64,000 bases of DNA from a virus. Numbering within the stretch: position 1 is the stretch's first letter; each line of letters starts with the position of its first letter. A program made the translations under genes and the position numbers. Where the stretch lies: positions 1 to 64,000 of the IMG/VR virus record IMGVR_UViG_3300043449_002710; one strand, 5' to 3'. Below the pieces are notes generated by a model. The model saw only the letters and a list, made by a program, of their open reading frames with translations, made no database searches and had not been told where the DNA came from. This document shows, one piece after another, positions 1 to 64,000 of the stretch.

Positions 1-2
1 CG

Positions 3-439
3 ACTGGGGTTGCTAATAATATCGTGGTTCCAAATGCGGGTCTTTTGAATATCACGCTTTTGGCTTCTTCTTACTCGGCAGCTCCTGTTACTCGGCAGCT
101 CCTGGGCTAACTTCTATCCTCGATGCGTCAGCTCAAGGCGCGAATACCGGAAACGGAACGACTAATCCGACGATCAGTTTGACGACGACTGAAAATGGGT
201 GCGCGGTGGTGAGCGTGATTATGGATGCCAATGGAACTTTAACGGCTGGCCAAACAGCATTGTTCTCAGGGGCGGCAGGAGCAGCTACTGACCAATATGG
301 CAGTCAGTATGCCTTACAAGCCACTGCGGGCGCTATCGCCATGAATTGGACGAACGCGACCTCGGCTCGTTGGGCAACTAACGCCGCCGCTTTTAGAGAA
401 ACTTCGCGCAATTCGATGCTGACCGGGGTAGGGTCTTAA
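3..439 (+). pseudogene. Virion appendage-like protein, 3' part, frameshifted
   Basis: The window opens inside a gene rich in Ala, Gly, Thr, Ser and Asn, the composition of phage fibre or decoration proteins. One frame (codons from base 3) runs to a TAA at 108-110. The matching continuation lies in another frame from about base 105 to the stop at 437-439. The two join smoothly if one copy of a 17-base tandem duplication at 71-104 is removed, giving a protein that ends in MLTGVGS. With the duplication the product is truncated early. The appendage role is inferred from composition and from tail genes elsewhere in the window. The 5' end lies outside the window. Confidence 0.55.
71..104. repeat. 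17-bp perfect tandem duplication
   Basis: TTACTCGGCAGCTCCTG occurs twice back to back, at 71-87 and 88-104. Its length is not a multiple of three, so it shifts the reading frame of the surrounding gene. It could be a replication-slippage mutation, a phase-variation switch or an assembly artefact. Confidence 0.9.
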
Positions 440-503
440 AAATTTTCTTGGGTTGTTTATTTTGATCGAGTATGGAAGGTGAATTCACTTAAGGAATCAC
501 CCC

Positions 504-596
504 ATGGAAACTTTTTTCAAAAGCCTGAGATCTCTTTTTAGAGCTTACCGTTATTGGAAGCTCAAAAGACAAAGACAGCAACTGATTCAGATCTAG
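504..596 (+). CDS. Small basic protein, 30 aa
   Basis: An ATG at 504 is preceded by AAGGAA at 491-496, a good ribosome-binding site. The product starts METFFKSLRS and is rich in Lys, Arg and Gln with aromatic residues, suggesting one short amphipathic helix. No family is recognised. It lies between the appendage gene and a convergent gene at 604-930. The call rests on the start context and composition only. Confidence 0.45.
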   Translation: METFFKSLRSLFRAYRYWKLKRQRQQLIQI

Positions 597-603
597 TATC
601 TGA

Positions 604-930
604 TTACTTAGATTTTTTTCTCAGTTTCCAGACTCGAATCAACCGCGAGTGATTGGTTTTTCGAGCACTTTTCCGAAAGCGGCCTGTCCACGCCCATTCA
701 AATTGGCTTTTGAAAATGCTGCCTGCCGAATTGCCGAGATCAATTCCCATCTCGATCAGACGGGCTTGCACTTGATCGGCATCGCAGGTGTGGTCGGGGG
801 ATTTCAGCGCGATTTCGCGAGCGATCCTCCTGGCGATATCGAGTTCCGCAGTCCTAGAAGTTGCGGCAAAAAGCATCCCGAGTTCTTTAAGTGCTTCACC
901 TTCGGCTAAATCGAAATCTTTTTTATCCAT
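604..930 (-). CDS. Phage hypothetical protein, likely DNA-binding, 108 aa
   Basis: The helical N-terminal half is acidic. The C-terminal half has the pattern GNSAGSIF...W.WTG.F..S.R...HSRLIRVWKLR, which I recall from a small phage family of unknown role. Residues about 33-66 (ARRIAREIAL...DQVQARLIEMGIDLG) look like a helix-turn-helix or winged-helix core, and the basic tail ends RKKSK. The first ATG is used. No strong ribosome-binding site is visible. Nucleic-acid binding is inferred from composition, not shown by a catalytic motif. Confidence 0.65.
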   Translation of the reverse strand: MDKKDFDLAEGEALKELGMLFAATSRTAELDIARRIAREIALKSPDHTCDADQVQARLIEMGIDLGNSAGSIFKSQFEWAWTGRFRKSARKTNHSRLIRVWKLRKKSK

Positions 931-1012
931 GGCTTATGATTTACTGAATTAGCACAAAGACTTTGATCCACAAGAAAGAAGGAAGTAACGCTCAGCATAT
1001 AATTAGTTTTTG

Positions 1013-1041
1013 TTGCCATTGGTCTAAACTTCTTTTATATT
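1013..1041 (+). promoter_or_regulatory. Sigma70-like promoter candidate
   Basis: TTGCCA at 1013-1018 and TATATT at 1036-1041 are separated by exactly 17 bases, a good match to a housekeeping bacterial promoter. It reads toward the glycosyltransferase gene at 1196. The span 931-1195 otherwise holds no gene. Confidence 0.4.
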
Positions 1042-1105
1042 CCGAACTCTCTCAAATTGTAGCAGAAGCATTTGTTCATCACTCGTTTGTTTTGTGTACT
1101 CTGAC

Positions 1106-1150
1106 TTCTCCCTCTTAGGTTTTACGTTTTTTGTTTCCTAAGAGGGAGAA
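1106..1150. other. 14-bp perfect inverted repeat (hairpin)
   Basis: TTCTCCCTCTTAGG (1106-1119) pairs perfectly with CCTAAGAGGGAGAA (1137-1150) around a T-rich 17-base loop. Neither side has a clear T-run, so a standard intrinsic terminator is unlikely. Its position between the promoter candidate and the start at 1196 suggests a leader RNA hairpin or a protein-binding site. Confidence 0.6.
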
Positions 1151-1195
1151 TCTCCTAAAAAATCAATCTCATTTCAAAACAGTAAAAACCAGGGG

Positions 1196-2122
1196 ATGAT
1201 CTCCGATAAAATTATTTACTGTTTGAACAGTGCTGCCGTGGGCGATCTCGTGGCTTCTGCCCCGGCTTTGAAATGGGCGATTGAGACTTGTCATAAAAGG
1301 GCCGAATACCGAGTCGCCTTGCTCCCAGAGTTCAGGGAGTTGTTCCCCTTTGTTCCCGGCGACAAAATCATCCCTTTGGCCGAGAAATATGACCCGAATT
1401 TTTCCGTTCGGAAATTGAATCTCGATGGAGGCGGTGGAAACATCACTAGGCTCACGCCTTCTCGGTTCAAGCTCACGCACTATGCTTGTATCGGTCTTTT
1501 GGCTCGGATTATTCCTGACCAGCATTTAAAATACGTGCCTTTGCCTGAGGTGGATATTTCGCGCTACAACGTGGACTTCACGAATGCCGCTGTTTTCATC
1601 GTCACTTACCGAGACATCACTCGTGCTTGGAAAGGCGATGAGATCATCAAAACTGCCGAGCATGTTTATAAAAAAGGCTTCACTCCGATCTTTATCGGAA
1701 AACTCGGCGGCATCTCGATCTGGAAGACACTGGCGGTTTCGGATTTCGTTTACCCGGGCTTCGGCGTGGATCTGACCAATCAGACCACCTTCCTAGAGAT
1801 GGCCACGATCATGAAAAAATCCAAAGTGGTTTTCGGGATGGATTCAGGACCGGTCCATATCGCTTTCTCGACGGACACGTCTGTCATCGCAGGTTACACC
1901 AATGTCGCCCCGCAATTTCGAATCCCGCCTAGGAACCCTGGGATCAAAACGGTGGCAGTCACACCAGGAATTCTTTGCCAGTTCTGTCAGAGCGATTGGA
2001 ATTTGGATTTCTGGAATTTCCAGAAATGCCCAAGAGGCCAAGATGTACCCGATTGTACCAAGGCCATGGTGTCGCAGAGCTTTATTGAGGCCTTTGATAA
2101 ATTACAACTGAGTCTGAGTTGA
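1196..2122 (+). CDS. GT9-type (heptosyltransferase-like) glycosyltransferase
   Basis: The 308-residue protein resembles ADP-heptose:LPS heptosyltransferases of family GT9. It has an N-terminal segment with the NSAAVGDLVASAPAL pattern near residue 11 and the family's C-terminal nucleotide-sugar signature GMDSGPVHIA at about 214-223. GT9 enzymes transfer heptose or related sugars from a nucleotide donor. After residue 255 there is a Cys-containing tail (C261, C264, C278, C287) that may bind metal, which I do not associate with classical heptosyltransferases. The acceptor is unknown. A heptose-kinase-like gene at 45663 makes a heptose-type donor plausible. The start at 1196 has a poorly spaced ribosome-binding site (AGGGG immediately upstream). 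Confidence 0.75.
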   Translation: MISDKIIYCLNSAAVGDLVASAPALKWAIETCHKRAEYRVALLPEFRELFPFVPGDKIIPLAEKYDPNFSVRKLNLDGGGGNITRLTPSRFKLTHYACIGLLARIIPDQHLKYVPLPEVDISRYNVDFTNAAVFIVTYRDITRAWKGDEIIKTAEHVYKKGFTPIFIGKLGGISIWKTLAVSDFVYPGFGVDLTNQTTFLEMATIMKKSKVVFGMDSGPVHIAFSTDTSVIAGYTNVAPQFRIPPRNPGIKTVAVTPGILCQFCQSDWNLDFWNFQKCPRGQDVPDCTKAMVSQSFIEAFDKLQLSLS

Positions 2123-2134
2123 TCGGATCTTCTC

Positions 2135-2311
2135 ATGAAATCCTATGAAGCCAAGTGTCTGAACGAGAGCTGTGATAAAGCCACGTCCCATTCGACAGGT
2201 TATTGTAAAGAGCATAGGCTTCATAAGTGTGAAGTTCCCCCTTGCCCGAGGCGGATCGGGCATGAACACAAAAGGTGCCAAAGGCATCGAAAGAAAAAGA
2301 CAGAGGCTTAG
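2135..2311 (+). CDS. Cys/His-rich mini-protein, probable zinc binder, 58 aa
   Basis: The ATG at 2135 follows the glycosyltransferase stop by 12 bases. The product carries five Cys and five His in short clusters: CLNESC, then YCKEHRLHKCEVPPC, then HEHKRCQRH. This spacing suggests two or three zinc-binding knuckles, with a basic tail RHRKKKTEA. Such proteins often bind nucleic acid. No family is recognised. Its frame overlaps a longer open frame starting at 2172, but the Cys/His pattern supports this one as the real gene. Confidence 0.6.
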   Translation: MKSYEAKCLNESCDKATSHSTGYCKEHRLHKCEVPPCPRRIGHEHKRCQRHRKKKTEA

Positions 2312-2312
2312 C

Positions 2313-2510
2313 GTGGGCGTCGATCAAGAACTTGAAAAGAGACTCAAGGAAGAGCAAAAAATTACCGCTCAAGTTCTAGAGCTGTGTAAAAAGAAAAAGA
2401 AAAAAACCCCGCTCTCGTTGGAAGCAGCCAAGCAATACTATTTGACTCTGGGGTTTTTAAGCGGAATCAAGTTCGCTTTAAAAATCCTCAAGCAGATCCG
2501 AAAGTTCTGA
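2313..2510 (+). CDS. Small lysine-rich protein, 65 aa
   Basis: A GTG at 2313 sits just behind the TAG of the Cys/His-rich gene, with GAGG about seven bases upstream, so the two are probably coupled. The product begins MGVDQELEKRLKEE, has a KKKKKK run and ends in a short hydrophobic helix (YYLTLGFLSGIKFALKIL). An in-frame ATG at 2262 is an alternative start with a weaker site. Function unknown. Bases 2511-2612 hold only weak hairpins. Confidence 0.5.
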   Translation: MGVDQELEKRLKEEQKITAQVLELCKKKKKKTPLSLEAAKQYYLTLGFLSGIKFALKILKQIRKF

Positions 2511-2612
2511 GCGATAGATCTCGTAGTGTAGAGACACGCGGGTTCTAATTCATGGCGGAAACGGCCATGAGCAATAATCTGCAAGTGCTAGTCGGAGTCG
2601 CGACCGACCCTC

Positions 2613-3680
2613 TCACACTTCTTCTTCTTCTTCTTTCTTGTAACGCCTTAAGTGTGGCGTCACCCAGATCAGTTTGACTTGAGAGTTCCTAGTTCCGCAT
2701 CTCTGCCATCTCAAGAAGGTTTCGATGAAAGTGGAATCCACATGGTATTGAACCGGCTTGTGATAGTTCCATGAAACCAAGGTCACAGGCACCGAACACT
2801 CGTTGATGGGTTTTCCAGCATCGCGCCTTTCTTTGAGCTGCTTATTGGAAAGGTGATTGGTTGTCGGTGCTTCAATCAAATCTGGGTCAATCGAGTTGAC
2901 GAACAAAACAAGATTGATCAGGGTTCTAAAGACCGTGTTTCGAGCTTCAACTTCCTTTTCACTCATCTGCACGTTAGCGCCGTCGATGAAATCAATCGTC
3001 TTGTATTGGTTTGCTAATTTGGAGAATTTCTCGTTTTTCAACTCGATCAGAAGCTTGGAGATCCCCATGAAATTGAAAAGCCTAGGCACCCCGTTTCGAT
3101 CTGGGCCAAGCATGGCTTTGTATCCTTGCTCTCGCTTGATCTTGTCTTTGCAGACATAAGAAATCCAGATCACTTTTTCGGATTCCACTGCACCGGGTTT
3201 TAAAGTGCTTTCTTCGGCGGGACCAATAAAAACATAAGCCCCTTGAACCTCATCACTGTCATCGAAGATTGCCCCTTCGGCAAAAGAAAAATAGCCAAAG
3301 AACCTCTCGGGCAAAAGATCGACCGGGATCTCTCGGTCCACTTTCATCAAAGCTTGTGTGAAATCCTTGGGGATATGATAGATCTTGGGCTTGGATTTCT
3401 TAGGGAGTTTTAAAAACTCGTGCTTGAATTTCCAAGTTAGGAAAAAATGAGTCGAGAGGTTGGGATCGAAATTTTCCCAAACGGGTATAAATTGCAAAGA
3501 GGGGTTAAACTGTTTCCAGGCAGTATCTTGTTTTTCGATGGGGAGCGCATACGCTGCGAACCTACGCGCTTCCAAGTCATAAGCGATGTTGTTATACAAA
3601 CGCTTATAGATATCGATCATGTCCTTTGGACCCCTTTGGCCCAAAACAATCTCTGGATGTAAAATCTTATTTATTTTCAC
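2613..3680 (-). CDS. Phage protein of unknown function, 355 aa
   Basis: The start is a GTG preceded by AGGAG in the overlap with the upstream gene. A mixed alpha/beta body includes FFGYFSFAEGAIFDD and a conserved-looking C-terminal segment FLRWQRCGTRNSQVKLIWVT followed by PHLRRYKK, then a Glu run. That C-terminal shape (aromatic, basic turn, then [IV]W[VI].P) resembles a segment in AcrVA2-family anti-CRISPR proteins and their phage relatives, but the match is by eye and weak. No catalytic motif is seen. It is the last gene of a minus-strand run from 5402. Confidence 0.6.
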   Translation of the reverse strand: MKINKILHPEIVLGQRGPKDMIDIYKRLYNNIAYDLEARRFAAYALPIEKQDTAWKQFNPSLQFIPVWENFDPNLSTHFFLTWKFKHEFLKLPKKSKPKIYHIPKDFTQALMKVDREIPVDLLPERFFGYFSFAEGAIFDDSDEVQGAYVFIGPAEESTLKPGAVESEKVIWISYVCKDKIKREQGYKAMLGPDRNGVPRLFNFMGISKLLIELKNEKFSKLANQYKTIDFIDGANVQMSEKEVEARNTVFRTLINLVLFVNSIDPDLIEAPTTNHLSNKQLKERRDAGKPINECSVPVTLVSWNYHKPVQYHVDSTFIETFLRWQRCGTRNSQVKLIWVTPHLRRYKKEEEEEV

Positions 3681-3870
3681 GGCTGTAATTCTCCTGAAGA
3701 GAAACGTTGTGGGTAAAGAAAGCTTGGGCCGATTTGAGGTCGGAGAACTCTTTTTTCAGCTCTTTGTTCTGCAAGAGATTCTTGGCGATCACATAATACC
3801 GCCCTTGATCTTGCGCTAAGGTCAAAACTAACAAAGCTTCGGCATAAGTTTTTTGTTCTAGGATTTTCAT
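3667..3870 (-). CDS. Small hypothetical protein, 67 aa
   Basis: I chose the internal ATG at 3870 (MKILEQKTYAEA), directly after the stop of the ligase-like gene, rather than the longer frame that would overlap it. The product is probably alpha/beta, with a central LVLTLAQDQGRYYVIAKN strand pair. It overlaps the next gene's start by 14 bases. Function unknown. Confidence 0.55.
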   Translation of the reverse strand: MKILEQKTYAEALLVLTLAQDQGRYYVIAKNLLQNKELKKEFSDLKSAQAFFTHNVSLQENYSRENK

Positions 3871-3871
3871 G

Positions 3872-4486
3872 TCATTCCTTCCGACAACGAATGGACCAGC
3901 CCTCGTTGTTTTTCTCTCGGAGCCCGGGCTCCAATTTTCCACTCCAGCGTTTTAAGATGAGCCCCTCAAAGAGATTCAGACTTTGATACTTCGAGAAAAG
4001 CTCACCCCAGTTGTTTTGAAAATTGGTCGCAACCCAAACTCCCGGGGCCAAAGCTTCAGCGAATTCATAGGGAGTGGAGATTCTTTGGGAGAAGATCTCA
4101 GTGAGAATCTTTTGGCGGTCTTGAACGGTGGTGTTCACAAGCCATTCCCCACGGTAGACCAAGATGTCAAAAACGTAGCAGAGGTTTTTCCAATCCTTGG
4201 TCTGACGATGGATCAGCTCAAAGTTTAAAACGATCGGGGCATAAGCCTTCAAGGATCTGAAAAAATCCTTTTGCTCCTCGGTAAGCTGATGGGCGATTGC
4301 CGCATTGTGCCTATTGAATAGCTCAGGATCGGTATCGATCAGGACCATCTGAGTGTTAGCACCCTTTAACTTCGCTTGAGCAAACCAATCGGAGTCTTGC
4401 TCTAGCTTCTTAAACCAAGAGCCTTGGGGCTGAACCAAACCTGTTTGGGGCCTTGGAGGCCAAATGTATTGCCCTCGGTACTTCAT
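3872..4486 (-). CDS. ATP-dependent ligase-like nucleotidyltransferase, 204 aa
   Basis: Motifs fit the adenylation domain of covalent nucleotidyltransferases. Motif I-like KLKG lies at 39-42, a motif III-type segment at about 89-107 includes ELI and YVFDIL, motif IV is EGLILK at 174-179 and motif V is WSIRCR at 197-202. Family members form an enzyme-AMP intermediate on the motif I lysine and seal DNA or RNA nicks. Motif I is normally KxDG; here the Asp position is Lys41, so activity is uncertain. The length fits a bare adenylation domain without an OB fold. The start overlaps the preceding gene as ATGA, indicating coupling. Confidence 0.7.
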   Translation of the reverse strand: MKYRGQYIWPPRPQTGLVQPQGSWFKKLEQDSDWFAQAKLKGANTQMVLIDTDPELFNRHNAAIAHQLTEEQKDFFRSLKAYAPIVLNFELIHRQTKDWKNLCYVFDILVYRGEWLVNTTVQDRQKILTEIFSQRISTPYEFAEALAPGVWVATNFQNNWGELFSKYQSLNLFEGLILKRWSGKLEPGLREKNNEGWSIRCRKE

Positions 4487-4737
4487 GCGGCCCCCTTCAT
4501 GACAATCCAGGTGCTACCGCCGTAGAAGGAAAAATAGTTTTTGACCTTCTGAATCCGATACCCGGTGAAGCCCCGTTGGTATTCGATGACTTCGTGCTCG
4601 GTGTCAAAGATGGGTGAAACCCGGTGACCTGAGGCGTTAACTGCGCAATACCCAAATAGGATCTCGTCTTTGCTTAAGCTTGACGATGTCATTGTTTCCC
4701 TAGCATCATTGGACTTGGAACAAGTGGTTTGTGCCAT
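4483..4737 (-). CDS. Small hypothetical protein, 84 aa
   Basis: The ATG at 4737 (MAQTTCSKSN) lies downstream of AGGAG; a longer frame starts upstream but runs into a hairpin. The C-terminal half looks like a small beta domain (EILFGYCAVNASGHRVSPIF ... YFSFYGG). The stop overlaps the next start as ATGA. Function unknown; the tight coupling suggests a shared transcript with the ligase-like gene. Confidence 0.55.
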   Translation of the reverse strand: MAQTTCSKSNDARETMTSSSLSKDEILFGYCAVNASGHRVSPIFDTEHEVIEYQRGFTGYRIQKVKNYFSFYGGSTWIVMKGAA

Positions 4738-4756
4738 TTCTATTTTATTCTCCTTT

Positions 4757-4785
4757 TGCCCGGGCACACGGACTGCGCCCGGGCA
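4757..4785. other. 9-bp GC-rich inverted repeat
   Basis: TGCCCGGGC (4757-4765) and GCCCGGGCA (4777-4785) form a strong hairpin. On the plus strand it is followed by TTGTTTTT like a terminator, but no plus gene feeds it. On the minus strand it lies between the stop at 4806 and the AGGAG of the next gene, where it could control processing or access to that site. Confidence 0.5.
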
Positions 4786-4805
4786 TTGTTTTTCAGAGAA
4801 TCAGC

Positions 4806-5402
4806 TCAGCTCGTGCGGATTTGCTGCACCGGCTCAAGAAGTTTGAAGGCCGAGGTTACGAGTTCTTTCTTGCCCTTCGAGGCGATTTCGCTCAGGGCGT
4901 TGTCCTTGACCTTGTACTGCGTTTCAAAGAGGCTCAGAGCTTCCTTGATGCCGAACTCCTTGGCCAAGGCTTGAAGGATGCGCTCTTGGGTCTTGGCATC
5001 CAAGCCATCGCGAAGCTGGATCTGGTCACGCTCGATATACTCGCCCAAGCCCTCAACTTCGAGCACTTGTTTCTTTTCTTCAGAAACGGTTTTAAAATTG
5101 TTTTGAACGATGAAGGTGACCGCTCCGGTGTTGCCGACCAGTTTCAGGTTTTCGAACTGCCCCATCACAGCGCGAGAAGCGTAGAGGTCTTGGCCGATTT
5201 CCTTCACTTCGGAGTTCAGGGAGTTCTTGCGGGCTTCGAGGTCTTTGATTTGAGCGCAGACGGTGCGGTACTCGTCCACGAGTTCGGCTTGGTTGTCTTC
5301 CAAAACGATTTGCGGGTTCTGGGATTTCTTTGCGGGGTTCTTGGTTTCGATCTGATCGAGCAGAGAGGGGATTGAGGCGGCGGACTTCTTTGGCTTAGGC
5401 AT
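4806..5402 (-). CDS. Coiled-coil hypothetical protein, 198 aa
   Basis: After a basic N-terminus (MPKPKKSAAS), residues about 38-75 form a heptad-like coiled coil (DNQAELVDEYRTVCAQIKDL and onward). A mixed domain follows. No family or catalytic residues are recognised. A copy of the recurrent AT-rich element sits at 5478-5493, about 75 bases upstream in the same orientation, so this may be the first gene of the minus-strand run ending at 2613. Confidence 0.65.
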   Translation of the reverse strand: MPKPKKSAASIPSLLDQIETKNPAKKSQNPQIVLEDNQAELVDEYRTVCAQIKDLEARKNSLNSEVKEIGQDLYASRAVMGQFENLKLVGNTGAVTFIVQNNFKTVSEEKKQVLEVEGLGEYIERDQIQLRDGLDAKTQERILQALAKEFGIKEALSLFETQYKVKDNALSEIASKGKKELVTSAFKLLEPVQQIRTS

Positions 5403-5477
5403 TTGGGTACTTCCTTGTGAAGCGGGGGTTTGGCGAGGATTTTAATTTCCAGCCGTGTTCCGCTTACAAATCCAGAA

Positions 5478-5493
5478 TACTATAAATATAAAT
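5478..5493 (-). promoter_or_regulatory. AT-rich 16-base element, minus orientation
   Basis: Read on the minus strand this is ATTTATATTTATAGTA, 15 of 16 bases matching the element at 59931 and 61396. It points toward the gene starting at 5402. It contains a TATAGT in the place of a -10 box. Confidence 0.45.
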
Positions 5494-5542
5494 ATATTCA
5501 AACAAAAAATATCAAGAATTATTATTCAATGAAATTGAGATA

Positions 5543-5938
5543 TTAGGTCAAATGGGGTGGGATCGAAAGCAAGTGAGCTTGCCCTTCTTTAGTGACTTCC
5601 TGAGCTAAGTCGAGTTCACTGTTTTCTGTGAGGGCGGCTTGGGCTTTCACGACCGGGCAAACGTGCTTGAGGTCGTCGTGGTGGTTTGCACCCTTGGATG
5701 AATAGCCGCTGCCTCCCATATCGCAATAAAGACACGCTGAGTTATCTCCGTCGTGCGGGGATTGTTCGATCAGGAACTTCAAGGCTTCTTGGAACTGGAT
5801 ATGTTTTTCTCGGTAAAAACGTAGACCCGCGAAAAACCCTGCTTTAAAAGAGCCTCGGTCGGGAGTGAACCCTTCGTTGTCTTGGGATGGGTAATCTTCC
5901 CATGCTTTTTTGAACGCTTCAAACTCTTGTTGGGTCAT
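5543..5938 (-). CDS. Hypothetical protein with a Cys/His cluster, 131 aa
   Basis: The helical N-terminal part (MTQQEFEAFKKAWEDYPS) resembles many small phage proteins. A central CLYCDMGG motif followed by NHHDDLKHVC could form a zinc site. No enzyme motif is visible. It stands alone between a minus-strand terminator at 5972-6005 and the AT-rich stretch near 5480. Confidence 0.6.
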   Translation of the reverse strand: MTQQEFEAFKKAWEDYPSQDNEGFTPDRGSFKAGFFAGLRFYREKHIQFQEALKFLIEQSPHDGDNSACLYCDMGGSGYSSKGANHHDDLKHVCPVVKAQAALTENSELDLAQEVTKEGQAHLLSIPPHLT

Positions 5939-5971
5939 GTAGGAAAACTAACCCGCAAATTTTCCGCCGTA

Positions 5972-6005
5972 AAGTAAAAAAGGGGAGCCGGTGTGACCGA
6001 CTCCC
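5972..6005 (-). terminator. Intrinsic terminator for the 7.9-6.0 kb operon
   Basis: On the minus strand GGGAGTCGGT pairs with ACCGGCTCCC (one T-G wobble) around a CAC loop and is followed by CTTTTTTAC. It lies just past the last gene of the minus run that ends at 6016. Confidence 0.65.
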
Positions 6006-6015
6006 TGTGTGGGAT

Positions 6016-6111
6016 TTATTTCAATTCGGAAAGAGGTTGATTCAGCCAAGCGTTGGCGATCCGAGAAGAACCAAAGATGCCGATCAATTTGTTGAGGATG
6101 AAGTCTTTCAT
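6016..6111 (-). CDS. Mini-protein, 31 aa, translationally coupled
   Basis: The ATG at 6111 overlaps the stop of the upstream gene as ATGA, with a GGA close before it. The product begins MKDFILNKLIGIFGSSRIAN and looks like a short amphipathic or membrane-associated helix. A longer open frame upstream would overlap the preceding gene completely, so this start is preferred. Function unknown. Confidence 0.45.
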   Translation of the reverse strand: MKDFILNKLIGIFGSSRIANAWLNQPLSELK

Positions 6112-6656
6112 TCCGTTCGCTTTCTTCCGCGCTGCTGTGTACTGGAATAAATTTTCCACTGTTGTTCTTTGCGTGCTGAAAGTTTTTGAGATGCTACGAA
6201 AAGATCCCACACGTAAATGGACATGGAATAATCTTCAGCGGCAGCTTTCTTGATTTTCGCTTTCAAAAACTGCAAATTCTTTGGGATGTAAAGAGAGAAC
6301 TTCTCATGGATTCCGCCGCGAGAAGGTTTGGATTTTTTCTCTTCTCTTGATTCGGTGGCTTCGATCTCGTCGGGAGAAAGCATCTTTCTTTTTTTCATGT
6401 TTTCTATGATGAGATCAATCAGCACCGAGGACAAAGACTTCTCGCCTTTCGTGGTCGTTTGGTTCAGCAGGTCTTGGAACCAATCCAGTTGGGGCACAAA
6501 GAGCATAATAAAAGGAGTGCTTTTAACTGGAGCTTGTTGTTGCTTGCTAGTGGTCATAGGTGTGGTTTTACTGGATTCCGTTAAGCTAGGCATCTGTTTT
6601 TTTATTTTATTGAGGCACCGGCTTCCAACCCAATAGATCTTTTCCGCGCCATTCAT
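6108..6656 (-). CDS. Hypothetical protein, possible ribbon-helix-helix type, 182 aa
   Basis: The ATG at 6656 has GGAG seven bases upstream and lies just after the stop of the secreted-protein gene. A Thr/Ser/Gln-rich segment covers about residues 24-45. The C-terminal half (IHEKFSLYIPKNLQFLKAKI and YSMSIYVWDLFVASQK) is compatible with a small DNA-binding fold. No firm family is assigned. The product ends in a basic tail RGRKRTE. Confidence 0.55.
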   Translation of the reverse strand: MNGAEKIYWVGSRCLNKIKKQMPSLTESSKTTPMTTSKQQQAPVKSTPFIMLFVPQLDWFQDLLNQTTTKGEKSLSSVLIDLIIENMKKRKMLSPDEIEATESREEKKSKPSRGGIHEKFSLYIPKNLQFLKAKIKKAAAEDYSMSIYVWDLFVASQKLSARKEQQWKIYSSTQQRGRKRTE

Positions 6657-6660
6657 AAAA

Positions 6661-7272
6661 TTACTCCAGAATGTTGGTGTTCTTGTATTGAAACCCATCG
6701 AAGTGAGAGACTTCATTGTCTTTGATCACTACGCTACAAGAGGAGTAAGGTTGGGTTCTGCAGAAAGGCTGATTCCTGTAATAGAAGATCCATTGATTGT
6801 TGCCCGCATCTAGAACTTGAGTGGGTTCCCCAAAGCGCGCCAAGACTTCGCGTTTAGATAAACCCTTTTCGATCTTTGCTTCTTCTGGAGGAGGAGGGGG
6901 CGAATCTAGCTCGGTCGAATCGTCGTTATCGATTCCTGGAATCGCTTTTGGCACAAACGAAAAGCTCACCATCCTACGGCACTCGACTTTGTCGTTTTTC
7001 TTTTCGCAAGTCGTCCGTTTGGGATCGGCAAAGACAGGTCTTCCTTGGCAATCACTAGAAGCTTGGCAGAGAACATTGAATTCGATCTGAGCGTGAGCAA
7101 GAGCCTTCAGCTTGGCCTCGGATTCATCTGCGCCTAAGCCCACGCCACACGCCTGGATCGTGGTTCCTGACCGACGAGTGGAGGATTCCGTGCAAAGCCA
7201 AGACTCCGAAGCCAGAACTTCAGGGATGGACTGTGCAATCAGAAAGCCTAGGTAAAAAAGAATCGTTCTCAT
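6661..7272 (-). CDS. Secreted protein with BamE/OmlA-like C-terminal domain
   Basis: The start at 7272 gives a clear signal peptide (MRTILFYLGFLIAQSIPEVLA, likely cut near ASE) and has AGGAG upstream; a longer frame would hide it. The mature N-terminal part has paired cysteines (WLCTES, QACGVG, VLCQASSDC), suggesting disulphides and a periplasmic location. After a Pro-rich linker (SPPPPPEE), the KIEKGLSKREVLARFGEP pattern and following strands match the SmpA/OmlA/BamE fold of outer-membrane lipoproteins. There is no lipobox. Secreted proteins of this kind are unusual in phage genomes; host-envelope modification or superinfection exclusion is possible but unproven. Confidence 0.7.
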   Translation of the reverse strand: MRTILFYLGFLIAQSIPEVLASESWLCTESSTRRSGTTIQACGVGLGADESEAKLKALAHAQIEFNVLCQASSDCQGRPVFADPKRTTCEKKNDKVECRRMVSFSFVPKAIPGIDNDDSTELDSPPPPPEEAKIEKGLSKREVLARFGEPTQVLDAGNNQWIFYYRNQPFCRTQPYSSCSVVIKDNEVSHFDGFQYKNTNILE

Positions 7273-7278
7273 ACATTC

Positions 7279-7305
7279 ACTCCTATTTATATTTATAATA
7301 GGAGT
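7279..7305. promoter_or_regulatory. AT-rich element inside a 9-bp palindrome
   Basis: ACTCCTATT (7279-7287) and AATAGGAGT (7297-7305) are perfect inverted repeats flanking the AT-rich core. The 16-base element ATTTATATTTATAATA occupies 7285-7300 on the plus strand. Just downstream on the minus strand is the start at 7272, whose AGGAG lies in the left arm, so folding could hide that ribosome-binding site. Confidence 0.5.
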
Positions 7306-7355
7306 AAATATACTTATAATCAAATCTTTTATTTATTATGCTTAAACTATCGTTT

Positions 7356-7886
7356 TTATTTGATTTTCTTTTTAGGTCGCTTTGTGGCTTTCAGCTTTGC
7401 CCTTGTTTTCTTGGCCACTTTTCTGGGCTTTTTGGCCAAACCGTGGTCGATGGCCCATTGCTGCCTAGTTTCATCCGACCATTGTTTGTAAAGCGGGTAG
7501 ACTTTGGAGATGGGTTGGGGGGATGCCTCGTCGCCGCAGTAGCCTAGCCAAAGATCCTCAGTGTCGCTCGACCAAACCGGCTTTTGTCCTGACTCCTTGA
7601 ATAATTCCAAGGTGCCGTCAAAGAGCTTGGCGACCCTAGCTATGGCGGATTTCTGGTTGTAAATGTCCAGATCCCCATCCCAGACCATCTCTGGCTTTTC
7701 CTCAGGATGTTTTTTAAAATAAAGACGCGAGTTGCAGATGCAAAGCGGTGGGGCCAAGCGCTTGGAAAAAAGCGTAGGCCGATAACCGAGCACCGAAATT
7801 AACACCTCACCCAAAGCGACTTCCTTTTTTGGGCCCTCGACTCGGTGCTGAAAAAAAGGATTTATTTTTTCTTTTTCCTTATCCAT
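7356..7886 (-). CDS. Hypothetical protein with a basic tail, 176 aa
   Basis: The ATG at 7886 has AAGGTG six bases upstream and overlaps the stop of the glycosyltransferase gene by eight bases. A globular N-terminal part is followed by a strongly basic C-terminus (AKKPRKVAKKTRAKLKATKR), typical of DNA- or RNA-binding tails. Trp-rich segments (PVWSSDTEDLWLGYCGDEAS) are seen. Function unknown. Confidence 0.6.
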   Translation of the reverse strand: MDKEKEKINPFFQHRVEGPKKEVALGEVLISVLGYRPTLFSKRLAPPLCICNSRLYFKKHPEEKPEMVWDGDLDIYNQKSAIARVAKLFDGTLELFKESGQKPVWSSDTEDLWLGYCGDEASPQPISKVYPLYKQWSDETRQQWAIDHGLAKKPRKVAKKTRAKLKATKRPKKKIK

Positions 7887-8610
7887 GAAACGCACCTTGC
7901 TCCAATAATTCTTTAAAAGCTTTTTCGTCTTCTTTAACGATGATTTGAACCTCGTGGTTAATCTCTTTGCTGCCTACTGATTTACTCACGGAGCCGCGCA
8001 CCTTGGCTCCGACATAGCAATAGTGTTGCCCAGGGATTTTGGCGAAAAGATAATTGTCGTTGAAATAGATTCGAATATTGCTTGGGATCTCTGGGTACTT
8101 GCTCTTGAGAAAAAACATGCAGCAGCCAAAAGCAAAGGGAAGATTGTGGATCGGAGAGGCCAGCCTTTTTAAAGGCATCACTTTATCGGAGTGCTCCAAA
8201 TTCGAATAACATCCAGGGTGAAGCCCAATGATCCCTACTTTAGGGTTCATGGCCGCTTCTATAAATTCAAAGGCCTTGGGATCAACCACAATGTCATCGT
8301 TGAGAAGACAAAGCGTTTCGGTCTTGGCTAGGAAAGCCCCTAGGTTCCAAGACTCGCTCACATAAAGATTATGCGGTGGGGTCACGACGAGAAATTTCCC
8401 GAACTTTTCTGTCTGCATCACGCGACCGTGATATTCTAGTTCCCCAGCGTGAGCCAATTCCCCATACTCAGCAAACTCGATGTTCTTAAAATTTTTGCGA
8501 TTGTTGATCACAATCACTTCTTCAACAGCATTGTTGTGCCTAAGCTCGTCACAGCTTCGCTTTAAAACTTCGCTTAGCCAAAGAGTCGGAATAATTGCGG
8601 TGATTTTCAT
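7879..8610 (-). CDS. GT2-like (GT-A fold) glycosyltransferase, 243 aa
   Basis: The N-terminus MKITAIIPTLWLSE and the strand EVIVINNR are typical of family 2 glycosyltransferases. The metal/nucleotide-binding DxD-type motif is LNDD at about 103-106. A CxxF-type segment (FAFGCCMFFLKS) and a histidine-containing loop follow. Such enzymes transfer sugars from UDP- or GDP-donors. It shares a transcript with the basic protein downstream. Together with the GT9-type gene and the heptose-kinase-like gene, it suggests the phage glycosylates DNA, virion or host surface. Confidence 0.75.
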   Translation of the reverse strand: MKITAIIPTLWLSEVLKRSCDELRHNNAVEEVIVINNRKNFKNIEFAEYGELAHAGELEYHGRVMQTEKFGKFLVVTPPHNLYVSESWNLGAFLAKTETLCLLNDDIVVDPKAFEFIEAAMNPKVGIIGLHPGCYSNLEHSDKVMPLKRLASPIHNLPFAFGCCMFFLKSKYPEIPSNIRIYFNDNYLFAKIPGQHYCYVGAKVRGSVSKSVGSKEINHEVQIIVKEDEKAFKELLEQGAFHG

Positions 8611-8663
8611 GGAGGCAAAAACTCTATCATCCTAGTTGTTATACACCAAGCATAACGCCCATA

Positions 8664-8684
8664 GTCAAAACTATTTATTTTGAC
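8664..8684. other. 7-bp inverted repeat in divergent intergenic region
   Basis: GTCAAAA (8664-8670) and TTTTGAC (8678-8684) form a perfect palindrome with a 7-base spacer. It lies in the 128-base gap between divergent genes starting at 8610 and 8739. TTGACG at 8680-8685 could be a -35 box, but its partner at 17 bases (TAGACC) is poor. An operator is possible. Confidence 0.4.
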
Positions 8685-8738
8685 GCAGAGTAGTTGGTTC
8701 GGTAGACCATTCTAGAAACACAACCAAGGGGTTTTAGG

Positions 8739-11228
8739 GTGATTGTTTTTTCCAGGTTCCGTGTAACCAACGCAGGCCCGTTTAAAAAGATCGATCTTGA
8801 TTTGAACAAACGAGGTTTGGTCCGGTTAACCGGTCCAAACGGTATAGGCAAATCGAGCGCTTTTCATCTTTTCACTCAGACCATCTATTCGACTAATCCC
8901 AACGGGGCCAAGAAAACAGATCTTCAATTTGAGCACGATGAAAATTTTTTAATCGAGATCACCTTCACTAGAAACCAGTCCGAGTACGTGGCGGCGCAAG
9001 CCATCAAGTCAAAATCCCTTTCACCTGAAGGGAAGAAATACGGCACTGGGGTTTATCTTTTCCGAGATGGTCAAGACATCTCCATGCACCGTGACCCAGA
9101 CACTCAAAAGTTGATTCGTCAAACCTTGGGGTGGTCCTTGGAAGAGTGGTACGGGTATGTCTATCTGGCGCAGAAATCCACGCACACTCTGATCGAGGGC
9201 ACTCGTTCGGAGCGGCAAACTTATCTATCCGCGCTGTTTAATCTCACCCCGCTTGATGTGTTGGCCAAGCATTTCTCAGAACAAGAAAAAGAGATTGCTG
9301 AAAAAATCGAGATCGTAGGGCGGTGCAAAGAAGAATATAATACCAAGATCTCTTTGCTAGCCGGGAGAACCCAAACCGCTTTGCAGCAAAAGCTGCAAGA
9401 GCTGGACTCCAACATTGAGCACCTAGAAGAATCCCTGGAAGTTTTCCAAGCCAAACAGGTCAAGTACGAACGCGCACAGAGTTTGCTAAATGAGATTTCA
9501 GATTTTCCCGATACACGTGAAGTACCTTTACTCGATAATCTCCTTTCAGATTTCAGGGGTCTTCAAGCCGAGTATGAAGCTTATCGGAAAATAAAACGGG
9601 GAATGGAGGAAAAGCTCAATGATTTGGTGGAAGTTCCCAACACTCAGATCCCCCTCGACTTTCAGCATATCCTCCGTTCCCCAGATTATGACGAGGTCGG
9701 TCTTAGACAAGAGCTATCGGCTCTGGATCAGATTCAAAAATCTTTACAGGGTGTGCAAGCTCCGACTGACCCACACCTGCCAGAAGATTATGAGTCAGTA
9801 TTAGCTTCACCTGACATCGATTCTGCCGCTGTCCTTAAAACCACGCAGACGATCGAGGGTAGACCCGCTGCTCCAAAAGAACAGCGACCTCTTCCAGAGC
9901 AGATCGAAATTTATAACAGCTTGGTTTTGTCGCTCACGGAATCCATCGCTAGCCTCAAAGCCGAGATCAAGCCTTTAGAGTTTGGGGGCTCAGTCTGCAC
10001 GACTTGTGGAACCCAGCTTGATTGCGAAGACCGGAGCGAAAAGCTTCAGTCTAAAAAAGAAGAGTTGGCTCAATTTCAAATCGATCTGAAAAAGACGCAA
10101 GCGGATCTAAACGACAGTTTAATTCGGGATAGGTCTTGGAGAGCTTACGATGCGCTGGGGCCGGATCGGTCGCACGAACTTCCCGCACTCAAAGTCTCTC
10201 TGGCTTTGTTTGATAAAAAAACCGCTTACAAAAAGCTTCGAGAACAAAAAGAAGCCTTCAAAAAATACGAGCAGAAGCTTGAAGAACTGAAGAAGATCCC
10301 GCCCCTAAAGGAAAAGCTTTCTCTTTATCAGAAGAAAAAGGAATACCTGAAACTTCAAGAGCAAGCGGCTCAATATCAAAAGTATATCGAAGAAAAGACA
10401 AACTTAGAAAACGAGCTTCAAAAGCTTTCTCTTCAAGGGTTGAAAGACCACTCCAAGGAGATCGAAGCTTTGCAGCAAGAGCACACCCAAGCTTTGAAAC
10501 TAGAGCGGATGGAAGCCGAACTTTTAAAGCTCAAGGGATCACGGGATCAGTCCGCAAAGATCCAAGCCGTCAAAACGGAACTTGCTTCCGCGCAGACGCT
10601 CAAAGGGTCCTTGCAGCAAGAGATCACTGAGATTGAAACTCTTTCAACTTCCATTCAAGACCTTCAAGGCAAGATTGACGCAGGCGAGCCTCTTTATGTG
10701 AGGCAAAAGCTTTATCAGATCCTAGCCAAAGGCTACGGCAAAGCCGGGCAGCTTAGAGAAAGGCAGCTTGCCAAGTTTTCCCACTACCTAGAGCAGGCTC
10801 TGTTGGCCCACACGGCTCGCCAGCTCCCCCAGCACCGCTTTAAGATCGTCGTGGATGATGGGATCGATATCTTGGCGAGCAAGAACGGTGGGAAGCCCTA
10901 TGACGTGAAGTTTATGTCAGGCGGCGAGAAAGGGGCCTTGTCGGTCGCTTTCTTGTTTGCCTTAGACGACCTTCTCCCCCCAGACCGAAGAACCTCGATT
11001 AAGATTTGTGATGAAGTCGAAAGCGCTTTTGACAAAGAGCGAAGAGCCGATTTCATTGCCCACACTTTGCCTGAACTCAGGAAAAGGGCTGAGACGGTGA
11101 TTGTCATTTCCCATGCTTCTGAAGCCAACGACTCTTTGTTTGACGCCACCTGGGAAGTGAAAAACGGAAGCATCGTGGAGAAAGTTTCTGAAAGAAGAGA
11201 ATTTGAATTTGAGGAGATGGAATTATGA
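8739..11228 (+). CDS. SbcC/Rad50-like recombination ATPase (gp46-like)
   Basis: This 829-residue SMC-family ATPase has Walker A GPNGIGKS at 32-39, long coiled-coil arms split by a zinc hook CTTC at 420-423, signature SGGEKGALSV near 727 and Walker B ICDEVES around 758. Rad50/SbcC and phage T4 gp46 form the ATPase part of the MR nuclease that processes DNA ends and drives recombination-dependent replication. No SbcD/gp47 nuclease partner is visible in this window. The start is GTG with AAGGGG upstream. The stop overlaps the next start as ATGA. Confidence 0.92.
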   Translation: MIVFSRFRVTNAGPFKKIDLDLNKRGLVRLTGPNGIGKSSAFHLFTQTIYSTNPNGAKKTDLQFEHDENFLIEITFTRNQSEYVAAQAIKSKSLSPEGKKYGTGVYLFRDGQDISMHRDPDTQKLIRQTLGWSLEEWYGYVYLAQKSTHTLIEGTRSERQTYLSALFNLTPLDVLAKHFSEQEKEIAEKIEIVGRCKEEYNTKISLLAGRTQTALQQKLQELDSNIEHLEESLEVFQAKQVKYERAQSLLNEISDFPDTREVPLLDNLLSDFRGLQAEYEAYRKIKRGMEEKLNDLVEVPNTQIPLDFQHILRSPDYDEVGLRQELSALDQIQKSLQGVQAPTDPHLPEDYESVLASPDIDSAAVLKTTQTIEGRPAAPKEQRPLPEQIEIYNSLVLSLTESIASLKAEIKPLEFGGSVCTTCGTQLDCEDRSEKLQSKKEELAQFQIDLKKTQADLNDSLIRDRSWRAYDALGPDRSHELPALKVSLALFDKKTAYKKLREQKEAFKKYEQKLEELKKIPPLKEKLSLYQKKKEYLKLQEQAAQYQKYIEEKTNLENELQKLSLQGLKDHSKEIEALQQEHTQALKLERMEAELLKLKGSRDQSAKIQAVKTELASAQTLKGSLQQEITEIETLSTSIQDLQGKIDAGEPLYVRQKLYQILAKGYGKAGQLRERQLAKFSHYLEQALLAHTARQLPQHRFKIVVDDGIDILASKNGGKPYDVKFMSGGEKGALSVAFLFALDDLLPPDRRTSIKICDEVESAFDKERRADFIAHTLPELRKRAETVIVISHASEANDSLFDATWEVKNGSIVEKVSERREFEFEEMEL

Positions 11229-11503
11229 AGTTACAAGAGTTTAGAAAACAAGCTTGTGTCGGTCAGAAGTGGGCGATCTACCACCATATCTTGGATAAAA
11301 ATCTTGGCGAGCGAGAAATCTCCAGACTCATTCCTCGCGGTGTGGCTTTTAAAGACGACAAGGGAGAACTCTTGCTCTACTACCCTAAGCCCACCTCCGT
11401 TTACTCCTCTTGGAAATCCGTGGATGAGAATACGTTTCAGATCTATCAGCAAAAGGAATTGGTGATGACTTACAAGAGATTGTGTGGGGACGACCTGCAG
11501 TAG
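11225..11503 (+). CDS. Small protein coupled to the SbcC-like gene, 92 aa
   Basis: It begins in the ATGA overlap with the SbcC-like gene, so the two are very likely co-translated. Residues suggest a compact alpha/beta fold (KWAIYHHILDKNLGEREISR ... ELLLYYPKP). No family is recognised. Its stop codon is embedded in the AGGAGG of the next gene. A role with the recombination ATPase is suggested only by position. Confidence 0.6.
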   Translation: MKLQEFRKQACVGQKWAIYHHILDKNLGEREISRLIPRGVAFKDDKGELLLYYPKPTSVYSSWKSVDENTFQIYQQKELVMTYKRLCGDDLQ

Positions 11504-11516
11504 GAGGATTGATTTT

Positions 11517-11975
11517 TTGGGAACAAATTTTTACGTTCGTGGGTTTAAAAGTTCGGATTACCCAGGCGGGCATCTTGGAAAAAGAAGCGCGAGTGGGCTA
11601 TTCTGTTGGACCTGTCAGGTTTCTCTTTTTAAGACAGAGAAAAAATGCTTCCAGTGTGGAGCCGAATACCAAGAGAACTTTGAGGACAGTTCGGTCGGAA
11701 GAGAGCTTGGGTTTAATATAAAACAACCTGCGGTTAAGACGGGTGTGGCCTCTTGCTCTTCTTTCACATGGGCGATTGAACCTGAGGATCTAGAACTTTG
11801 CTTGGAGAAATATGGGGGTGGCCTTACTTGCCCTTGTTGTGACCGAAGGTATGAAGACATCGGCAAAGTGATTGAAGACGAGTACGGTCGTCTTTACTCC
11901 TTGGAGGAGTTCAAGCAAGTGCTGTTAGAGTGTCCGATTGAGTATTTGGATATGGTGGGGAAAGTCTTTTTTTAA
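11517..11975 (+). CDS. Zinc-ribbon protein, 152 aa
   Basis: I place the start at a TTG at 11517, nine bases after a perfect AGGAGG (11502-11507); a GTG at 11484 lies too far upstream. The protein has two zinc-ribbon-like motifs: CWTCQVSLFKTEKKCFQCG (CxxC-x11-CxxC), and later LTCPCCDRRYEDIGK with one CxxC pair. Such ribbons mediate nucleic-acid or protein contacts. No enzyme domain is evident. Confidence 0.6.
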   Translation: MGTNFYVRGFKSSDYPGGHLGKRSASGLFCWTCQVSLFKTEKKCFQCGAEYQENFEDSSVGRELGFNIKQPAVKTGVASCSSFTWAIEPEDLELCLEKYGGGLTCPCCDRRYEDIGKVIEDEYGRLYSLEEFKQVLLECPIEYLDMVGKVFF

Positions 11976-12068
11976 AGTGGAGCTGGTGATAGGGGTCGAA
12001 CCTACGGCCTGTCAAAACCCCATAAAATTTTTAGCGTAGAGCACATTTGGTTATTGCCATAAATAAAA

Positions 12069-12154
12069 TGGAGCTACGGGCGAGATTCGAACTCGCGTGG
12101 GCTTTCGCCGCTGGTTTACAAAACCAGTCCAATCAACCACTATGGGACCGTAGC
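12069..12154 (-). tRNA. tRNA with UGU anticodon and long variable arm
   Basis: Read on the minus strand: acceptor GCTACGG pairs with CCGTAGC, the anticodon arm is CTGGT-TTTGTAA-ACCAG (anticodon UGU, decoding ACA Thr), and the T arm is GCGAG-TTCGAAT-CTCGC. Discriminator T is followed by an encoded CCA. The region between anticodon and T arms is 14 bases with a GGC-GAAA-GCC stem, a class II variable arm. Class II arms normally mark Leu, Ser or bacterial Tyr tRNAs, so identity is ambiguous. The D arm has only three pairs. Confidence 0.8.
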
Positions 12155-12230
12155 GATGTGCTAATAGCTTGTATCACAAGATGATTTTAGTAAAGAGCAA
12201 AAAGGCCCATAAGTTTAGACTTGAGTAATT

Positions 12231-12587
12231 ATGAAAGTAAATGAATCGTTCGATCCAGAGTTAAAAGCCGCCATGGAAGAGATAAAACCCATATTGGAAA
12301 AATACGATTGTATGGCTAGTATGGTTCTCATCTCTCCTACCCATAGTGAATTTTTGTATCATCTCACTACTTCATGGTCGGTCATGAAATTGGAATCCGA
12401 GAGTTTGAGATTCAGAAGCAAGAAAGAAGATTGGCCGTCTGTAGAGATTCAAAATGAGGCAACTCAGAGCAGCGTTCACGCGCTCACAACCATTATCGAA
12501 TGGACTCGCAAGACCAATTCGGCATTTAGAAGCATTGTCGAACAACTCGGTAAACACATGAAGATCGCCTGGGAGACTTGGGAATGA
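12231..12587 (+). CDS. Hypothetical phage protein, 118 aa
   Basis: This mostly helical protein has a central amphipathic segment (EFLYHLTTSWSVMKLESESL) and a C-terminal Trp-rich end (MKIAWETWE). It starts at an ATG with no strong ribosome-binding site and overlaps the next reading frame as ATGA. It begins a plus-strand run of small genes reaching 13541. Function unknown. Confidence 0.55.
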   Translation: MKVNESFDPELKAAMEEIKPILEKYDCMASMVLISPTHSEFLYHLTTSWSVMKLESESLRFRSKKEDWPSVEIQNEATQSSVHALTTIIEWTRKTNSAFRSIVEQLGKHMKIAWETWE

Positions 12588-12780
12588 TTGTGTCTCACTG
12601 TCCTGAAGAAATTGCCCGCGCCGCGCTGGAAATGATGGAACGCCACTCCGACATACCGTCAATGCAATCTACCGCACCCCATCCCAACGGATGCGCTACG
12701 AGGCTTCCATGATTGACAGTAAGGATGCCGCTATCCGAGCGCTTCGAGCTGCCTTGGGTGGTGAGGTCTTACTGTCATGA
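12584..12780 (+). pseudogene. Small helical phage protein, apparently frameshifted
   Basis: A frame from the ATG at 12584 gives MIVSHCPEEIARAALEMMER and ends at 12712. A second frame, open from before 12655 to a stop at 12778-12780, encodes NAIYRTPSQRMRYEASMIDS and then KDAAIRALRAALGG. Together they read like one typical small helical protein if an indel near 12640-12660 is corrected. If not corrected, they could be two mini-proteins (12584-12712 and 12709-12780) joined by ATGA. Flanking genes are intact. Confidence 0.4.
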
Positions 12781-13019
12781 AATTCAGAAAGAAGCCAGTC
12801 ATCATCGAAGCCATGCAGTTTGACGGGAGTGATAAAAGCGCCCTAGAAATTTGTTTCTGGTCCGGAATGTCATCTCTTTTCGATGAAGGCACACTAAAGA
12901 TTGAAACTCTTGAAGGAACCCTGACGGCTAGCCCAGGCGATTGGATTATCAAAGGCATCAAAGGGGAATTTTATCCATGCAAGCCGGATATCTTTGAATC
13001 GACCTACGAGGCTGTGTAG
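12777..13019 (+). CDS. PGDYG-type phage protein, 80 aa
   Basis: The pattern MKFRKKPVIIEAMQF at the start and PGDWIIKGIKGEFYPCKPDI near the end is that of a widespread small phage protein carrying the PGDYG motif. Its function is unknown. It is intact and of normal length for the family. The start overlaps the previous frame as ATGA. Confidence 0.8.
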   Translation: MKFRKKPVIIEAMQFDGSDKSALEICFWSGMSSLFDEGTLKIETLEGTLTASPGDWIIKGIKGEFYPCKPDIFESTYEAV

Positions 13020-13032
13020 AGGAGACTCTAAA

Positions 13033-13332
13033 TTGACCTATCGATTCGTGGCTGCAGTCGAGCATTACCCTAATTGCAGGTCGTGTGACTGTGGCTACGC
13101 TTCGGGCCTTCGGTTCTTCAAGTCCCTCCGCGAAGTCCTAGAGTGGGCAAAAGAAAACCGGCGTGACTATGCTTTGTCTGAAGTCTACGGCGTTAAAACC
13201 GGGAGAGTCCGGTTTGAAGTCGGGTACGAACTCGGGAGGCATTGCTGTACTGGGGTTACTTTTAAAGCTAAGGGGCTTTCAATTCGCACCATCGATAACG
13301 GCAAGGGGGATCTGATATGGGCAGCGGAGTAG
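13033..13332 (+). CDS. Hypothetical protein, 99 aa
   Basis: The start is a TTG at 13033 with GAGGAG eight bases upstream; a longer upstream frame overlaps the previous gene and lacks such a site. A CRSCDCGYASG segment could bind metal, and a later GRHCCTG follows. The fold is otherwise unclear. It overlaps the next gene by 16 bases. Confidence 0.5.
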   Translation: MTYRFVAAVEHYPNCRSCDCGYASGLRFFKSLREVLEWAKENRRDYALSEVYGVKTGRVRFEVGYELGRHCCTGVTFKAKGLSIRTIDNGKGDLIWAAE

Positions 13333-13541
13333 AGAAAAGGATGCCTTGGGACTTAGACCCCCTTCAGCTTAATTGGTTCGGTATGGCTATTGGGGCAGGG
13401 TTTTCCATCACAACCCCTCTCTTTAGGTTGCGTTATGCCGACCCTGAAGTGTATCGTTGTTTCTCTCTTGTGATCCATTTCATGGGATTTCAGCTTTGCA
13501 TCACAATCCCTCTTTGGATCGAGTACAGTGGCATGAGGTGA
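13317..13541 (+). CDS. Small membrane protein, 74 aa
   Basis: Two hydrophobic stretches are visible (about residues 19-36 with GMAIGAGFSITTPLF, and 47-68 with CFSLVIHFMGFQLCITIPLW), consistent with one or two inner-membrane helices. GGGGGAT precedes the ATG. It sits immediately before the tRNA-Gln gene. A holin role is conceivable from size, but no endolysin is near. Confidence 0.5.
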   Translation: MGSGVEKRMPWDLDPLQLNWFGMAIGAGFSITTPLFRLRYADPEVYRCFSLVIHFMGFQLCITIPLWIEYSGMR

Positions 13542-13548
13542 GGTTCTT

Positions 13549-13622
13549 TGGGGAATCGTCCAATGGCAGGACACCAGATTTTGATTCTGGTTATCTAGGT
13601 TCGAATCCTAGTTCCCCAACCA
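13549..13622 (+). tRNA. tRNA-Gln (anticodon UUG)
   Basis: Acceptor TGGGGAA pairs with TTCCCCA, the anticodon arm is CCAGA-TTTTGAT-TCTGG (anticodon UUG, reads CAA), and the T arm is CTAGG-TTCGAAT-CCTAG. The 3' CCA is encoded. The U1-A72 pair is typical of glutamine tRNAs. Length is 74 with CCA. Confidence 0.93.
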
Positions 13623-13644
13623 ACTGCTCTCATTCTTAGCCACT

Positions 13645-13821
13645 CTAATTCGAAGTAAAGGTTTGGCTAGCTTCATCGTATCTCCAGCCAATATGAGGGA
13701 TAACTTCTAAGTGATCCACTCGGATGCAGTGATCCCAGTCTTTAAACAATTCAAGGACACTAGGATCATCAATGACTATGATGTTTTTAATGACTCCATC
13801 TTTAATTAAAGCGTAGTTCAT
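13645..13821 (-). CDS. Small tail-associated hypothetical protein, 58 aa
   Basis: It starts MNYALIKDGVIKNIIVIDDP and contains HIGWRYDEASQTF near the end. This shape is common in short proteins encoded after phage tail-fibre genes, where it is part of tail-fibre assembly-type proteins. It follows the glycine-rich appendage gene by one base, supporting that role. Confidence 0.6.
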   Translation of the reverse strand: MNYALIKDGVIKNIIVIDDPSVLELFKDWDHCIRVDHLEVIPHIGWRYDEASQTFTSN

Positions 13822-13822
13822 T

Positions 13823-14743
13823 TTATTCAATCCATTCGATCACGATAAGACCCGCAGAACCTGCGTAGCCCCCACCACCAAGGTAACCGTTGCTTGCGGA
13901 ACCAGCACCGCCAATACCGCCGCCTCCACCGCCCCCACCTCGACCCAAAGTGCCTGCACCAACGCTCGTAGCATCCGCTCCGGTTCCAATCCCATAACCC
14001 GCGCCACCACCTTGACCCCCACCACCGCTTGGGGTTCCCAACCCAAATTGATTAAATGTGTCTACCAACGCAGCCGAACCCCCAGCCCCGCCTGAGGGCT
14101 GAGACCCATTGTTCAGACTCGTAGCTAGGGTGGCTCGACTTCCTCCGAAACGATCATAAACAGAACTGCCACTCAAGGCAGAGCTTCCACCACCTCCGAT
14201 CCCCGTAGCTCCGGCACCGGCTGTTGCGGCTGAAGAAAAAGCCGCAGCTTCTCCGTAATGGTTTGTGTTGGTGCTGCCTGCTGTGCCACCGGTTCCATTA
14301 CCCGCAACGTTACGACTACTTCCCCCAGATCCGCCAGTGCCCCCAGGTGCTCCTACCCCGGTGGAGAAATGACTGAAGGTCACAACGCCTTGAATGCTAC
14401 TGTAACCCCCATTACCCCCATTACCCCCACTACCACCCGAAGTAGGCCCACTATAAGAACCGCTAGAACCATAGCTCCCACCTGTACCGCCAGCCCCGAT
14501 GGTTATGGTGTAGCTTGTGCCGGGTGTAAGAGTGACCGCGACTCTTTGAAGCTGGCAAGAGGCTCCCGCACCGCCACCGCCACCCCCACCGCCATAAGCA
14601 CCACTCACAGACGAACCCCCACCGCCTCCACCGCCTCCACCACCACCCGCACCCGGCCTACCGTAAACAATGTATTCGGTGATGCCTGCTGGGGCAGTGA
14701 AAGTTCCAGAAGACTGAAATATTTTTCTAGTGATCTTACTCAT
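13823..14743 (-). CDS. Glycine-rich tail appendage / adhesin-like protein
   Basis: I use the ATG at 14743 (MSKITRKIFQSSGTFTAPAG), six bases past the stop of the upstream gene. Residues from about 25 on are dominated by runs of Gly (up to eleven) with Ser, Ala and Tyr. This resembles the polyglycine-II sandwich domains of phage receptor-binding adhesins, which display variable loops between glycine helices. The N-terminal segment (GTFTAPAGITEYIVYGRPGAG) matches the start of many such glycine-rich tail proteins. It is followed by a small assembly-type gene. Confidence 0.8.
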   Translation of the reverse strand: MSKITRKIFQSSGTFTAPAGITEYIVYGRPGAGGGGGGGGGGGSSVSGAYGGGGGGGGAGASCQLQRVAVTLTPGTSYTITIGAGGTGGSYGSSGSYSGPTSGGSGGNGGNGGYSSIQGVVTFSHFSTGVGAPGGTGGSGGSSRNVAGNGTGGTAGSTNTNHYGEAAAFSSAATAGAGATGIGGGGSSALSGSSVYDRFGGSRATLATSLNNGSQPSGGAGGSAALVDTFNQFGLGTPSGGGGQGGGAGYGIGTGADATSVGAGTLGRGGGGGGGGIGGAGSASNGYLGGGGYAGSAGLIVIEWIE

Positions 14744-14748
14744 TGTTG

Positions 14749-15201
14749 TTACACCATGAACCAATCTGTACCGTTACAGATAAAATTCCAAACACCCCAA
14801 TTTGTCCCTAAATACCTATTCGCGTTTACTCCATCTATTTTGTTTGTCCCTGCTGGAACAAGAGTAATGTTATTGGCTGAAGCTGTCCCTATAGAATCTT
14901 TGATTATGACTAGCATCCCAGAAGAGCTAGCAGCACTAGGGAGGTTGATCGTTTTTGCAGAAGATGTATTTACTAAATAGTAGCCTGCGGAAGTAATCCA
15001 ATAAGGGGTTGACGTGACCGAAATCAAGTTAATCGATCCACCCCCGGATAAATTCCCATCCACGATCGCTTGCTTCAGCGTCTTGTTGAGAGAATTGGCT
15101 GTAATAAAGATCTTATCGTCATTAGGTAGATTAGATGCCGTCAGCCCCTGGGACTGAAGTTCTGTGACGCTTTTAATATCTTCATTTTGGATTTTGGACA
15201 T
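14749..15201 (-). CDS. Tail appendage protein, 150 aa
   Basis: The N-terminus MSKIQNEDIKSVTELQSQG is followed by a beta-rich domain (YYLVNTSSAKTINLPSAASS ... NNITLVPAGTNKIDG), typical of phage tail-fibre tip modules ending in a Trp-containing strand. It sits directly upstream of the glycine-rich adhesin gene and is probably co-transcribed. A broken copy of its N-terminal region lies at 35994-36130. Confidence 0.7.
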   Translation of the reverse strand: MSKIQNEDIKSVTELQSQGLTASNLPNDDKIFITANSLNKTLKQAIVDGNLSGGGSINLISVTSTPYWITSAGYYLVNTSSAKTINLPSAASSSGMLVIIKDSIGTASANNITLVPAGTNKIDGVNANRYLGTNWGVWNFICNGTDWFMV

Positions 15202-15255
15202 ATTTATTAAAATAATACCTTTTAGTGCGACTTTTTGCTAACATCTTAAGTAAGA

Positions 15256-15798
15256 ATGATGCTTCAAAATCCCTTAGTGCTCCAAGCGAGAGAGTTTGCC
15301 GAAAGCGCCCATCAAAACCAAAAACGAAAATATACGGGGCTACCTTATTTCACTCATTGTGAGGAAGTCGCTCAGATCGTGGCTTTTCACCAAGGCACCC
15401 CAGAGGAGATCGCGGCAGCCTACTTGCACGATACTGTCGAAGATTGTAATGTGACTTTGGATGAGATCGAAGCCTCTTTCGGAAAAGAGGTCAGAGATCT
15501 CGTCGATCAGCTCACGGATGTCTCTCGGCCCGAGGATGGTAATCGCGCCAAGCGTAAGGCCATGGATCGTGAACACTACCGAAATGCTTCTCCTGGGGCT
15601 TGTACGATTAAGCTTGCGGATCTGATCTCCAACAGCCGCACCCTTGCCGAGCACGACCCGAAATTCGCTAAAGTCTATTTTGCTGAGAAGAAGCAATTGC
15701 TTCCGTTCTTAGCTTCAGGGCACCCGAGCCTTCTGGCTCAGGCTGAGTTTTTGCTCTGGACACACTTGATTATCGATGACGAGGCCCACCATGTCTAA
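15256..15798 (+). CDS. HD-domain hydrolase, MESH1/SpoT-like
   Basis: The order of motifs fits the HD superfamily branch that hydrolyses (p)ppGpp: YTGLPYFTHCEEVA near 26-39, the metal-binding HDTVED at 58-63, and KLADLISNSR around 129. The length (180) matches small MESH1-type hydrolases without a synthetase domain. In a phage this could remove the stringent-response alarmone during infection. It starts at tandem ATG codons at 15256/15259. Its last codons overlap the next gene. Confidence 0.85.
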   Translation: MMLQNPLVLQAREFAESAHQNQKRKYTGLPYFTHCEEVAQIVAFHQGTPEEIAAAYLHDTVEDCNVTLDEIEASFGKEVRDLVDQLTDVSRPEDGNRAKRKAMDREHYRNASPGACTIKLADLISNSRTLAEHDPKFAKVYFAEKKQLLPFLASGHPSLLAQAEFLLWTHLIIDDEAHHV

Positions 15799-16033
15799 AA
15801 AGAAAAAAGAAGCCGTGACAGCTCGGTTTGATCAGGGCTATTGGATCTGCGACACCTGCGCCAAAGAGCGCGGCGGCAAATGGCCCGAAGGCCATGTCGC
15901 CACTCTTGCTGTGAAAAAGTGCGGCTACTGCGATGGAAAAAACCACGGCGTCAAAGAGGCAATTGCTCCGTGGGTGGATTATAACTGGACGAATAAAGAA
16001 TTAACTCATATCGCAAAAGTGCGCCGAGACTAA
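15791..16033 (+). CDS. Zinc-finger phage protein, 80 aa
   Basis: Starts MSKKKKEAVTARFDQGYWIC inside the end of the HD gene. Two CxxC pairs (CDTC and CGYC) surround a KWPEGHVATL loop, forming a probable zinc ribbon, and the protein ends WVDYNWTNKELTHIAKV. I recognise the overall pattern from phage hypothetical proteins but know no function. The convergent gene at 16030 overlaps its stop. Confidence 0.65.
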   Translation: MSKKKKEAVTARFDQGYWICDTCAKERGGKWPEGHVATLAVKKCGYCDGKNHGVKEAIAPWVDYNWTNKELTHIAKVRRD

Positions 16034-16242
16034 AAAACAAAGATCGGATCGAAATTACTGCTCACGTCAAAATGTAATTTCATGTCATCTCGAATGACAA
16101 ATACGTTGCCCGATTCGAGAGCACAGACAAAGCCGTTTCCTTCCTTGTACTGGGATTTGAGATGCTGCACCAAATCCGAAGCAGAGTTGAAAACGTATTG
16201 CTTAAACAGAGAATCCGATTGTTTCTCGAACAACTGAATCAT
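16030..16242 (-). CDS. Small hypothetical protein, 70 aa
   Basis: Starts MIQLFEKQSDSLFKQYVFNS and ends in a beta-rich segment (GFVCALESGNVFVIRDDMKL). It lies downstream of the giant minus-strand genes. Its stop overlaps that of the plus gene ending at 16033 by four bases. No family is recognised. Bases 16243-16322 hold only a short GAAGAT/ATCTTC hairpin. Confidence 0.5.
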   Translation of the reverse strand: MIQLFEKQSDSLFKQYVFNSASDLVQHLKSQYKEGNGFVCALESGNVFVIRDDMKLHFDVSSNFDPIFVF

Positions 16243-16322
16243 ACGGCACCTTTATCTGAGGAGTGAAGATTTAATCTTCAGACAAAAATGGCGCACCGTA
16301 AAGACGGTTGCTGAAATTTATT

Positions 16323-19300
16323 TCACAACAAATCTAGTCCAGATTGAGCACGCTTCTGGTTTAAGATCCCAGCCACGCTCTTTCGATAATCTTCCGTAAG
16401 TTGCAGATCCAAAAGGATTTTGGACAACAGTTCTTGGAAGTCTTGGAAAGTGACGCAGCCCATTGCTTTCCCTTCTTGCTGAAATACCTGAGCGCGTTTA
16501 GCGTCATCTAAACTGAAATCATCGAGGGGGGTTGGGAGAACGTGCTCGGGCAGATCCCAATCTTTCTTCTTGGCGGCCAAAATTTGATGAGCTTCAATCG
16601 GTGTGTGTTCTGGGTAGGTATCTCCGTTAAGCTGAGATAAAGCGCTGAGTTTTTGATCTTCAGGTATCAAGAATCTTTTGGAGTTCGCTACACTTCGAGT
16701 CAAACCACTCAGGGTTGGCGTATCCGAGCTGGAGTAATTGCTCTCGGTTTTCTCGGAGATTTCGAAGCGCTCTAGCCACGCTTTCTCGTTCTCTTGGCGA
16801 GAGGGGTTCGCGCTCGTCGATAGATTTGCTTTCGATGATTTTTCGGTCTTCCATCTTGTCCTCATTCTATCACAAGCGTCTTTTGACGCAACAGCTAATA
16901 AACTTTCGCTATTTTCTAAACAACCGTCTAAATCTTGGACAGCCGCTTGGGTTTTCGATTCCTTAAGGATTTGATCCACCAAGGAAGCTTTGGCTGGCAA
17001 GACCTCTACAACAATCCCGCCTAAGATTTTCTTAGTCCTGCCTTTAATTTTATAAGCCACTTTTTTAGCTAGATTCGAATCCCTGAAATACAGGTGGTGT
17101 TTCAAAACTTGCGCTTTGGGTTTTTTACCGAGCGGAATCAGGATTTGATTTCCACCATCCACGTCTTCTCCGGTAACGAGCACTCCATCAAAGCCTTTCT
17201 TTTTGGCTAGATCTGAAATATCCCAGCCGTCAATCTCACCTTCGAAAAGAGGATTTTTACCTTTGCTAGTAAACTCAGAATCCCAAAGACCTTGGGTATT
17301 TTCGTCGTTGATCTCAGCGAGCCGATTGAAAGTCAGGTTGTACTCCGTGACAATCATCCAATTTTCTGGGTTATCGTCTTCTTCGTAATCTGGATCTGCC
17401 CAATCCATTGTGGTGGGCAAGGCTTCTTCTGCTGGCCGCAGATAGGTTCCTTGGCCCAACACCCCATCTCCTGGGTAGTAGGGATCGGCCTGAGAAATGA
17501 GAATGTCTCGCACAAAGCGCCAAGCCTTCAAGGTCCTAGGCTCGGCTTTGCTTTCGACTTTTCTTTTTTCCCAAAAACGCTTTGCATCCATCGAGCGGTC
17601 TTCGCTAGGTTCCACAGACAGCCCACGATCCTCCTCGACCAGATCCATCATTTTGGACATGAGGCCTTGGCGTCGATAGCTATCGAGAACCCACATATTT
17701 TCAGACGTGAAATGACTCTCGTGCTCACTAAGCCTGAGCCCAGCCACGATATCTTGATCTCGGATGGCAAGCACTCGGAAGCATCGCTCACCCTCGTAAG
17801 AACCGTAGCCACCCACCAAGCGGAAGCCGTTCCAGTTCTCGTCAAAATGGATTTCTGTTATTTCTTCTTCGATGATTTTTTCAAGCCCAGAAAACACACA
17901 CGCAGCCACCACCTCGGGCAAGAGCACCTTCATGTAGTGGTTGAGTTCCTTGAGCTGGTTGCGACAATCGACCAAGGCGTCATGGATGTTTTCCTCGTCG
18001 TAGCCTGCAAGCTCTTTTCTGTCTTCCTTGGCCCCAGTCCGGTGGCGTGCCATGGCTTTCAAGGGGTTGAGATCGAACGTCTCATAGTGGAAGGTGCCCG
18101 GGATTGGCCCCCCATCTCCAATGTCAGCTCGATCCAAAAGGCCATTCTCGTACAAGAAGGCAAGATCTGTGTGAACGCAATCTCCGCAAGGGGTCACCTT
18201 GCCTTTGAGTTCCCCAAGCCAGTCACAGATCTTTTCTTTAGCTTCCCCAGGCTGAAGGTTGGATTCGTTGCAGCGCTCAAAGATATGCTCTAGGTGCTCT
18301 CGGTGGAAATCATTCTCAGGCTTCCCATCGTGTCTGAGGTACAAGACCAAAGGCTCGCCCACCTCTTCGTACTGGTTGTCCTTGAGCTTGAGTTTGAGCA
18401 TCGCGATCTGAAGAAGCTTGTCGCGGCTTGGGATGACGCCTGTCATCTCGCAATCTAGCATCAAGAGATCTTCGGGGAGAAAACCAGACGATGTTTCATC
18501 GAGAGTAGCTGTCGTAGTATATTTTCCAAAAGGACGATTTGGTTGAGCCCACAATTTCTTTGCGTCCTCAGTACGGTCGTCGGATGGGATGAGTTTTCTG
18601 CCAGAAGCTTTCTCGGCATGGAGATACATAGCGGTCGCTATTCCTTGCCGCTGAAAATCTTCTAGAACATAGGTCCCAGCGTCCAAACTAAATTCTATTG
18701 CGTCTTTATCAGAGATGGGTTGAATCGTTTCTTGATCTAAAACCCTAAAAGCAGAGTATCCAACCTCTTTATTTTTAAAATTAGCCCAAACGCAAAATAT
18801 ACCGTTTGTATCTGCTAAAGTATTAAAAAGGTTGTAGCGCCCGTGTTTGGTTTTGATTTTTAATACAGGCTCTTTTTTCTTAGAAATTGCTGCTTTGACT
18901 TTGAGATCGAGATCCTTGAGAAAATACCCTTCGCCGTTAAAAAGAGCGTTGGCCCAAGGAAGGGAAACCACAAACGCATCGATCGTTTTTCTTTTCTTTT
19001 CGTAAGCTGTGATGAGCCTATGCGATCCGTCGAGAACCGAATAGTAATCCCCTACCTTAGCCACGATAATAGGATTTTTTAGGTGTTCTTCTTCGACCCT
19101 TCTACCGTGATCAAAGACTTCGAAATTTTCAGCGACAAACTCCATGGGGAACGAAACGGTTTTTCCAGCCGATACCGCTTTATCCCACTTGTCTCTAAAG
19201 ATAGCCTCTTCTTCTGGGGGAACATTTCCATCGTCGTCCATATCCGCGATCATCAGAAGAACAGAAAAGGCATCTTCCAAATCGGGCTGATAGGGCTTTA

Positions 19301-21260
19301 CCGCTGTTAGAACTGGATCTTTTTTCGATTCGACGTGATCTTCTTCAGTCCAATCGAAAGTCCTGACGGGTTTCACACAGCTCTTATCGTAGACCTCAAA
19401 AGAGATATGCCCGTTGAAGTTCTCGTCTTCCACCGCGCCACAAAACCCCAAGTCTCGAATCACGGTATGAATCAAACTCAGAGCTTCGTCATGAGTGGCT
19501 TGAGGCAACCCCAATGGGCCCTGAGTCAGTTTAGCAACGACATCGGGGCCGAATTTTTCTTCCACAAGCTTCTGATGCTCAGGCTTTCTCATGTCGAGAA
19601 TCCTAGACAGATCGAGATGAAATTCATGGATACGCAGCGCAAACTCTTTGGCAAAATCGAGGCTATCGGTGAAATAAGCGCCCGCATCCCCATCCCCAGA
19701 GGGGATCTGACCTTCAGGCAGGAAGTCTGAACCGTGGTAGACTGTTATCGTAGAGTTTTCTAAGGAAGCTTCCGTAGAGACTCCGTCGATTTTTTTCCAA
19801 AGCTTACGGTAATAAAACTCCGATCCATCACCCAAAGCTTCTGGGCTTTGAATTTGCTTGAGTTCTTTGTATTGGGGATCTTTTTTGAAGACGTGTGGAA
19901 AATCTAAATCGGGATCAAATTGCCTTGCGGTGAAATCATAAAAAGTGTCTTTGATCTTAACAAGAGTATGCCCGATTTCTTCTCCTTGATTTAGTTCACC
20001 GATATCCGATCTAAGGGTAACCTTCGAAGACCAAAGTTTTATTGGTAACCCCATACTCTGAGCCATGTAAACGACAGCGTTGGAAAAGTCGGAGCATTGC
20101 CAGTAAGCTTTATCTGGAAAAGCAAATCCACTCTCAGCCGCAACTTCTTTTACAGTGTTGAGGAACTCATCTATGGGGTTAGATGCTGCAGACATTCTAC
20201 CCATGCCGTGTGACGGGGCGCTGCTTTTTATTGGGGTTAACTCTTCGTATTTTTCAATCGAGTGATCAAAAAATCTTTCAAACTCAAGAACTACGTGGTT
20301 GGGTAGGCTTGAAACCCAGTACCCATTAAAGATCATTCGATAAGTGGATGCCGTGCTGGTTTTCACTTCCACTTTAAATTCGGCGTACCGAACTAAACCT
20401 TCAATCGGATCTTGCTCGGGTTCGTAATTGAGGATTTGACCGTTGGGTACGATCGCTACTTTTGATTCTCCAGAAACTTTAAACGGTGTTGGAGAAACGA
20501 TCCAATTTAAAAACTCTTTTTTAGTTTGTTCAGGCAGGTCAGCGTTTTCGATGAGCGACTTGAGGTTTTGATTTTTCTCGCTCGTCTGAAGCAGAGAGAC
20601 TTCGCTCGATAACGCCTCTTGTAGCGTCAGCTTCTTTCTGCGAGATCTTGCCTTGCTGGAGTAAATCTTTAGTGGCTTTTCCGAATACTCGCTTGAATCG
20701 TTCCAGAATCTGCTTGTTGATAGTGGCGGCCATACTTTCCCCAATATATCATTTTTTTGACTTGACGCAACAAATAAACCACGTTCATTTAAATCTAGGG
20801 ATTCTCTGAACTTCTTTCCGTCTGGGGTTTGCATATCCCCAGGCAAGATTTTCTTGCCCGAGGCTTTCTCGATCTCCTGATACATGAGGGTGGCAAGACC
20901 TTTTCTGCGGTGCGCTTCACCCACCATCAAATCCCATGCCTTCAAATTCTTAGGGTCTTTGACAAGACTTGTGATCGCTTGCTCTTGGATCTCGCTGCAT
21001 CCATTGCCGGTGGCTTTCATCTCTTGAACGAACTGATCGGCAGCTTCGCGAGATTCAAAGACGTAGCGGCCACCGTCAGGCCCATCGTAAACGTCCACGG
21101 CAAACTCTAGATCCCCTTCTTTGGGTTCGAGCATATTGGGGATCGCCCGAGCAAAGCCCACGGACTCGCCTCCAAAGTAAACTTCGGCGTTCCAGTAGTC
21201 GGTGCCGTTTTGTTTGTCTTCCCAAACTTCGATAGTATATCCAGGCGGAAGCTGCTTCAT
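16323..21260 (-). CDS. Giant polyvalent protein, 1645 aa
   Basis: A chain of enzyme-like modules read by motif. GNAT about 1-165 (RRKGLA at 118-123). Transglutaminase-like 360-460 (C389, H431, D442). ADP-ribosyltransferase-like 505-635 (VYHGSD start). ParB-like 700-770 (DGSHR). GNAT 800-912 (QRQGIA). Oligoribonuclease-like DEDDh exonuclease 930-1112 (LDCEMTG; HTDLAF; H1093/D1098). GNAT 1140-1232 (RRQGLM). A second ART-like module 1245-1392, then a tail. This is the polyvalent-protein architecture known from phages and conjugative elements, whose products may enter the host with the DNA. The start overlaps the 473-aa gene as ATGA. Two short genes are nested in linkers (20539-20733, 16660-16854). 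Confidence 0.8.
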   Translation of the reverse strand: MKQLPPGYTIEVWEDKQNGTDYWNAEVYFGGESVGFARAIPNMLEPKEGDLEFAVDVYDGPDGGRYVFESREAADQFVQEMKATGNGCSEIQEQAITSLVKDPKNLKAWDLMVGEAHRRKGLATLMYQEIEKASGKKILPGDMQTPDGKKFRESLDLNERGLFVASSQKNDILGKVWPPLSTSRFWNDSSEYSEKPLKIYSSKARSRRKKLTLQEALSSEVSLLQTSEKNQNLKSLIENADLPEQTKKEFLNWIVSPTPFKVSGESKVAIVPNGQILNYEPEQDPIEGLVRYAEFKVEVKTSTASTYRMIFNGYWVSSLPNHVVLEFERFFDHSIEKYEELTPIKSSAPSHGMGRMSAASNPIDEFLNTVKEVAAESGFAFPDKAYWQCSDFSNAVVYMAQSMGLPIKLWSSKVTLRSDIGELNQGEEIGHTLVKIKDTFYDFTARQFDPDLDFPHVFKKDPQYKELKQIQSPEALGDGSEFYYRKLWKKIDGVSTEASLENSTITVYHGSDFLPEGQIPSGDGDAGAYFTDSLDFAKEFALRIHEFHLDLSRILDMRKPEHQKLVEEKFGPDVVAKLTQGPLGLPQATHDEALSLIHTVIRDLGFCGAVEDENFNGHISFEVYDKSCVKPVRTFDWTEEDHVESKKDPVLTAVKPYQPDLEDAFSVLLMIADMDDDGNVPPEEEAIFRDKWDKAVSAGKTVSFPMEFVAENFEVFDHGRRVEEEHLKNPIIVAKVGDYYSVLDGSHRLITAYEKKRKTIDAFVVSLPWANALFNGEGYFLKDLDLKVKAAISKKKEPVLKIKTKHGRYNLFNTLADTNGIFCVWANFKNKEVGYSAFRVLDQETIQPISDKDAIEFSLDAGTYVLEDFQRQGIATAMYLHAEKASGRKLIPSDDRTEDAKKLWAQPNRPFGKYTTTATLDETSSGFLPEDLLMLDCEMTGVIPSRDKLLQIAMLKLKLKDNQYEEVGEPLVLYLRHDGKPENDFHREHLEHIFERCNESNLQPGEAKEKICDWLGELKGKVTPCGDCVHTDLAFLYENGLLDRADIGDGGPIPGTFHYETFDLNPLKAMARHRTGAKEDRKELAGYDEENIHDALVDCRNQLKELNHYMKVLLPEVVAACVFSGLEKIIEEEITEIHFDENWNGFRLVGGYGSYEGERCFRVLAIRDQDIVAGLRLSEHESHFTSENMWVLDSYRRQGLMSKMMDLVEEDRGLSVEPSEDRSMDAKRFWEKRKVESKAEPRTLKAWRFVRDILISQADPYYPGDGVLGQGTYLRPAEEALPTTMDWADPDYEEDDNPENWMIVTEYNLTFNRLAEINDENTQGLWDSEFTSKGKNPLFEGEIDGWDISDLAKKKGFDGVLVTGEDVDGGNQILIPLGKKPKAQVLKHHLYFRDSNLAKKVAYKIKGRTKKILGGIVVEVLPAKASLVDQILKESKTQAAVQDLDGCLENSESLLAVASKDACDRMRTRWKTEKSSKANLSTSANPSRQENEKAWLERFEISEKTESNYSSSDTPTLSGLTRSVANSKRFLIPEDQKLSALSQLNGDTYPEHTPIEAHQILAAKKKDWDLPEHVLPTPLDDFSLDDAKRAQVFQQEGKAMGCVTFQDFQELLSKILLDLQLTEDYRKSVAGILNQKRAQSGLDLL
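16660..16854 (-). CDS. Nested small protein, 64 aa, inside the 1645-aa gene
   Basis: The ATG at 16854 has GAGG seven bases upstream. The product (MEDRKIIESKSIDEREPLSP ... LGYANPEWFDSKCSELQKIL) is acidic and helical, like a real small protein. In the parent frame the same DNA reads as a Ser/Thr/Lys-rich stretch without structure. It is offset from the parent by two bases, as are the other four nested genes. Function unknown. Confidence 0.6.
   Translation of the reverse strand: MEDRKIIESKSIDEREPLSPRERESVARALRNLRENREQLLQLGYANPEWFDSKCSELQKILDT
20539..20733 (-). CDS. Nested small protein, 64 aa, inside the 1645-aa gene
   Basis: The ATG at 20733 follows GGGGAAAG. The product MAATINKQILERFKRVFGKA ... 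QKEADATRGVIERSLSASDE is helical and ends in a basic tail (AHRKR). The parent protein at this place is Ser/Lys-rich linker (residues about 172-240) between a GNAT and a transglutaminase-like module. The relative frame is the same as for the other nested genes. Confidence 0.6.
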   Translation of the reverse strand: MAATINKQILERFKRVFGKATKDLLQQGKISQKEADATRGVIERSLSASDEREKSKPQVAHRKR

Positions 21261-22678
21261 GTTTTAACCAGCCATTTCTTTTTCAGAAACTCAGCAAATT
21301 CTTTGACGTTCTTGAGCTTTTCTTTTCTTAAGATATCAACTAAATCGGCAATGCCTGCATCGGGATCTTTTTTGTAATTGTGGATATCGGCTAGCAAAGA
21401 AGAGACGAAATCTTGAAAGTACCAAGACAAGCTATAGAGCTTCTTCTGAGCTTCATTGGAAAGCTCTTCTTCTGAAGACTTGTTGTATAGTTCTAGGATT
21501 GGTTCGATGTATTTTCGCTTGGAGCTACTTTGGTATTCGTAAGGGTTTTTGACTTCCAAGTCCAAGGACTCCAATGGAACCGTTTTGGTTTTGTCCAAAA
21601 CCTCAAATGCTTTTTGGTCTTCGTAAAGGTAGATCGGAATGTTTTTCTCTTGAGCAATCGCGTAAGCGTTTTTGATCCAGTTTTTCCAATTATCGTAAGT
21701 CAGATTCTTGAAGTTCACTAGGATATGGATCTCTTTAATGTACTGATCCGCGTTCTTGATCTGAGGCTCGCGAGACCAGAGGCGGTCTTCCATTTCATTT
21801 TTTCTTGGGTCGGCTTTTTTAAATGCAGGTCCCCAGTAATCCACCGCTTCGCCGGGGTATTTCTGGTTTAATTTCTCCCCATCCAAGACGAGTTGAACAT
21901 CGCGGCTTTTGTTGTAGTGCCCGATCTTGGATCGAGACGTGGAGAAGAAGTAGAAATATCCCTCAGGTCTTTTGATGTCGTCCGATGCGGTGCCTAGCAT
22001 CGTTGAAAGTTGGAAGGCGTTTTGGGTCAAGATCTTCTCTAGGCTATGAAGGCTTGTACCATGGTAAAGGATTTTTGAGAGACCGGCTTCTACCGTTTGG
22101 GCATGGGCAGCAGCCCTGCCAGCCTTAGTATCCAAGACTCGATAAGCGATACCCGCTTTCTTGAGCACTTCAATCGCCTCAGGCATCCACTTGGCGTTGT
22201 AGTTAGGAACCGTGGGGTCGTTGAAAAGATCCACCCTGAGGACGTAGGGCTTGATATTGAGGCTATCCATCCCTTCGGGCAGGATCACTGCCTCCTCGGC
22301 CTCTTCTCTGCCTGTGTGGGAAGCTTCTGTCTCTAGGTCGGTGGTCGGCAAAACCTTGTTGTGATTGGAAAGCTTAGTGCCATCGATAACGATCCTAGCG
22401 TTCGCGTTGAAACCCACCTTGTCTTCGTTGGAATAGCCCGCATTGAATTCCAGGCGGGGGTTCCGTGTGAAGGAAAGAAACTTCCGCCCCTCGTAAGGGC
22501 CGTACTGCACTCTTCGTTCACTGAATAGAGCGCCGTTTTTGAAGATCCCGACAATTTGGCCGACTGGGGTGAAATGATAAAGAGTCCCCACTTGCTTGGC
22601 TGAAAGAACCAAGCTCGATTGAGCGGAATCTCCGAACAACTGCTCTACTGCCCATTTAACGCCAGGGTGAATTTTCAT
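21257..22678 (-). CDS. Double ADP-ribosyltransferase-like protein, 473 aa
   Basis: Two modules of the ART-like type seen in polyvalent proteins. The first, about 32-160, opens with TLYHFTPVGQIVGIF and carries LSFTRNPRLEF and a later EEAVI. The second, about 205-330, opens with ILYHGTSLHSLEKIL and has FSTSRSKIGHY and EMEDRL. In this fold the opening His/Tyr or Arg, a middle Ser/Tyr and a late Glu usually hold NAD and activate it; I can align them only roughly. A helical tail follows. It shares an ATGA junction with the 1645-aa gene. ADP-ribosylation of host targets is inferred. Confidence 0.7.
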   Translation of the reverse strand: MKIHPGVKWAVEQLFGDSAQSSLVLSAKQVGTLYHFTPVGQIVGIFKNGALFSERRVQYGPYEGRKFLSFTRNPRLEFNAGYSNEDKVGFNANARIVIDGTKLSNHNKVLPTTDLETEASHTGREEAEEAVILPEGMDSLNIKPYVLRVDLFNDPTVPNYNAKWMPEAIEVLKKAGIAYRVLDTKAGRAAAHAQTVEAGLSKILYHGTSLHSLEKILTQNAFQLSTMLGTASDDIKRPEGYFYFFSTSRSKIGHYNKSRDVQLVLDGEKLNQKYPGEAVDYWGPAFKKADPRKNEMEDRLWSREPQIKNADQYIKEIHILVNFKNLTYDNWKNWIKNAYAIAQEKNIPIYLYEDQKAFEVLDKTKTVPLESLDLEVKNPYEYQSSSKRKYIEPILELYNKSSEEELSNEAQKKLYSLSWYFQDFVSSLLADIHNYKKDPDAGIADLVDILRKEKLKNVKEFAEFLKKKWLVKT

Positions 22679-22748
22679 GTGATTACCTACGTTAAAAATA
22701 ACACTAAACCAAATTGACTTACTGCGTTATATCTGCCAATCTACTAAG

Positions 22749-23507
22749 ATGATTCGTCAAACCACACCCGCCCAAATTACGGATAAAATCAAAAACTTCT
22801 GCCAGGGCGTGGCTCAGAAAGAACCTTTTTACGTCAAAGTAAAGCCCTCGGGAAAACACCAGGAATGCTTCTTCAACTGCTCTAGGTTCCTATCCACCCA
22901 CCCAGGGTACAAAATCGTTTTTGGTTGGATCATTTGGGAAGCTCCTTGGATATTAGAAATGGAGCAGCACTCTATTATTCAAACTCCAGATGGCGATTTT
23001 TTGGATGTAACGCCACAAGCAGACGGCGAGGAATCCATCTTGTTCCTACCCGATGACTCAGCAGCCCCCTCTTTCATACTCGTGGTGGATCGGCCCGATG
23101 ACATTGTCACTTGCCGTAAAGCCAACATCACATTCCCTAAGACACAGTCAAAAACCCAATGGGTCATTACTAACGTGGGGCTCTCTCAATTCAAAAATTC
23201 TCTTTCTGGGCTGAACGTTCAAGGGCCAAAATCACTCGAAGAAATTAATGCCACCTATGATTCTTTGTCGGGGCGGAAGCTGAACACCTTTTCAGATACG
23301 CTCGAAGACATCGTCTCGATGCTAGAAGGAGGCTCGGTGCTAGGAGGCCGCCACAGCATCAAAAAAACAAACCAGCCGCTTTCTTGTCTCAGCCATTTGT
23401 CGAACCCCAGCAAAGAAAAGCTGCCTAGAAATTCCCCTTGCCATTGTGGGAGCGGTGAAAAATATAAAAAATGCTGTCTCGAAAAAGATTTAAAGGGCTC
23501 AGTTTAA
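22749..23507 (+). CDS. SEC-C motif protein, 252 aa
   Basis: The C-terminus has the SEC-C zinc motif PRNSPCHCGSGEKYKKCCL, as at the end of SecA and many standalone proteins. The N-terminal domain (ECFFNCSRFLSTHPGYKIVF, then GWIIWE) resembles a domain found in other bacterial and phage proteins of unknown role. It is the only plus gene in the giant-gene region and runs convergently, overlapping the end of the 2451-aa gene by four bases. Confidence 0.75.
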   Translation: MIRQTTPAQITDKIKNFCQGVAQKEPFYVKVKPSGKHQECFFNCSRFLSTHPGYKIVFGWIIWEAPWILEMEQHSIIQTPDGDFLDVTPQADGEESILFLPDDSAAPSFILVVDRPDDIVTCRKANITFPKTQSKTQWVITNVGLSQFKNSLSGLNVQGPKSLEEINATYDSLSGRKLNTFSDTLEDIVSMLEGGSVLGGRHSIKKTNQPLSCLSHLSNPSKEKLPRNSPCHCGSGEKYKKCCLEKDLKGSV

Positions 23508-26500
23508 GAGCCCAAAATTTCTTTGATCTTCACCCACGCAAAATCCGTGTGCTCATTATTCAAAATGGGATTGAACTTCTCGGCCACCTCGAACAAGAAA
23601 GTCGTGTACTTGAACGAACCCTTTTGAAACACCGTCTTCTTTCCGGTGTCATGGTAGGCAGGGATCATTCCAATCTCCTCCTCAGTCTCCTTCAAAGCCG
23701 AAGCCTTGATATCCGTGGGGTTGCCCTTGGGATCGACGGGCACGGCACCCCCAGGGATGCCCCAGGTATACGGGTCCATGACCCAATGCGAGCGCTTTAA
23801 GAGCAAGATATCATCTTGACACCTGAACATGATGCCCGAGGCCTGAGAACCCCAGAAATCTCCCACGTGCCCTTCGTCTTCGTATTCAGAAGATGACAAG
23901 GTCTCAAATGGATCTGCAGTTGAAAACGCCTCTGCAGGTAAGGGCGTTTTGACTACGAGATATGCGGGAGTTTCTCGGTTCAATTCATCGTCAACGGTAG
24001 GACCAATCCCATCTTCTGGGTCCACGCCAAGTTGTGATTTTTTTACTTTCACTTTTAAGACTGTATTGCAACCACGCTCTTGTGCGAACCAAAGTGCGTT
24101 ATCGTACTCATTTGTAACGTAAAGATACTTACTTTGCCCCCCGTGAGCCCCTGTTGGGCTTTTTCCATTCCACCCACGTTCCAAAAGAGAAGCGGCATTC
24201 TGGTTACAAGTTCCATGGAAAAGTTCCAACACCAGATCCTCGGCAGGGGATGAATGAATGCGATCTCCATCCTTCCACTCGGATAAATAAATGACCTTGG
24301 CAGGGATTGAACCCGGTCGCAGAATAACTTCCGACTCCTCAAGTCTGAGATCAAATAAGCTTGCAAGATCTTCTGGGATAAGATTCAGATCCACTAACAC
24401 CTGTTCGGGAGAAACCGTGGCCTCAAGGATTAAGCCCTTCTGGCAGATCTCATCGCAAGCAAATTCGCTTTGCTTGAGCCAACCCAAATCGGTCGTCCAA
24501 GAACTCGGGCGCGAGTCTCGATAGGTCACGTCTTTCTTTTCAAAAGTGTCTAGACCCAAAGAGCGCAAAAGATGGCCTTCATGCCCACCTTCGGAAGCTC
24601 TGAGACCTCGGTAGATTGTCACGGGGGCTTTTGGTCGATACTGGCTTAAAAAAGCTTCCACTTCAGGGTATTTCGAATACTGATCCGCTTTTTCGTTACC
24701 CCAGTAATCCCAGGACCGAAAGAAGTTGATGATATGCCTAGAAATTCCGTTGATATCTTCTTTTTCACCGCTCGGAATATCATCCGAGTAGTCGGAGCTT
24801 TCCTCCTTAAAAGACGCCTGAACGGTGGGTGAAAGCCTTTTAATGAGCCATCCGTTTTCTAAGCTCGAATCCAGACCGTAGTATCTTTCACCTTTTTGAA
24901 GCTTAACAAGTCTCTCGGTTGTGATTTTAAAATCGAGTGGCAAAACCTTCACTCGCACAGTCTCATCGCCATTGACAATGACCTGTAATAGTCTGTGGTG
25001 CCCATCAGACACGACGAATTTGTTCTTGTAGGGATAGACCTCGATGGGGTCCTGAGTTTGCGCCAACATGCCCTTGTGTAAAGAGTCCACAGCAACTTCC
25101 ATGTTGTTTTTGTCAGGCCAGATTTTGTCTATGGCTACTTCTCTCGTTGTGGGGGATTTAGAAGACTGAACCCCAAAAGGCCGATTGGGCTGATCCCAAA
25201 GCAAACGCCCTTCTCGACTTTTCGACAGATTCGGGGCAAACTTCATCCCAGTCTCTTTTTCCACGAAAACATAAAGAGCGTTGGCGAGACCTTGTCTGCG
25301 AAACTCAGGCTCAATGTAGGTATCTGTCGAGACTAAAAACCCAGGCTTATTCCAGGCCGCCCCATAAAGGAGCTGACCTACGGGTTTATCGCCTAGAAGA
25401 ACAAAAGCGCGGCCCTCTCGGATCGAGTCATTATCCCCACGCATGGTGATTTGGTTTTCAAACTTGAACTCTTCATGAGTTTTTGGATTATCGAGAACAT
25501 TATCCTTATTTGTTGCTGTGGTTGCGTAAACCACTGACGAGAGCGTCGTATTCGGCTTGCCCGTGCTGCTGAATAATTCTTGCTTTGAACTCAGGCTGTT
25601 CGAGTCGGTGAAGGGCTTTTTCGAAATCCCGGGTGTCAGGCTCTGGGAGTTCCTTAAGCTTTTTGTCGATGATTTGGTCAGCCAGTTTTTCTTTTTCGTC
25701 CATACAGCGCCTTTATAAAAGCTCTCGATGACCAGCGATGACGAGGTCGTAATTTTCTTTGCCGTACATTTGGATATATTTTTCTGGATTAGCGAGCATG
25801 TCTCTATACTCGGCTCGCTCCTCTTCGAGGATATCTCGGTTGGCAAGCCCGTATTCATCGACAACATCTTTGTCGAGGAGTTCATCGAGGGCTTCGCTAT
25901 GAGGTTTGAGTTTTTTGTCCATACAGCGCCTTTATTATATTTATTTGGATTAAAAAAGTCAAGATTATCCAAGTCGTTGAAACTAGACAATATTATTTCG
26001 TTTTCGATCTCAGAGAAAGGAACTCCTTGGTCCATGTCCGAATCTTGATCTTCTGGTATCTTGCCTAAGATCTCGAATTGGCTGCCTGGGATTTTCCCTT
26101 CTTTTCTGACAAAGACGGTATAGCCCGCACCATCGTCTTCAATCTCGATGTCTTTTTCGGTCGGAAAGAATTCTAGGATCGTATCGCCATAGCCAGAATA
26201 GACCTTGTCTCGACCCACCCACATCAAAGTCCAGTCGGTTCCGAAATGACTTTTAATTACGTCCCTGAAAAATCGAGCACGATCTTGTTCACTCAAGTCG
26301 TCATCATGCAAAGTTTTCTGAAGCTCTTTGACTTCCTCGTCTGAAAAAAGCTCAAAAAACAAGTGATAGTAATTGAACCAATCGTGAAGGATCGAGTCGT
26401 CGCTGAAAGAGAATCGATTTTTGCCATCGTACCATTCAGCCCCTCGGGTGTGACTGAACCCATTTCTCAAAATTTCTTTTGCTGCTTTCTCAGTGGTGAC

Positions 26501-29500
26501 GTGAAAATACCTTGGCAGACTCGCTGCCAAAGTCTTGGTCGAACCCCAGTCTTTCTTGAGGACATCTCGGTCTTTGAACTGAAGGGGCAACACCTTCACG
26601 CGAAGATCCCCCGGGAGAAGCTTCTCCTCTTTCACTCTTTCCCAAATATCATCCGACACCGTGATATGGGGACGGTAGGTGGGATAGTCGTCCTTACGCA
26701 CAACTTCCAAGGCGTTGTGCATGTCCTCGATTCGAGAAGGCAAGCCCTTCAATTCAAGAACACGCACCTTCCCGTTTTGTTTGGAGTCAAACTCGACAGG
26801 CTCCCAAGTGAAGCTTGTGGGTGGGCTTAAGTCTTTACCTTTCAAGATCTCCTCGATCTTGTCTACTGTCACAGGCTCTTCGCCAAAGAACTTGACTGTG
26901 ATGTGCGCTTCATCCACGCCTTCCATCTCTACTGGGTAGTAGAGGAAAGAAGTGGTGTTGGCGTACTTGTCTCGGATCTCTTCTTTGGTTGCCTCTTCCA
27001 CTTTGGAAGCTTTTATCTTTTTGCTGACATCGACTAGCAAGACTTTTGGTGTCACCCCTAAGATGAAAGCCGCGTCCAAGCGAGTGTTTCCGCTCAAGAC
27101 CTGATAGCCCTCGGGGGTTTTTAAAACGATCGGGTAGGGAATAGGATCGTTGTTTTCAAACCCTTTCACAATCCGTTTCACGTCGCGAGGAAACGAGTAG
27201 CCAGAAACCAACTCTTCGAGTTCTTCAATCGAGTCCGTATGGCTTCTCATTCGAGTCTGGTGATCAAGATCTGGAGTCCAAGTAACGGCCTGGGATTTAT
27301 TGACGGACTTTTTAAAGTCCTCGATGTCTTCAAAGTATTCTGGAATCCATCCCTTTTTGACCTGCTTGATGACTTCCCATTCCCACTCTTGCTCGATCTG
27401 TTTTGTAGTGAGATTCACCCAGTTGGTGAATTCATAGGCCGCTGCCCCGAGCGATAAGCGGTAGACTTTAGAGTCTGGTTCATTTTCTTCTCTAGGGCCC
27501 CACTCAATGACATCTGGATTAAAGATGATGAGCTGGTCGGGCTCTCCACTATAGATAATTTCTTGATCATCTTCGATGCCATCGATCCCGAGATCTTTCC
27601 AAAACTGAGTGAATTTTTTTCTATCGTGGAAATAAGAGCGAAGGGTTGTAAACCAAAGGTAATCGCTAGGACCGTCCCCGAGCGCTTTTTGAATATCTTC
27701 TTCAGTTGGGTCATTGATGTTTCCGCCACTATTTTCAAGAAAGCTATTCCACTCGGAGATATCTTTTCTTTGCTTGGCGGCATTGAAAGCATCTAAACCT
27801 GTCTTGATTCCGGCTTTTTTCCAAATCTCCCACTTTTCAGTAGAGGTAAAACCACTGAGAAGTTTAATCTTGGTACCGGGCTTCAGCTTGGCATCCCAAC
27901 GGTATTTCTTGGCAGACCACTCGCTTACATCGATGTAAGTTCCCTTTTTGAAGAGATAGATTCCCTCGGGGTCAAAATAAATACGACCCGATTCCGAGTG
28001 AACACTTGGTATCTCTGGGTGATTGGAGACATGGAAATAGGGGTAATCCACGTCCTTGATTCCAGCGGTATTCTTCTGACTAGACGTAGCCAAATCGTCT
28101 TTTAAAACTTTTTTGAGCTTCAGGTTCTGAACGGTGGTCACATCAAAGACCACCTGATCTTCGTAGTCGGTGTTGTGGTAGGCTTTCACTGCATAAGGCA
28201 CCGTGAATTCAAAAAGATTGGGCCCGTATTTCAAAGACATTTCTTCAATATCTTTTTTGGTCTTGATATCTTTTTTCTCAAAAGCAAACGCTAGATCTCC
28301 GTGCCCAGCATACTCATGGTGAGTGAGTCCCAATCTTTCTGGTGCTTTTCCTTTGAACCCGGTTTTTAATACTTCATCTGGCTTTGCGGGGGTGAATCGA
28401 TAGAGGGTGGTTCTTCCTAAGATTTTAGGGTTTTCAAAGTAGACTAAAGACGAATCTTCATCTTCTTCCTTTTGTTGGATGTATTGCGTCTCAAAGTAGG
28501 CGAGTCTTTTTTGTCTTCTTTTTTCAGGGGAAAGCTTTTTCAGTTCTTCCAGATACTCTTCGTAATCCCAGTTAGCTTGGTGGAAATAAAGTTCGATATC
28601 TCCGTCGATCGTCTCGTCGTCTAAATTCTCGAATTCTTCTTTAGCCTCTTCCAGCCATTGCTTTTCGTTTTCTTGGCGGTCGGCCATGTAATAGAACGTT
28701 AAAAGCTCGGGGCTGTTTTTGAGTTTCTCTTCTGGTGATATTTTCTTGGCCGCCTCGATTTCCAAGTCGGCCCTGGCTTGCTTGGGCAATTCAATCTCAA
28801 GCTGAGTTTCCCCGGGCTTGAGAATCTGGATGGGTTCGATCTTGGCTCTAGGCTTTAATTCGAACTCGCGTTCGTTCTCAAAGTGGTCGTACCCTCTCCA
28901 GACAAGCTTTCTAAGAGTCTTTCCAAAATTGATGGATTGAAAGGGAACCCGAGCCTTGACGATCCAAAGAGGCAGATGCGAGTTTCTGCCTGAGTAGTTA
29001 TCGGCTTTGTGGTAGTCCCAGGTCCAATAAATGCCAAGCTTTTTAAAATCGATTGTGTCTGGGCTCTCTGCGCTGATCCCACGGTACAAGAGAACTGCAT
29101 CTCCGTCGAACTCGCCCGAGTATTCTAGCTCTTGCATCCAGCGCGGATAGTCTTCTTGGAAGGCTCGGTCCAAGACAAATTCTTTTTGGGCTTCCTTGTT
29201 TACTAAATTATCAGGCAGATCCTGCCAGTTCATCGTGTCGCTTAAGATCAAGTCTTGGACTTTTTTATCTCGCATCGCAGCCGCGAAATGCTCGTTTAAT
29301 TTGCCCAAGAAGGCCGCTTCGACGGGTATTAAGTTTGAAGTGATCTCCGCTTTAAAGTCTTCGTATGTGTCGTCATACCGGCACTTTAGAGCAACTAATT
29401 TCTCAAGAACAAATCTATTAACTTGTTGCCCGCGAGTGTCTCGGTAAATCCACTTCCCAAAAACGAACAAACGTAATGGGGTTTGGAATTTATTTAGCTT

Positions 29501-30859
29501 TATTCTAAAATATCCACGCTCGACAACACCTTCCAGCCGCGTTAAACCGGAAACTTGCTCAATATCTAATTTGGCTAGGTTCTTCGTAGATAGTGCCCCA
29601 GTTAATTCTTCGTGGCACTTGGCAATTTTTTTGCTGCTGTATTGTTCGCTACCCTTCAGATTCAGAGGTGGAAGCGGCGGTTGGAATAGACCCGTAAAGC
29701 TTTTTATAGCGAGCGAGGAGATCGTCGTAAACATCTTGTCCGAGGGCTTCGATGTAGGCTTGTGGGTTGGATACCATGCGGGCGTAACTTTCCCGGTCAT
29801 CGGTTTCCCATTGTCCGCTGAATTCTTTTTTGAATTCCTCGTCCAAGAGTCTATCGTATTTAGATTCATCTCTTGCCATACATCTCCTATGCTATCAAAG
29901 TTTATGCCGCTGTGCAACACGGGACTTGAGTCGTAACCAATTGGAACTAATTGTGTTTTATTTTCTACACGATTGGAGTCATCCGCCCAAACGGTATCCA
30001 TCGTTTTTTTGACAGTCTTCTCTAGCTCCTTCATGTCCATGGGCTTTTTATCCGCGCCCCGACCAAAGCGTTCGATCGATTCACCGACACTGTAATTAAA
30101 GCGGTGGCTGCCAGAGTAGTAGACGGATATCTCAGAGGGACGAGCCTGATTTAAATCGTGTGCTCTCGGGGATACCTTCCAGCTTGCATAATGGCCGGTG
30201 TAGGGCTTAGGACCATCGTAGACATGGACAATCCCTTCAAAGGTCTTCACACCCCATTCGGTTTTCCTTCGAGGCAAGACAAAATCGACTTTGCCATAGG
30301 GGGCGACCAATTCCTTGATCCGCTCCATGACCTTGATGGTATCCTCGTAACCCGTATCTTTGAGATCGATTCTTTTGACCACCTTGATTTTGGTCGGATC
30401 TAAAACCAAAAGCTGCTCTTCCCAAGCATGGATGACTTCGATGTCATCGAACACAGCGTCATAACCGAGATTACGCAGCGCCTTATTCCAGGCCCCTGCA
30501 CTTCGGTAGCCTTTCAAGATGAAATGATTCTTCATCAGCTCCCAAAACGAATCAATTGAGAGCGTGAATTCTTTCTCTGGGATTTCAATTTCAAGCTGCC
30601 TTAAGATTTCTTTAGCCTGATCCAAAGTCAATCGGCCCAAATCCAAGATTCGAAGCGATGGGTCAATCTCCACCTCAAACTTGTAGGGCATGACTTGCCA
30701 GAAGGGCGCAGGGTTGAAGTCACTAGGGAACAAATAGATCCCGGCAGGGTCTTGATGAAACCCCTTAGGATTGATTGTGACCTGGGGTACTTTGGAATAG
30801 TGGACCCAAATCTTATCGTTAGCGTGCTCTGAGAAGTCTGCAAAGGTGAGAGTAGCCAT
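23504..30859 (-). CDS. Giant polyvalent protein, 2451 aa
   Basis: Modules by motif: ART-like 17-165; linker 325-402; ART 585-690 (YRG, NEREFEL); ART-like 817-918; ART-like 939-1120; ParB-like 1210-1290 (SGNTRLDAA); 2H phosphoesterase 1305-1435 (HITV at 1319, HITV at 1398); ART-like 1450-1600; linker 1640-1790; GNAT 1797-1896 (RRQGLA); ParB-like 1906-1980 (DGHHRL); canonical ART 2076-2200 (YRG, SSW, EESE); ART-like 2211-2312 (FHGT); NUDIX 2335-2451 (box 2370-2398, GG ... ALKETEEEIG). This matches known polyvalent proteins but is unusually dense in ART-like domains. AGGAG abuts the first ATG, so the true start may be slightly downstream. Three short genes are nested in its linkers. Confidence 0.8.
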   Translation of the reverse strand: MATLTFADFSEHANDKIWVHYSKVPQVTINPKGFHQDPAGIYLFPSDFNPAPFWQVMPYKFEVEIDPSLRILDLGRLTLDQAKEILRQLEIEIPEKEFTLSIDSFWELMKNHFILKGYRSAGAWNKALRNLGYDAVFDDIEVIHAWEEQLLVLDPTKIKVVKRIDLKDTGYEDTIKVMERIKELVAPYGKVDFVLPRRKTEWGVKTFEGIVHVYDGPKPYTGHYASWKVSPRAHDLNQARPSEISVYYSGSHRFNYSVGESIERFGRGADKKPMDMKELEKTVKKTMDTVWADDSNRVENKTQLVPIGYDSSPVLHSGINFDSIGDVWQEMNLNTIDSWTRNSKKNSADNGKPMTGKVTPAWYPTHKPTSKPSDKMFTTISSLAIKSFTGLFQPPLPPLNLKGSEQYSSKKIAKCHEELTGALSTKNLAKLDIEQVSGLTRLEGVVERGYFRIKLNKFQTPLRLFVFGKWIYRDTRGQQVNRFVLEKLVALKCRYDDTYEDFKAEITSNLIPVEAAFLGKLNEHFAAAMRDKKVQDLILSDTMNWQDLPDNLVNKEAQKEFVLDRAFQEDYPRWMQELEYSGEFDGDAVLLYRGISAESPDTIDFKKLGIYWTWDYHKADNYSGRNSHLPLWIVKARVPFQSINFGKTLRKLVWRGYDHFENEREFELKPRAKIEPIQILKPGETQLEIELPKQARADLEIEAAKKISPEEKLKNSPELLTFYYMADRQENEKQWLEEAKEEFENLDDETIDGDIELYFHQANWDYEEYLEELKKLSPEKRRQKRLAYFETQYIQQKEEDEDSSLVYFENPKILGRTTLYRFTPAKPDEVLKTGFKGKAPERLGLTHHEYAGHGDLAFAFEKKDIKTKKDIEEMSLKYGPNLFEFTVPYAVKAYHNTDYEDQVVFDVTTVQNLKLKKVLKDDLATSSQKNTAGIKDVDYPYFHVSNHPEIPSVHSESGRIYFDPEGIYLFKKGTYIDVSEWSAKKYRWDAKLKPGTKIKLLSGFTSTEKWEIWKKAGIKTGLDAFNAAKQRKDISEWNSFLENSGGNINDPTEEDIQKALGDGPSDYLWFTTLRSYFHDRKKFTQFWKDLGIDGIEDDQEIIYSGEPDQLIIFNPDVIEWGPREENEPDSKVYRLSLGAAAYEFTNWVNLTTKQIEQEWEWEVIKQVKKGWIPEYFEDIEDFKKSVNKSQAVTWTPDLDHQTRMRSHTDSIEELEELVSGYSFPRDVKRIVKGFENNDPIPYPIVLKTPEGYQVLSGNTRLDAAFILGVTPKVLLVDVSKKIKASKVEEATKEEIRDKYANTTSFLYYPVEMEGVDEAHITVKFFGEEPVTVDKIEEILKGKDLSPPTSFTWEPVEFDSKQNGKVRVLELKGLPSRIEDMHNALEVVRKDDYPTYRPHITVSDDIWERVKEEKLLPGDLRVKVLPLQFKDRDVLKKDWGSTKTLAASLPRYFHVTTEKAAKEILRNGFSHTRGAEWYDGKNRFSFSDDSILHDWFNYYHLFFELFSDEEVKELQKTLHDDDLSEQDRARFFRDVIKSHFGTDWTLMWVGRDKVYSGYGDTILEFFPTEKDIEIEDDGAGYTVFVRKEGKIPGSQFEILGKIPEDQDSDMDQGVPFSEIENEIILSSFNDLDNLDFFNPNKYNKGAVWTKNSNLIAKPSMNSSTKMLSMNTGLPTEISSKRSEPSIETCSLIQKNISKCTAKKITTSSSLVIESFYKGAVWTKKKNWLTKSSTKSLRNSQSLTPGISKKPFTDSNSLSSKQELFSSTGKPNTTLSSVVYATTATNKDNVLDNPKTHEEFKFENQITMRGDNDSIREGRAFVLLGDKPVGQLLYGAAWNKPGFLVSTDTYIEPEFRRQGLANALYVFVEKETGMKFAPNLSKSREGRLLWDQPNRPFGVQSSKSPTTREVAIDKIWPDKNNMEVAVDSLHKGMLAQTQDPIEVYPYKNKFVVSDGHHRLLQVIVNGDETVRVKVLPLDFKITTERLVKLQKGERYYGLDSSLENGWLIKRLSPTVQASFKEESSDYSDDIPSGEKEDINGISRHIINFFRSWDYWGNEKADQYSKYPEVEAFLSQYRPKAPVTIYRGLRASEGGHEGHLLRSLGLDTFEKKDVTYRDSRPSSWTTDLGWLKQSEFACDEICQKGLILEATVSPEQVLVDLNLIPEDLASLFDLRLEESEVILRPGSIPAKVIYLSEWKDGDRIHSSPAEDLVLELFHGTCNQNAASLLERGWNGKSPTGAHGGQSKYLYVTNEYDNALWFAQERGCNTVLKVKVKKSQLGVDPEDGIGPTVDDELNRETPAYLVVKTPLPAEAFSTADPFETLSSSEYEDEGHVGDFWGSQASGIMFRCQDDILLLKRSHWVMDPYTWGIPGGAVPVDPKGNPTDIKASALKETEEEIGMIPAYHDTGKKTVFQKGSFKYTTFLFEVAEKFNPILNNEHTDFAWVKIKEILGS
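25506..25703 (-). CDS. Nested small protein, 65 aa, inside the 2451-aa gene
   Basis: The start ATG follows AAAGGCGCTGT, identical to the leader of its upstream neighbour, and the Shine-Dalgarno overlaps that gene's stop. The product is acidic and helical and ends QHGQAEYDALVSGLRNHS, resembling the ends of the nested proteins at 25713 and 29649. The parent reads Ser/Thr-rich linker here. Confidence 0.65.
   Translation of the reverse strand: MDEKEKLADQIIDKKLKELPEPDTRDFEKALHRLEQPEFKARIIQQHGQAEYDALVSGLRNHSNK
25713..25922 (-). CDS. Nested small protein, 69 aa, inside the 2451-aa gene
   Basis: ATG at 25922 with AAAGG six bases upstream. It starts MDKKLKPHSEALDELLDKDV and ends NPEKYIQMYGKENYDLVIAG, a motif shared with the nested product at 29649 (NPQAYIEALGQDVYDDLLAR). 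It forms a tandem pair with the gene at 25506. A role as cofactor or immunity protein for adjacent ART modules is speculation. Confidence 0.65.
   Translation of the reverse strand: MDKKLKPHSEALDELLDKDVVDEYGLANRDILEEERAEYRDMLANPEKYIQMYGKENYDLVIAGHRELL
29649..29879 (-). CDS. Nested small protein, 76 aa, inside the 2451-aa gene
   Basis: The ATG at 29879 is preceded by AGGAG. The product MARDESKYDRLLDEEFKKEF ... NPQAYIEALGQDVYDDLLAR is a compact acidic helical protein and belongs to the same small family as those at 25713 and 25506. The parent protein reads a Thr/Ser/Pro/Lys-rich linker here (about residues 328-402). Confidence 0.65.
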   Translation of the reverse strand: MARDESKYDRLLDEEFKKEFSGQWETDDRESYARMVSNPQAYIEALGQDVYDDLLARYKKLYGSIPTAASTSESEG

Positions 30860-30935
30860 CTCCTAAAAAATAACTCCAGGTGTTGGAATAAAATATGAAT
30901 ATAGCGGGGGCTTAACTACTGGCTTGGAGAAATTT

Positions 30936-31214
30936 ATGGAACGCACACTAGCTAACGTATTAGGTCAAAGAGTTGAACGTGAACGTCCTACTCGAATCAC
31001 AAAAGAAGAATTAAAATGCACAGTTGGATTTAATTCTTATTTAACCGTTTTTTCGATCCAATTAGTGCATCGATTTCCTGTCGTTACTGATTTAACTGGA
31101 ATTCCTTACGATGAAGTGCAAAAAATAGCTGATTTTTCTGCAGCAAGCTCTTTGATTGCTTTAGAAACTTGGGGGCGAGTGACTGAAGAGCAATACAAGC
31201 AGCAAGCAGCGTAA
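30936..31214 (+). CDS. Hypothetical protein, 92 aa
   Basis: The ATG at 30936 has GGAG upstream; a TTG 12 bases earlier overlaps that site and is less likely. The product MERTLANVLGQRVERERPTR ... looks helical with a DLTGIPYDEVQKIADFSAAS segment. It is divergent from the 2451-aa gene and is followed at once by a strong terminator, so it is probably a single-gene transcript. Function unknown. Confidence 0.65.
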   Translation: MERTLANVLGQRVERERPTRITKEELKCTVGFNSYLTVFSIQLVHRFPVVTDLTGIPYDEVQKIADFSAASSLIALETWGRVTEEQYKQQAA

Positions 31215-31218
31215 AATT

Positions 31219-31253
31219 TAGCGGAGATGGGAAACCGTCTCCGCTATTTTTTT
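31219..31253 (+). terminator. Strong intrinsic terminator
   Basis: TAGCGGAGATGG pairs with CCGTCTCCGCTA (one T-G wobble) around a GAAA tetraloop, followed by seven T. It ends the gene at 30936-31214 and overlaps the 3' end of the opposing gene. Confidence 0.9.
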
Positions 31254-32020
31254 AATAGGGTCAGTATTAAAAGTTTTAACGCACACCAAAAACCAACTCT
31301 GCCTACCTGAATCAAATCCTCGCCGTGCGCGTAATCGAGCCAGTAGAGGCAAAAAAGGTTGACGTTTTGGTCAGGATAGCGGGGAAGTTTCCTTAGGTCC
31401 GTCTCAAACCCCATCTCTTTACTCTTAGAAGTCAGAACAAAACGTTTTTTATCAAATGTGTTTTTCCCAGAGAAATACTTTTCCACGTAGCGTTTGAAGA
31501 CTAGCTCCGCGATCTCCACATATTTTTTGGGGGGCTTAAGCTGATTGGCTTTGTCGCTCGGCCAAACCTGCGTGTAAAGATCCGTGAAGGTCCCAATGAT
31601 CGATGGCGTGGAGGAGATGTTGGTGTAATAATAAGAACCAAACTCTTTCCACTGGTAGTAACTCAGGTAGCTGTAAGGGATGCTTAAAAGATCCACCCCT
31701 TTGTTTTTGGTGATCAATACCAAACCAGCATGGATCACGACATCCGGTATGATTTGAAGAATGACGTTGTAAAAGAAACCGATGGCTTCATTTGTATTGT
31801 CATAGATCAAACAGATGTTTGCAGATTGAAAAAACTCGATCAGCTCAGTGCAAGAGATCTCGGGATCTAAAATACCGTAGGAGAGATTCCTTTTAGAAGA
31901 TTCGTTGATGTATTGTATTTCTTCTTTCAGCCAATTCAGTTCGGCTGATTTCATCCAGAGCCCCGGGCGGAATAAATAGTGTAGGGTGTAACCCTTGTAG
32001 CTTTTAGTTATCCGTTTCAC
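31244..32020 (-). CDS. Unrecognised 258-aa protein paired with a histidine kinase
   Basis: No clear family. The middle part (GFFYNVILQIIPDVVIHAGL, then VLITKNKGVDLLSIPYSYLS) has the strand-loop-helix look of GNAT-fold or autoinducer-synthase-like acyltransferases, but the acetyl-CoA loop is not clear. A hydrophobic C-terminal segment (VGFWCALKLLILTLLKK) may touch the membrane. It overlaps the kinase gene by 17 bases, so the two are translated together. The neighbouring ThiF-like gene is divergent. A signal-synthesis role is inference from this arrangement. Confidence 0.5.
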   Translation of the reverse strand: MKRITKSYKGYTLHYLFRPGLWMKSAELNWLKEEIQYINESSKRNLSYGILDPEISCTELIEFFQSANICLIYDNTNEAIGFFYNVILQIIPDVVIHAGLVLITKNKGVDLLSIPYSYLSYYQWKEFGSYYYTNISSTPSIIGTFTDLYTQVWPSDKANQLKPPKKYVEIAELVFKRYVEKYFSGKNTFDKKRFVLTSKSKEMGFETDLRKLPRYPDQNVNLFCLYWLDYAHGEDLIQVGRVGFWCALKLLILTLLKK

Positions 32021-33188
32021 TCACCTGAAATAACAAGGGGCCGGTTGTGATTTTAATGATCGCACCGCCTTCAGGGTGATTTGCAAACTTCATTTTTTGA
32101 CCTCTTGCTTCCACAAGATTCTGAATCAGAAATAACCCAATTGAATTTCCCTGAGCCTTGGTGGTTTGAATCCATTTCCCAGAATTCAATTTTTGAATCT
32201 GCTCTTTTTGAAACCCATTTCCATTGTCTCGAATAAACAAACAACTGTCTTTAATACCGATCTCAATTCTGCTTGCCTTTATTTCCACGGCATTGATGAT
32301 CAGATTGTATAGAATTTTTGTGATCAAGTTTTTGTTTCCGACAACCACAGAATCCTTTTCAAGTACGATTTCCGCGCCTTGGAGCTGAGATCTCAATATG
32401 ATTTTTAAGCTCTCTAGAATCTCGGAGAGCTTAAAATTTTCGGTCGTATTGTATGGCTTACTCAGACGGTTGATCTCTTCGATATAGGCCAACAAAAACT
32501 TGGAATCTCGATATAAAATCTCTATCAATTTTTTATTGTTGTCGTTATTTTCTAATCTCTTTAACAAGAAAATGGCATTGATCGGTGAGGTTAAAAGATT
32601 TTTAAAGTCGTGAAGAATGAGACTAGAGTGACAACCGATGTCCAAGAATTTTTCTGCGAGCGCGTCTTTTTGCTTTCGGGTGATGCTAACAAAGTTGTAC
32701 CCGACAAAGGATAACAAGGTGGTGATAAGCACCCCGGCTGTGGCATCAAAGTGAAATTTACTAATAGCAGCAAGGTTAGTTGTTTCATAGACCGAAGCTG
32801 GGCTTAGAAAAATCATCGTAATCATTCCAGCCGCTGAGACGCCCATCGAAGGGTAAAAAACTTTTTTGGGGGCCATGAAAAAGATCCCAATCGGGATCAC
32901 AGCTTCCATGTAGGCCAAGTAGTAGCAAGGAAAATAATATTGACCGTGAATCGAATAAGCTGCAATCGTCAGTAAAAACCCCGGCAGATGCCATTGACGA
33001 TATTTTTTAAAATGGATTTGAACAATGATGACCAGACAAATGAACGCTGTTAAAACTCTCCCCAAAACATAAGAAAATCTCAAATAGTCTGGTAACTGGG
33101 GAGTATCCAAGAAAATCATGACCAGTGGTATGACAAGACCGAAATAAGTAACCGCTTTTAATGTTTTAGGTTCATAATCTAACATCAT
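32004..33188 (-). CDS. Membrane sensor histidine kinase, 394 aa
   Basis: Several hydrophobic helices (about residues 15-165) precede a DHp-like helix with ILHDFKNLLTSPINA (candidate phospho-His H193). The HATPase domain has N-box YNLIINA (about 294-300), G1 DNGNG (321-325) and G2 GNSIGLFLI (347-355). Such kinases autophosphorylate in response to a signal sensed by the membrane part. No receiver domain or response-regulator gene is in the window. Phage-encoded histidine kinases are uncommon. It starts at tandem ATG codons next to an AT-rich element shared with the divergent gene. Confidence 0.85.
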   Translation of the reverse strand: MMLDYEPKTLKAVTYFGLVIPLVMIFLDTPQLPDYLRFSYVLGRVLTAFICLVIIVQIHFKKYRQWHLPGFLLTIAAYSIHGQYYFPCYYLAYMEAVIPIGIFFMAPKKVFYPSMGVSAAGMITMIFLSPASVYETTNLAAISKFHFDATAGVLITTLLSFVGYNFVSITRKQKDALAEKFLDIGCHSSLILHDFKNLLTSPINAIFLLKRLENNDNNKKLIEILYRDSKFLLAYIEEINRLSKPYNTTENFKLSEILESLKIILRSQLQGAEIVLEKDSVVVGNKNLITKILYNLIINAVEIKASRIEIGIKDSCLFIRDNGNGFQKEQIQKLNSGKWIQTTKAQGNSIGLFLIQNLVEARGQKMKFANHPEGGAIIKITTGPLLFQVSETDN

Positions 33189-33202
33189 TTATATTTATAA
33201 AA
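33187..33202 (+). promoter_or_regulatory. AT-rich 16-base element between divergent genes
   Basis: ATTTATATTTATAAAA matches the recurrent element in 15 of 16 positions. It lies in the 51-base gap between the kinase gene and the ThiF-like gene, 37 bases before the latter's ATG at 33240, so it could control the plus gene or both. Confidence 0.5.
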
Positions 33203-33239
33203 TACCTAACTTTATTACTCAAGAAAATTAAGGGAATTT

Positions 33240-33977
33240 ATGTTTTCTAGAAATTGGTTGTTTATTTCCGAGGCGACCCAAAAAACTCTTTCAGACCAGA
33301 TGGTTCTGATCGTGGGGACTGGGCTTGGCAGTAAAATAGCGGAGTTAGCTGTAAGAACAGGCTTTAAAAAATTCATTATTGCGGATGGGGATCAAGTAGA
33401 ATTGTCGAATTTAAACCGACAGAATTTCAATCTAGAATCCGTAGGGCAAAACAAAGCGGCGGCCACCAAAGAGGCCCTGCTGAAAATCAACCCAGACGCT
33501 CAGATTCTCGATTTGCCTGCTTTCTTCGACCAAGAGGATCTAGAGCGTTGGGTTCCGAGAGCCAACTTCGTTATCAACACGATTGACTTCGAAAACGACA
33601 GCTTCCGGCACTGCAGCCAGATTTGTCGTAAGTACGAAAAGATTGAACTCTTCCCTACCAATTTAGGCTTTGGGGGGTCTTTGGTCGCCTTCAATTCGAA
33701 GAGCCCTACTTTCAGTGAGTTCTTTAAGACCGAGGATTCCGTTGTCTTGAAAAAGAAGATTCTAGAGTATTTGATCCTCAACAAAAAGGCCCCGACCTAC
33801 ATGAAGGAGGCTTACTCTCGATACCTTCTTCAGAAAGTGGGTAAACCCGACCCACAACTTGGGATCGGCGCAGCCATGACCTCGGCTTTGACGGTAACCA
33901 CGATGGTCCGAGTTGTGTCTGGGGAAACCATTAAAACATTTCCCCAGGATTTTTATTACGTGGATGGCTCCTATTAG
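33240..33977 (+). CDS. ThiF/E1-like adenylyltransferase, 245 aa
   Basis: The Rossmann-type E1 core is clear: VLIVGTGLGS (23-31), the Asp-x-Asp strand IADGDQVELSNLNRQNF (47-63, with Asn57, Arg60 and Gln61 as in ThiF/MoeB), Lys72 in GQNKAAA, and Asp116 in NTIDFEND. Family members adenylate the C-terminus of ubiquitin-like proteins or small acids. No obvious catalytic cysteine loop and no ubiquitin-like partner gene is seen. It is divergent from a histidine kinase/258-aa pair. Its stop overlaps the virion gene at 33974 by four bases. Confidence 0.85.
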   Translation: MFSRNWLFISEATQKTLSDQMVLIVGTGLGSKIAELAVRTGFKKFIIADGDQVELSNLNRQNFNLESVGQNKAAATKEALLKINPDAQILDLPAFFDQEDLERWVPRANFVINTIDFENDSFRHCSQICRKYEKIELFPTNLGFGGSLVAFNSKSPTFSEFFKTEDSVVLKKKILEYLILNKKAPTYMKEAYSRYLLQKVGKPDPQLGIGAAMTSALTVTTMVRVVSGETIKTFPQDFYYVDGSY

Positions 33978-35227
33978 AGCAGCCCGATTTTAGTCAGGGT
34001 GTTCATCAATAGTGCATTCGATCCCACCGAAGAGATCTTGTAGGTGTAGTTATACATATTGCGGTAGGAGTAGCTTCTGCCCGCATAGGTGCCCACACCT
34101 CTGGCTTTTCGCACGTAAGCCATTTTGGCTGGGCCGATCTGCTTGTTGAACTCATCCATCATCCGAGAGGCTGCAGAATCCAAACCAGACGCCCGGCTCA
34201 CGCTCAAAGTGACGCTTTGGCCCGAGAAGGAGAAATCGAGTTCAGTTTCCAGAATGCTTTGAGCCTGAAGCGCATACCAGCCAGCGGCCAAAAGCACCAA
34301 AGGCTGAAAGTCATCTGGGCATTGATCCATAATGTAAGTCGTGGTCGGGTAGGAAAGATTCACCATCCGCAAGCCCTGCGAGATGTACTCCAAGAGATCG
34401 GAGTCTTCATACGCTTGAAGACGGCCCAAGCGCTTTTGAAACTTGTCGATTAGCATTCTGAGATAGGTGATCAGAGGCAAGATGTTGGTGGAAACGGCAA
34501 TCAGAATTTGAAACTGGGTGACTGGGATCGAGAACTCGGTTTCTTGAATCTTCCAAAGCGGAAGGTAGGCCGTATTCTTTTGGGTGACCCCCTGAGCCAC
34601 GTCTTTGTAGATGACATAGCTGTCGCCATCTCGCCCGATCTTTAATCCGCCTTGTAAGGGCCCTGGCGGCTGCGTGGAGTCGTAAAAATCCACGACCACA
34701 GGGTTATCCTCATTCCCGCGCACGATCATCTTAAAATCGACTCTGTAAGGGATGACCGACGAGCGGTACATGACGCGGACGGCATCGCCCGCCATCGTCA
34801 TATACTTGAGTTCTCTGCTCTGGCTTTGAGTGATGGCCGTATCCCTGACATCAAACTCTTCGACAAACGAGACTTGGAAATTCTCCGCCGTCAGCATGAC
34901 CCATTCGATTCGGTAGCGCGAATCGTTAGCTGAGAGGGGTTGGCCTTGCCCCTCGTTTCCATAGCGCTGGGGGGCCTGCTGAAAGTAAGAGAGCGGGGCA
35001 TCTTTAGGAACTAAGAAATCAGCAGCATAGTTGCCCGCACTTCTCAGAGTCCCAGTGCCTGTTTGAATTGGAGTGCCTTCCAAGTTGTAGATTGTGTAGG
35101 CCGGGTAGCTTGGGTCGATAGGAACAAGAGCCTCGGTCTTGGCTTCATCAGCAAAAAACCCCACACGAAACTGAGTGGTTTCGCCGCGAGTTAAAATCCT
35201 AGGTGTTTGTTGCGAATCGGTTGCCAT
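33974..35227 (-). CDS. Virion structural protein, 417 aa
   Basis: Beta-rich N-terminal part with Ig-like rhythm (TQFRVGFFADEAKTEALVPI, TIYNLEGTPIQTGTGTLRSA), then a helical part (LITYLRMLIDKFQKRLGRLQ) and a Tyr/Arg-rich end (GRSYSYRNMYNYTYKI). Composition and length fit a head-tail connector or baseplate component of a large phage. I cannot assign the exact position in the virion. The ATG start lies 38 bases from the divergent gene at 35266. Confidence 0.6.
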   Translation of the reverse strand: MATDSQQTPRILTRGETTQFRVGFFADEAKTEALVPIDPSYPAYTIYNLEGTPIQTGTGTLRSAGNYAADFLVPKDAPLSYFQQAPQRYGNEGQGQPLSANDSRYRIEWVMLTAENFQVSFVEEFDVRDTAITQSQSRELKYMTMAGDAVRVMYRSSVIPYRVDFKMIVRGNEDNPVVVDFYDSTQPPGPLQGGLKIGRDGDSYVIYKDVAQGVTQKNTAYLPLWKIQETEFSIPVTQFQILIAVSTNILPLITYLRMLIDKFQKRLGRLQAYEDSDLLEYISQGLRMVNLSYPTTTYIMDQCPDDFQPLVLLAAGWYALQAQSILETELDFSFSGQSVTLSVSRASGLDSAASRMMDEFNKQIGPAKMAYVRKARGVGTYAGRSYSYRNMYNYTYKISSVGSNALLMNTLTKIGLL

Positions 35228-35265
35228 GAGCCCCTCAAATTCTGTCGAATTAGTAAAAATCTTTC

Positions 35266-35997
35266 GTGTCTGACTCGTCTGCTTATATAAAAATAATCGA
35301 CAAGCTCGACCAGTACGAGGTTTTATCCGTATTGGAGCGCAAGGACTTGCTTTTGGATATCCAAAAGGTAGCCGAGCTGCATTTGGAACCCGAGGTTATT
35401 GAGCCTGATTCGGTTTGTCCGGTAACCAAGCAAGAGGTCATCATCCCGTGTCAGCTCACCCAATGCCGCTATTGGGTGGAACATCAGTGGACTAAAAACT
35501 GTGCTTTGAATTTTATGGCATCCCAAGAAGTCGATCAGCTCTCAGTTGAGCAAGTGAGCTTCTTGTATCGGAAGTCCGTGGAGCGAGTGAACTCCATCTA
35601 TAATCGCTCGTTCAAGGTCTTGCAGCGCCACTACTTGCGAGACATGCTTAGGAACAAAGGGGTGCCTCAGTTTTCTTTTGTTCCAGGGTTTTGTGTCTCT
35701 TGCCAAAGCAAACTCTGGGAAGAAGATCTAGCCGATGGGAACCTCAGGCTGACCGACCAATTCGGCTATTGCTCGGTGGAGTGCAAGAAACAGCTACCCC
35801 CGCAATACTTTGAGATCGAGCATTTCTTTCAAGCCGATTTTTATGAGATCGTTAAGCTCGGGTCGGAGCTTTTTAACTTTTACTATCTAGAAGACATCTT
35901 GGGATTTCAGCCCAACGTGCTACGCAATCGCTTAGAAAAACTTCGAGACTCTTCCGAATCTAACGACAATAAAAAGAAAAAAAAGAAAGCCTTTTAA
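35266..35997 (+). CDS. Zinc-binding protein, possible late regulator, 243 aa
   Basis: GTG start. Two Cys clusters: CPVTKQEVIIPCQLTQC ... NC (about 51-79), and CVSCQSKLWEE ... YCSVEC (about 143-175), the second like a treble-clef ribbon. A helical middle part (VEQVSFLYRKSVERVNSIYN) could bind DNA, and the C-terminus is a Lys run. The CxLTQCRYWVxHxW pattern resembles small zinc domains in phage transcription factors, but I cannot name the family. Confidence 0.55.
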   Translation: MSDSSAYIKIIDKLDQYEVLSVLERKDLLLDIQKVAELHLEPEVIEPDSVCPVTKQEVIIPCQLTQCRYWVEHQWTKNCALNFMASQEVDQLSVEQVSFLYRKSVERVNSIYNRSFKVLQRHYLRDMLRNKGVPQFSFVPGFCVSCQSKLWEEDLADGNLRLTDQFGYCSVECKKQLPPQYFEIEHFFQADFYEIVKLGSELFNFYYLEDILGFQPNVLRNRLEKLRDSSESNDNKKKKKKAF

Positions 35998-36130
35998 GCC
36001 TGCACGTTTTTTATCAGCCAGTGCAAAGAGTCCCATTGTGCTGGGGTCATTTCCTGGTGACTCGACGCAGTTAAGCCTTGTAAGGTAAGCTCGCTACGTT
36101 TTTAATGTCATCATTCTGAATCTTGGACAT
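35994..36130 (-). pseudogene. Broken copy of the tail-appendage N-terminus
   Basis: From an ATG at 36130 the frame reads MSKIQNDDIKNV, almost the same as the start of the appendage protein at 15201 (MSKIQNEDIKSV), then stops early. Switching frame by one base after the A-run gives SELTLQGLTASS..., matching ELQSQGLTAS of that protein, and continues as MTPAQWDSLHWLIKNVQA to a stop overlapping the neighbour's end. The length is not a multiple of three, consistent with one lost or gained base. It is a decayed partial duplicate or exchange fragment. Confidence 0.6.
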
Positions 36131-36171
36131 AAGCTAATGCAAATACTTCAAACCCCTATTATTTTCATAGT

Positions 36172-37572
36172 ATGAAGCGCTCCAAGAAACTGTACGTTGC
36201 CAGAAGAAGCTCCTCCGTATTAAGTCGATTCATGCTCTCCCCGCGCAAACGCTTCGTGCGGTCTTCTTTGTACGAGGGCTTTCCTACCTTAGCTGAAGTG
36301 ATCTTGGCCCGTAATGTTGCCAATACAACAGAGATTGAAAAGTTTCTGAATGACTTCCACGTGGAAGACTTGCCCAACTTGAATGAGTGGCTCGATTCCA
36401 CCATGCGCAAATACCTGATCAATAAATATGACAGAACCCGAGGTTATACCCCTAAGGCTTCTGACCCAGATTGGATGCAAGGCAAGACGGATCTTGAAAC
36501 GGTCATCTTGGACAACGCGCTCACGGATAAGCTTCAGCATTTAGTAGATTTTTTAAAGAACAAAATGACCACTGAACCTAACTTCAACCTCAAGTCTTTC
36601 CAGGCCGAAGAGGCCATGAAGCAATCTCAAGAATGGCTCGATCGACTCAAAAAGAAAAAGAGCGAAGAAGAGCAAGAGGGTGTGGATTACAAAGTCCTGA
36701 TGGACTTAGGCAACGGCTGGAAGTGGGTGGATCTGATTTCTCAGAACGCCTTAACCCGCGAAGGTCAGAAAATGGGCCATTGCGTAGGCGGTTATTGGGA
36801 TCGGGTCAAAACCGGAAGAGAAAAGATCTTCTCACTCAGGGATTCTGATAACCAACCTCATGCCACTATCGAATACGTCCCAGGCCAAGCTTCCATCGAT
36901 CAGATCAAAGGCAAACAGAACAAAGGCGTGATCCAAGAGTACATGCCTTATGTTTTGGCGTTCTTGAAGTCCCCGCCTGTCAAAGTCAAAAAGATCAACG
37001 ATTACGAATTGAACTTAAACGGTCTTTTGAAAACCAATGATGGATACATTTCAGTCAGTTTGATTCCAGAAGGAACCATCTTAGATCAGAACTTGGATCT
37101 CAAGAAATTTGATGACATTAAGCTTCCCAAGAATCTCACCATCAAAGGCGATCTCATTGTTCCATCGGGTCAGGAATCCTTGCCTGAAAACTTAACTGTC
37201 ACGGGCACTTTGAACTTGGCAAAAACTCTGATTCGAGAACTCCCCACGGGCATGAAAGTGGGCTCTTTGAATCTCTTTGGCTTGAGCAGGCTGACTTCCT
37301 TGCCCGCAGACATTCAGATCACCAAGGATCTCAACGCAGAGTTCTCAGGTTTGGAGTCGATCCCGCCTCTGAAATTAAAAGGCGATCTCGTTTTAAGTGA
37401 CACAGATATTCAGTCTCTCCCAGAAGGTTTGAGCGTGGGTGGCGAACTCGATATCATGAACACCGCGATCAAGACTCTGCCTAAGAAGTTGAAAGTAGGA
37501 ACCGCCATCTTCGTGGATGACGTGGATGCTTTTGAAGGGGTTTCACCAGCTCTGAAAGCGCTTTTACACTAA
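36172..37572 (+). CDS. PcfJ-like protein with leucine-rich repeats, 466 aa
   Basis: The centre (about 195-265) has the PcfJ-type pattern LTREGQKMGHCVGGYWDRV ... IFSLRDSDNQPHATIEY, found in conjugative-element and phage proteins. From about residue 300 there are degenerate leucine-rich repeats built on LPxxLxVxGxLxLxxTxIxxLP. The N-terminus is very basic (MKRSKKLYVARRSS). The role is unknown; PcfJ-type domains occur in mobile-element proteins together with ART domains. It is followed after nine bases by the first of two paralogues. Confidence 0.7.
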   Translation: MKRSKKLYVARRSSSVLSRFMLSPRKRFVRSSLYEGFPTLAEVILARNVANTTEIEKFLNDFHVEDLPNLNEWLDSTMRKYLINKYDRTRGYTPKASDPDWMQGKTDLETVILDNALTDKLQHLVDFLKNKMTTEPNFNLKSFQAEEAMKQSQEWLDRLKKKKSEEEQEGVDYKVLMDLGNGWKWVDLISQNALTREGQKMGHCVGGYWDRVKTGREKIFSLRDSDNQPHATIEYVPGQASIDQIKGKQNKGVIQEYMPYVLAFLKSPPVKVKKINDYELNLNGLLKTNDGYISVSLIPEGTILDQNLDLKKFDDIKLPKNLTIKGDLIVPSGQESLPENLTVTGTLNLAKTLIRELPTGMKVGSLNLFGLSRLTSLPADIQITKDLNAEFSGLESIPPLKLKGDLVLSDTDIQSLPEGLSVGGELDIMNTAIKTLPKKLKVGTAIFVDDVDAFEGVSPALKALLH

Positions 37573-37581
37573 GGGGGACTT

Positions 37582-38943
37582 GTGGAAGATATCAAACTTT
37601 CCGATGTCCAGAAAAACGAGATCGTTAAGCTCCTGAACGAGCGATACGCGAGAACAGCTCCGGAATACGCCCGCCCGAGACACGAGGATTTTAAATTTGG
37701 CAATAAAGCCAAAGAAAAATTCAAAGGCAAGATTCGAACTTTTCTTTCCAAAGCAAAGAGTTTGCCTGCCCCAAAAGAGGAAAGTGAAGATTCCCAACTG
37801 AGCTTGCTTCCGGCAGCTACACCGATCGAGATTTACTCTTCCTTGGAACATCTGCTTGGCCCAGAAAAGATGGGGAAATTTGTGGGCTCTTTTGTTCACT
37901 CTGAGATCAAAGATAGTCCTGAGCCTGAAGAAAATACTTTTTTCACAATCGAAGGCCCCAATGAAAAAGAAATTTACATGAGCGTTGCGGGTTGGGACTT
38001 GAGTACAGTCTCTGAGATTACAACAGATCACCCCGAGACCAAATACGGCAATTTTTTAGACTACATTTCCGATGAAGACCGAAACGATATCGTTTCTAAA
38101 CTCGATTTTGATGCTGAGTGGAAACAGTACAGTGATAAAAGCGGGTACGCGCTTCATGTCAAGGCCCCTCTTACTAAAGGCTATTTGACCTATTCTTTTA
38201 ATCTTCCAGAGTTTATTGACGCTGCCAAGAAACGATTGGCAAGAGAGCAGTCTACTCAAGATATCGACAGAGACGAACTGATTGAAAAGATCGCTGAAAT
38301 CATCGATCGCTACGCCGAGCAGGAATCGGAATACCAAAAATCAGACGAAGCTAGGCTAGAAGACGCGGATAATTACCCAGCCGAAGATGCTGCTAATAAT
38401 AGCCTGCCGGAGATGAAAAGAAATTTAGATGACGAGATTGTCGAGTATATCGATAAGCTCGAATCCTTTGGCGTGGATGAAGACGATATCAAAGAGGCTT
38501 TGATCGATTCTGGTGAAAATGAAGTGACTGGAATTTATCGAGTCGATAATGCGATTGGCTCTTATTCTTGTCGCAGTGAAGATCAAATCGATTGGAGCGA
38601 CCATAGGACTCCAGAGGACTGGTTAAAAGAAGCGGGCCTCCCCTATACTGAAAGCCTCAATGACAACATCGCTCTTCTTGATGACGACGAAGTCGAGAAA
38701 TTAAAAAAATCTTTGAGAGAATGCAGCGCTCGCATCGAGTGGGATAACTCTTTGGACGGGTACAGTCTCAGGTATGTCGATATCTGGTTGGGAGATAACG
38801 ACTCCGTTTCTCTGATTGTAGATCCGCAGAAATTCATCTCTAAAGCCAAGAGAATGATCAAAGATAAAAAGCTTGAGAAAAAGGCCGATACTTCTTACTC
38901 AACTCTTTCGAAAATTTTAGGTAATAACTATGGCTCTCACTAG
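37582..38943 (+). CDS. Acidic phage protein, first of two paralogues, 453 aa
   Basis: Residues 44-60 (KAKEKFKGKIRTFLSKAKSL), a SLLPAATPIEIYSSLEHLLG block, a WKQYSDKSGYALH block and a helical acidic segment (AEDAANNSLPEMKRNLDDEI) are shared with the next gene. The C-terminus carries SYSTLSKILG, the short tag seen in several other proteins here. Starts at a GTG or nearby codon after GGGGG. No enzyme motif is seen. An abundant internal virion protein is one possibility. Confidence 0.65.
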   Translation: MEDIKLSDVQKNEIVKLLNERYARTAPEYARPRHEDFKFGNKAKEKFKGKIRTFLSKAKSLPAPKEESEDSQLSLLPAATPIEIYSSLEHLLGPEKMGKFVGSFVHSEIKDSPEPEENTFFTIEGPNEKEIYMSVAGWDLSTVSEITTDHPETKYGNFLDYISDEDRNDIVSKLDFDAEWKQYSDKSGYALHVKAPLTKGYLTYSFNLPEFIDAAKKRLAREQSTQDIDRDELIEKIAEIIDRYAEQESEYQKSDEARLEDADNYPAEDAANNSLPEMKRNLDDEIVEYIDKLESFGVDEDDIKEALIDSGENEVTGIYRVDNAIGSYSCRSEDQIDWSDHRTPEDWLKEAGLPYTESLNDNIALLDDDEVEKLKKSLRECSARIEWDNSLDGYSLRYVDIWLGDNDSVSLIVDPQKFISKAKRMIKDKKLEKKADTSYSTLSKILGNNYGSH

Positions 38944-40810
38944 AAAACAAAAACAAGAAGTGATTGATACTCTCAATAAGAAGTACAAAAAGGAAGCCAA
39001 AGACGAGAGACAAGTTTCTTTTATTGATTTTAATATCGACAAAGAAAACAGTAAATTCAAAGGTAAGATTAAGTCTTTTTTGTCCAAGCTTCCTTCGTTA
39101 CCACCTGCGCCCAGCGAAGAATCACAGCAGAGTCTGCTTCCGGCAGCAGCTCCCCTTGAGATCTACTCTTCTTTGGAGTCCCTTCTGGGCCCAGAAAAAA
39201 TGGGAGCTTTTGTTGGTGGTTTTGTTCAGAGACAGGTTGAGAACAAGATACCCAAAGATGACCAGAATGTTTTCTTCACTATTGAAAGCCCAAAAGAAAA
39301 AGAAATTACAGTACCGCTTTACGGTTGGGAATTGAGCTGGCTGGAAAATGCGCCTACTAATTACACTAAAGATTTTTTAAAAACCATTTCTGCCTCCGAC
39401 AGAAAAGATATTATCTCTAAGCTCGATTTTGCTGCGGAATGGAAACAATACGGTGACAAAAGTGGCTATGCACTACACACGAAAATTTCCACTGCAAAAG
39501 CCTACTTGGTTTACACTTTCCAATTGCCTGAGTTTTTAGAAGCCGCCAAAAAAAGGCTTGCTCGTGAAAATTTTGAATTGGGAATGGACAGAGAAGATCT
39601 CGTCGAAAAACTTGCTGAAGTCCTCGATGCTTATGCTGAAAAAGAGCATGAATATTATTCTTCTGACGACTATCTTTTAGAGTCCGCTGACGAATATCCA
39701 GCAGAAGATGCTAGGAACGAAGATTTTGAAATAGTCAAAAAAGAACTAGATGAAGAAATTATCGACTATATCGATCAGCTTGAATCCATAGGTATGGAGG
39801 AAGATGACATCGTCGAGATGCTCATCGATTCTGGGGAATATGAAGTCGCTAGCTATTACACCGTGGATAACGAGATCGGTTCCTACATCGCTTCGAGCGA
39901 TCACCAAATAGATGACTTGGATTGGTCGATGCAGGGTTTTGAGCCTTTTAAAAACTCAGGATTGCCTTACACGGATAAAATCAACGACAATGTTCATCTT
40001 CTAACTGAAGAAGAGGCTAAGGAACTCAAACACGCTGTCAGTGAATGTCACCTGTATGTGCAATGGTCGAATGAGGCGGATGGCTACGAAATTAGGTATA
40101 TGACCGTCTACACTTCAGACAATGACCGCGTGGTCTTAGTAGTCGATCCCCAGACTTTCATTTCGAAAGCCAAACGAAAAATCAAAGACAGAAAACTAGA
40201 AGTAAACCAGAAAAAAATCGGCAAGAAAAAGGCCGCAAGCTTAGAGGGTGAGAAGATGAAAAAGTATTCGGCTTTGTCGAAGGTTCTGGCTTCCAAGGTT
40301 CAAGCAGATGCCGACATCATGAAAAAGACGGAAAACCTTCCGCCTGTGGCCAAGCGCGAGATGATTGCCACCCTCTATGAAGCCATCGCACGAAATGTCC
40401 TCCCCATGGATGAAAATAGAATCCAGTGGATGGTTCACTACATTCACAACAACATGAGCGACAACGAGATCAACTCGGAATGGGAGTTCATCCGTAAGGG
40501 CCATGTTCAAAAGCTTGTGAAGCTCTTCAAACAGCTTGAAGCCCCGGGCATGATGGAAAAGCACGCCGACAAAATGTTAGACCTGCAAAGGCTTCATCAG
40601 GAGATCTCCGAAGGCATCATGCGGACCAAGGAAGCTGGCTCAGAAGTCGATCCCAAGACCTTTGATGCAATCGAAAAGATTGTCATAGACTTCGCTGATG
40701 ACTTCGCTGATGAAATCGCTGGTAAGAAAAAGCTTCCTGGAGGAAAGAAACAAACTCTTCTTAAAGGCTATTCGGCTCTTTCTAAGGTATTAGATAAGAA
40801 GGGCAACTAA
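38930..40810 (+). CDS. Acidic phage protein, second paralogue with extra domain, 626 aa
   Basis: Residues 1 to about 440 parallel the upstream gene (LLPAAAPLEIYSSLESLLGP, WKQYGDKSGYALH). After a KKIGKKKAASLEGE linker a new helical domain begins MKKYSALSKVLASKVQADAD. Its ATG at 40256 has GAGG upstream, so a 184-residue in-frame product may also be made. The C-terminus ends KGYSALSKVLDKKGN. It overlaps the paralogue by 14 bases. Function unknown; the tag-like motif occurs twice. Confidence 0.65.
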   Translation: MALTRKQKQEVIDTLNKKYKKEAKDERQVSFIDFNIDKENSKFKGKIKSFLSKLPSLPPAPSEESQQSLLPAAAPLEIYSSLESLLGPEKMGAFVGGFVQRQVENKIPKDDQNVFFTIESPKEKEITVPLYGWELSWLENAPTNYTKDFLKTISASDRKDIISKLDFAAEWKQYGDKSGYALHTKISTAKAYLVYTFQLPEFLEAAKKRLARENFELGMDREDLVEKLAEVLDAYAEKEHEYYSSDDYLLESADEYPAEDARNEDFEIVKKELDEEIIDYIDQLESIGMEEDDIVEMLIDSGEYEVASYYTVDNEIGSYIASSDHQIDDLDWSMQGFEPFKNSGLPYTDKINDNVHLLTEEEAKELKHAVSECHLYVQWSNEADGYEIRYMTVYTSDNDRVVLVVDPQTFISKAKRKIKDRKLEVNQKKIGKKKAASLEGEKMKKYSALSKVLASKVQADADIMKKTENLPPVAKREMIATLYEAIARNVLPMDENRIQWMVHYIHNNMSDNEINSEWEFIRKGHVQKLVKLFKQLEAPGMMEKHADKMLDLQRLHQEISEGIMRTKEAGSEVDPKTFDAIEKIVIDFADDFADEIAGKKKLPGGKKQTLLKGYSALSKVLDKKGN

Positions 40811-40811
40811 T

Positions 40812-40985
40812 ATGAAACAAAAATACCCTGCTTTAGCAAAAGTTTTAGCCCAGGCTTCTATTGAGATAGACGGCAAGCCCTACTCTCTTGAGCAGTTAAA
40901 TGCGATGGATGAGATTGAAGTAAGGGGAGTTTTCGTTTGCCTTCTTGGAAACCCCCAGGTTAAATCGGCTCCCCATGCCACCTAA
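40812..40985 (+). CDS. Small tagged protein, 57 aa
   Basis: It starts one base after the previous stop with MKQKYPALAKVLAQASIEID, so the N-terminal tag motif is complete, followed by a short body (GKPYSLEQLNAMDEIEVRGV). It overlaps the polymerase start at 40975. No family is recognised. Its value is as the smallest carrier of the recurrent YPxLxKVL motif. Confidence 0.55.
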   Translation: MKQKYPALAKVLAQASIEIDGKPYSLEQLNAMDEIEVRGVFVCLLGNPQVKSAPHAT

Positions 40986-43900
40986 TAAACTGTATCTAAA
41001 ACCGCTTGGAGGTTTGCCCTTTAGCTGCCAAGCCAAGAGCTGCCCCAAGAAGCAAGACTCTTATGATCTCAGACTCTTTCGAGATGCGAACCTGAACTTT
41101 GATACTTTCAAGCCTCAGGGCTGCATGGAATATAAAACTCATGTCGTCGGGGCATGGACCCAGGTTTTATCCCAAGACGAATGGGAGCAGGCCCCTCTGA
41201 TTGGCTGCATCTTGCCTTGCCCAGATGCTACCGGAGCACAAGGCTCAGCGGGGGGTTTCGGCGCTGGCAAAGACATTCTGATCGATGCTTTAGTGCGCGA
41301 GTTCAATCAGCCTGTTCGGATCGCTTTTTTCTTTCTCACGCGAGGCTATAGCTTCAGCAAAGCCACCCGAGGGGATATTGTTCAACAGCCTGTGAACAAG
41401 GCCGCTATCTCCAACTGCTACCCTTATCTTTTGAATGACTTGGAAAAGCTCAAGCCTACGAAGCTTTTGCTCTGTGGGCAGGAAGCATGTGAAACCTTTT
41501 TCAAAGGTTCCGTCGATGTGCCCACCTTGAGAAGAAAAAAGGGACTCTCGGTTCGGATTGGAAACAAGAGTTATCCCATTCAAGTCACCTACTCTCCGCA
41601 TTACGCCATCATGATGCCTGTTTACATCCAGTCGATCCGAGAGGATGCGGGCAAGCTTGCAGGCAAGGGCTATACTTTTCAAGGCGGCAGCGCACGAATC
41701 CTAAAGACCTTAGATGAAACCTTAGATTACTTGGATTTCTTATCCGAGCACGAAGGGTTCATCGCGTTTGACACCGAGACTGAAAACCTCAACCGCAAGG
41801 CCCCAAACAAATTGGGAACCTTGCAGTTTGCCACCGACGATCAGCTTGGGGTGGTTTTGCCCTATCAGCACAAAGAAACACCGTTTGGTCCAGATGAGCT
41901 GGTGCTGATCAAAAAAAGGCTCAGCCTTCTTTTTTCAAAAAAGATCAAAGCCGCAGGCTGGGTGATCCACAACGCCAAATTCGAACACACCGTGTGTAAG
42001 AACCACTTCGGAACGTTCGTGGATTCAGCTCCGGTCTTTGACACGCAAGCCATGGCGTTTCTTTTGGACGAGACTAGATCTGAAAGGAAGATGGACATCC
42101 CCAAGGGCACTCGCGGGATCTATTCTTTAAAAGCCCTCTCACGCGATTACTTAGGCTTCTCTGGCTACGACCAAGGAGTTCTCCAAGCGCGAGAAGAAGG
42201 CACCTTGATGGATCTCACCTTGGATAACTTGGCTGACTATGGGTGCTTTACAAAAGGAAATAAGGTCTTATTAGCTGGAGGTAGAGTCAAAGACATTTCC
42301 GAAGTTAAAGTTGGGGATTTAGTAGTCACACATAAAAATAGATTAAGAAAAGTGGTAAAAACTTGGGTGAAACCATACCAAGGAAAACTTTATAATCTCT
42401 ATTTTAAAAATGGGTTTAGTATTGAGGGGGTTACTCCAAACCACCCCATTTTAGTGCAAACAGAATCTGGGCAGAAATGGTCTCGTGTGGATGAATTAAA
42501 CTTAGGATGCTTGTGTTTTAAACAAGGGGACAACACACAAATTCCCCAAAAAGAGGCTTGGTTAGAAATTCTAAATACAGCTAAGAATATTTTAATTGAA
42601 GAAAATAAACAAAAAAGTGCCCGCGCCAGATCCCAATCCTGTAGCGCAGATCAAATAGATGCCCTAGCTTCACACTTTGAACATCCCGATTTTTGGTGGT
42701 TTTTGGGGCTATGTTTGGCAGAGGGTTCCGTAAGGCACAAGCTGCGGGGCGGCCTTAGGGTCGCCGCAGCTTTGAGCCTAGCTTTACATCAAAAAGAATT
42801 AGAAGAGGCTAAGAAAATAATAGGCGAAATTTTCCCAGGCATACATCTCTCTATAGTGGGAAGAAAAAATAACCTGGGAGTTGAAATCGTTATTTGCAAT
42901 AGGGCTTTAGCTATAGTTTTTGACGTTTTATTACAGACAATGAATAAAGTAGAAAAAAAAGCATCTACTATAGTACATCTTCATCCCAGTCTTTTTTATT
43001 CGTTATCCAAAGGCCAAGCTTGCGAGGTGTTGAGTGGATACTTTGACGGAGATGGTCACTTCAAAATAACGACCCAAGATGCTATCCAAGCTATTTCTAA
43101 CACTACAAGTATAAACCTATCAACTCAGTTACAATTATTACTTCAAAAGGTGGATTCGCACTACACTAAGAAAACTATTTTTCATGGAACCAAATACGGG
43201 AAATGCAAAGCCCAAAAAAATACCAGCTATTGGCTTACAATATTTGGGGGATCTTGTTTCTGGTGGAATTCTCGTTTTGATAAAATCAAAAAAAAGCCAA
43301 GCGCTTTACTCGCAAAAAAACATAGTCCTTATTTAGAACTCGACTACATTGAAACTTGCGAGGCTGATACCGAAGTTTATAATTGCGAAGTTGAAGAAGA
43401 TAACTCTTACGTCTGTAACGGGATTCGCGTACACAATTCCATGGATGCCTATGTGACTTTTGCCCTGTACGAAAGAATTCAAGAATTGGCCTCCGAGCAA
43501 GGCTACCTCAAGCAGCTTATGAAGCTCACGGAGCATTACTATAGTCCTGCTATTCGCTTGATTGCTCTTGTCGAGATGACGGGCTTTAAAACCGATCTCA
43601 AACAGCTCAGGCTATTGGCTAGCCGCAGAGGGCCCCTTGAAACCAAGATCATGGCTTTGGAAGAAAAGATGAAAGCCATGCCCGCTTTCCAAGAAGCCAA
43701 CTTAAAAGCAGTCAAAAGAAGGAACGCCAACCATACGATGGGCGCTCGCGGCAACGTCCCTTGGGTCTTTGACTTCGCCAAAGACGAGGACAAAAAGACC
43801 GTGTTCTTTAACGTGTTAGGCTTAGAGCCTGTGAGCTTTTCAGAAAAAACCGGGCAGCCTGCCATCGATGACGAGTTCTTCGAAGAGTACAGCGAGGAGA

Positions 43901-45039
43901 ACCCCGAGGTCGCGGCTTACGCGGAGTACACTGAAGCCAAAAAGATGCGCGACACATTTATCAGCAAAATGCTTGAGCGCGTCGATCCTGAGACGGGCGA
44001 CCCCGACTGCAAGCTGGATCAAAGAATTAGGTCCAATATCTGGTACGCAAGGCTTGTGACCGGGCGCTGGGCGATGACTGAGCCCAATATGCACGCCATC
44101 CCAAAAGCCGAGGAAGGCGGTTCTGAAACAGACTTCTTGGTCAGAAAATCCGTCAAAGACATCTTCACCGTCGATCCTGGCTATGCGCTGATGCAAGTGG
44201 ATTACAAGGTCAACGAAGTGAGGTGGGCTGGGATTTTATCTCAAGACAAGGCGTTGGCTAAGATCTTCAACGATGCCGATTTGCTGATGAAAGAAGCAAG
44301 ACTGTCTGAAGATCCCGCAAGATTGAAGGACGCTGCCTTCAAAGAAGACATCCATAGAAACACAGCGAGTGAAACTTTCGGAGTGCCTTTGAGTCAGGTC
44401 TCAAAAGCGCAGAGACAAGCGAGCAAAAGTATTACTTTCGGAATTATGTTCCAAAGCTCGGCTAACTCGATTGCGACTTCCCTTGGGATCGAGCTGCAGC
44501 AAGCCGAGGAGTACATCAAAAAGTTCTTCAATAAGATGTCGGGAGTGGACTCTTGGATCAAACGGATCAAGTTTTTTGCCGCTCAAAATGGGTATGTGGA
44601 AACTCCAACCGGAAGACGGCGCAGGTTTTGGTCTTACGAGCTGCCTGAATCCTATAGAAATAAAAGATCCCACACCGCTCGGAACGATCGGCAATCGGTG
44701 AATGCCCCAATTCAAGGCATCGCCAACGATGGCAGTATGCTGGGCGGGGCCTGCTCGCTGCATGACTACATTGAAGCGCACCAGAAGGACTGGAAGATTC
44801 AGAATCTGGTTCATGACTCTTGCTTGATTCAAATGCCGATTGAAGACGTAGCCGATGCGATTTTAGCCATGGAATCCATCTTTGTGGATCAGGCAATGAG
44901 AAGGCTTGAGAAGCTTGGGGTTCAATTCAACCTGCCTTTGGCTATTGATGTCGAAGTGGGCTTTAACTGGGGCAGCTTGAATAAGTGGTCAGGCACCCGA
45001 TCTCACGCCTTTGAGTTACAACAGTCTCTCCGCAAATAG
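40975..45039 (+). CDS. Family A DNA polymerase with UDG-like N-terminus and intein
   Basis: After the N-terminus (MPPNKLYLKPLGG; an in-frame TTG at 40945 is an alternative start) a uracil-DNA-glycosylase family 4-like domain is suggested by GGFGAGKDILIDAL and later LLLCGQEACETFF. A 3'-5' exonuclease follows: FDTETEN (Exo I), HNAKFEH (Exo II, Glu where Asp is usual), YG/SMDA (Exo III, split by an intein). The polymerase has motif A DYKVNEVRW, motif B KAQRQASKSITFGI and motif C VHDS (usually HDE). The mature protein would be about 956 residues after removal of the 398-residue intein. It replicates phage DNA. Leader mini-frames at 45063-45125 precede the next gene. Confidence 0.9.
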   Translation: MPPNKLYLKPLGGLPFSCQAKSCPKKQDSYDLRLFRDANLNFDTFKPQGCMEYKTHVVGAWTQVLSQDEWEQAPLIGCILPCPDATGAQGSAGGFGAGKDILIDALVREFNQPVRIAFFFLTRGYSFSKATRGDIVQQPVNKAAISNCYPYLLNDLEKLKPTKLLLCGQEACETFFKGSVDVPTLRRKKGLSVRIGNKSYPIQVTYSPHYAIMMPVYIQSIREDAGKLAGKGYTFQGGSARILKTLDETLDYLDFLSEHEGFIAFDTETENLNRKAPNKLGTLQFATDDQLGVVLPYQHKETPFGPDELVLIKKRLSLLFSKKIKAAGWVIHNAKFEHTVCKNHFGTFVDSAPVFDTQAMAFLLDETRSERKMDIPKGTRGIYSLKALSRDYLGFSGYDQGVLQAREEGTLMDLTLDNLADYGCFTKGNKVLLAGGRVKDISEVKVGDLVVTHKNRLRKVVKTWVKPYQGKLYNLYFKNGFSIEGVTPNHPILVQTESGQKWSRVDELNLGCLCFKQGDNTQIPQKEAWLEILNTAKNILIEENKQKSARARSQSCSADQIDALASHFEHPDFWWFLGLCLAEGSVRHKLRGGLRVAAALSLALHQKELEEAKKIIGEIFPGIHLSIVGRKNNLGVEIVICNRALAIVFDVLLQTMNKVEKKASTIVHLHPSLFYSLSKGQACEVLSGYFDGDGHFKITTQDAIQAISNTTSINLSTQLQLLLQKVDSHYTKKTIFHGTKYGKCKAQKNTSYWLTIFGGSCFWWNSRFDKIKKKPSALLAKKHSPYLELDYIETCEADTEVYNCEVEEDNSYVCNGIRVHNSMDAYVTFALYERIQELASEQGYLKQLMKLTEHYYSPAIRLIALVEMTGFKTDLKQLRLLASRRGPLETKIMALEEKMKAMPAFQEANLKAVKRRNANHTMGARGNVPWVFDFAKDEDKKTVFFNVLGLEPVSFSEKTGQPAIDDEFFEEYSEENPEVAAYAEYTEAKKMRDTFISKMLERVDPETGDPDCKLDQRIRSNIWYARLVTGRWAMTEPNMHAIPKAEEGGSETDFLVRKSVKDIFTVDPGYALMQVDYKVNEVRWAGILSQDKALAKIFNDADLLMKEARLSEDPARLKDAAFKEDIHRNTASETFGVPLSQVSKAQRQASKSITFGIMFQSSANSIATSLGIELQQAEEYIKKFFNKMSGVDSWIKRIKFFAAQNGYVETPTGRRRRFWSYELPESYRNKRSHTARNDRQSVNAPIQGIANDGSMLGGACSLHDYIEAHQKDWKIQNLVHDSCLIQMPIEDVADAILAMESIFVDQAMRRLEKLGVQFNLPLAIDVEVGFNWGSLNKWSGTRSHAFELQQSLRK
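42244..43437 (+). mobile_element. LAGLIDADG intein in the polymerase gene
   Basis: It begins with Cys (CFTKGNKVLLAGGR), contains block B GVTPNHPILV, two LAGLIDADG-type helices (FLGLCLAEGS and VLSGYFDGDGHF), and ends YNCEVEEDNSYVCNGIRVHN before Ser of the C-extein, so the splice junctions are Cys1 and His-Asn/Ser. Size is 398 residues. It splits the exonuclease III motif between Gly and Ser. It looks more A/T-rich than the flanking gene, which suggests recent arrival. Homing-endonuclease activity is likely but unproven. Confidence 0.92.
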
Positions 45040-45124
45040 TTGACCTGACTAAACTGTTAAACGTGGAACATTCGCCTCAGGTGAAAACACGCATTCTGCC
45101 GCTCGAATCAGTAAAAGCGGAGTA

Positions 45125-45676
45125 ATGCGCAAAACTAGGTTGATGGAAATTGCTGAGCGTTATGGGGATCACGGGGCTGGGGCTTTAAATCCAAGAACCA
45201 TCGACGCGGTGGTGTATCAGATCACCGAACTTGGAGAGCAGGCTTTTGGGCCCAAGTTCACCGAAGCCTTGGAAGAAGACATTTCACTAACTGAAGCAAG
45301 CTACCCTAAGAGCAAAGCTTTGGAGTTTCTCGCTTCAGCTTTTGTTCAAAAGTATGTCTCTCAGGCTTTGAATCGAAATCAGATCGAATTGGGCCAGAGG
45401 GTAGGGAATCTTCCGCCTCTGACTCGCGATACCTACGTCGATTACTTCATGGCGCTCACGACTTTGGAGCGGGCTACCTTCAGGACCCCCCTTCAGAACA
45501 CCGCAGTCAATGTCCAGGCTGTCTTGGCGGGCTACTCCACCGAGACGAGCTACCCTGTTTGTGAAGGAATTGTGAAGTTCTTCAAAGACACCAAAAACCA
45601 AGTGGGCCTTTACCTTCTGATCAAGGCGCTTTGCGAAAAGATCAAACGCGAGTCCAAACCTCATGACCACGAGTAA
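45125..45676 (+). CDS. Hypothetical helical protein, 183 aa
   Basis: Mostly helical, with segments such as ERYGDHGAGALNPRTIDAVV and LQNTAVNVQAVLAGYSTETS. It lies right after the polymerase and overlaps the heptose-kinase-like gene by 14 bases. An upstream 20-codon GTG frame ends in its start as TAATG. No family is recognised. Confidence 0.6.
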   Translation: MRKTRLMEIAERYGDHGAGALNPRTIDAVVYQITELGEQAFGPKFTEALEEDISLTEASYPKSKALEFLASAFVQKYVSQALNRNQIELGQRVGNLPPLTRDTYVDYFMALTTLERATFRTPLQNTAVNVQAVLAGYSTETSYPVCEGIVKFFKDTKNQVGLYLLIKALCEKIKRESKPHDHE

Positions 45677-46622
45677 GCTCAAAAACTTTGTCAAAAAGTT
45701 CAAAAACAAGAAGGTCTTGGTGCTCGGAGATATCGGGGTAGATCGGTATCTCCTGGGCAAGGTGGAGAGAATCTCACCTGAAGCCCCAGTGCCTGTATTT
45801 GAGCCCACGGGCTTCGAAGACAGGCTTGGGCTAGCCTCCAACGTGGCCAACAACATCAGAGCCTTTGGCGGGCATCCTGTGCTGTTATCGATCATCGGGG
45901 CCGATGCTATGGGGGAAAGAGTCAAAGTCCTTTTGGATCAAGCTCGGATTGAACATCACCTTCTGATGGATGCGGATCGGAAGACGACTTTGAAGACGCG
46001 CTTTGTCGTAGATAAGCATTTCTTACTTCGGATGGACGAAGAAAGCACGGAAGCCGTCCCAGGCCGGTTGGTCGGAGAAGTGATTGAGTTTTTAGATCAA
46101 AGGCTCTCTGACTTTGATGCGGTGATCTTTGAGGACTACGGTAAAGGTTTCTTAAGTTACGCCGTGGTGGAGATGACCTTAAGAAAAGCTAAGGACAAGC
46201 TCACGATCTTAGATCCAACATCTAAGACGAACATGCACCCGTATGCCGGGCTCAAGTACATGACGCCTAATTGCAAAGAGGCGGTGGCACTCACCGGGTT
46301 TTTAAGTTCCGACCCGATCTTGCTTGCGATGGAGCTTTTGAGAAAGTTCTCGTTGGAGGGATCGGTTCTGACCTTAGGCGGCAATGGGATCATGGTCTGT
46401 GAAAAGAATAGTAAGATATCCCACCACATTGAGGCGCAAGAAAAGCAGGTCTTTGACGTATGCGGAGCTGGCGACACGGTGGTTGCGGCGATGACTTTGG
46501 CTTTGTGCGCTGGAGCTAGTTTGATCGAAGCGTGCGAGATCGCCAACGTAGCAGCAGGAATTCAGGTCAGTAAATTTGGGACCGCCACGGTATCTACCGA
46601 CGAGCTATTACGCGAGCTGTAA
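45663..46622 (+). CDS. Heptose 7-phosphate kinase-like PfkB protein (HldE N-domain)
   Basis: The PfkB/ribokinase fold is clear: GDIGVDRYLLGKVERISPEA at 22-41 is the signature start of RfaE/HldE domain I, NVANNIRAFGG at 60-70, DYGKG 158-162, DPTSK near 185, and catalytic GAGD at 268-271 (Asp271). HldE kinases phosphorylate D-glycero-D-manno-heptose 7-phosphate on the path to ADP-heptose for LPS. The nucleotidyltransferase half of HldE is absent. No isomerase or epimerase gene is in the window. With the GT9 gene it suggests a phage-encoded heptose or similar sugar route. Confidence 0.88.
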   Translation: MTTSKLKNFVKKFKNKKVLVLGDIGVDRYLLGKVERISPEAPVPVFEPTGFEDRLGLASNVANNIRAFGGHPVLLSIIGADAMGERVKVLLDQARIEHHLLMDADRKTTLKTRFVVDKHFLLRMDEESTEAVPGRLVGEVIEFLDQRLSDFDAVIFEDYGKGFLSYAVVEMTLRKAKDKLTILDPTSKTNMHPYAGLKYMTPNCKEAVALTGFLSSDPILLAMELLRKFSLEGSVLTLGGNGIMVCEKNSKISHHIEAQEKQVFDVCGAGDTVVAAMTLALCAGASLIEACEIANVAAGIQVSKFGTATVSTDELLREL

Positions 46623-46629
46623 TATTACA

Positions 46630-47037
46630 TTACATCAAGCTTTTAGCCTGCTCGGTTTTTAAGAACTCCAGAAGCTTTTCGAGGGAACCTTCAAAAAGAA
46701 GGTCGTCTGTCATCATTCCTTCGGAGTCTAAGGCGTAGGCTTCAAACCTGTCGGGCCAAACGTAAACAAGCAGCCTGCCTTTAGTGGCAGAAGCCGTCTC
46801 GTCGTTGGCCCAAGAAGTATCGGTGAACCCTAAATCGACCAGCTCTTGTGGGAACAAGATATGCGAGTGTTCCTTGAAAGGCACTCCCTTAGAAGCCTGA
46901 ACGCCCTTGCACCAATTGGAGTGCATGTCACTCCCAGTGGAGGTTGCCCCACAGTCGCATTGTCCCTTTGGGACAGACTTATTGATGTAACTCAGCACCT
47001 GAGAGAGCTTTGGGAATTTCTTTGAGTTTAATTTCAC
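46630..47037 (-). CDS. Cys-containing tagged protein, 135 aa
   Basis: The start is a GTG at 47037, overlapping a remnant gene's stop. The N-terminus KKFPKLSQVLSYINK carries the tag motif, followed by CDCGATSTGSDMHSNWC, a probable metal site. The rest has no known motif. It is convergent with the kinase-like gene. Confidence 0.6.
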   Translation of the reverse strand: MKLNSKKFPKLSQVLSYINKSVPKGQCDCGATSTGSDMHSNWCKGVQASKGVPFKEHSHILFPQELVDLGFTDTSWANDETASATKGRLLVYVWPDRFEAYALDSEGMMTDDLLFEGSLEKLLEFLKTEQAKSLM

Positions 47038-47183
47038 AGCTTAATCTCCCCGGCAACGTTACAGACTTTTCTCACATCTTCTTCTGTGAACTGCTTGCGG
47101 TTATGGGAGCAATAAAAGTTTTCACCCACTTCTTTGGGTGCGCCTTCAAGCGAAGTAAGTCGATTGGAAGAACAAAAACTGGG
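47034..47183 (-). pseudogene. Leucine-rich-repeat gene remnant, 3' end
   Basis: An open frame without a start, directly preceded by two TAG codons, encodes SSNRLTSLEGAPKEVGENFY, then CSHNRKQFTEEDVRKVC, matching the LTSLEGAP-type repeats and C-terminal tail of phage leucine-rich-repeat proteins. Its 5' part is missing where the TnpB element begins, so the element or a linked rearrangement appears to have cut it off. Its stop overlaps the next gene. Confidence 0.7.
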
Positions 47184-47198
47184 CTACTAGATTGTGCT

Positions 47199-48248
47199 TT
47201 AGGCGACATTCTGTAATCCTCTCAGGGGTTTTATCGCCTTCTTACGAAGGCTCTCCTGACCCTTCCGAGCTATATTGATGCTGGCGTTATAGTCAGCATT
47301 CAATTCCTTTTTACAGGACGAGCACTTAAAGGTGCTCTGATTCACTCGACTTTGCTTGTCTGTAACACCACAGCGAGAACAAGTAATTGAGGTATATGCG
47401 GGGTTAACCCAGATAGTATACACTCCAAACTCACTGGCTCTTTCTGAGGCTCGATTTGCAAAGTAAGACCTAGCCCAACGATCTAGCCTAAGGTTGGATA
47501 GGACTTTCGGGTGCTCAACTACTAGATTCCATCCCCTGAGCTTACAACGTGTAAGAACTCTGGTGACTTCAGTATCTAGCTGTTGCTTTAATTTTGTTTT
47601 AAATGGTTTTTTCAGATGTTTCTGGCGACTGCGTTCTCTTTGTGAGTCACGCTCCGCTTGCATAATCTTTTTCAGGGATTTTCCGAGGTATTTATCGGAT
47701 CTTGTAACTCCGTGAGCTATTCCTACATCAATACCTATGAAGTGAGGCTTGGGGGTTGGGATCTCTATTTCTTTAGAAACAAATACCCTCACCTGCCATG
47801 TCCCGTTCTTGGCTTGAACCACTTCGCAGTGCTTTGAAAGCTCAAACCCTTCTCGGAGTCTTTCATTGAGTTTTCGATGAGAACGAGCTGGGATCAGGAT
47901 ACGGTTTTTCCACTGAGAAGTGACCGTGACCCAGTAATCAAAAGTCGTATGTTTGGATTCTGAAATTGAAGCCGGACAACTATTGAATTTAATCTCAGGA
48001 CAGTTGGATTTTTCTCCGGTTGCCCTAATTCCTTTCACAATCCCCATAGCCTGTTTCTGAGCTTTGTTGGCTAATGCTCCCATGCCTTGAGTCGAGAAGA
48101 ATTTGATAGAGGGTTTGAAATAAAGCTGGGTAGTAAAGTGCTGGAGAAAAAGTCTGTACCTAGACGCTGAATACCTCAAATCTTCCAACTTTTGAAAGTT
48201 GGGATCAATACTGAGGTGATAAGCTCGGGTAATGACTTTCGTTTTCAT
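47199..48248 (-). mobile_element. tnpB: Solo IS605-family TnpB (RNA-guided nuclease)
   Basis: The 349-residue TnpB is intact by motif: RuvC Asp at GIDVG (D174), Glu in VVEHP (E245), zinc ribbon CSRC/CSSC (290-312), and final Asp in NADYNAS (D319). TnpB is an RNA-guided endonuclease; its guide RNA overlaps the 3' end of the gene and the right end of the element. No tnpA is present, so it is mobilised in trans or immobile. The right boundary lies within about 15 bases of the leucine-rich-repeat remnant. The 250 bases upstream hold no gene and probably include the element's left end. Confidence 0.9.
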
Positions 48249-48404
48249 TTTTCAGGTATTCTAGCACACAATCTTTTTCAACGATCAATTTCAAAAACTC
48301 AGAACAGTTCGGTTGAACGCAAATCAACTTCTAGAAGAAATGGTTCAAAAATTTCTTCCGGGTTTTTTGAGGTAAAAAAGAATATCAATTCTATCAAATT
48401 TTAC

Positions 48405-48433
48405 TTGCTAATACTAGACTATTGTGGTATGGT
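48405..48433 (+). promoter_or_regulatory. Weak sigma70-like promoter candidate
   Basis: TTGCTA (48405-48410) and TATGGT (48428-48433) are 17 bases apart, with a second possible box TATTAT just after. It would give a leader of about 60 bases before the gene at 48500, which ends in a strong terminator. Confidence 0.3.
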
Positions 48434-48499
48434 ATTATAAAGCAGGGCGAAGTCAGCGGAAACTAAACTTTAACCGATTGAAAAAGCGAAGGGACCGGA

Positions 48500-48784
48500 A
48501 TGGCTGATATTAATTTTACCAAGTTTGTTAAACTGGCCAAGTTGGAAGGTAAGAAGTTTTTGATCGTGGAGATCCAAGAGGGTGGGGAATCCAAGGTTTA
48601 TACTACCGAAAGCGTTTCCAAATTTGCCATTATGATGGGCTCTGCTTTGGCTGGATTGTCCAATGCAGTTTACTTATCCTCATCAGCGATTAAAAAATAT
48701 AGCCCCTCCGATATTCTTAATGCCATGCTCTTTACCGCAGTTCCTTTGGCTGAAAAGGAATTGAAAAACAAAGACGCAGCGTAA
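48500..48784 (+). CDS. Hypothetical protein, 94 aa
   Basis: ATG preceded by GAAGGGA. The product MADINFTKFVKLAKLEGKKF ... has a beta-rich start, a central helix (VSKFAIMMGSALAGLSNAVY) and a SPSDILNAMLFTAVPLAEKE segment. It is a single gene bounded by a promoter candidate and a terminator, so it is probably expressed on its own. No family is recognised. Confidence 0.65.
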   Translation: MADINFTKFVKLAKLEGKKFLIVEIQEGGESKVYTTESVSKFAIMMGSALAGLSNAVYLSSSAIKKYSPSDILNAMLFTAVPLAEKELKNKDAA

Positions 48785-48796
48785 CTTCTAATCGAG

Positions 48797-48829
48797 GCCC
48801 CGGGAGTTTTCTCCCGGGGCTTATTTTTT
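48797..48829 (+). terminator. Strong intrinsic terminator
   Basis: GCCCCGGGAG and CTCCCGGGGC form a perfect 10-bp stem with a TTTT loop, followed by TTATTTTTT. It closes the single-gene unit at 48500. Confidence 0.95.
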
Positions 48830-48860
48830 AGGTTATTGTTACTAAATGAGGAAACCTATT

Positions 48861-49334
48861 ATGAAACTAAAAAAATATCCAACAGTTACTAAAATTTTAG
48901 CTTCAAAGGGGGGCGCTAGAAAAATTTTGGTAATGGATTTTCTTCGAGACCACGCTAAGCATTTTGGGTTTTTACCCATGGAAGTTGAAATCGATGGGGA
49001 AATATTATCTTGGGATGATTGGCAGGCTTTATTAACGGAGCAAGACCACCAGGAATTGGATCAAATCGAAGCCGCTGCTAAAAATAAAAGAATAGACTGG
49101 TCAAATAAATTAAGCGGAGAAAAGAAAAAAGGTTATATTGATTTACACGACGAAAAGGGAACACCGATTTATAAGTCATCCGTTCCCATTGGTGGACATA
49201 AAAAAGAAATGCACGAAGCTGGACAGAAGTGGTTTAAAAAACTGTCTAAAAAAGAGCAACAAGAATATATTGAATTACACCCACATTCAAGATATAGAAC
49301 ACAAGCCTCCACTTCCGGTTTCCCAAACGACTAG
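48861..49334 (+). CDS. Tagged basic protein, 157 aa
   Basis: The ATG at 48861 has AGGA eight bases upstream; a closer upstream ATG overlaps that site. The N-terminus MKLKKYPTVTKILASKGGAR carries the recurrent tag. The body is Lys-rich with possible repeats of a helix-DLHDEKG...SSVP motif. No enzyme is recognised. Confidence 0.6.
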   Translation: MKLKKYPTVTKILASKGGARKILVMDFLRDHAKHFGFLPMEVEIDGEILSWDDWQALLTEQDHQELDQIEAAAKNKRIDWSNKLSGEKKKGYIDLHDEKGTPIYKSSVPIGGHKKEMHEAGQKWFKKLSKKEQQEYIELHPHSRYRTQASTSGFPND

Positions 49335-49338
49335 CAGA

Positions 49339-49791
49339 TTAATATTGCCCCAAGAACCGAGAGATTTCTTTTTTCAGAGTTTCCTCAATCGCAGGGATCG
49401 GAACTTGAATCGTGAGTTGGATCGTGAACTCAATCGACGCATCGGTTAAACCAGCTAAGCTTGCGGGCTCTTCGTAATCAATAGAGACATCCACTTTCAC
49501 TGAAGAAAACCCTTGGGAAAACTTTTCACCCAGGGACTCACTCAGCTCTTTTTTGATCTTCTTTTCTTCCGCGTATTTAAAGCTATCAATCGCTAGGATC
49601 TGATCTTCCTCGCTCAAATCCGAGATGTCTTGGTCAAATGCCTTGCTCAAATTCACGTGGCTTTTTTTGTAAGTGACATCGAGAACAATGCTCTCGTCGT
49701 CTTCGTGAAGCCTTAAAGACGGGCTAAAAAAAGTATCGAGATCTTTTTCTGGGAAAGCAGAAAGGATGGTTTCACTTAGCGGATAGCGCAT
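49339..49791 (-). CDS. Hypothetical beta-rich protein, 150 aa
   Basis: Alternating strands in the C-terminal half (VKVDVSIDYEEPASLAGLTD, IEFTIQLTIQVPIPAI) suggest a beta-sandwich. It is convergent with the tagged gene and is followed on the plus strand by a remnant and an orphan terminator. Function unknown. Confidence 0.6.
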   Translation of the reverse strand: MRYPLSETILSAFPEKDLDTFFSPSLRLHEDDESIVLDVTYKKSHVNLSKAFDQDISDLSEEDQILAIDSFKYAEEKKIKKELSESLGEKFSQGFSSVKVDVSIDYEEPASLAGLTDASIEFTIQLTIQVPIPAIEETLKKEISRFLGQY

Positions 49792-49793
49792 AA

Positions 49794-49883
49794 GTTAATA
49801 ATAACCAAGCTCACAACGACATCTATCCGACTCTCGCGGATATGCTGCGTTGGAAATTGGGTCTTCCTAACCGCAGAAAGTAA
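49794..49883 (+). pseudogene. Possible gene remnant before an orphan terminator
   Basis: An open frame with no usable start encodes HNDIYPTLADMLRWKLGLPN, then RRK, and stops at 49881. The TL.DMLRW segment resembles the C-terminal end of MBL-fold hydrolases, from memory. A strong plus-strand terminator follows at once, with no gene before it, as if a gene's 5' part was replaced by the opposing gene. Confidence 0.3.
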
Positions 49884-49890
49884 TCTGTTT

Positions 49891-49923
49891 GGGGCTGATA
49901 GAAATATCAGCCCCTTTATTTTT
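49891..49923 (+). terminator. Intrinsic terminator without an upstream intact gene
   Basis: GGGGCTGATA and TATCAGCCCC form a perfect 10-bp stem with a GAAA loop and a TTTATTTTT tail. Its orientation is plus, but the nearest plus-strand coding sequence is only a remnant. Confidence 0.9.
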
Positions 49924-50122
49924 CGTCGCTGAAAAGCTTTTGAGGCTCAATCCAGCGAGAGAAATCGACTTGGATCTCAACGATCCCGCAAGAATCCCAG
50001 CAGCTTCGATCGGCCTTTAATTCTTCAAGGCTAGAATAAAAGGGCATCTTCCCTTCAATATCCGCAGCTTCCCCGATTTCGTAAAGCCAATCCACCCCAC
50101 AAACGTACATAGTCTTCATCAT
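49916..50122 (-). CDS. Small hypothetical protein, 68 aa
   Basis: It opens with two ATG codons (MMKTMYVCGVDWLYEIGEAA). It is an alpha/beta protein with three Cys and a short Trp-containing end (FSRWIEPQKL). It has no strong ribosome-binding site. Position and coding character support a real gene of unknown role. Confidence 0.55.
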   Translation of the reverse strand: MMKTMYVCGVDWLYEIGEAADIEGKMPFYSSLEELKADRSCWDSCGIVEIQVDFSRWIEPQKLFSDEK

Positions 50123-50140
50123 ACTTATAGATTAACTAAA

Positions 50141-50746
50141 TTAATCTAATTTTTTTCTGCGAATAGCTTCCGCCCATTGGCACGCGACTGCCGCCACCTG
50201 GACTAATTCCACGTACAGTTTATTGGGGTCACTCTCGGCTAAAGCCTCATGAAACTCTTCTGCGAGAATATGCCGCCAAGTCAAATTCCCAATCTTAGTT
50301 TCGAAGTCGCAGATCCGCTTGGCCTGAGCCGCGAATTCAATATCGTCTTCTGACCCGGTTCCGTTGGGCCAGTTCTGAACGCCCCATTTTGCGTGCTGTC
50401 TTCGACGCTCAGTAAAGATATCATTAAGCACGTTGCGGCAATCGGATTCCCAGTTTTTTCTCAAGAAAAAGTCTGGGGGGTCTAAAACAAAATGATACTC
50501 ATAGCCCAAGGCGTATTTGGCAAGATCCTCTTTTAAGAACTCCAAGTCGGAGCTGATCCAGCCGCCCAGGAAAGCGCCTTTCTCTGAATAGACCGAACCG
50601 GACACATCTCCGTTTAGATACTCTCGGATTGGAAACCCATAAGCTTTCATAGCTTCCACATCAAAAGAATGAACAAAAAGGTTGGCACTAAAAAGGAAAC
50701 CCAAAGAGTGGCCGAGGAGAATTCCATCATTTTTTAATTTTACCAA
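50141..50746 (-). CDS. MazG-like domain protein, 201 aa
   Basis: The C-terminal half (about 108-200) has ERRRQHAKWGVQNW, LTWRHILAEEFHEALAE and ELVQVAAVACQWAEAI, the pattern of phage all-helical NTP pyrophosphohydrolase-like (MazG-like) proteins; EEFHEA supplies the acidic metal-binding residues. The N-terminal 100 residues are unrelated and unrecognised. Such domains may clear modified nucleotides or alarmones. It overlaps the next gene by 20 bases. Confidence 0.65.
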   Translation of the reverse strand: MVKLKNDGILLGHSLGFLFSANLFVHSFDVEAMKAYGFPIREYLNGDVSGSVYSEKGAFLGGWISSDLEFLKEDLAKYALGYEYHFVLDPPDFFLRKNWESDCRNVLNDIFTERRRQHAKWGVQNWPNGTGSEDDIEFAAQAKRICDFETKIGNLTWRHILAEEFHEALAESDPNKLYVELVQVAAVACQWAEAIRRKKLD

Positions 50747-50930
50747 ACAGTTTGGGTAACTTCTTATGCAAGTCTTGAATTTCTAGGGTGCCTGGGAAAT
50801 GCTTCAAGTGATCCAAAGCCAGTTGTCGAATCTCTTTTGGGACTCTAGGCGTTTTCTTAGGGTCGTTCAGATCCAAAAGAAATTGTCTCACTTTGAGTAA
50901 AGACCGCGTTCTCTCGTCTGGTAATGTCAT
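50727..50930 (-). CDS. BPSL0761-family-like protein, 67 aa
   Basis: The start MTLPDERTRSLLKVRQFLLD and the following VPKEIRQLALDHLKHFPG match the small BPSL0761-type family seen in phages and bacteria, function unknown. The ATG at 50930 overlaps the upstream stop as ATGA. A longer frame with MDRRKN upstream is not needed. Confidence 0.7.
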   Translation of the reverse strand: MTLPDERTRSLLKVRQFLLDLNDPKKTPRVPKEIRQLALDHLKHFPGTLEIQDLHKKLPKLFGKIKK

Positions 50931-51214
50931 AGGCTCCCTTGCAGGCCCTCGCGATTCAATCTTCCGATTTTGTGGGATTCCAACCAGCTCAAGCGTTTGT
51001 AAGTATCGGCAGCAATGGTTCTCGTTTTTTCTACGGTCCAATCTTGCCGCAAGGTGATTCTAGCCAGTTCGCATCGGGCATCTGCTAAAGCGCTTTGCAG
51101 TGCCAAGATTTCGTCCACTAAAGTTTGAACTTCATCATTGGTTAAAATCGAAGGCAAAGTTCTTTCCGAGTAGGGATAGGCGGTGGCTTTATTTACGATC
51201 TCTTTAATTTTCAT
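50927..51214 (-). CDS. Helical hypothetical protein, 95 aa
   Basis: The ATG at 51214 has AGAGGT seven bases upstream, so MKIKEIVNKATAYPYSERTL is preferred over a longer frame from 51313. The product has a long helix pair (LVDEILALQSALADARCELA). Function unknown. It is coupled to the BPSL0761-like gene. Confidence 0.6.
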   Translation of the reverse strand: MKIKEIVNKATAYPYSERTLPSILTNDEVQTLVDEILALQSALADARCELARITLRQDWTVEKTRTIAADTYKRLSWLESHKIGRLNREGLQGSL

Positions 51215-51231
51215 AGTAATACCTCTTAAGA

Positions 51232-51786
51232 CTAGCCGACAGAAATACCGGCGTTTGTGACGGAGAAAAGAAAGTCTGGTTTTACCCCAAGCTTTTCCTG
51301 GGTCCAGATCCAAGGCTGACTGCCGCCTGAGATCACCCAGATCGCAGCTCCATGCGGCGAGCGTACCCAGCGCCGCACGTAGTGGGTTAAAGCATCGTCT
51401 TGAGTATGAGCGCCTAAAAGGATGTAAAGATCTTTCACTTTCTCAGGGTCCTTGGGAATGCTTTCTTGGGGAGAGACAAATTCAAAGCGGGTAAATCCGT
51501 TTTTGTGATGGTGCTTTAAAAGTTCACACACGCATTGCAATGCCCATTGATCTGTCGGGGAAGAATGAAACAAGGCAAAGTGCTGATTCTCGGGTGGGGT
51601 TTTTTGAAACTCGTCGTGCATCTTGCGCTGAACCCCAACGGATAAAACCCCTTTGGATACTTTTTCACTTTTGAAATCCAATTTCTCAGACGGGGTTTTC
51701 AAAAACTGTACTGGCATTCCCGTCAGGTACAAGACCTTCAAATGCGTAGGCAATTTATGAAATTGAGTATCCTTGCGCGGAATCAT
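51232..51786 (-). CDS. Hypothetical protein, 184 aa
   Basis: Alternating hydrophobic strands (FALFHSSPTDQWALQCVCEL, VKDLYILLGAHTQDDALTHY, GAAIWVISGGSQPWIW) look like a degenerate P-loop-type alpha/beta fold without a Walker A motif. It might be a helicase loader or accessory protein, since it is followed upstream by an SF2 helicase. Not certain. Confidence 0.55.
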   Translation of the reverse strand: MIPRKDTQFHKLPTHLKVLYLTGMPVQFLKTPSEKLDFKSEKVSKGVLSVGVQRKMHDEFQKTPPENQHFALFHSSPTDQWALQCVCELLKHHHKNGFTRFEFVSPQESIPKDPEKVKDLYILLGAHTQDDALTHYVRRWVRSPHGAAIWVISGGSQPWIWTQEKLGVKPDFLFSVTNAGISVG

Positions 51787-51794
51787 ACCCGCAC

Positions 51795-51974
51795 CTATTT
51801 CATGTCGGGCGGAGGGGTGTCAAGCTGCTCGATAGACTCTTCTTTTTTCTTTTTCTCGTTTTCTAGATGCTTCAAAATATCGTCAAAGACTTCAGCCTCG
51901 GTGACAATATCCCCAGTGATAACTACTTTAGGCTGCATATCTCGAATTCGTTTCTTTAAAATCGTTTTTGCCAT
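51795..51974 (-). CDS. Small basic/acidic protein, 59 aa
   Basis: The ATG at 51974 (MAKTILKKRIRDMQPKVVIT) follows the helicase stop by one base. It ends in a Lys/Glu-rich helix and a Pro tail (LDTPPPDMK). No family is recognised. It is probably coupled to the helicase. Confidence 0.55.
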   Translation of the reverse strand: MAKTILKKRIRDMQPKVVITGDIVTEAEVFDDILKHLENEKKKKEESIEQLDTPPPDMK

Positions 51975-51975
51975 G

Positions 51976-53463
51976 TCAGAAAGTGGTGCTGTCCACAGCA
52001 CTCCCTAAATCGAGTTGGTTTTTCTTTTCTTGAGACGCAAGATACGATTTTACCACGGCTCCAAGTTTCGTGTAGGTCTTTTTCCGTCTTCCAAGTGTGG
52101 CATAGCCTATAGCGCAATTATCCACAAAATCTCGAACAATTCCGCACTTTTTCCCAGGGTGGGGCGTGAGTACCCGAGTGCATTGCTGCTCGTATCCGCC
52201 ACCGCCTTCGTATTCCCCCTCTTCTGCGACAGAATTGGCCGAAGGAAGCAGGTTGTAAAAGCAATCGGCTGCCGGAATGTCTAACCCCGTACACATTCCG
52301 CGCATGACAATCAGAACCTTGGTATCGCCATGCCGAATCCCGCCTAAGATTTTTTTTCTTAAATGCCGATCCGACACCGTGCCATTGAAGACCTCGGCAA
52401 CAATTCCTCGTTCACGCAGTTTGTCTCGCAAGTAGACTCCGTGAGGCTTTCGATCTGTGACCGCGATAATCCGGTGACCCTCGCTTACGTCCTTTTGCAT
52501 CCAGCCTAGAATCAGTTCGTTTCGAGCCTCGTGCTGAGAGAGGTAGGATAAGGCTCGGACAAACTGAGTGTCTTTTTTAGGCAAGGTGACATCGGTACTG
52601 ATCGTGGTGACTTCCATCGGAACACAGCCGATCTCAGAGCGCGTGATCTTATGGATAATCCCTCCTAAGATCCCATCCACTACGATATGCAGATTGTCTT
52701 TTCTTCTCGGGGTGGCGGTGACCCCTTGCCGGATTCGGGAATGAAATCGATTGATGAGCTGAGAATAGACTTCTCCCCCAACATAATGCGCTTCGTCAAC
52801 GTAGACTGCCCCAAAGAGTTTCTGAACAACTCTAGCTTTGGATCGATTGATAATATTGTCGAACGTCTGCTTGGTACAAAGAGCAACATCGAGAGTCTCA
52901 AAGTCTTCCATGGACTCTGGGAAGCCCACCACCGGACAGTGGGAAGTTTTGATTTCATTCAGGTTAGTAAACTCCTCGAATGTATCAAAGAGCTGCAAAA
53001 GAAGATCCGTCTGATGAGCAAAGACAATCGCTTTTTCTCGGTTCATGCAGATTGCGGCTGCGATCAAAAGGGTCTTGCCCGACCTCGGCGGAGCTTCCAA
53101 GATTCCATGCTCTTTTTCAGTCATCGCCATCACGGCATCAGGCTGATAGCTGCGCCAAGACTTGCCTGGGTTAAACCTAATTTTCAGAGAGGCTTTCATC
53201 GGAATTGAAATCCGCTGATCAACGATCTCGAAATTAGAAAACACCCGCTGCATCTTGTCCAAGTCGCCTCGGTTAAAAGCGATCATGGATTCGTCGTGGC
53301 TGATCTGAATCCGCTCGTAATGACAAATTTTGCTATAGATCGGTTCCTTCGTGTACGGGTCGGTGCCGATCATAAAAGGCACTTCGTACTCAGAAAGCAT
53401 ATCGTCGGTGACGTAAGCTTCGTTCACATAGAGACGATCCGTAAGTAAAGCTTTAGGATTCAA
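51976..53463 (-). CDS. SF2 helicase, UvsW-like, 495 aa
   Basis: RecA-like domain 1: motif I APPRSGKT (about 124-131), motif II VDEAH, motif III TATP. Domain 2 has motif VI-type RVLTPHPGKK near 430. An N-terminal domain of about 100 residues precedes. Phage UvsW-type helicases unwind recombination intermediates and R-loops. The start is a TTG six bases after GGAG, inside the end of the upstream gene. Confidence 0.85.
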   Translation of the reverse strand: MNPKALLTDRLYVNEAYVTDDMLSEYEVPFMIGTDPYTKEPIYSKICHYERIQISHDESMIAFNRGDLDKMQRVFSNFEIVDQRISIPMKASLKIRFNPGKSWRSYQPDAVMAMTEKEHGILEAPPRSGKTLLIAAAICMNREKAIVFAHQTDLLLQLFDTFEEFTNLNEIKTSHCPVVGFPESMEDFETLDVALCTKQTFDNIINRSKARVVQKLFGAVYVDEAHYVGGEVYSQLINRFHSRIRQGVTATPRRKDNLHIVVDGILGGIIHKITRSEIGCVPMEVTTISTDVTLPKKDTQFVRALSYLSQHEARNELILGWMQKDVSEGHRIIAVTDRKPHGVYLRDKLRERGIVAEVFNGTVSDRHLRKKILGGIRHGDTKVLIVMRGMCTGLDIPAADCFYNLLPSANSVAEEGEYEGGGGYEQQCTRVLTPHPGKKCGIVRDFVDNCAIGYATLGRRKKTYTKLGAVVKSYLASQEKKNQLDLGSAVDSTTF

Positions 53464-53902
53464 AACTCACTCCTCCGATAGGTAACTTCCCATATCGGCT
53501 AAAAACCAACTGATTGATCGCTTCATTGACATGATGGTGTGCGACCCGAAGTTCTAAGATTCTAGCTAAGATTTTTTTAGACCTACCCGACAAATAGATG
53601 ACCTGTTTATTGTGAATGCCGATTCCAACCACCCAATGGCAAGAACCGATGTATTTACGTTCTTTGTATTGAAAAAGATTCAACCGATCCAGCTCATCTA
53701 GAATTTTTTCATAATCTGCAGGCTTAGGTCGATAAGATAATTGCTGGGAGTGAAATTTTCCTTCCACCCCGGCTAAATAGATATCGGTTAAGTCCACGCT
53801 TTGAATCTGGGTACGGATGTTTTGAAAGACCACGTAATCCCCAGGCGCAGGTTTCCAAAGGATGCGAACAAACTGTTCGGCAATATGGATTTTTTTGCTC
53901 AT
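53453..53902 (-). CDS. Hypothetical protein, 149 aa
   Basis: An alpha/beta protein with basic clusters (RPKPADYEKILDELDRLN, SGRSKKILARILELRVAHHH). It lies between the virion gene ending at 53910 and the helicase and overlaps the latter's start. No catalytic motif is seen. Confidence 0.55.
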   Translation of the reverse strand: MSKKIHIAEQFVRILWKPAPGDYVVFQNIRTQIQSVDLTDIYLAGVEGKFHSQQLSYRPKPADYEKILDELDRLNLFQYKERKYIGSCHWVVGIGIHNKQVIYLSGRSKKILARILELRVAHHHVNEAINQLVFSRYGKLPIGGVSFES

Positions 53903-53909
53903 GAACTAC

Positions 53910-55847
53910 CTACTTGGTTGGATTCGAGCTGGTTTGGCGATCCTTTACCGCACAAGATTGAATAATGACACCGCTGGTATCTGGGTTGCCCGTTTTATCT
54001 GGTCTTTCATAAATCGCGTTGTACGAGATGGGCATCGCCTCGCCACCAGCAATCGTTTGGTACTCGATTTTGCTGTTCTTTAAAAGAGGTGTTTTAACGC
54101 AGTTCAAACTCACTGAAATTGCAGGACTTTGATCATAGCTTGGCAAAGAAAGTCTGACCGAAGTGATTCTCCCCACCCGGTTTTTTTCTTGATGTAATAA
54201 AGGGCGGTTGGGGCGAAGGTAGGGCCGATAGGTAAACGTCATGGAGAGTTTATTCGCATCGGCTAATCGTTTTGAGAACTCAATGGCGCTGATCTTCTCT
54301 AAGGCTTGCAAATTGGCCACACCTGTAAAAGTCTGGTTAGCTAATTTGACCCCATATTTGCTCGCAAGTACGTTGGAATAAACTACGGCCCGAACAGGAA
54401 GATCGTAGGTGAGTTGCCCCAAAACAGCTTGGGCTTGGGCGGCTTGGGCAAAGGGTTTCATCATTTCGCCTTGAACCAAAGAAGGAGAAAGACTCTGCGA
54501 CTCTAAGCCTGAGATGACCTCGCCTTCTTCTTCAGAGATCATGTCGCTTTCTAGGTGCTTTTCCACGGTATAAACCGTGTTATGTCCACCGAAGTTTTCT
54601 GGGAGAAAATCATACATGGGAAATTCAAAAATGATATCCCCGTTCCCAGTGACACTCCATTCGTAATCAATCTGCTGGCAGACCTTTGAGATCAAACTGA
54701 ACCGATCCGTCCAATCGGGGGTCGCCATGATGTTGTTCAAGCCCTCAAAACTTGTTCGGATCATGCCAGAGATTTGAAGACCCGAGGCAGGGATGAGAAA
54801 GTGCATCTGTCCGTGTAACGGAGAATGTTTATCCTGCCAGAACGAATTCTCCCCGATAGAGACGCATTCTTTTTTAGTCCAGAAATCACTCTTGGTTCCA
54901 AACAAACAAAGATTATCCCAAGACTCCAAACTGCCGACTTTCCCACTTTCAATCGCTTGAGTGTTCTTTGGGTTGGAATATTTAATAACTTTGCCTGGGC
55001 TGAAAAATCCTGTGCCTTGCCCACCCACCACACCATTGGGACCAGATTTTGATTTTGAGGAGGGGCTTACCCAGTTGTACCGACCCGTGACAATCAGAGA
55101 AACCATATCCACAAAAGAAAACCCAGAGAAGATATGGTCTGTTCCCGCTACACGCTGATTGTTTGTGGGGTAATAATCTTTGAAAAATCCAGCAGCGTCT
55201 GAATCGATAAAGATGGTATTTTTTTTACCACCTTCACTCGTCTGCCACATCGAGTTGTTAAAACCATTCACCGCGATACGCATCCCTGTCATCGTGGCGC
55301 GAATATCGTAACAATGAAGCGAAACCGAACTAGCTCCGGTGACATAGTTGGATGTAACCGGCCTATTTCCGATAGTTCCAGTAAAGGCTGGAATCCAGCG
55401 ATCCGTTGACGGAGAATCATAAGGGTTTTTAATGAAGATCTTTACCGTGTCAAACTTAGAAAAAATACAAGATCCTGGCCCAAACGAGTAGCGTCTCTGA
55501 AAATCTTCCATCGCGCTTTTCGGATCTTTCGAGGACTTATGCCGACTCGTATTATAACGAATGAAAAATTGTTGGGAGAGTTCTTGTTTTCTATTGTAGA
55601 TTTTTAGTTTGGCCTTCTCAGAAAACCTGTCATTTGTGTTTCTGTAGATATTATTGAAATTATCCGAAGTCAAAATCCATTGATTGAACGGATTGGTCAA
55701 AACAATGTCCGCAGATCCAGGCCCGTTTCGATCCGTGTAGGTAATCTCAAGGCTTTGAACCCATGGCGAAATATCCACGCCACAGACAAAAACCATGTAG
55801 TCGTGGTAAAGAACCGTTCTTTGCTGTTCTTTAAAAGAAATAGCCAT
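53910..55847 (-). CDS. Large virion structural protein, 645 aa
   Basis: The N-terminal domain (YMVFVCGVDISPWVQSLEIT, GPGSADIVLTNPFNQWIL) looks like the first domain of phage tail-hub or baseplate proteins. The rest is a long beta-rich body with helical insertions. It shares a TAATG junction with the upstream virion gene. A baseplate or tail position is inferred from composition and gene order. Confidence 0.65.
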   Translation of the reverse strand: MAISFKEQQRTVLYHDYMVFVCGVDISPWVQSLEITYTDRNGPGSADIVLTNPFNQWILTSDNFNNIYRNTNDRFSEKAKLKIYNRKQELSQQFFIRYNTSRHKSSKDPKSAMEDFQRRYSFGPGSCIFSKFDTVKIFIKNPYDSPSTDRWIPAFTGTIGNRPVTSNYVTGASSVSLHCYDIRATMTGMRIAVNGFNNSMWQTSEGGKKNTIFIDSDAAGFFKDYYPTNNQRVAGTDHIFSGFSFVDMVSLIVTGRYNWVSPSSKSKSGPNGVVGGQGTGFFSPGKVIKYSNPKNTQAIESGKVGSLESWDNLCLFGTKSDFWTKKECVSIGENSFWQDKHSPLHGQMHFLIPASGLQISGMIRTSFEGLNNIMATPDWTDRFSLISKVCQQIDYEWSVTGNGDIIFEFPMYDFLPENFGGHNTVYTVEKHLESDMISEEEGEVISGLESQSLSPSLVQGEMMKPFAQAAQAQAVLGQLTYDLPVRAVVYSNVLASKYGVKLANQTFTGVANLQALEKISAIEFSKRLADANKLSMTFTYRPYLRPNRPLLHQEKNRVGRITSVRLSLPSYDQSPAISVSLNCVKTPLLKNSKIEYQTIAGGEAMPISYNAIYERPDKTGNPDTSGVIIQSCAVKDRQTSSNPTK

Positions 55848-56527
55848 TAGACATTTGCGACCAGATAATTAAAAAGTTCCTTGGAAAGGATGACTGCTTT
55901 AGGCGAACCGCTCAAGTCATCTAGCGCATAAACACAATGCCGGATGCTTTGACAAACCAGTTCAACAGTCACGCCATCGGCAATCGGCAACCCGGTGTCT
56001 TCTAAAGAGACAACCCCAAGTTGAAGGTCAACGGTGGTGACGGTTAAAGCTCCCCCAGGTTTCCGAGCCGAAACCGATTCGGACGAATCGATTGGGTAGT
56101 TGGCGATGACAGCCCCACCACTTGAAACCTTGGTAGTAACTAAATCGGCAAGTTGGCGTCCTTCTAACCTGAGCTTTTTTTCCACCCCAGTCACTCCCAA
56201 AGAAGGGGCATTGGGGTCAGAGCCCGGGTAATAAGAGAGCCCTGCCACCAAGTGGTAGAGTTCTTCCATCCGCAAAGCGGCTTGAGTGATATCGATGGTC
56301 AAATTGTTGATCAAAACAGGCAACGAAAGAGCCGGATTCAAAGCTCCGAGCATTGCGTTGTAGTGAGACAGGCTCATCAGCTTCATTTCCGCAGAACCTA
56401 CCCACAGTTTCGAGATGTCGTAGATTTTGGTGGGGTTTTTAGCCACATCTCGTACCGCTTTCACTAAGTTGTACGGAATCTTAGCTTCAGATAGAGATAG
56501 TTTCATGGGTTTTTGAATCAAAATCAT
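55847..56527 (-). CDS. Virion structural protein, 226 aa
   Basis: AGGAG six bases before the ATG supports the start at 56527. A helical N-terminal half (SEAKIPYNLVKAVRDVAKNP, ITQAALRMEELYHLVAGLSY) and a beta-rich C-terminus. It is sandwiched between two larger structural genes, so a baseplate or tail-associated role is likely. Confidence 0.6.
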   Translation of the reverse strand: MILIQKPMKLSLSEAKIPYNLVKAVRDVAKNPTKIYDISKLWVGSAEMKLMSLSHYNAMLGALNPALSLPVLINNLTIDITQAALRMEELYHLVAGLSYYPGSDPNAPSLGVTGVEKKLRLEGRQLADLVTTKVSSGGAVIANYPIDSSESVSARKPGGALTVTTVDLQLGVVSLEDTGLPIADGVTVELVCQSIRHCVYALDDLSGSPKAVILSKELFNYLVANV

Positions 56528-56554
56528 ACGAGTCTCCTACAGTATAAAATAACT

Positions 56555-57451
56555 TTAAAAGCCATTGGCATTGAAAGCGTTCAGCAAAGTCGCAAAGGAA
56601 TTGGCATTCAACTGCGGCGTCATAGAATAAACCGTGAAATTGGCTGACCACGAGTTCACGGTATTGGGATTGCTTGAGTCATCTAAAAACTGGACCGTGA
56701 CCTGGGGGTCAAAGAAACCCGTGAGTGTGATGGCTGGGAAAATCCTCGACCGATACAAGATATGGATCACGTTGGCTTCACCTTTGGCGGTAAGCTTTGG
56801 CTGATCCACGAGCTGTAGAAACTTATAGAAGTCGCTTAGGCCAGGGGCGATCTTGAGCTGATCTGCTGTCCGATCTTTCCAAAGCTTATCGGGATTGGAG
56901 ACATCATCGACGGTAGGCAAGATGGACCCCGTTTGAAACTGAAAGGTCAGCTTCGGGTCGTCATAATCAGAATTTCGGTATGAGTCGCGGTACACGTGAA
57001 GAACGCTACCTGACTTGTTCTTGGCCTCAGATCCCCTCTGGGAGATGCTCCATTGCACGCTTTTGGGGTTTGTGGACCAGACGATGCTCTTTTCCCCCAA
57101 CGCTTTGCTAGCGTTAATCGTGGTGATTTGATCGGCTGTCGCGTTAAAAAAGTTTATCCCACCGTAATTGGTGATGTCTTCAAAAGTAGCAAAGATCCAA
57201 GGTTCGCGCCTGACATAGTAAGGGCTTCTCGTGCCATTGGAGGCCTCATCCATTAAATTTTTCCTGGCAGTCTTGGCTTCGAGGCTTTCGGCAATCGCCT
57301 CGAATTGCGATTGACCTACATTCACGATCCTAGGCTTCTCAGGGTTGCTCAGGCCGAAGAACGAGGAGATCTCCGAGACTTTCCCCTGGCTGATCATCTT
57401 TTGCCAGTCGCCAGTGGCAACACTTACGTCAAGAGGTTTGGTTTCCGCCAT
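56555..57451 (-). CDS. Virion structural protein, 298 aa
   Basis: Beta-rich, with aromatic segments such as SPYYVRREPWIFATFEDITN and LTFQFQTGSILPTVDD and the ending MTPQLNANSFATLLNAFNAN, typical of baseplate or tube-end proteins of large phages. It starts a minus-strand virion run 57451-53910. It is divergent from the histone-like gene. Confidence 0.6.
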   Translation of the reverse strand: MAETKPLDVSVATGDWQKMISQGKVSEISSFFGLSNPEKPRIVNVGQSQFEAIAESLEAKTARKNLMDEASNGTRSPYYVRREPWIFATFEDITNYGGINFFNATADQITTINASKALGEKSIVWSTNPKSVQWSISQRGSEAKNKSGSVLHVYRDSYRNSDYDDPKLTFQFQTGSILPTVDDVSNPDKLWKDRTADQLKIAPGLSDFYKFLQLVDQPKLTAKGEANVIHILYRSRIFPAITLTGFFDPQVTVQFLDDSSNPNTVNSWSANFTVYSMTPQLNANSFATLLNAFNANGF

Positions 57452-57544
57452 GTCTTAAATAATAAACCCCAAAGACCAAAATTTTTGCGAGCTTTTAGTA
57501 AATTAAAATTCACCGCCACAATGGCGGATAAAAGGAGAAATAAA

Positions 57545-57748
57545 ATGCCTGCAAAAAAGAAAACAACTAAGGCCAAGACCAAAAAAACCGCTGCTAAAAC
57601 CAAAGCTACGAAAGCCACAAAAGTTAAGAAAGCTACAAAAGCTAAAGCTAAGGCCAAGACCAAAGCTAAAGCTCCTCGCGCCAAGCGGGCTATCAAAAAG
57701 GCTGCTGTTGCGCCTATGGTGTCTGCTTGTGAAGCGACAACCGCTTAA
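57545..57748 (+). CDS. Histone H1-like Lys/Ala-rich protein, 67 aa
   Basis: The ATG at 57545 follows AAGGAG. The product is made of Lys-Ala-Thr repeats (KKTTKAKTKKTAAKTKATKA) then APRAKRAIKKAAVAPM, like bacterial histone H1-like proteins, and probably condenses DNA, perhaps in the virion. A longer frame upstream lacks this bias. A CCGCC/GGCGG hairpin precedes the start. Confidence 0.75.
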   Translation: MPAKKKTTKAKTKKTAAKTKATKATKVKKATKAKAKAKTKAKAPRAKRAIKKAAVAPMVSACEATTA

Positions 57749-57765
57749 TTTAAGGTTTTGAGGTG

Positions 57766-57785
57766 CGGGGGCTTTTAGGCCCCCG
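57766..57785. terminator. Hairpin between convergent genes
   Basis: CGGGGGC and GCCCCCG form a 7-bp GC stem with a TTTTAG loop. No T-run follows on either strand, so it is only terminator-like. It separates the histone-like gene from the XPD-type helicase. Confidence 0.4.
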
Positions 57786-57790
57786 TGCTC

Positions 57791-59440
57791 TTAGTAGTGA
57801 CTCGTGGCCTTATAGATCGACTCTAAGAACCACTCTGGGAAATGCTGTCTTGCTCGGTTCATGAAAGGCAAAAACCCGGGGTCGATAAAATAGGTCGTGG
57901 CAAAATCGGTTTCAGATCTCACCCCTCGCCCGGGAGATTGCACCACGGTCATAGCGGTTCGGTAACTGTACCAATGGGGGTTGGCTTCCATCCGCGCTTT
58001 TACCACCGGGTTATTCATTGGCAGATAAGGAACCTTGCACAAAACAGCGAAACGGCAGAGATCTTCCTTCAAATCGACTCCTTCGGTCATACTCGGAGAA
58101 AGAAGGACCGTGTCGGTGGATCGTTCGTGTTCTCGAAGCATCGCGTTTTGTTCGGATGCGTTCTTAGGGTAAAGAAACCTTCTGCCGTATTTTGGACCTA
58201 GCTTTTCTCGGATCGCTTCGGCGATAGCGTAGGTATGGGTATGGATAATCCCTCGTTCATTGGGATGCCGCGCTAAGATCTCATCGATTCTAGCCAAGAG
58301 GTTGGGCATTTCGGACGACAGGTTTTGATAGTTCAAACCTCTAGCCCCGTTTCGCCACCAAAAATAGATGGGGCGGTTCTTGGCTGGAAAAGGGGAATCC
58401 AAACTAAACCAGCCTGTGGTCTCTGGATCAATTCCAATCATTGAGCAAAATCCTTCTCGCGACAGCAAGGTGGCCGAAAGAAACAGAGTAGGAAATTCAA
58501 AAGTGTTTTTGAAAATCGCGTGAACCTGAAGGGGTTTGATCTCAACCTTGTCTAGTTTGTTCTTTTCTGGGCAACTCACATATTGAATTCCAGAATTGAT
58601 GTTACTCAAGGTAAGCCTGAGCTTTTGCTGCAAGCTCTCTAACCGTTTGTATTTTTTCGAATTGCGATCCTGGGGTGGAACTTGGGCCTCAAACTCCATG
58701 TCTGACTCTAGAGACTGCTGAAGTTTTTTCATCCCTCCAATGACAGCCTCGATGTCTTCGATATCCGTGAAGTATCGCTCAAAACGGTGATCAATCGCGG
58801 ACAAAGTTCTGGCATCAATCGAGACAGAGGCTTCTCCGTCTAAGGCGTTTTCAATCCCATGCCCTTCGTCGTAGATGATGAGCAAAGGTTTTGGAAAAGA
58901 TCCGTTACGCAACAAGGTAAGCGCTTTGGCTGCATTTAAAAGAAGAATGGGAGCATTTTTGGCTGCCTCAGTCACCTGATCGTACTCACAAGCGCGAGAG
59001 CAATATTCAGGTGGTTTCCATTGGGTTTTTTTGTCGGGGGCTCGTAAGCGTGCGCAGCGGGATTGTCCGCAGCTCGCATCGTCGTGATAGCAGCGGTAGT
59101 TATCCAAGCCGCGCAGATCAAACAAGTCTTTTTCGAAGTCGCGGTTATATTGGTCCTGCAGCATTTTGTTCTGGGTGATAATCCAGATCTGAAAACCTTC
59201 TGGCGGATCGGGCAGTTCTTGCGCCAAGGAGATAATAGATTTGGCAATCCCCACCGCCATAGGGCTTTTGCCGGTGCCTGTCGGAGAGTCGATTCCAAAG
59301 TAGCTCGCTTTAAAACCGTCTTTGAAAATCTGTTTCAGCCAAGGTGCGACCGCTTCAAACGCATCAAGCTGTCCTGGGCGAATGCTCGGAAAGGGAAAGT
59401 TCTCTCTCAAATGCTTCAGAATCAATTCGTTTGTCATCAT
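57791..59440 (-). CDS. XPD/DinG-type SF2 helicase
   Basis: About 549 residues from the first ATG at 59440 (a TTG further upstream is possible). Walker A SPTGTGKS, a DEGH box (YDEGHG), and in between a Cys-rich region (YRCYHDDASCGQSRCARL ... YCSRAC) matching the Fe-S cluster insertion of Rad3/XPD/DinG helicases. The C-terminal motif is VVQSPGRGVRSETD. These helicases unwind 5'-3' at damage or R-loops. No clear ribosome-binding site precedes the ATG. Confidence 0.85.
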   Translation of the reverse strand: MMTNELILKHLRENFPFPSIRPGQLDAFEAVAPWLKQIFKDGFKASYFGIDSPTGTGKSPMAVGIAKSIISLAQELPDPPEGFQIWIITQNKMLQDQYNRDFEKDLFDLRGLDNYRCYHDDASCGQSRCARLRAPDKKTQWKPPEYCSRACEYDQVTEAAKNAPILLLNAAKALTLLRNGSFPKPLLIIYDEGHGIENALDGEASVSIDARTLSAIDHRFERYFTDIEDIEAVIGGMKKLQQSLESDMEFEAQVPPQDRNSKKYKRLESLQQKLRLTLSNINSGIQYVSCPEKNKLDKVEIKPLQVHAIFKNTFEFPTLFLSATLLSREGFCSMIGIDPETTGWFSLDSPFPAKNRPIYFWWRNGARGLNYQNLSSEMPNLLARIDEILARHPNERGIIHTHTYAIAEAIREKLGPKYGRRFLYPKNASEQNAMLREHERSTDTVLLSPSMTEGVDLKEDLCRFAVLCKVPYLPMNNPVVKARMEANPHWYSYRTAMTVVQSPGRGVRSETDFATTYFIDPGFLPFMNRARQHFPEWFLESIYKATSHY

Positions 59441-59499
59441 GCACCGAAGGTAAACGATGCGATGCGCTTTCTCCAAAGAAATTAATTTGACGCTATGAG

Positions 59500-59835
59500 C
59501 TAAGTTCGTAAGACCTTGGAAACGGTCGGGTATTCTTCTAAGGATGACTTAGTGGCGTGCGGTAGTTTATTGCGTAACCGTTCTGGGATTTTTTTGAGAA
59601 CATCCCAGTCACGTAAAGTGAAGGCTTGAAAAAGAGTCAGCAGCGTATAGATATCTTCTCCTTTCACTTCTGTTTTAGGTAAGACTTTTTTAAGATCGTC
59701 TTCTAAGGCTTTCAAAAAATTAGGATATCTTTCGCCTTCACTACTTAATTTGTCGTTAAAAATTTCTTTAAAATTGGGCTCTTTAGCGTTGGCTAGGGCG
59801 TATTCGACCAAGTTTTTAAGCTTCTGTATATTCAT
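59500..59835 (-). CDS. C-terminally tagged hypothetical protein, 111 aa
   Basis: Helical protein (MNIQKLKNLVEYALANAKEP) that ends EEYPTVSKVLRT, i.e. the recurrent tag motif at the very C-terminus. No other motif is seen. The 115 bases upstream hold the AT-rich element of the divergent gene. Confidence 0.6.
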   Translation of the reverse strand: MNIQKLKNLVEYALANAKEPNFKEIFNDKLSSEGERYPNFLKALEDDLKKVLPKTEVKGEDIYTLLTLFQAFTLRDWDVLKKIPERLRNKLPHATKSSLEEYPTVSKVLRT

Positions 59836-59930
59836 ATTTTTTCTCTGCCCAATTTTTAGACGGCCTAGGAATAATTGTCCCAGGTTTCATATACTTAAAA
59901 ATAATTACTTTTTCTGTTGGTAGTAGAACT

Positions 59931-59946
59931 ATTTATATTTATAATA
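59931..59946 (+). promoter_or_regulatory. AT-rich 16-base element, exact copy
   Basis: ATTTATATTTATAATA ends five bases before the ATG at 59952. Its last part contains TATAAT at 59940-59945. If this is a -10 box, transcription would begin near the start codon, giving a leaderless or very short-leader mRNA. Confidence 0.5.
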
Positions 59947-59951
59947 GAAGC

Positions 59952-60536
59952 ATGATTAGATGGAAACCAGTTGTTCTACCGAATGTTCATGGCCAAGCTT
60001 ATACGGACAATTTGACTTACATGAACTCCAAGCAAACCCCTTCGCTGGCGCAGATTCAGGCCATGCCTAAAAAGACGCCTATCAGCTTCGTGGACGCTCT
60101 GAAACTGACCCGGTCGGAATTCAACAAGGTGACTTCCTCGGACTACACCCGAGATCAATACCGACAAGCTTTAAAGACCCTGATGGAAGATTGGACCGAT
60201 TGGCTTTCTAATCAAGGCTATCACGTGGAGTTGACAGGAACTGAGTACGAAGTGCTCGCAGATCCGATCGCTGAACTTGCTCAAGCTCAAGATGTTAAAC
60301 CGATCTGGATTCAAGTTTTATCACAAAAGATTTTGACCACCGACAAGCGCCCACCGATTCAATCTGCGCAATGGGTGGACTCAGATCATATCGAGCTGCG
60401 TTATGTGACGGGCGAGAAAGAAATCGCTCGGAAGCTTGTGGCTTCCGATGGTGTGATCTTTGTCCTTTCGAATCTTTTTTCTGAGCGTTTTCTAGGACAG
60501 TCTGAAGCCATCCAAGCCTTTAAGTGGGCTGCCTAA
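59952..60536 (+). CDS. Hypothetical protein, 194 aa
   Basis: No known motif. The N-terminal third is Gln/Lys/Pro-rich; the rest seems alpha/beta (HIELRYVTGEKEIARKLVAS). There is no Shine-Dalgarno before the ATG, only the AT-rich element. Its stop overlaps the next ATG as TAATG. Confidence 0.55.
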   Translation: MIRWKPVVLPNVHGQAYTDNLTYMNSKQTPSLAQIQAMPKKTPISFVDALKLTRSEFNKVTSSDYTRDQYRQALKTLMEDWTDWLSNQGYHVELTGTEYEVLADPIAELAQAQDVKPIWIQVLSQKILTTDKRPPIQSAQWVDSDHIELRYVTGEKEIARKLVASDGVIFVLSNLFSERFLGQSEAIQAFKWAA

Positions 60537-60631
60537 TGATTTCAGTCTATTTCGTTAAACGATTTGGAAGGAAGAAAGAGTGGCAGCAGATCGACCTGGC
60601 AATCAAAAAGTTTTCGGGGATCAAACCCTAA
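60536..60631 (+). CDS. Mini-protein, 31 aa
   Basis: Begins in a TAATG overlap with the previous gene, so translation is probably coupled. Product MISVYFVKRFGRKKEWQQID ... is basic with a hydrophobic start. Function unknown. Confidence 0.5.
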   Translation: MISVYFVKRFGRKKEWQQIDLAIKKFSGIKP

Positions 60632-60656
60632 AGCGAAAGTTCAAGGGCTTGCTAAA

Positions 60657-60941
60657 TTAAGGAAGAATAAGCCCACTTTTTTTTACGCCCATTTTTTCTC
60701 GAAAGCCATCCAAGGTCTTCTCGATGGCGTCCATCGTTTCTGGTGAAAAAACATTTTCATCCGTGGAGGAAGCGACCTTGTAAAAGTAGTCATTAAAACC
60801 CTTGAGCATCGCAGCTTTGACAATCTCTGAAGTGCCGATTGGAATCTCCAGAAGCAGATCCTCGGTAGCGATTCCGTCCGCAGAATTGGAGAAGTTCACG
60901 ATCTTGATGTGCTCGATTTTTTTGGTTCTGTTCTGCTGCAT
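60657..60941 (-). CDS. Hypothetical protein, 94 aa
   Basis: The first ATG at 60941 (MQQNRTKKIEHIKIVNFSNS) is used; a TTG upstream is possible. A small alpha/beta domain ends in a basic helix (LDGFREKMGVKKSGLIL). Function unknown. Confidence 0.5.
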   Translation of the reverse strand: MQQNRTKKIEHIKIVNFSNSADGIATEDLLLEIPIGTSEIVKAAMLKGFNDYFYKVASSTDENVFSPETMDAIEKTLDGFREKMGVKKSGLILP

Positions 60942-61030
60942 AATAAAACCATAGCTCAATCTTTGGTTGACTTCTAGTCCATTTGGCTGTTCGTTTTGGT
61001 AAAAAGAGATCCTTTAGGGGGGGATATGAA

Positions 61031-61288
61031 ATGAAGAAACCTATTCAGAATCCAACAGCCAAGGTTGCAACCGTTGTAGATGTATCTCCACAAATTCTTC
61101 GCGAGTTTGCGGATCGCTTAGACCAAGCTGCAAAAGTCGCTCGCGTGAAACACGGATCTAATGTGCTGGTGGATTTTACGGATGAGATCACTTTCAGGTT
61201 TAATCCAGAAGTTCCCCTTTCCAAAATGATGAACGGATTCACCGATACAGAAGTAGTACAGCATCTCGATTTTGTGGAAGAGAAATAG
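61031..61288 (+). CDS. Hypothetical protein, 85 aa
   Basis: The ATG at 61031 follows a GGGGGGG run; the earlier in-frame start at 60983 adds a non-coding-like basic stretch. Product MKKPIQNPTAKVATVVDVSP ... has a helical middle (ILREFADRLDQAAKVARV). No family is recognised. Confidence 0.6.
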   Translation: MKKPIQNPTAKVATVVDVSPQILREFADRLDQAAKVARVKHGSNVLVDFTDEITFRFNPEVPLSKMMNGFTDTEVVQHLDFVEEK

Positions 61289-61395
61289 GGTAATCCTCTT
61301 AAAAATGGGGTAATTTGCTACTATGCGTTACCCTATTTAGTAATATCTTTAAGCGTTTCAACAACTTAAAAATCATTGACTCTCGTTACATTTAT

Positions 61396-61411
61396 ATTTA
61401 TATTTATAATA
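61396..61411 (+). promoter_or_regulatory. AT-rich 16-base element, exact copy
   Basis: ATTTATATTTATAATA ends two bases before the ATG at 61414, so a conventional -10 box here would place initiation inside the gene. This spacing argues that the element may act as a translation or operator signal rather than a simple promoter. Confidence 0.5.
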
Positions 61412-61413
61412 AT

Positions 61414-61620
61414 ATGAAGAATGTTTTGCAAATTGATGACGTTTTTACTCCAGAACAACTGCAGTTGGCTTCAAAACTTCAGACTGCGAATCTTATTTAC
61501 GAACAGCTCACCAAGCCGTACATCGAGCAGATCAACGAAAAAACCCAGCAAGAAAACGACCCCAAGTATTGGGCTTACCTTTTGGAGTCGGTCTTTTATT
61601 TTCAAGGGAGGAAAAAATGA
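61414..61620 (+). CDS. Small hypothetical protein, 68 aa
   Basis: ATG directly after the AT-rich element; product MKNVLQIDDVFTPEQLQLAS is helical and acidic-basic mixed. It overlaps the next gene as ATGA. Function unknown. Confidence 0.55.
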   Translation: MKNVLQIDDVFTPEQLQLASKLQTANLIYEQLTKPYIEQINEKTQQENDPKYWAYLLESVFYFQGRKK

Positions 61621-61844
61621 GCTTTCTTCGAATCTATGTCAAAAACCCTCGGGAATGGGCAGCCAGGATGTGGGATTCTTATGGGTTCGACTACGACATG
61701 GAAAATTTTGGAACCAACTCGGTTTACGCTTGGCCGTTGGAAGGATCGGATCTTTCCGAACTGAAGACTGCGCTTGATGCAGACGGCATCGACTATGACG
61801 ATACCGTGGATATTTACTTTGGGGGCAAGAATGTCGCAGGATGA
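61617..61844 (+). CDS. Small hypothetical protein, 75 aa
   Basis: Starts MSFLRIYVKNPREWAARMWD in the ATGA overlap. Compact acidic alpha/beta fold with a DADGIDYDDTVDIYFGG loop. It overlaps the next gene by 14 bases. Function unknown. Confidence 0.55.
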   Translation: MSFLRIYVKNPREWAARMWDSYGFDYDMENFGTNSVYAWPLEGSDLSELKTALDADGIDYDDTVDIYFGGKNVAG

Positions 61845-62033
61845 TCAGATTCAAGAATTGAAGGCCGTGCTCCAATGGATTATCGAGCGCATTGAGTTTG
61901 AGGCTGAAAAGTCTCGCAGCAGGCAGAAACCCGACTGGAAAAAAGCCGCGCACACGAGTCCGTGGAGGAGGCGTATGCGGCTATTTCAGTTGTGGAGGAG
62001 TGGGAAAAAATCCGCCGCCAATCCAGCGAATAG
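61831..62033 (+). CDS. Hypothetical protein, likely via -1 frameshift
   Basis: The frame from ATG 61831 reads MSQDDQIQELKAVLQWIIER naturally to about residue 37 and then turns into an Arg/Pro/Ser-rich unlikely tail ending at 62064. One base back at the A-run 61939-61944, the new frame reads SRAHESVEEAYAAISVVEEW and stops at 62031-62033, giving a smooth helical protein of about 67 residues. Either a frameshift mutation or programmed slippage at AAAAAA would explain this. Confidence 0.45.
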
Positions 62034-62071
62034 ACTGAGTTTTTATCCTGAATTTTTTTGTTGATAAATAT

Positions 62072-62087
62072 ATTTATATTGATAATA
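62072..62087 (+). promoter_or_regulatory. AT-rich 16-base element, 15/16 copy
   Basis: ATTTATATTGATAATA lies 18 bases before the ATG at 62106 and is followed by AAGGAG, so here it could be an ordinary promoter with GATAAT as the -10 region. Confidence 0.5.
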
Positions 62088-62105
62088 TCTTGATAAGGAG
62101 TCGCT

Positions 62106-62366
62106 ATGAGAAACAAAGCCTTTATTGAGTACGTTTTAAGCTTTTATGGTCCTGCTGGGATCTATGGGCGCGAGTTGATTTTTGGCGGGGGAGTTTCCGA
62201 AGAGGAAGTCGTGGCAGCCCTTAAAGTTCGGAAGAAGAACAAGAAGGTTCCTTTTGACGGGGACTCGTTGGATCGCGAGATTGTGCGCGATATCATGCTT
62301 TATCTCCGAGGCAAAAAACACGATCTAGAATATTCCATGAAGCCCTATTTTAGGGGCGCGAAATAA
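62106..62366 (+). CDS. Hypothetical protein, 86 aa
   Basis: AAGGAG precedes the ATG. Product MRNKAFIEYVLSFYGPAGIY ... FRGAK with acidic/basic helices (VSEEEVVAALKVRKKNKKVP). First gene of a plus-strand run. Function unknown. Confidence 0.65.
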   Translation: MRNKAFIEYVLSFYGPAGIYGRELIFGGGVSEEEVVAALKVRKKNKKVPFDGDSLDREIVRDIMLYLRGKKHDLEYSMKPYFRGAK

Positions 62367-62379
62367 TCAGGGAGGAAAG

Positions 62380-62691
62380 ATGAAAAAATCATCGTTAAAA
62401 AAAATCATAAGGCTCAAGGCCGACTTCATCGTCCAAGCCGCCAAGATGGAAGGCATCGACCTCCCGCAGTATATGCGCCAGATCGACGAACTAGCCAACA
62501 AGGCACAGCAAATGCCTACCCGGGGCTTCAAGCAACGCGAGCGCAGAGACGCTGTTTACGCAGAGATTGATCAGAAGATCAAAAAACTCATTCTCCGCCT
62601 CGGTAACGCTGTGCTCGATTCTTATCATTTCTGCGGAGCCAACGAGGCGTTGTTGTCAGATGAACAAGTGAAAGAGCTTTTTGGGAAATGA
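62380..62691 (+). CDS. Helical hypothetical protein, 103 aa
   Basis: AGGA precedes the ATG. Mostly helical (SLKKIIRLKADFIVQAAKME), rich in Lys and Arg, with a QMPTRGFKQRERRD loop. Its stop overlaps the next ATG as ATGA. Possibly nucleic-acid binding. Confidence 0.6.
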   Translation: MKKSSLKKIIRLKADFIVQAAKMEGIDLPQYMRQIDELANKAQQMPTRGFKQRERRDAVYAEIDQKIKKLILRLGNAVLDSYHFCGANEALLSDEQVKELFGK

Positions 62692-63047
62692 CCATGAAGG
62701 TTTTTGTCTACAAGAACTTGAACAGAGATTGCTGGAGTATCCGCTCCGTGGAAAGCGGGCTTGTCGTTTCTTACCGGCATAAAGTTCTTCTGCGCGATTG
62801 CGTCTTCAAGGTCGGTGAAGGGGGTAGGCAAAGAGTCGTCAAACTCAAATCCAAGTTCGTTCATGCGGGGGTCCAAGGTTTTGTCACCACCTCGCAGGTT
62901 GAAGAAAAAAATTGGGTTCGGATCAATTACAATCCCTATAAGGGTCCTGACTTTTATGAAGTTGAAACTGGCAAACCGATTGTCTCAGCCAAGTTTGTTC
63001 AGTTCCGAGAAGATGGCGTTTATGCCATCGGTTTAGAGTGGAGGTAA
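62688..63047 (+). CDS. Conserved phage protein, 119 aa
   Basis: Starts in an ATGA overlap (a second ATG follows at 62694). The pattern KVFVYKNLNRDCWSIRSVES and then CVFKVGEGGRQRVVKLKSKF is that of a small protein I recall from many phages, function unknown. Intact and of usual length. Confidence 0.65.
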   Translation: MTMKVFVYKNLNRDCWSIRSVESGLVVSYRHKVLLRDCVFKVGEGGRQRVVKLKSKFVHAGVQGFVTTSQVEEKNWVRINYNPYKGPDFYEVETGKPIVSAKFVQFREDGVYAIGLEWR

Positions 63048-63048
63048 A

Positions 63049-63189
63049 ATGTTTATTTTGCTGTTTTTCATACTTTTTTACGGAGCCCTTTTTGGAGTAG
63101 CCGTATTTCTTTGGGAAATTCATCCCATCCTCGGAATCATGTTCGCGATTTGGTTTTATCACGATTTGCAGAAGGGAAAGAAAAAATGA
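63049..63189 (+). CDS. Small membrane protein, 46 aa
   Basis: Starts MFILLFFILFYGALFGVAVF, a strong transmembrane helix, then a second hydrophobic helix (GIMFAIWFYHDLQKGKKK) and a basic tail. GGAGG precedes the ATG closely. It overlaps the next gene as ATGA. A holin-like or regulatory peptide role is possible. Confidence 0.6.
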   Translation: MFILLFFILFYGALFGVAVFLWEIHPILGIMFAIWFYHDLQKGKKK

Positions 63190-63404
63190 AATACTATTGG
63201 GCTGTCGGATTGAACTTTGATTACGATATTCTGCTGCTCGAAGCAGGGGATGAACCCTCGTCTCAAGCGCACGCTTCGATCAAAGGCCCTTTTAAAAATC
63301 TCTCTGACGCAAAAAAACAAGTGAGGGAATGGATCTCTAGTGACCGAAGCCATCTTCAAGACCAGCTTGAAAACATTAACAGCCTAAAAAAAGATTCATT
63401 TTAA
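63186..63404 (+). CDS. Small hypothetical protein, 72 aa
   Basis: Starts MKYYWAVGLNFDYDILLLEA in the ATGA overlap; a small alpha/beta protein with an acidic-basic helix at the C-terminus. It overlaps the convergent gene at its end. Function unknown. Confidence 0.55.
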   Translation: MKYYWAVGLNFDYDILLLEAGDEPSSQAHASIKGPFKNLSDAKKQVREWISSDRSHLQDQLENINSLKKDSF

Positions 63405-63749
63405 AGCTTCAAACTCTTCTTTAGGCAATCTAAAAAGCCTCAACAGGCTTTGAACCTTGATTGTGTACTTTCCAAAATCCGGGTGCGGCAGGTCGATCCA
63501 ATAAAAGACCAGAAGCTCTTGGGTCAGAGTCCTCAAATGCAATAATGCGCTTGGGTCGCACTCTGGGATTTTTGGAAATTGCGTGGGATACATCTCTTGG
63601 ATCTGAAGCGTGAGATCCAAAATATCGTAGCATTCGACAAATTTTTTGACTGGTTCTACTTTGTAACAAGACCGAATCAGGCCCATCGTATCTTGTTTTA
63701 AGTCCTTCAATATCGTCTTCTCATCCATGAGTTTGACAATCTGAGCCAT
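63396..63749 (-). CDS. Helical hypothetical protein, 117 aa
   Basis: Starts MAQIVKLMDEKTILKDLKQD; a bundle of helices with Cys at 28, 40 and 64. It is the only minus gene near the window end and is convergent with the preceding gene. No family is recognised. Confidence 0.55.
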   Translation of the reverse strand: MAQIVKLMDEKTILKDLKQDTMGLIRSCYKVEPVKKFVECYDILDLTLQIQEMYPTQFPKIPECDPSALLHLRTLTQELLVFYWIDLPHPDFGKYTIKVQSLLRLFRLPKEEFEALK

Positions 63750-63843
63750 ATCTTCAATTTTTACTCCTACCTATTTTTAACAATAATCTGAAAACGGTAA
63801 AATCAAAGATAGACTCTTATTATCTAGGTTGAGGTGTGTACTT

Positions 63844-64000
63844 GTGCCGACCATCCATTTTAAAGATTGTTCCATTCAAGGGGATCTCGCGCAGGCGGTC
63901 TTGGACTTGGAACAACAAATTGGAGATATTGCCAAAGAACTGATCGAGCAGATTCAGTCTATCCCAGTGGACACGAGTTTGATCCCGTCTGGTCATGACA
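63844..64000 (+). CDS. Hypothetical protein, 5' part
   Basis: A GTG at 63844 has GAGG upstream. The visible 52 residues (MPTIHFKDCSIQGDLAQAVL ...) include a helix DLEQQIGDIAKELIEQIQSI. The gene continues beyond the window. Confidence 0.5.
   Translation, partial: MPTIHFKDCSIQGDLAQAVLDLEQQIGDIAKELIEQIQSIPVDTSLIPSGHD

What the first reader, a model, noticed from the sequence alone, without database searches (positions are those of the whole stretch)
31244..33977. Divergent module: membrane histidine kinase, unknown 258-aa partner and ThiF-like enzyme
A multi-helix sensor kinase overlaps a protein with a faint acyltransferase-like pattern. A ThiF/E1-like adenylyltransferase faces them across a 51-base gap with an AT-rich element. 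No response regulator and no ubiquitin-like partner is present. ThiF-like enzymes and acyltransferases occur together in small-molecule and peptide modification pathways; with a sensor kinase this could be a phage signal-synthesis-and-sensing unit or a defence/counter-defence device. The combination in a phage looks new to me.
Basis: partly seen in the sequence, partly recalled or inferred. Interest (0 to 1): 0.75.

Follow-up and report, generated by a model that had tools for sequence, protein, structure and literature searches.

The report
Possible acyl-signal module in jumbo phage
A very large bacterial virus carries two enzymes that probably build a small fatty-acyl molecule, back to back with a membrane sensor that may detect it; relatives of these genes sit together in bacteria, so this could be a way for a virus to send and read a chemical signal.

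Summary
The window lies in a 223,260-bp virus record.

ThiF belongs to a well-supported clade (100/98) whose bacterial members mostly adjoin an N-acyl-amino-acid-synthase/LasI-like acyltransferase: 60 of 80 loci, 59 also with a LuxR-type regulator. It is fused to one in a spirochaete MAG, where a membrane histidine kinase and a lone receiver follow in the same operon: the phage's own parts list.

ACT has relatives beside ThiF in Vibrio, Shewanella and Rhizobiaceae. Alphaproteobacterial relatives show a GNAT motif A. A low-confidence model retrieves only GNAT folds among its best PDB hits. The phage has exactly one kinase and one receiver, the latter 124 kb away, and no nitroreductase.

Best reading: ACT N-acylates an amino acid, ThiF activates or cyclises it, and the kinase senses the product. 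The biosynthetic pairing is well supported; the sensing link is inferred. No other searched virus carries it. It is not filed as an acyl-oxazolone pathway: the oxidase is absent and its ThiF falls outside the OxzB-like clade.

The parts
31244..32020 (-). ACT: 258-aa protein, probable GNAT-fold N-acyltransferase
   Evidence: ORF; homologs directly next to ThiF in Vibrio/Shewanella, E 1e-50, and in Rhizobiaceae, E 1e-13 to 1e-16; GNAT motif A in alphaproteobacterial homologs; best Foldseek hits all GNAT, but model pLDDT only 41
32004..33188 (-). Membrane sensor histidine kinase, 394 aa; TM region residues ~9-163, H-box LHDFKN from residue 192, N/G1/G2 boxes at 295/321/347
   Evidence: Pfam HATPase_c E 6e-11, HisKA E 1e-3; hydropathy and motifs; the only HATPase_c protein in the phage record
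32004..32020 (-). 17-bp overlap of the kinase 3' end with the ACT 5' end (translational coupling likely)
33189..33239 (.). Divergent intergenic region between kinase and ThiF; holds TATATTTATA, a sequence enriched in this phage near gene starts
   Evidence: sequence; 12 copies in 223 kb versus about 1 expected, mostly intergenic
33240..33977 (+). ThiF-like adenylate-forming enzyme, 245 aa
   Evidence: PF00899 116 bits; full-length match to PDB 9egb/9egc, E 1e-30; tree clade 100/98; conserved ATP-site residues
31219..31246 (+). Terminator-like hairpin + T tract ending the upstream (+) gene 30924-31214, abutting the ACT stop

Best explanation
The three genes form a phage-borne module that makes and senses an acylated small molecule. 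ACT transfers a fatty-acyl group from acyl-CoA or acyl-ACP to the amino group of an amino acid or similar amine. ThiF adenylates the free carboxylate of that product with ATP and promotes its cyclisation or coupling (oxazolone-like, lactam or lactone). The kinase, translated with ACT from one operon and divergently expressed from ThiF, detects the product in the membrane. It passes phosphate to the phage's only receiver protein (record 157543-157881) or to a host regulator, letting infected cells report and read infection density or state. Shown here: the genes, their families, the ACT-ThiF pairing across bacteria, and the acyltransferase-ThiF-kinase-receiver operon in one bacterium. Inferred: substrate, product chemistry, ligand of the kinase, kinase-receiver pairing, biological purpose.
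For: ThiF clade: 60 of 80 loci have an acyltransferase within 6 kb, 69 a LuxR-type regulator, 59 both. That acyltransferase matches FeeM/exosort_acyl, aligns with exosort_acyl proteins at E 2.6e-9, and its confident model (pLDDT 91) hits LasI at E 2e-9 and FeeM at 2e-7. Spirochaetia L009: ThiF-acyltransferase fusion, then a membrane kinase, then a receiver, all abutting. ACT homologs sit next to ThiF in Vibrio/Shewanella and in Rhizobiaceae operons that include a nitroreductase-family gene. GNAT motif A in ACT relatives; all 50 best PDB folds for the ACT model are GNAT. Sole kinase and sole receiver of the phage record. Published precedent that ThiF homologs cyclise N-acyl amino acids: PMC10404671, PMC12856293.
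Against: No ligand evidence for the kinase. It is not detectably related to the spirochaete kinase's sensor region or to the 7TM neighbour of ACT in alphaproteobacteria. ACT's acyltransferase assignment is below curated thresholds: Pfam Acetyltransf_1 E 0.06 in 3 of 11 members; hhalign to the FeeM-like family E 0.004, which disappears in sub-alignments (E 0.17-0.18) and is absent against exosort_acyl itself (E 0.14). ACT's AlphaFold model is poor. Vibrio/Shewanella pairs have no adjacent regulator. Four proteobacterial genomes found later have ACT without ThiF alongside. The same-parts bacterial operon is a single MAG, with no second case in 296 genomes of its phylum.
Confidence: 0.45

Rival explanations
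1. ACT and ThiF make an acylated (possibly cyclised) metabolite whose job is not signalling, for example a membrane-active or antimicrobial lipid, or a compound that alters the host envelope or excludes other phages. The kinase is an independent or merely co-regulated envelope/infection sensor.
For: In Vibrio and Shewanella the ACT-ThiF pair stands alone without a regulator. In Rhizobiaceae it is in a largely enzymatic operon with GNAT and nitroreductase genes. Known ThiF-cyclised acyl amino acids have no established signalling role (PMC12856293).
Against: The kinase overlaps ACT by 17 bp and shares the promoter region with ThiF. The same ThiF clade is next to a LuxR-type regulator in 69 of 80 loci and to kinase + receiver in L009.
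Confidence: 0.3
2. The ThiF is a RiPP or peptide-tailoring enzyme (MccB-like) acting on a small phage peptide, with ACT modifying the same peptide.
For: ThiF-like enzymes do modify peptides (PMC12250964, listed); ThiF matches MccB at E 1e-8.
Against: The clade's neighbours are N-acyl-amino-acid-synthase-like, not RiPP proteins; the MccB match covers only residues 14-124, whereas the full-length match is to the 9egc family. A conserved short precursor ORF was not looked for systematically.
Confidence: 0.08
3. Defence or counter-defence device of the CBASS Cap2 / bacterial ubiquitin-like type.
For: Partial PADLOC E1-E2 matches, best E 4e-19 over about 100 aa.
Against: Those matches are to the generic E1 ATP-binding core only. 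No E2, JAB, Ubl or CD-NTase protein is among the neighbours scanned. The tree places ThiF with the acyltransferase-linked family (Cap2 itself was not in the tree).
Confidence: 0.06
4. Recently captured bacterial cargo without a function for the phage, or an assembly artefact.
For: Relatives are all bacterial; no other searched phage carries the genes.
Against: The module sits between a giant phage polyvalent protein and a head-tail connector, GC is uniform along the record, all reading frames are intact with catalytic residues kept, and the gap carries a sequence repeated near other genes of this phage.
Confidence: 0.08

Closest known systems
Acyl-oxazolone pathways: OxzAB (Pseudoalteromonas), TyzABC and TrzAS (Mycobacterium) (PMC10404671, PMC12856293)
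   Same: N-acyltransferase plus ThiF homolog encoded together; ThiF does ATP-dependent cyclisation of an N-acyl amino acid; the acyltransferase is recognisable mainly by structure (TyzA was a hypothetical protein).
   Different: The phage has no nitroreductase-type oxidase. Its ThiF is a stand-alone protein outside the OxzB-like clade. A sensor kinase is part of the phage locus. TyzB and TrzS themselves were not placed in the tree.
Bacteroidota ThiF / LasI-FeeM-like acyltransferase / LuxR-type regulator triads (found here; PDB 9egb-9egd is a member ThiF)
   Same: Same ThiF clade (100/98) and adjacency to an acyltransferase and a regulator.
   Different: The phage uses ACT, not detectably the same acyltransferase family, and a membrane histidine kinase instead of a LuxR-type regulator.
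Spirochaetia MAG operon L009: ThiF-acyltransferase fusion, membrane kinase, lone receiver
   Same: Same functional parts: ThiF, acyltransferase, membrane kinase, single-domain receiver; ThiF 36% identical.
   Different: ThiF and acyltransferase are fused; receiver adjacent rather than 124 kb away; kinase sensor regions not detectably homologous.
Phage phiCDHM1 agr3 locus (agrD, agrB, agrC) in Clostridioides difficile (PMC3901668)
   Same: A phage carrying signal-production genes with a histidine kinase and no adjacent response regulator.
   Different: agr makes a peptide; here an acylated small molecule is proposed, in an unrelated giant phage with unknown host, and the phage has its own lone receiver.

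Membership tests
Acyl-oxazolone biosynthesis (Oxz/Tyz/Trz) | N-acyltransferase of FeeM/LasI-like GNAT fold | tested here: inconclusive
   GNAT motif A in relatives and GNAT-only best fold hits from a poor model; sub-threshold Pfam; profile match to FeeM-like family not robust
Acyl-oxazolone biosynthesis (Oxz/Tyz/Trz) | ThiF-type cyclase of the OxzB/TyzB kind | tested here: not met
   Tree: window ThiF in a different, strongly supported clade from OxzB-like ThiF-oxidase fusions; TyzB/TrzS sequences were not placed
Acyl-oxazolone biosynthesis (Oxz/Tyz/Trz) | Nitroreductase-superfamily flavin oxidase | tested here: not met
   No PF00881 match in the 223-kb record, all 14 control genomes positive
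ThiF-acyltransferase-regulator modules (Bacteroidota triad, L009) | ThiF of the 9egc clade with complete ATP site | tested here: met
ThiF-acyltransferase-regulator modules (Bacteroidota triad, L009) | Acyltransferase encoded next to ThiF | tested here: inconclusive
   ACT is a recurrent neighbour of ThiF in Vibrio, Shewanella and Rhizobiaceae and probably GNAT, but not detectably the same family as the Bacteroidota enzyme
ThiF-acyltransferase-regulator modules (Bacteroidota triad, L009) | Adjacent regulator (LuxR type, or kinase + receiver) | tested here: inconclusive
   Kinase adjacent and the only one in the record; only receiver is 124 kb away
Two-component quorum-sensing circuit | Sensor kinase responds to the product of the linked synthase | not testable with these tools
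   Needs ligand binding or phosphorylation assay
E1-like sulfur-carrier activating enzymes (ThiF/MoeB) | ThiS/MoaD-type partner and zinc CxxC pairs | tested here: not met
   Only two cysteines (CSQIC), no CxxC pair, in the sequence; no sulfur-carrier gene among the neighbours scanned; separate clade from ThiF, MoeB and TcdA references
CBASS Cap2 / bacterial ubiquitin-like conjugation | E2 domain or partner, JAB protease, Ubl or CD-NTase | tested here: not met
   None in the neighbouring proteins scanned with Pfam, PHROGs, NCBIfam and PADLOC

The most novel reading that the evidence does not exclude
A giant phage encodes a complete acyl-signal circuit of its own (synthase ACT, activating/cyclising ThiF, membrane receptor kinase and a lone receiver): a phage communication or listening system built on a small acylated molecule rather than a peptide, and a sign that ThiF-acyltransferase modules are a widespread, undescribed bacterial signalling class.
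Probability: 0.35. Interest if true: 0.9.

Novelty: new variant of a known kind. Interest (0 to 1): 0.7.

Why it matters
Phage communication is known from peptide systems; a phage that synthesises and senses an acylated small molecule would widen it to chemistry that bacteria also use. It also gives a testable role for N-acyl amino acid / ThiF chemistry, whose biological purpose is described as unresolved (PMC12856293). The comparison exposed a conserved ThiF / LasI-FeeM-like acyltransferase / LuxR-type triad across Bacteroidota, including gut genera, for which I found no description in the held literature; it looks like a signalling system and can be tested directly.

Tried and rejected
Single-sequence scans of the viral collection with ACT, kinase and ThiF, and of the bacterial collection with ACT, found nothing: the tool needs near-identical 8-mers, so this is weak evidence of absence. 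Alignment-based viral scans: ACT none; ThiF only six generic, partial relatives. Connector protein as a handle on sister phages: none. AlphaFold of ACT: pLDDT 41, used only with caution. A Flammeovirga 'ACT' hit at E 7e-4 was inspected and rejected as chance. Kinase versus spirochaete kinase: no homology in the sensor region; versus the alphaproteobacterial 7TM protein: none. The phage receiver resembles receivers in general, so a stretch it shares with the spirochaete receiver was dropped as an argument. T4-type late promoter TATAAATA: not enriched. hhalign ACT versus FeeM-like E 0.004 is above 100 column shuffles (max 22.8 versus 27.7), but sub-alignments lose it, so it is treated as suggestive only. 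No paper was found for PDB 9egb-9egd. The host of the phage was not determined.

Full report
WHAT IS THERE. The three genes are real and placed as described. The window is the first 64 kb of a 223,260-bp virus record. Flanks are phage: a 2,451-aa polyvalent protein on one side and a head-tail connector on the other (phrog_17327, E 6e-14; distant relatives in PaBG, Lu11, Motura and phage G). The kinase and ACT genes overlap by 17 bp, the kinase and ThiF start codons face each other across 51 bp, and a terminator-like hairpin separates ACT from the preceding gene. GC is uniform along the record (45.6-47.2%).

ThiF. PF00899 is matched over the full length. The only full-length PDB match is 9egb/9egc/9egd, E 1e-30, a 'THIF-type' protein for which I found no publication. 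Using an alignment of the two, a scan of bacterial genomes gave 80 loci. In a 49-protein tree the phage ThiF groups with these (100/98), apart from MoeB, ThiF and TcdA references and from ThiF-oxidase fusions of the OxzB type; its nearest relatives are Flammeovirga, Vibrio/Shewanella and one spirochaete. The ATP-site residues invariant in 36 family members, including D115 in alignment numbering, are all present. There is no CxxC zinc motif.

NEIGHBOURS OF THE ThiF FAMILY. In Bacteroidota the gene is nearly always beside a ~215-aa protein and a ~252-aa regulator with a LuxR-type HTH. Counts: of 80 loci, 60 have the first within 6 kb, 69 the second, 59 both; several of the rest are contig ends. 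The ~215-aa protein is an N-acyl amino acid synthase / LasI-like enzyme: Pfam FeeM E 7e-4 and NCBIfam exosort_acyl E 2e-4 (below cut-offs); profile alignment to exosort_acyl proteins E 2.6e-9 over 200 columns; AlphaFold model pLDDT 91 whose best PDB match is the LasI autoinducer synthase, E 2e-9, with FeeM at 2e-7. In Rhizobium leguminosarum a ThiF of this kind (28% identity to the phage protein) adjoins an exosort_acyl protein (E 2e-39). In a Spirochaetia MAG (L009) ThiF is fused to a C-terminal domain with weak GNAT matches. That fusion is followed, with adjoining or overlapping ends, by a 411-aa membrane histidine kinase and a 141-aa receiver. This is the same parts list as the phage, but it was the only case in 296 genomes sampled from that phylum.

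ACT. Its relatives were first found only next to ThiF, in Vibrio and Shewanella (35-38% identity, E 1e-50). It is rare: 1 of 369 Gammaproteobacteria sampled, 3 strong matches in 147 Shewanellaceae, 0 of 297 Bacteroidota. A more distant branch in Rhizobiaceae plasmids (phmmer with phage ACT E 3e-16 to 1e-13) is again directly next to ThiF, in operons that continue with a 7TM protein, a GNAT protein and a nitroreductase-family protein. In four other proteobacterial genomes ACT adjoins the 7TM protein without ThiF alongside. So ACT and ThiF are a recurrent but not obligate pair. Evidence that ACT is an acyltransferase: the alphaproteobacterial-type members carry 'HLGLVMVDPDARGQGLSWVL', a standard GNAT motif A, aligned to 'HAGLVLITKNKGVDLLS' in the phage. 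Pfam Acetyltransf_1 is touched at E 0.06-0.09 in three members. Although the AlphaFold model is poor (pLDDT 41), all 50 best PDB matches are GNAT-fold acetyltransferases (best E 0.011, prob 0.96), and its early elements (beta, beta, alpha, alpha, beta, beta, beta) follow the order seen in the confident Bacteroidota model. Against over-reading this: the profile match to the FeeM-like family (E 0.004; above 100 column shuffles) is lost in sub-alignments and absent against exosort_acyl. I therefore call ACT a 'probable GNAT-fold acyltransferase', not a FeeM family member.

KINASE AND RECEIVER. The kinase has five clear hydrophobic segments and H, N, G1 and G2 boxes. It is the only HATPase_c protein in the record, and the record has one receiver domain protein, 113 aa, beside the 751-aa gene at 155288-157540. 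A sole kinase and a sole receiver suggest, but do not prove, a pair. The sensor region shows no homology to that of the L009 kinase.

MECHANISM. Biochemistry from the literature: in TyzABC and TrzAS an N-acyltransferase acylates an amino acid and a ThiF homolog cyclises it with ATP; an oxidase desaturates the ring (PMC10404671, PMC12856293). The physiological role of the products is unresolved and a signalling role has been suggested. The phage has the first two activities (ACT by inference) and no oxidase, so a saturated cyclic or activated product is most likely. Linkage of this ThiF clade to LuxR-type regulators or to kinase + receiver makes sensing of the product the best-supported role for the phage kinase. 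That last step is inference.

NOVELTY. No relative of ACT and no close member of this ThiF clade was found in 50,697 phage records (tblastn) or in IMG/VR pattern scans (these scans need short near-exact matches and can miss divergent relatives). A phage carrying signal genes plus a kinase has precedent in phiCDHM1 agr (PMC3901668), so I rate this a new variant of a known kind. Confidence: ACT-ThiF biosynthetic partnership about 0.75; whole make-and-sense module 0.45.

Noticed in passing
L010-L081 (Bacteroidota loci): Widespread triad of ThiF, LasI/FeeM-like acyltransferase and LuxR-type regulator in Bacteroidota (gut, oral and marine genera); resembles an undescribed LuxI/LuxR-like signalling system.
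   Followed up: partly
window 33190, 59934, 61393, 61399, 62069; record 143296, 170209, 217817 among others: TATATTTATA occurs 12 times in 223 kb (about 1 expected), mostly intergenic and often within ~50 bp of gene starts: a likely phage-specific promoter or operator, also in the kinase/ThiF gap.
   Followed up: partly
record 157543-157881 (-), locus L093:13543-13881: Lone receiver-domain protein, the phage record's only response regulator, convergent with a 751-aa gene.
   Followed up: partly
L120, L125, L137 (Shinella, Ensifer, Rhizobium plasmids): Five-gene operon ACT - ThiF - 7TM protein - GNAT - nitroreductase-like protein; looks like an uncharacterised acyl-amino-acid-type biosynthetic cluster.
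   Followed up: partly
L132-L135: ACT next to a ~400-aa 7TM protein of unknown family without ThiF; a candidate receptor or exporter for ACT's product.
   Followed up: no
window 16323-21260 and 23504-30859: Giant polyvalent proteins (1,645 and 2,451 aa), the first with GNAT domains and an RNase_T exonuclease domain.
   Followed up: no
window 36172-37572: 466-aa PcfJ-like protein with a leucine-rich-type repeat tail.
   Followed up: no
L002:6808-7746 (Flammeovirga): SIR2-like gene next to the closest bacterial ThiF relative, with no acyltransferase nearby.
   Followed up: no
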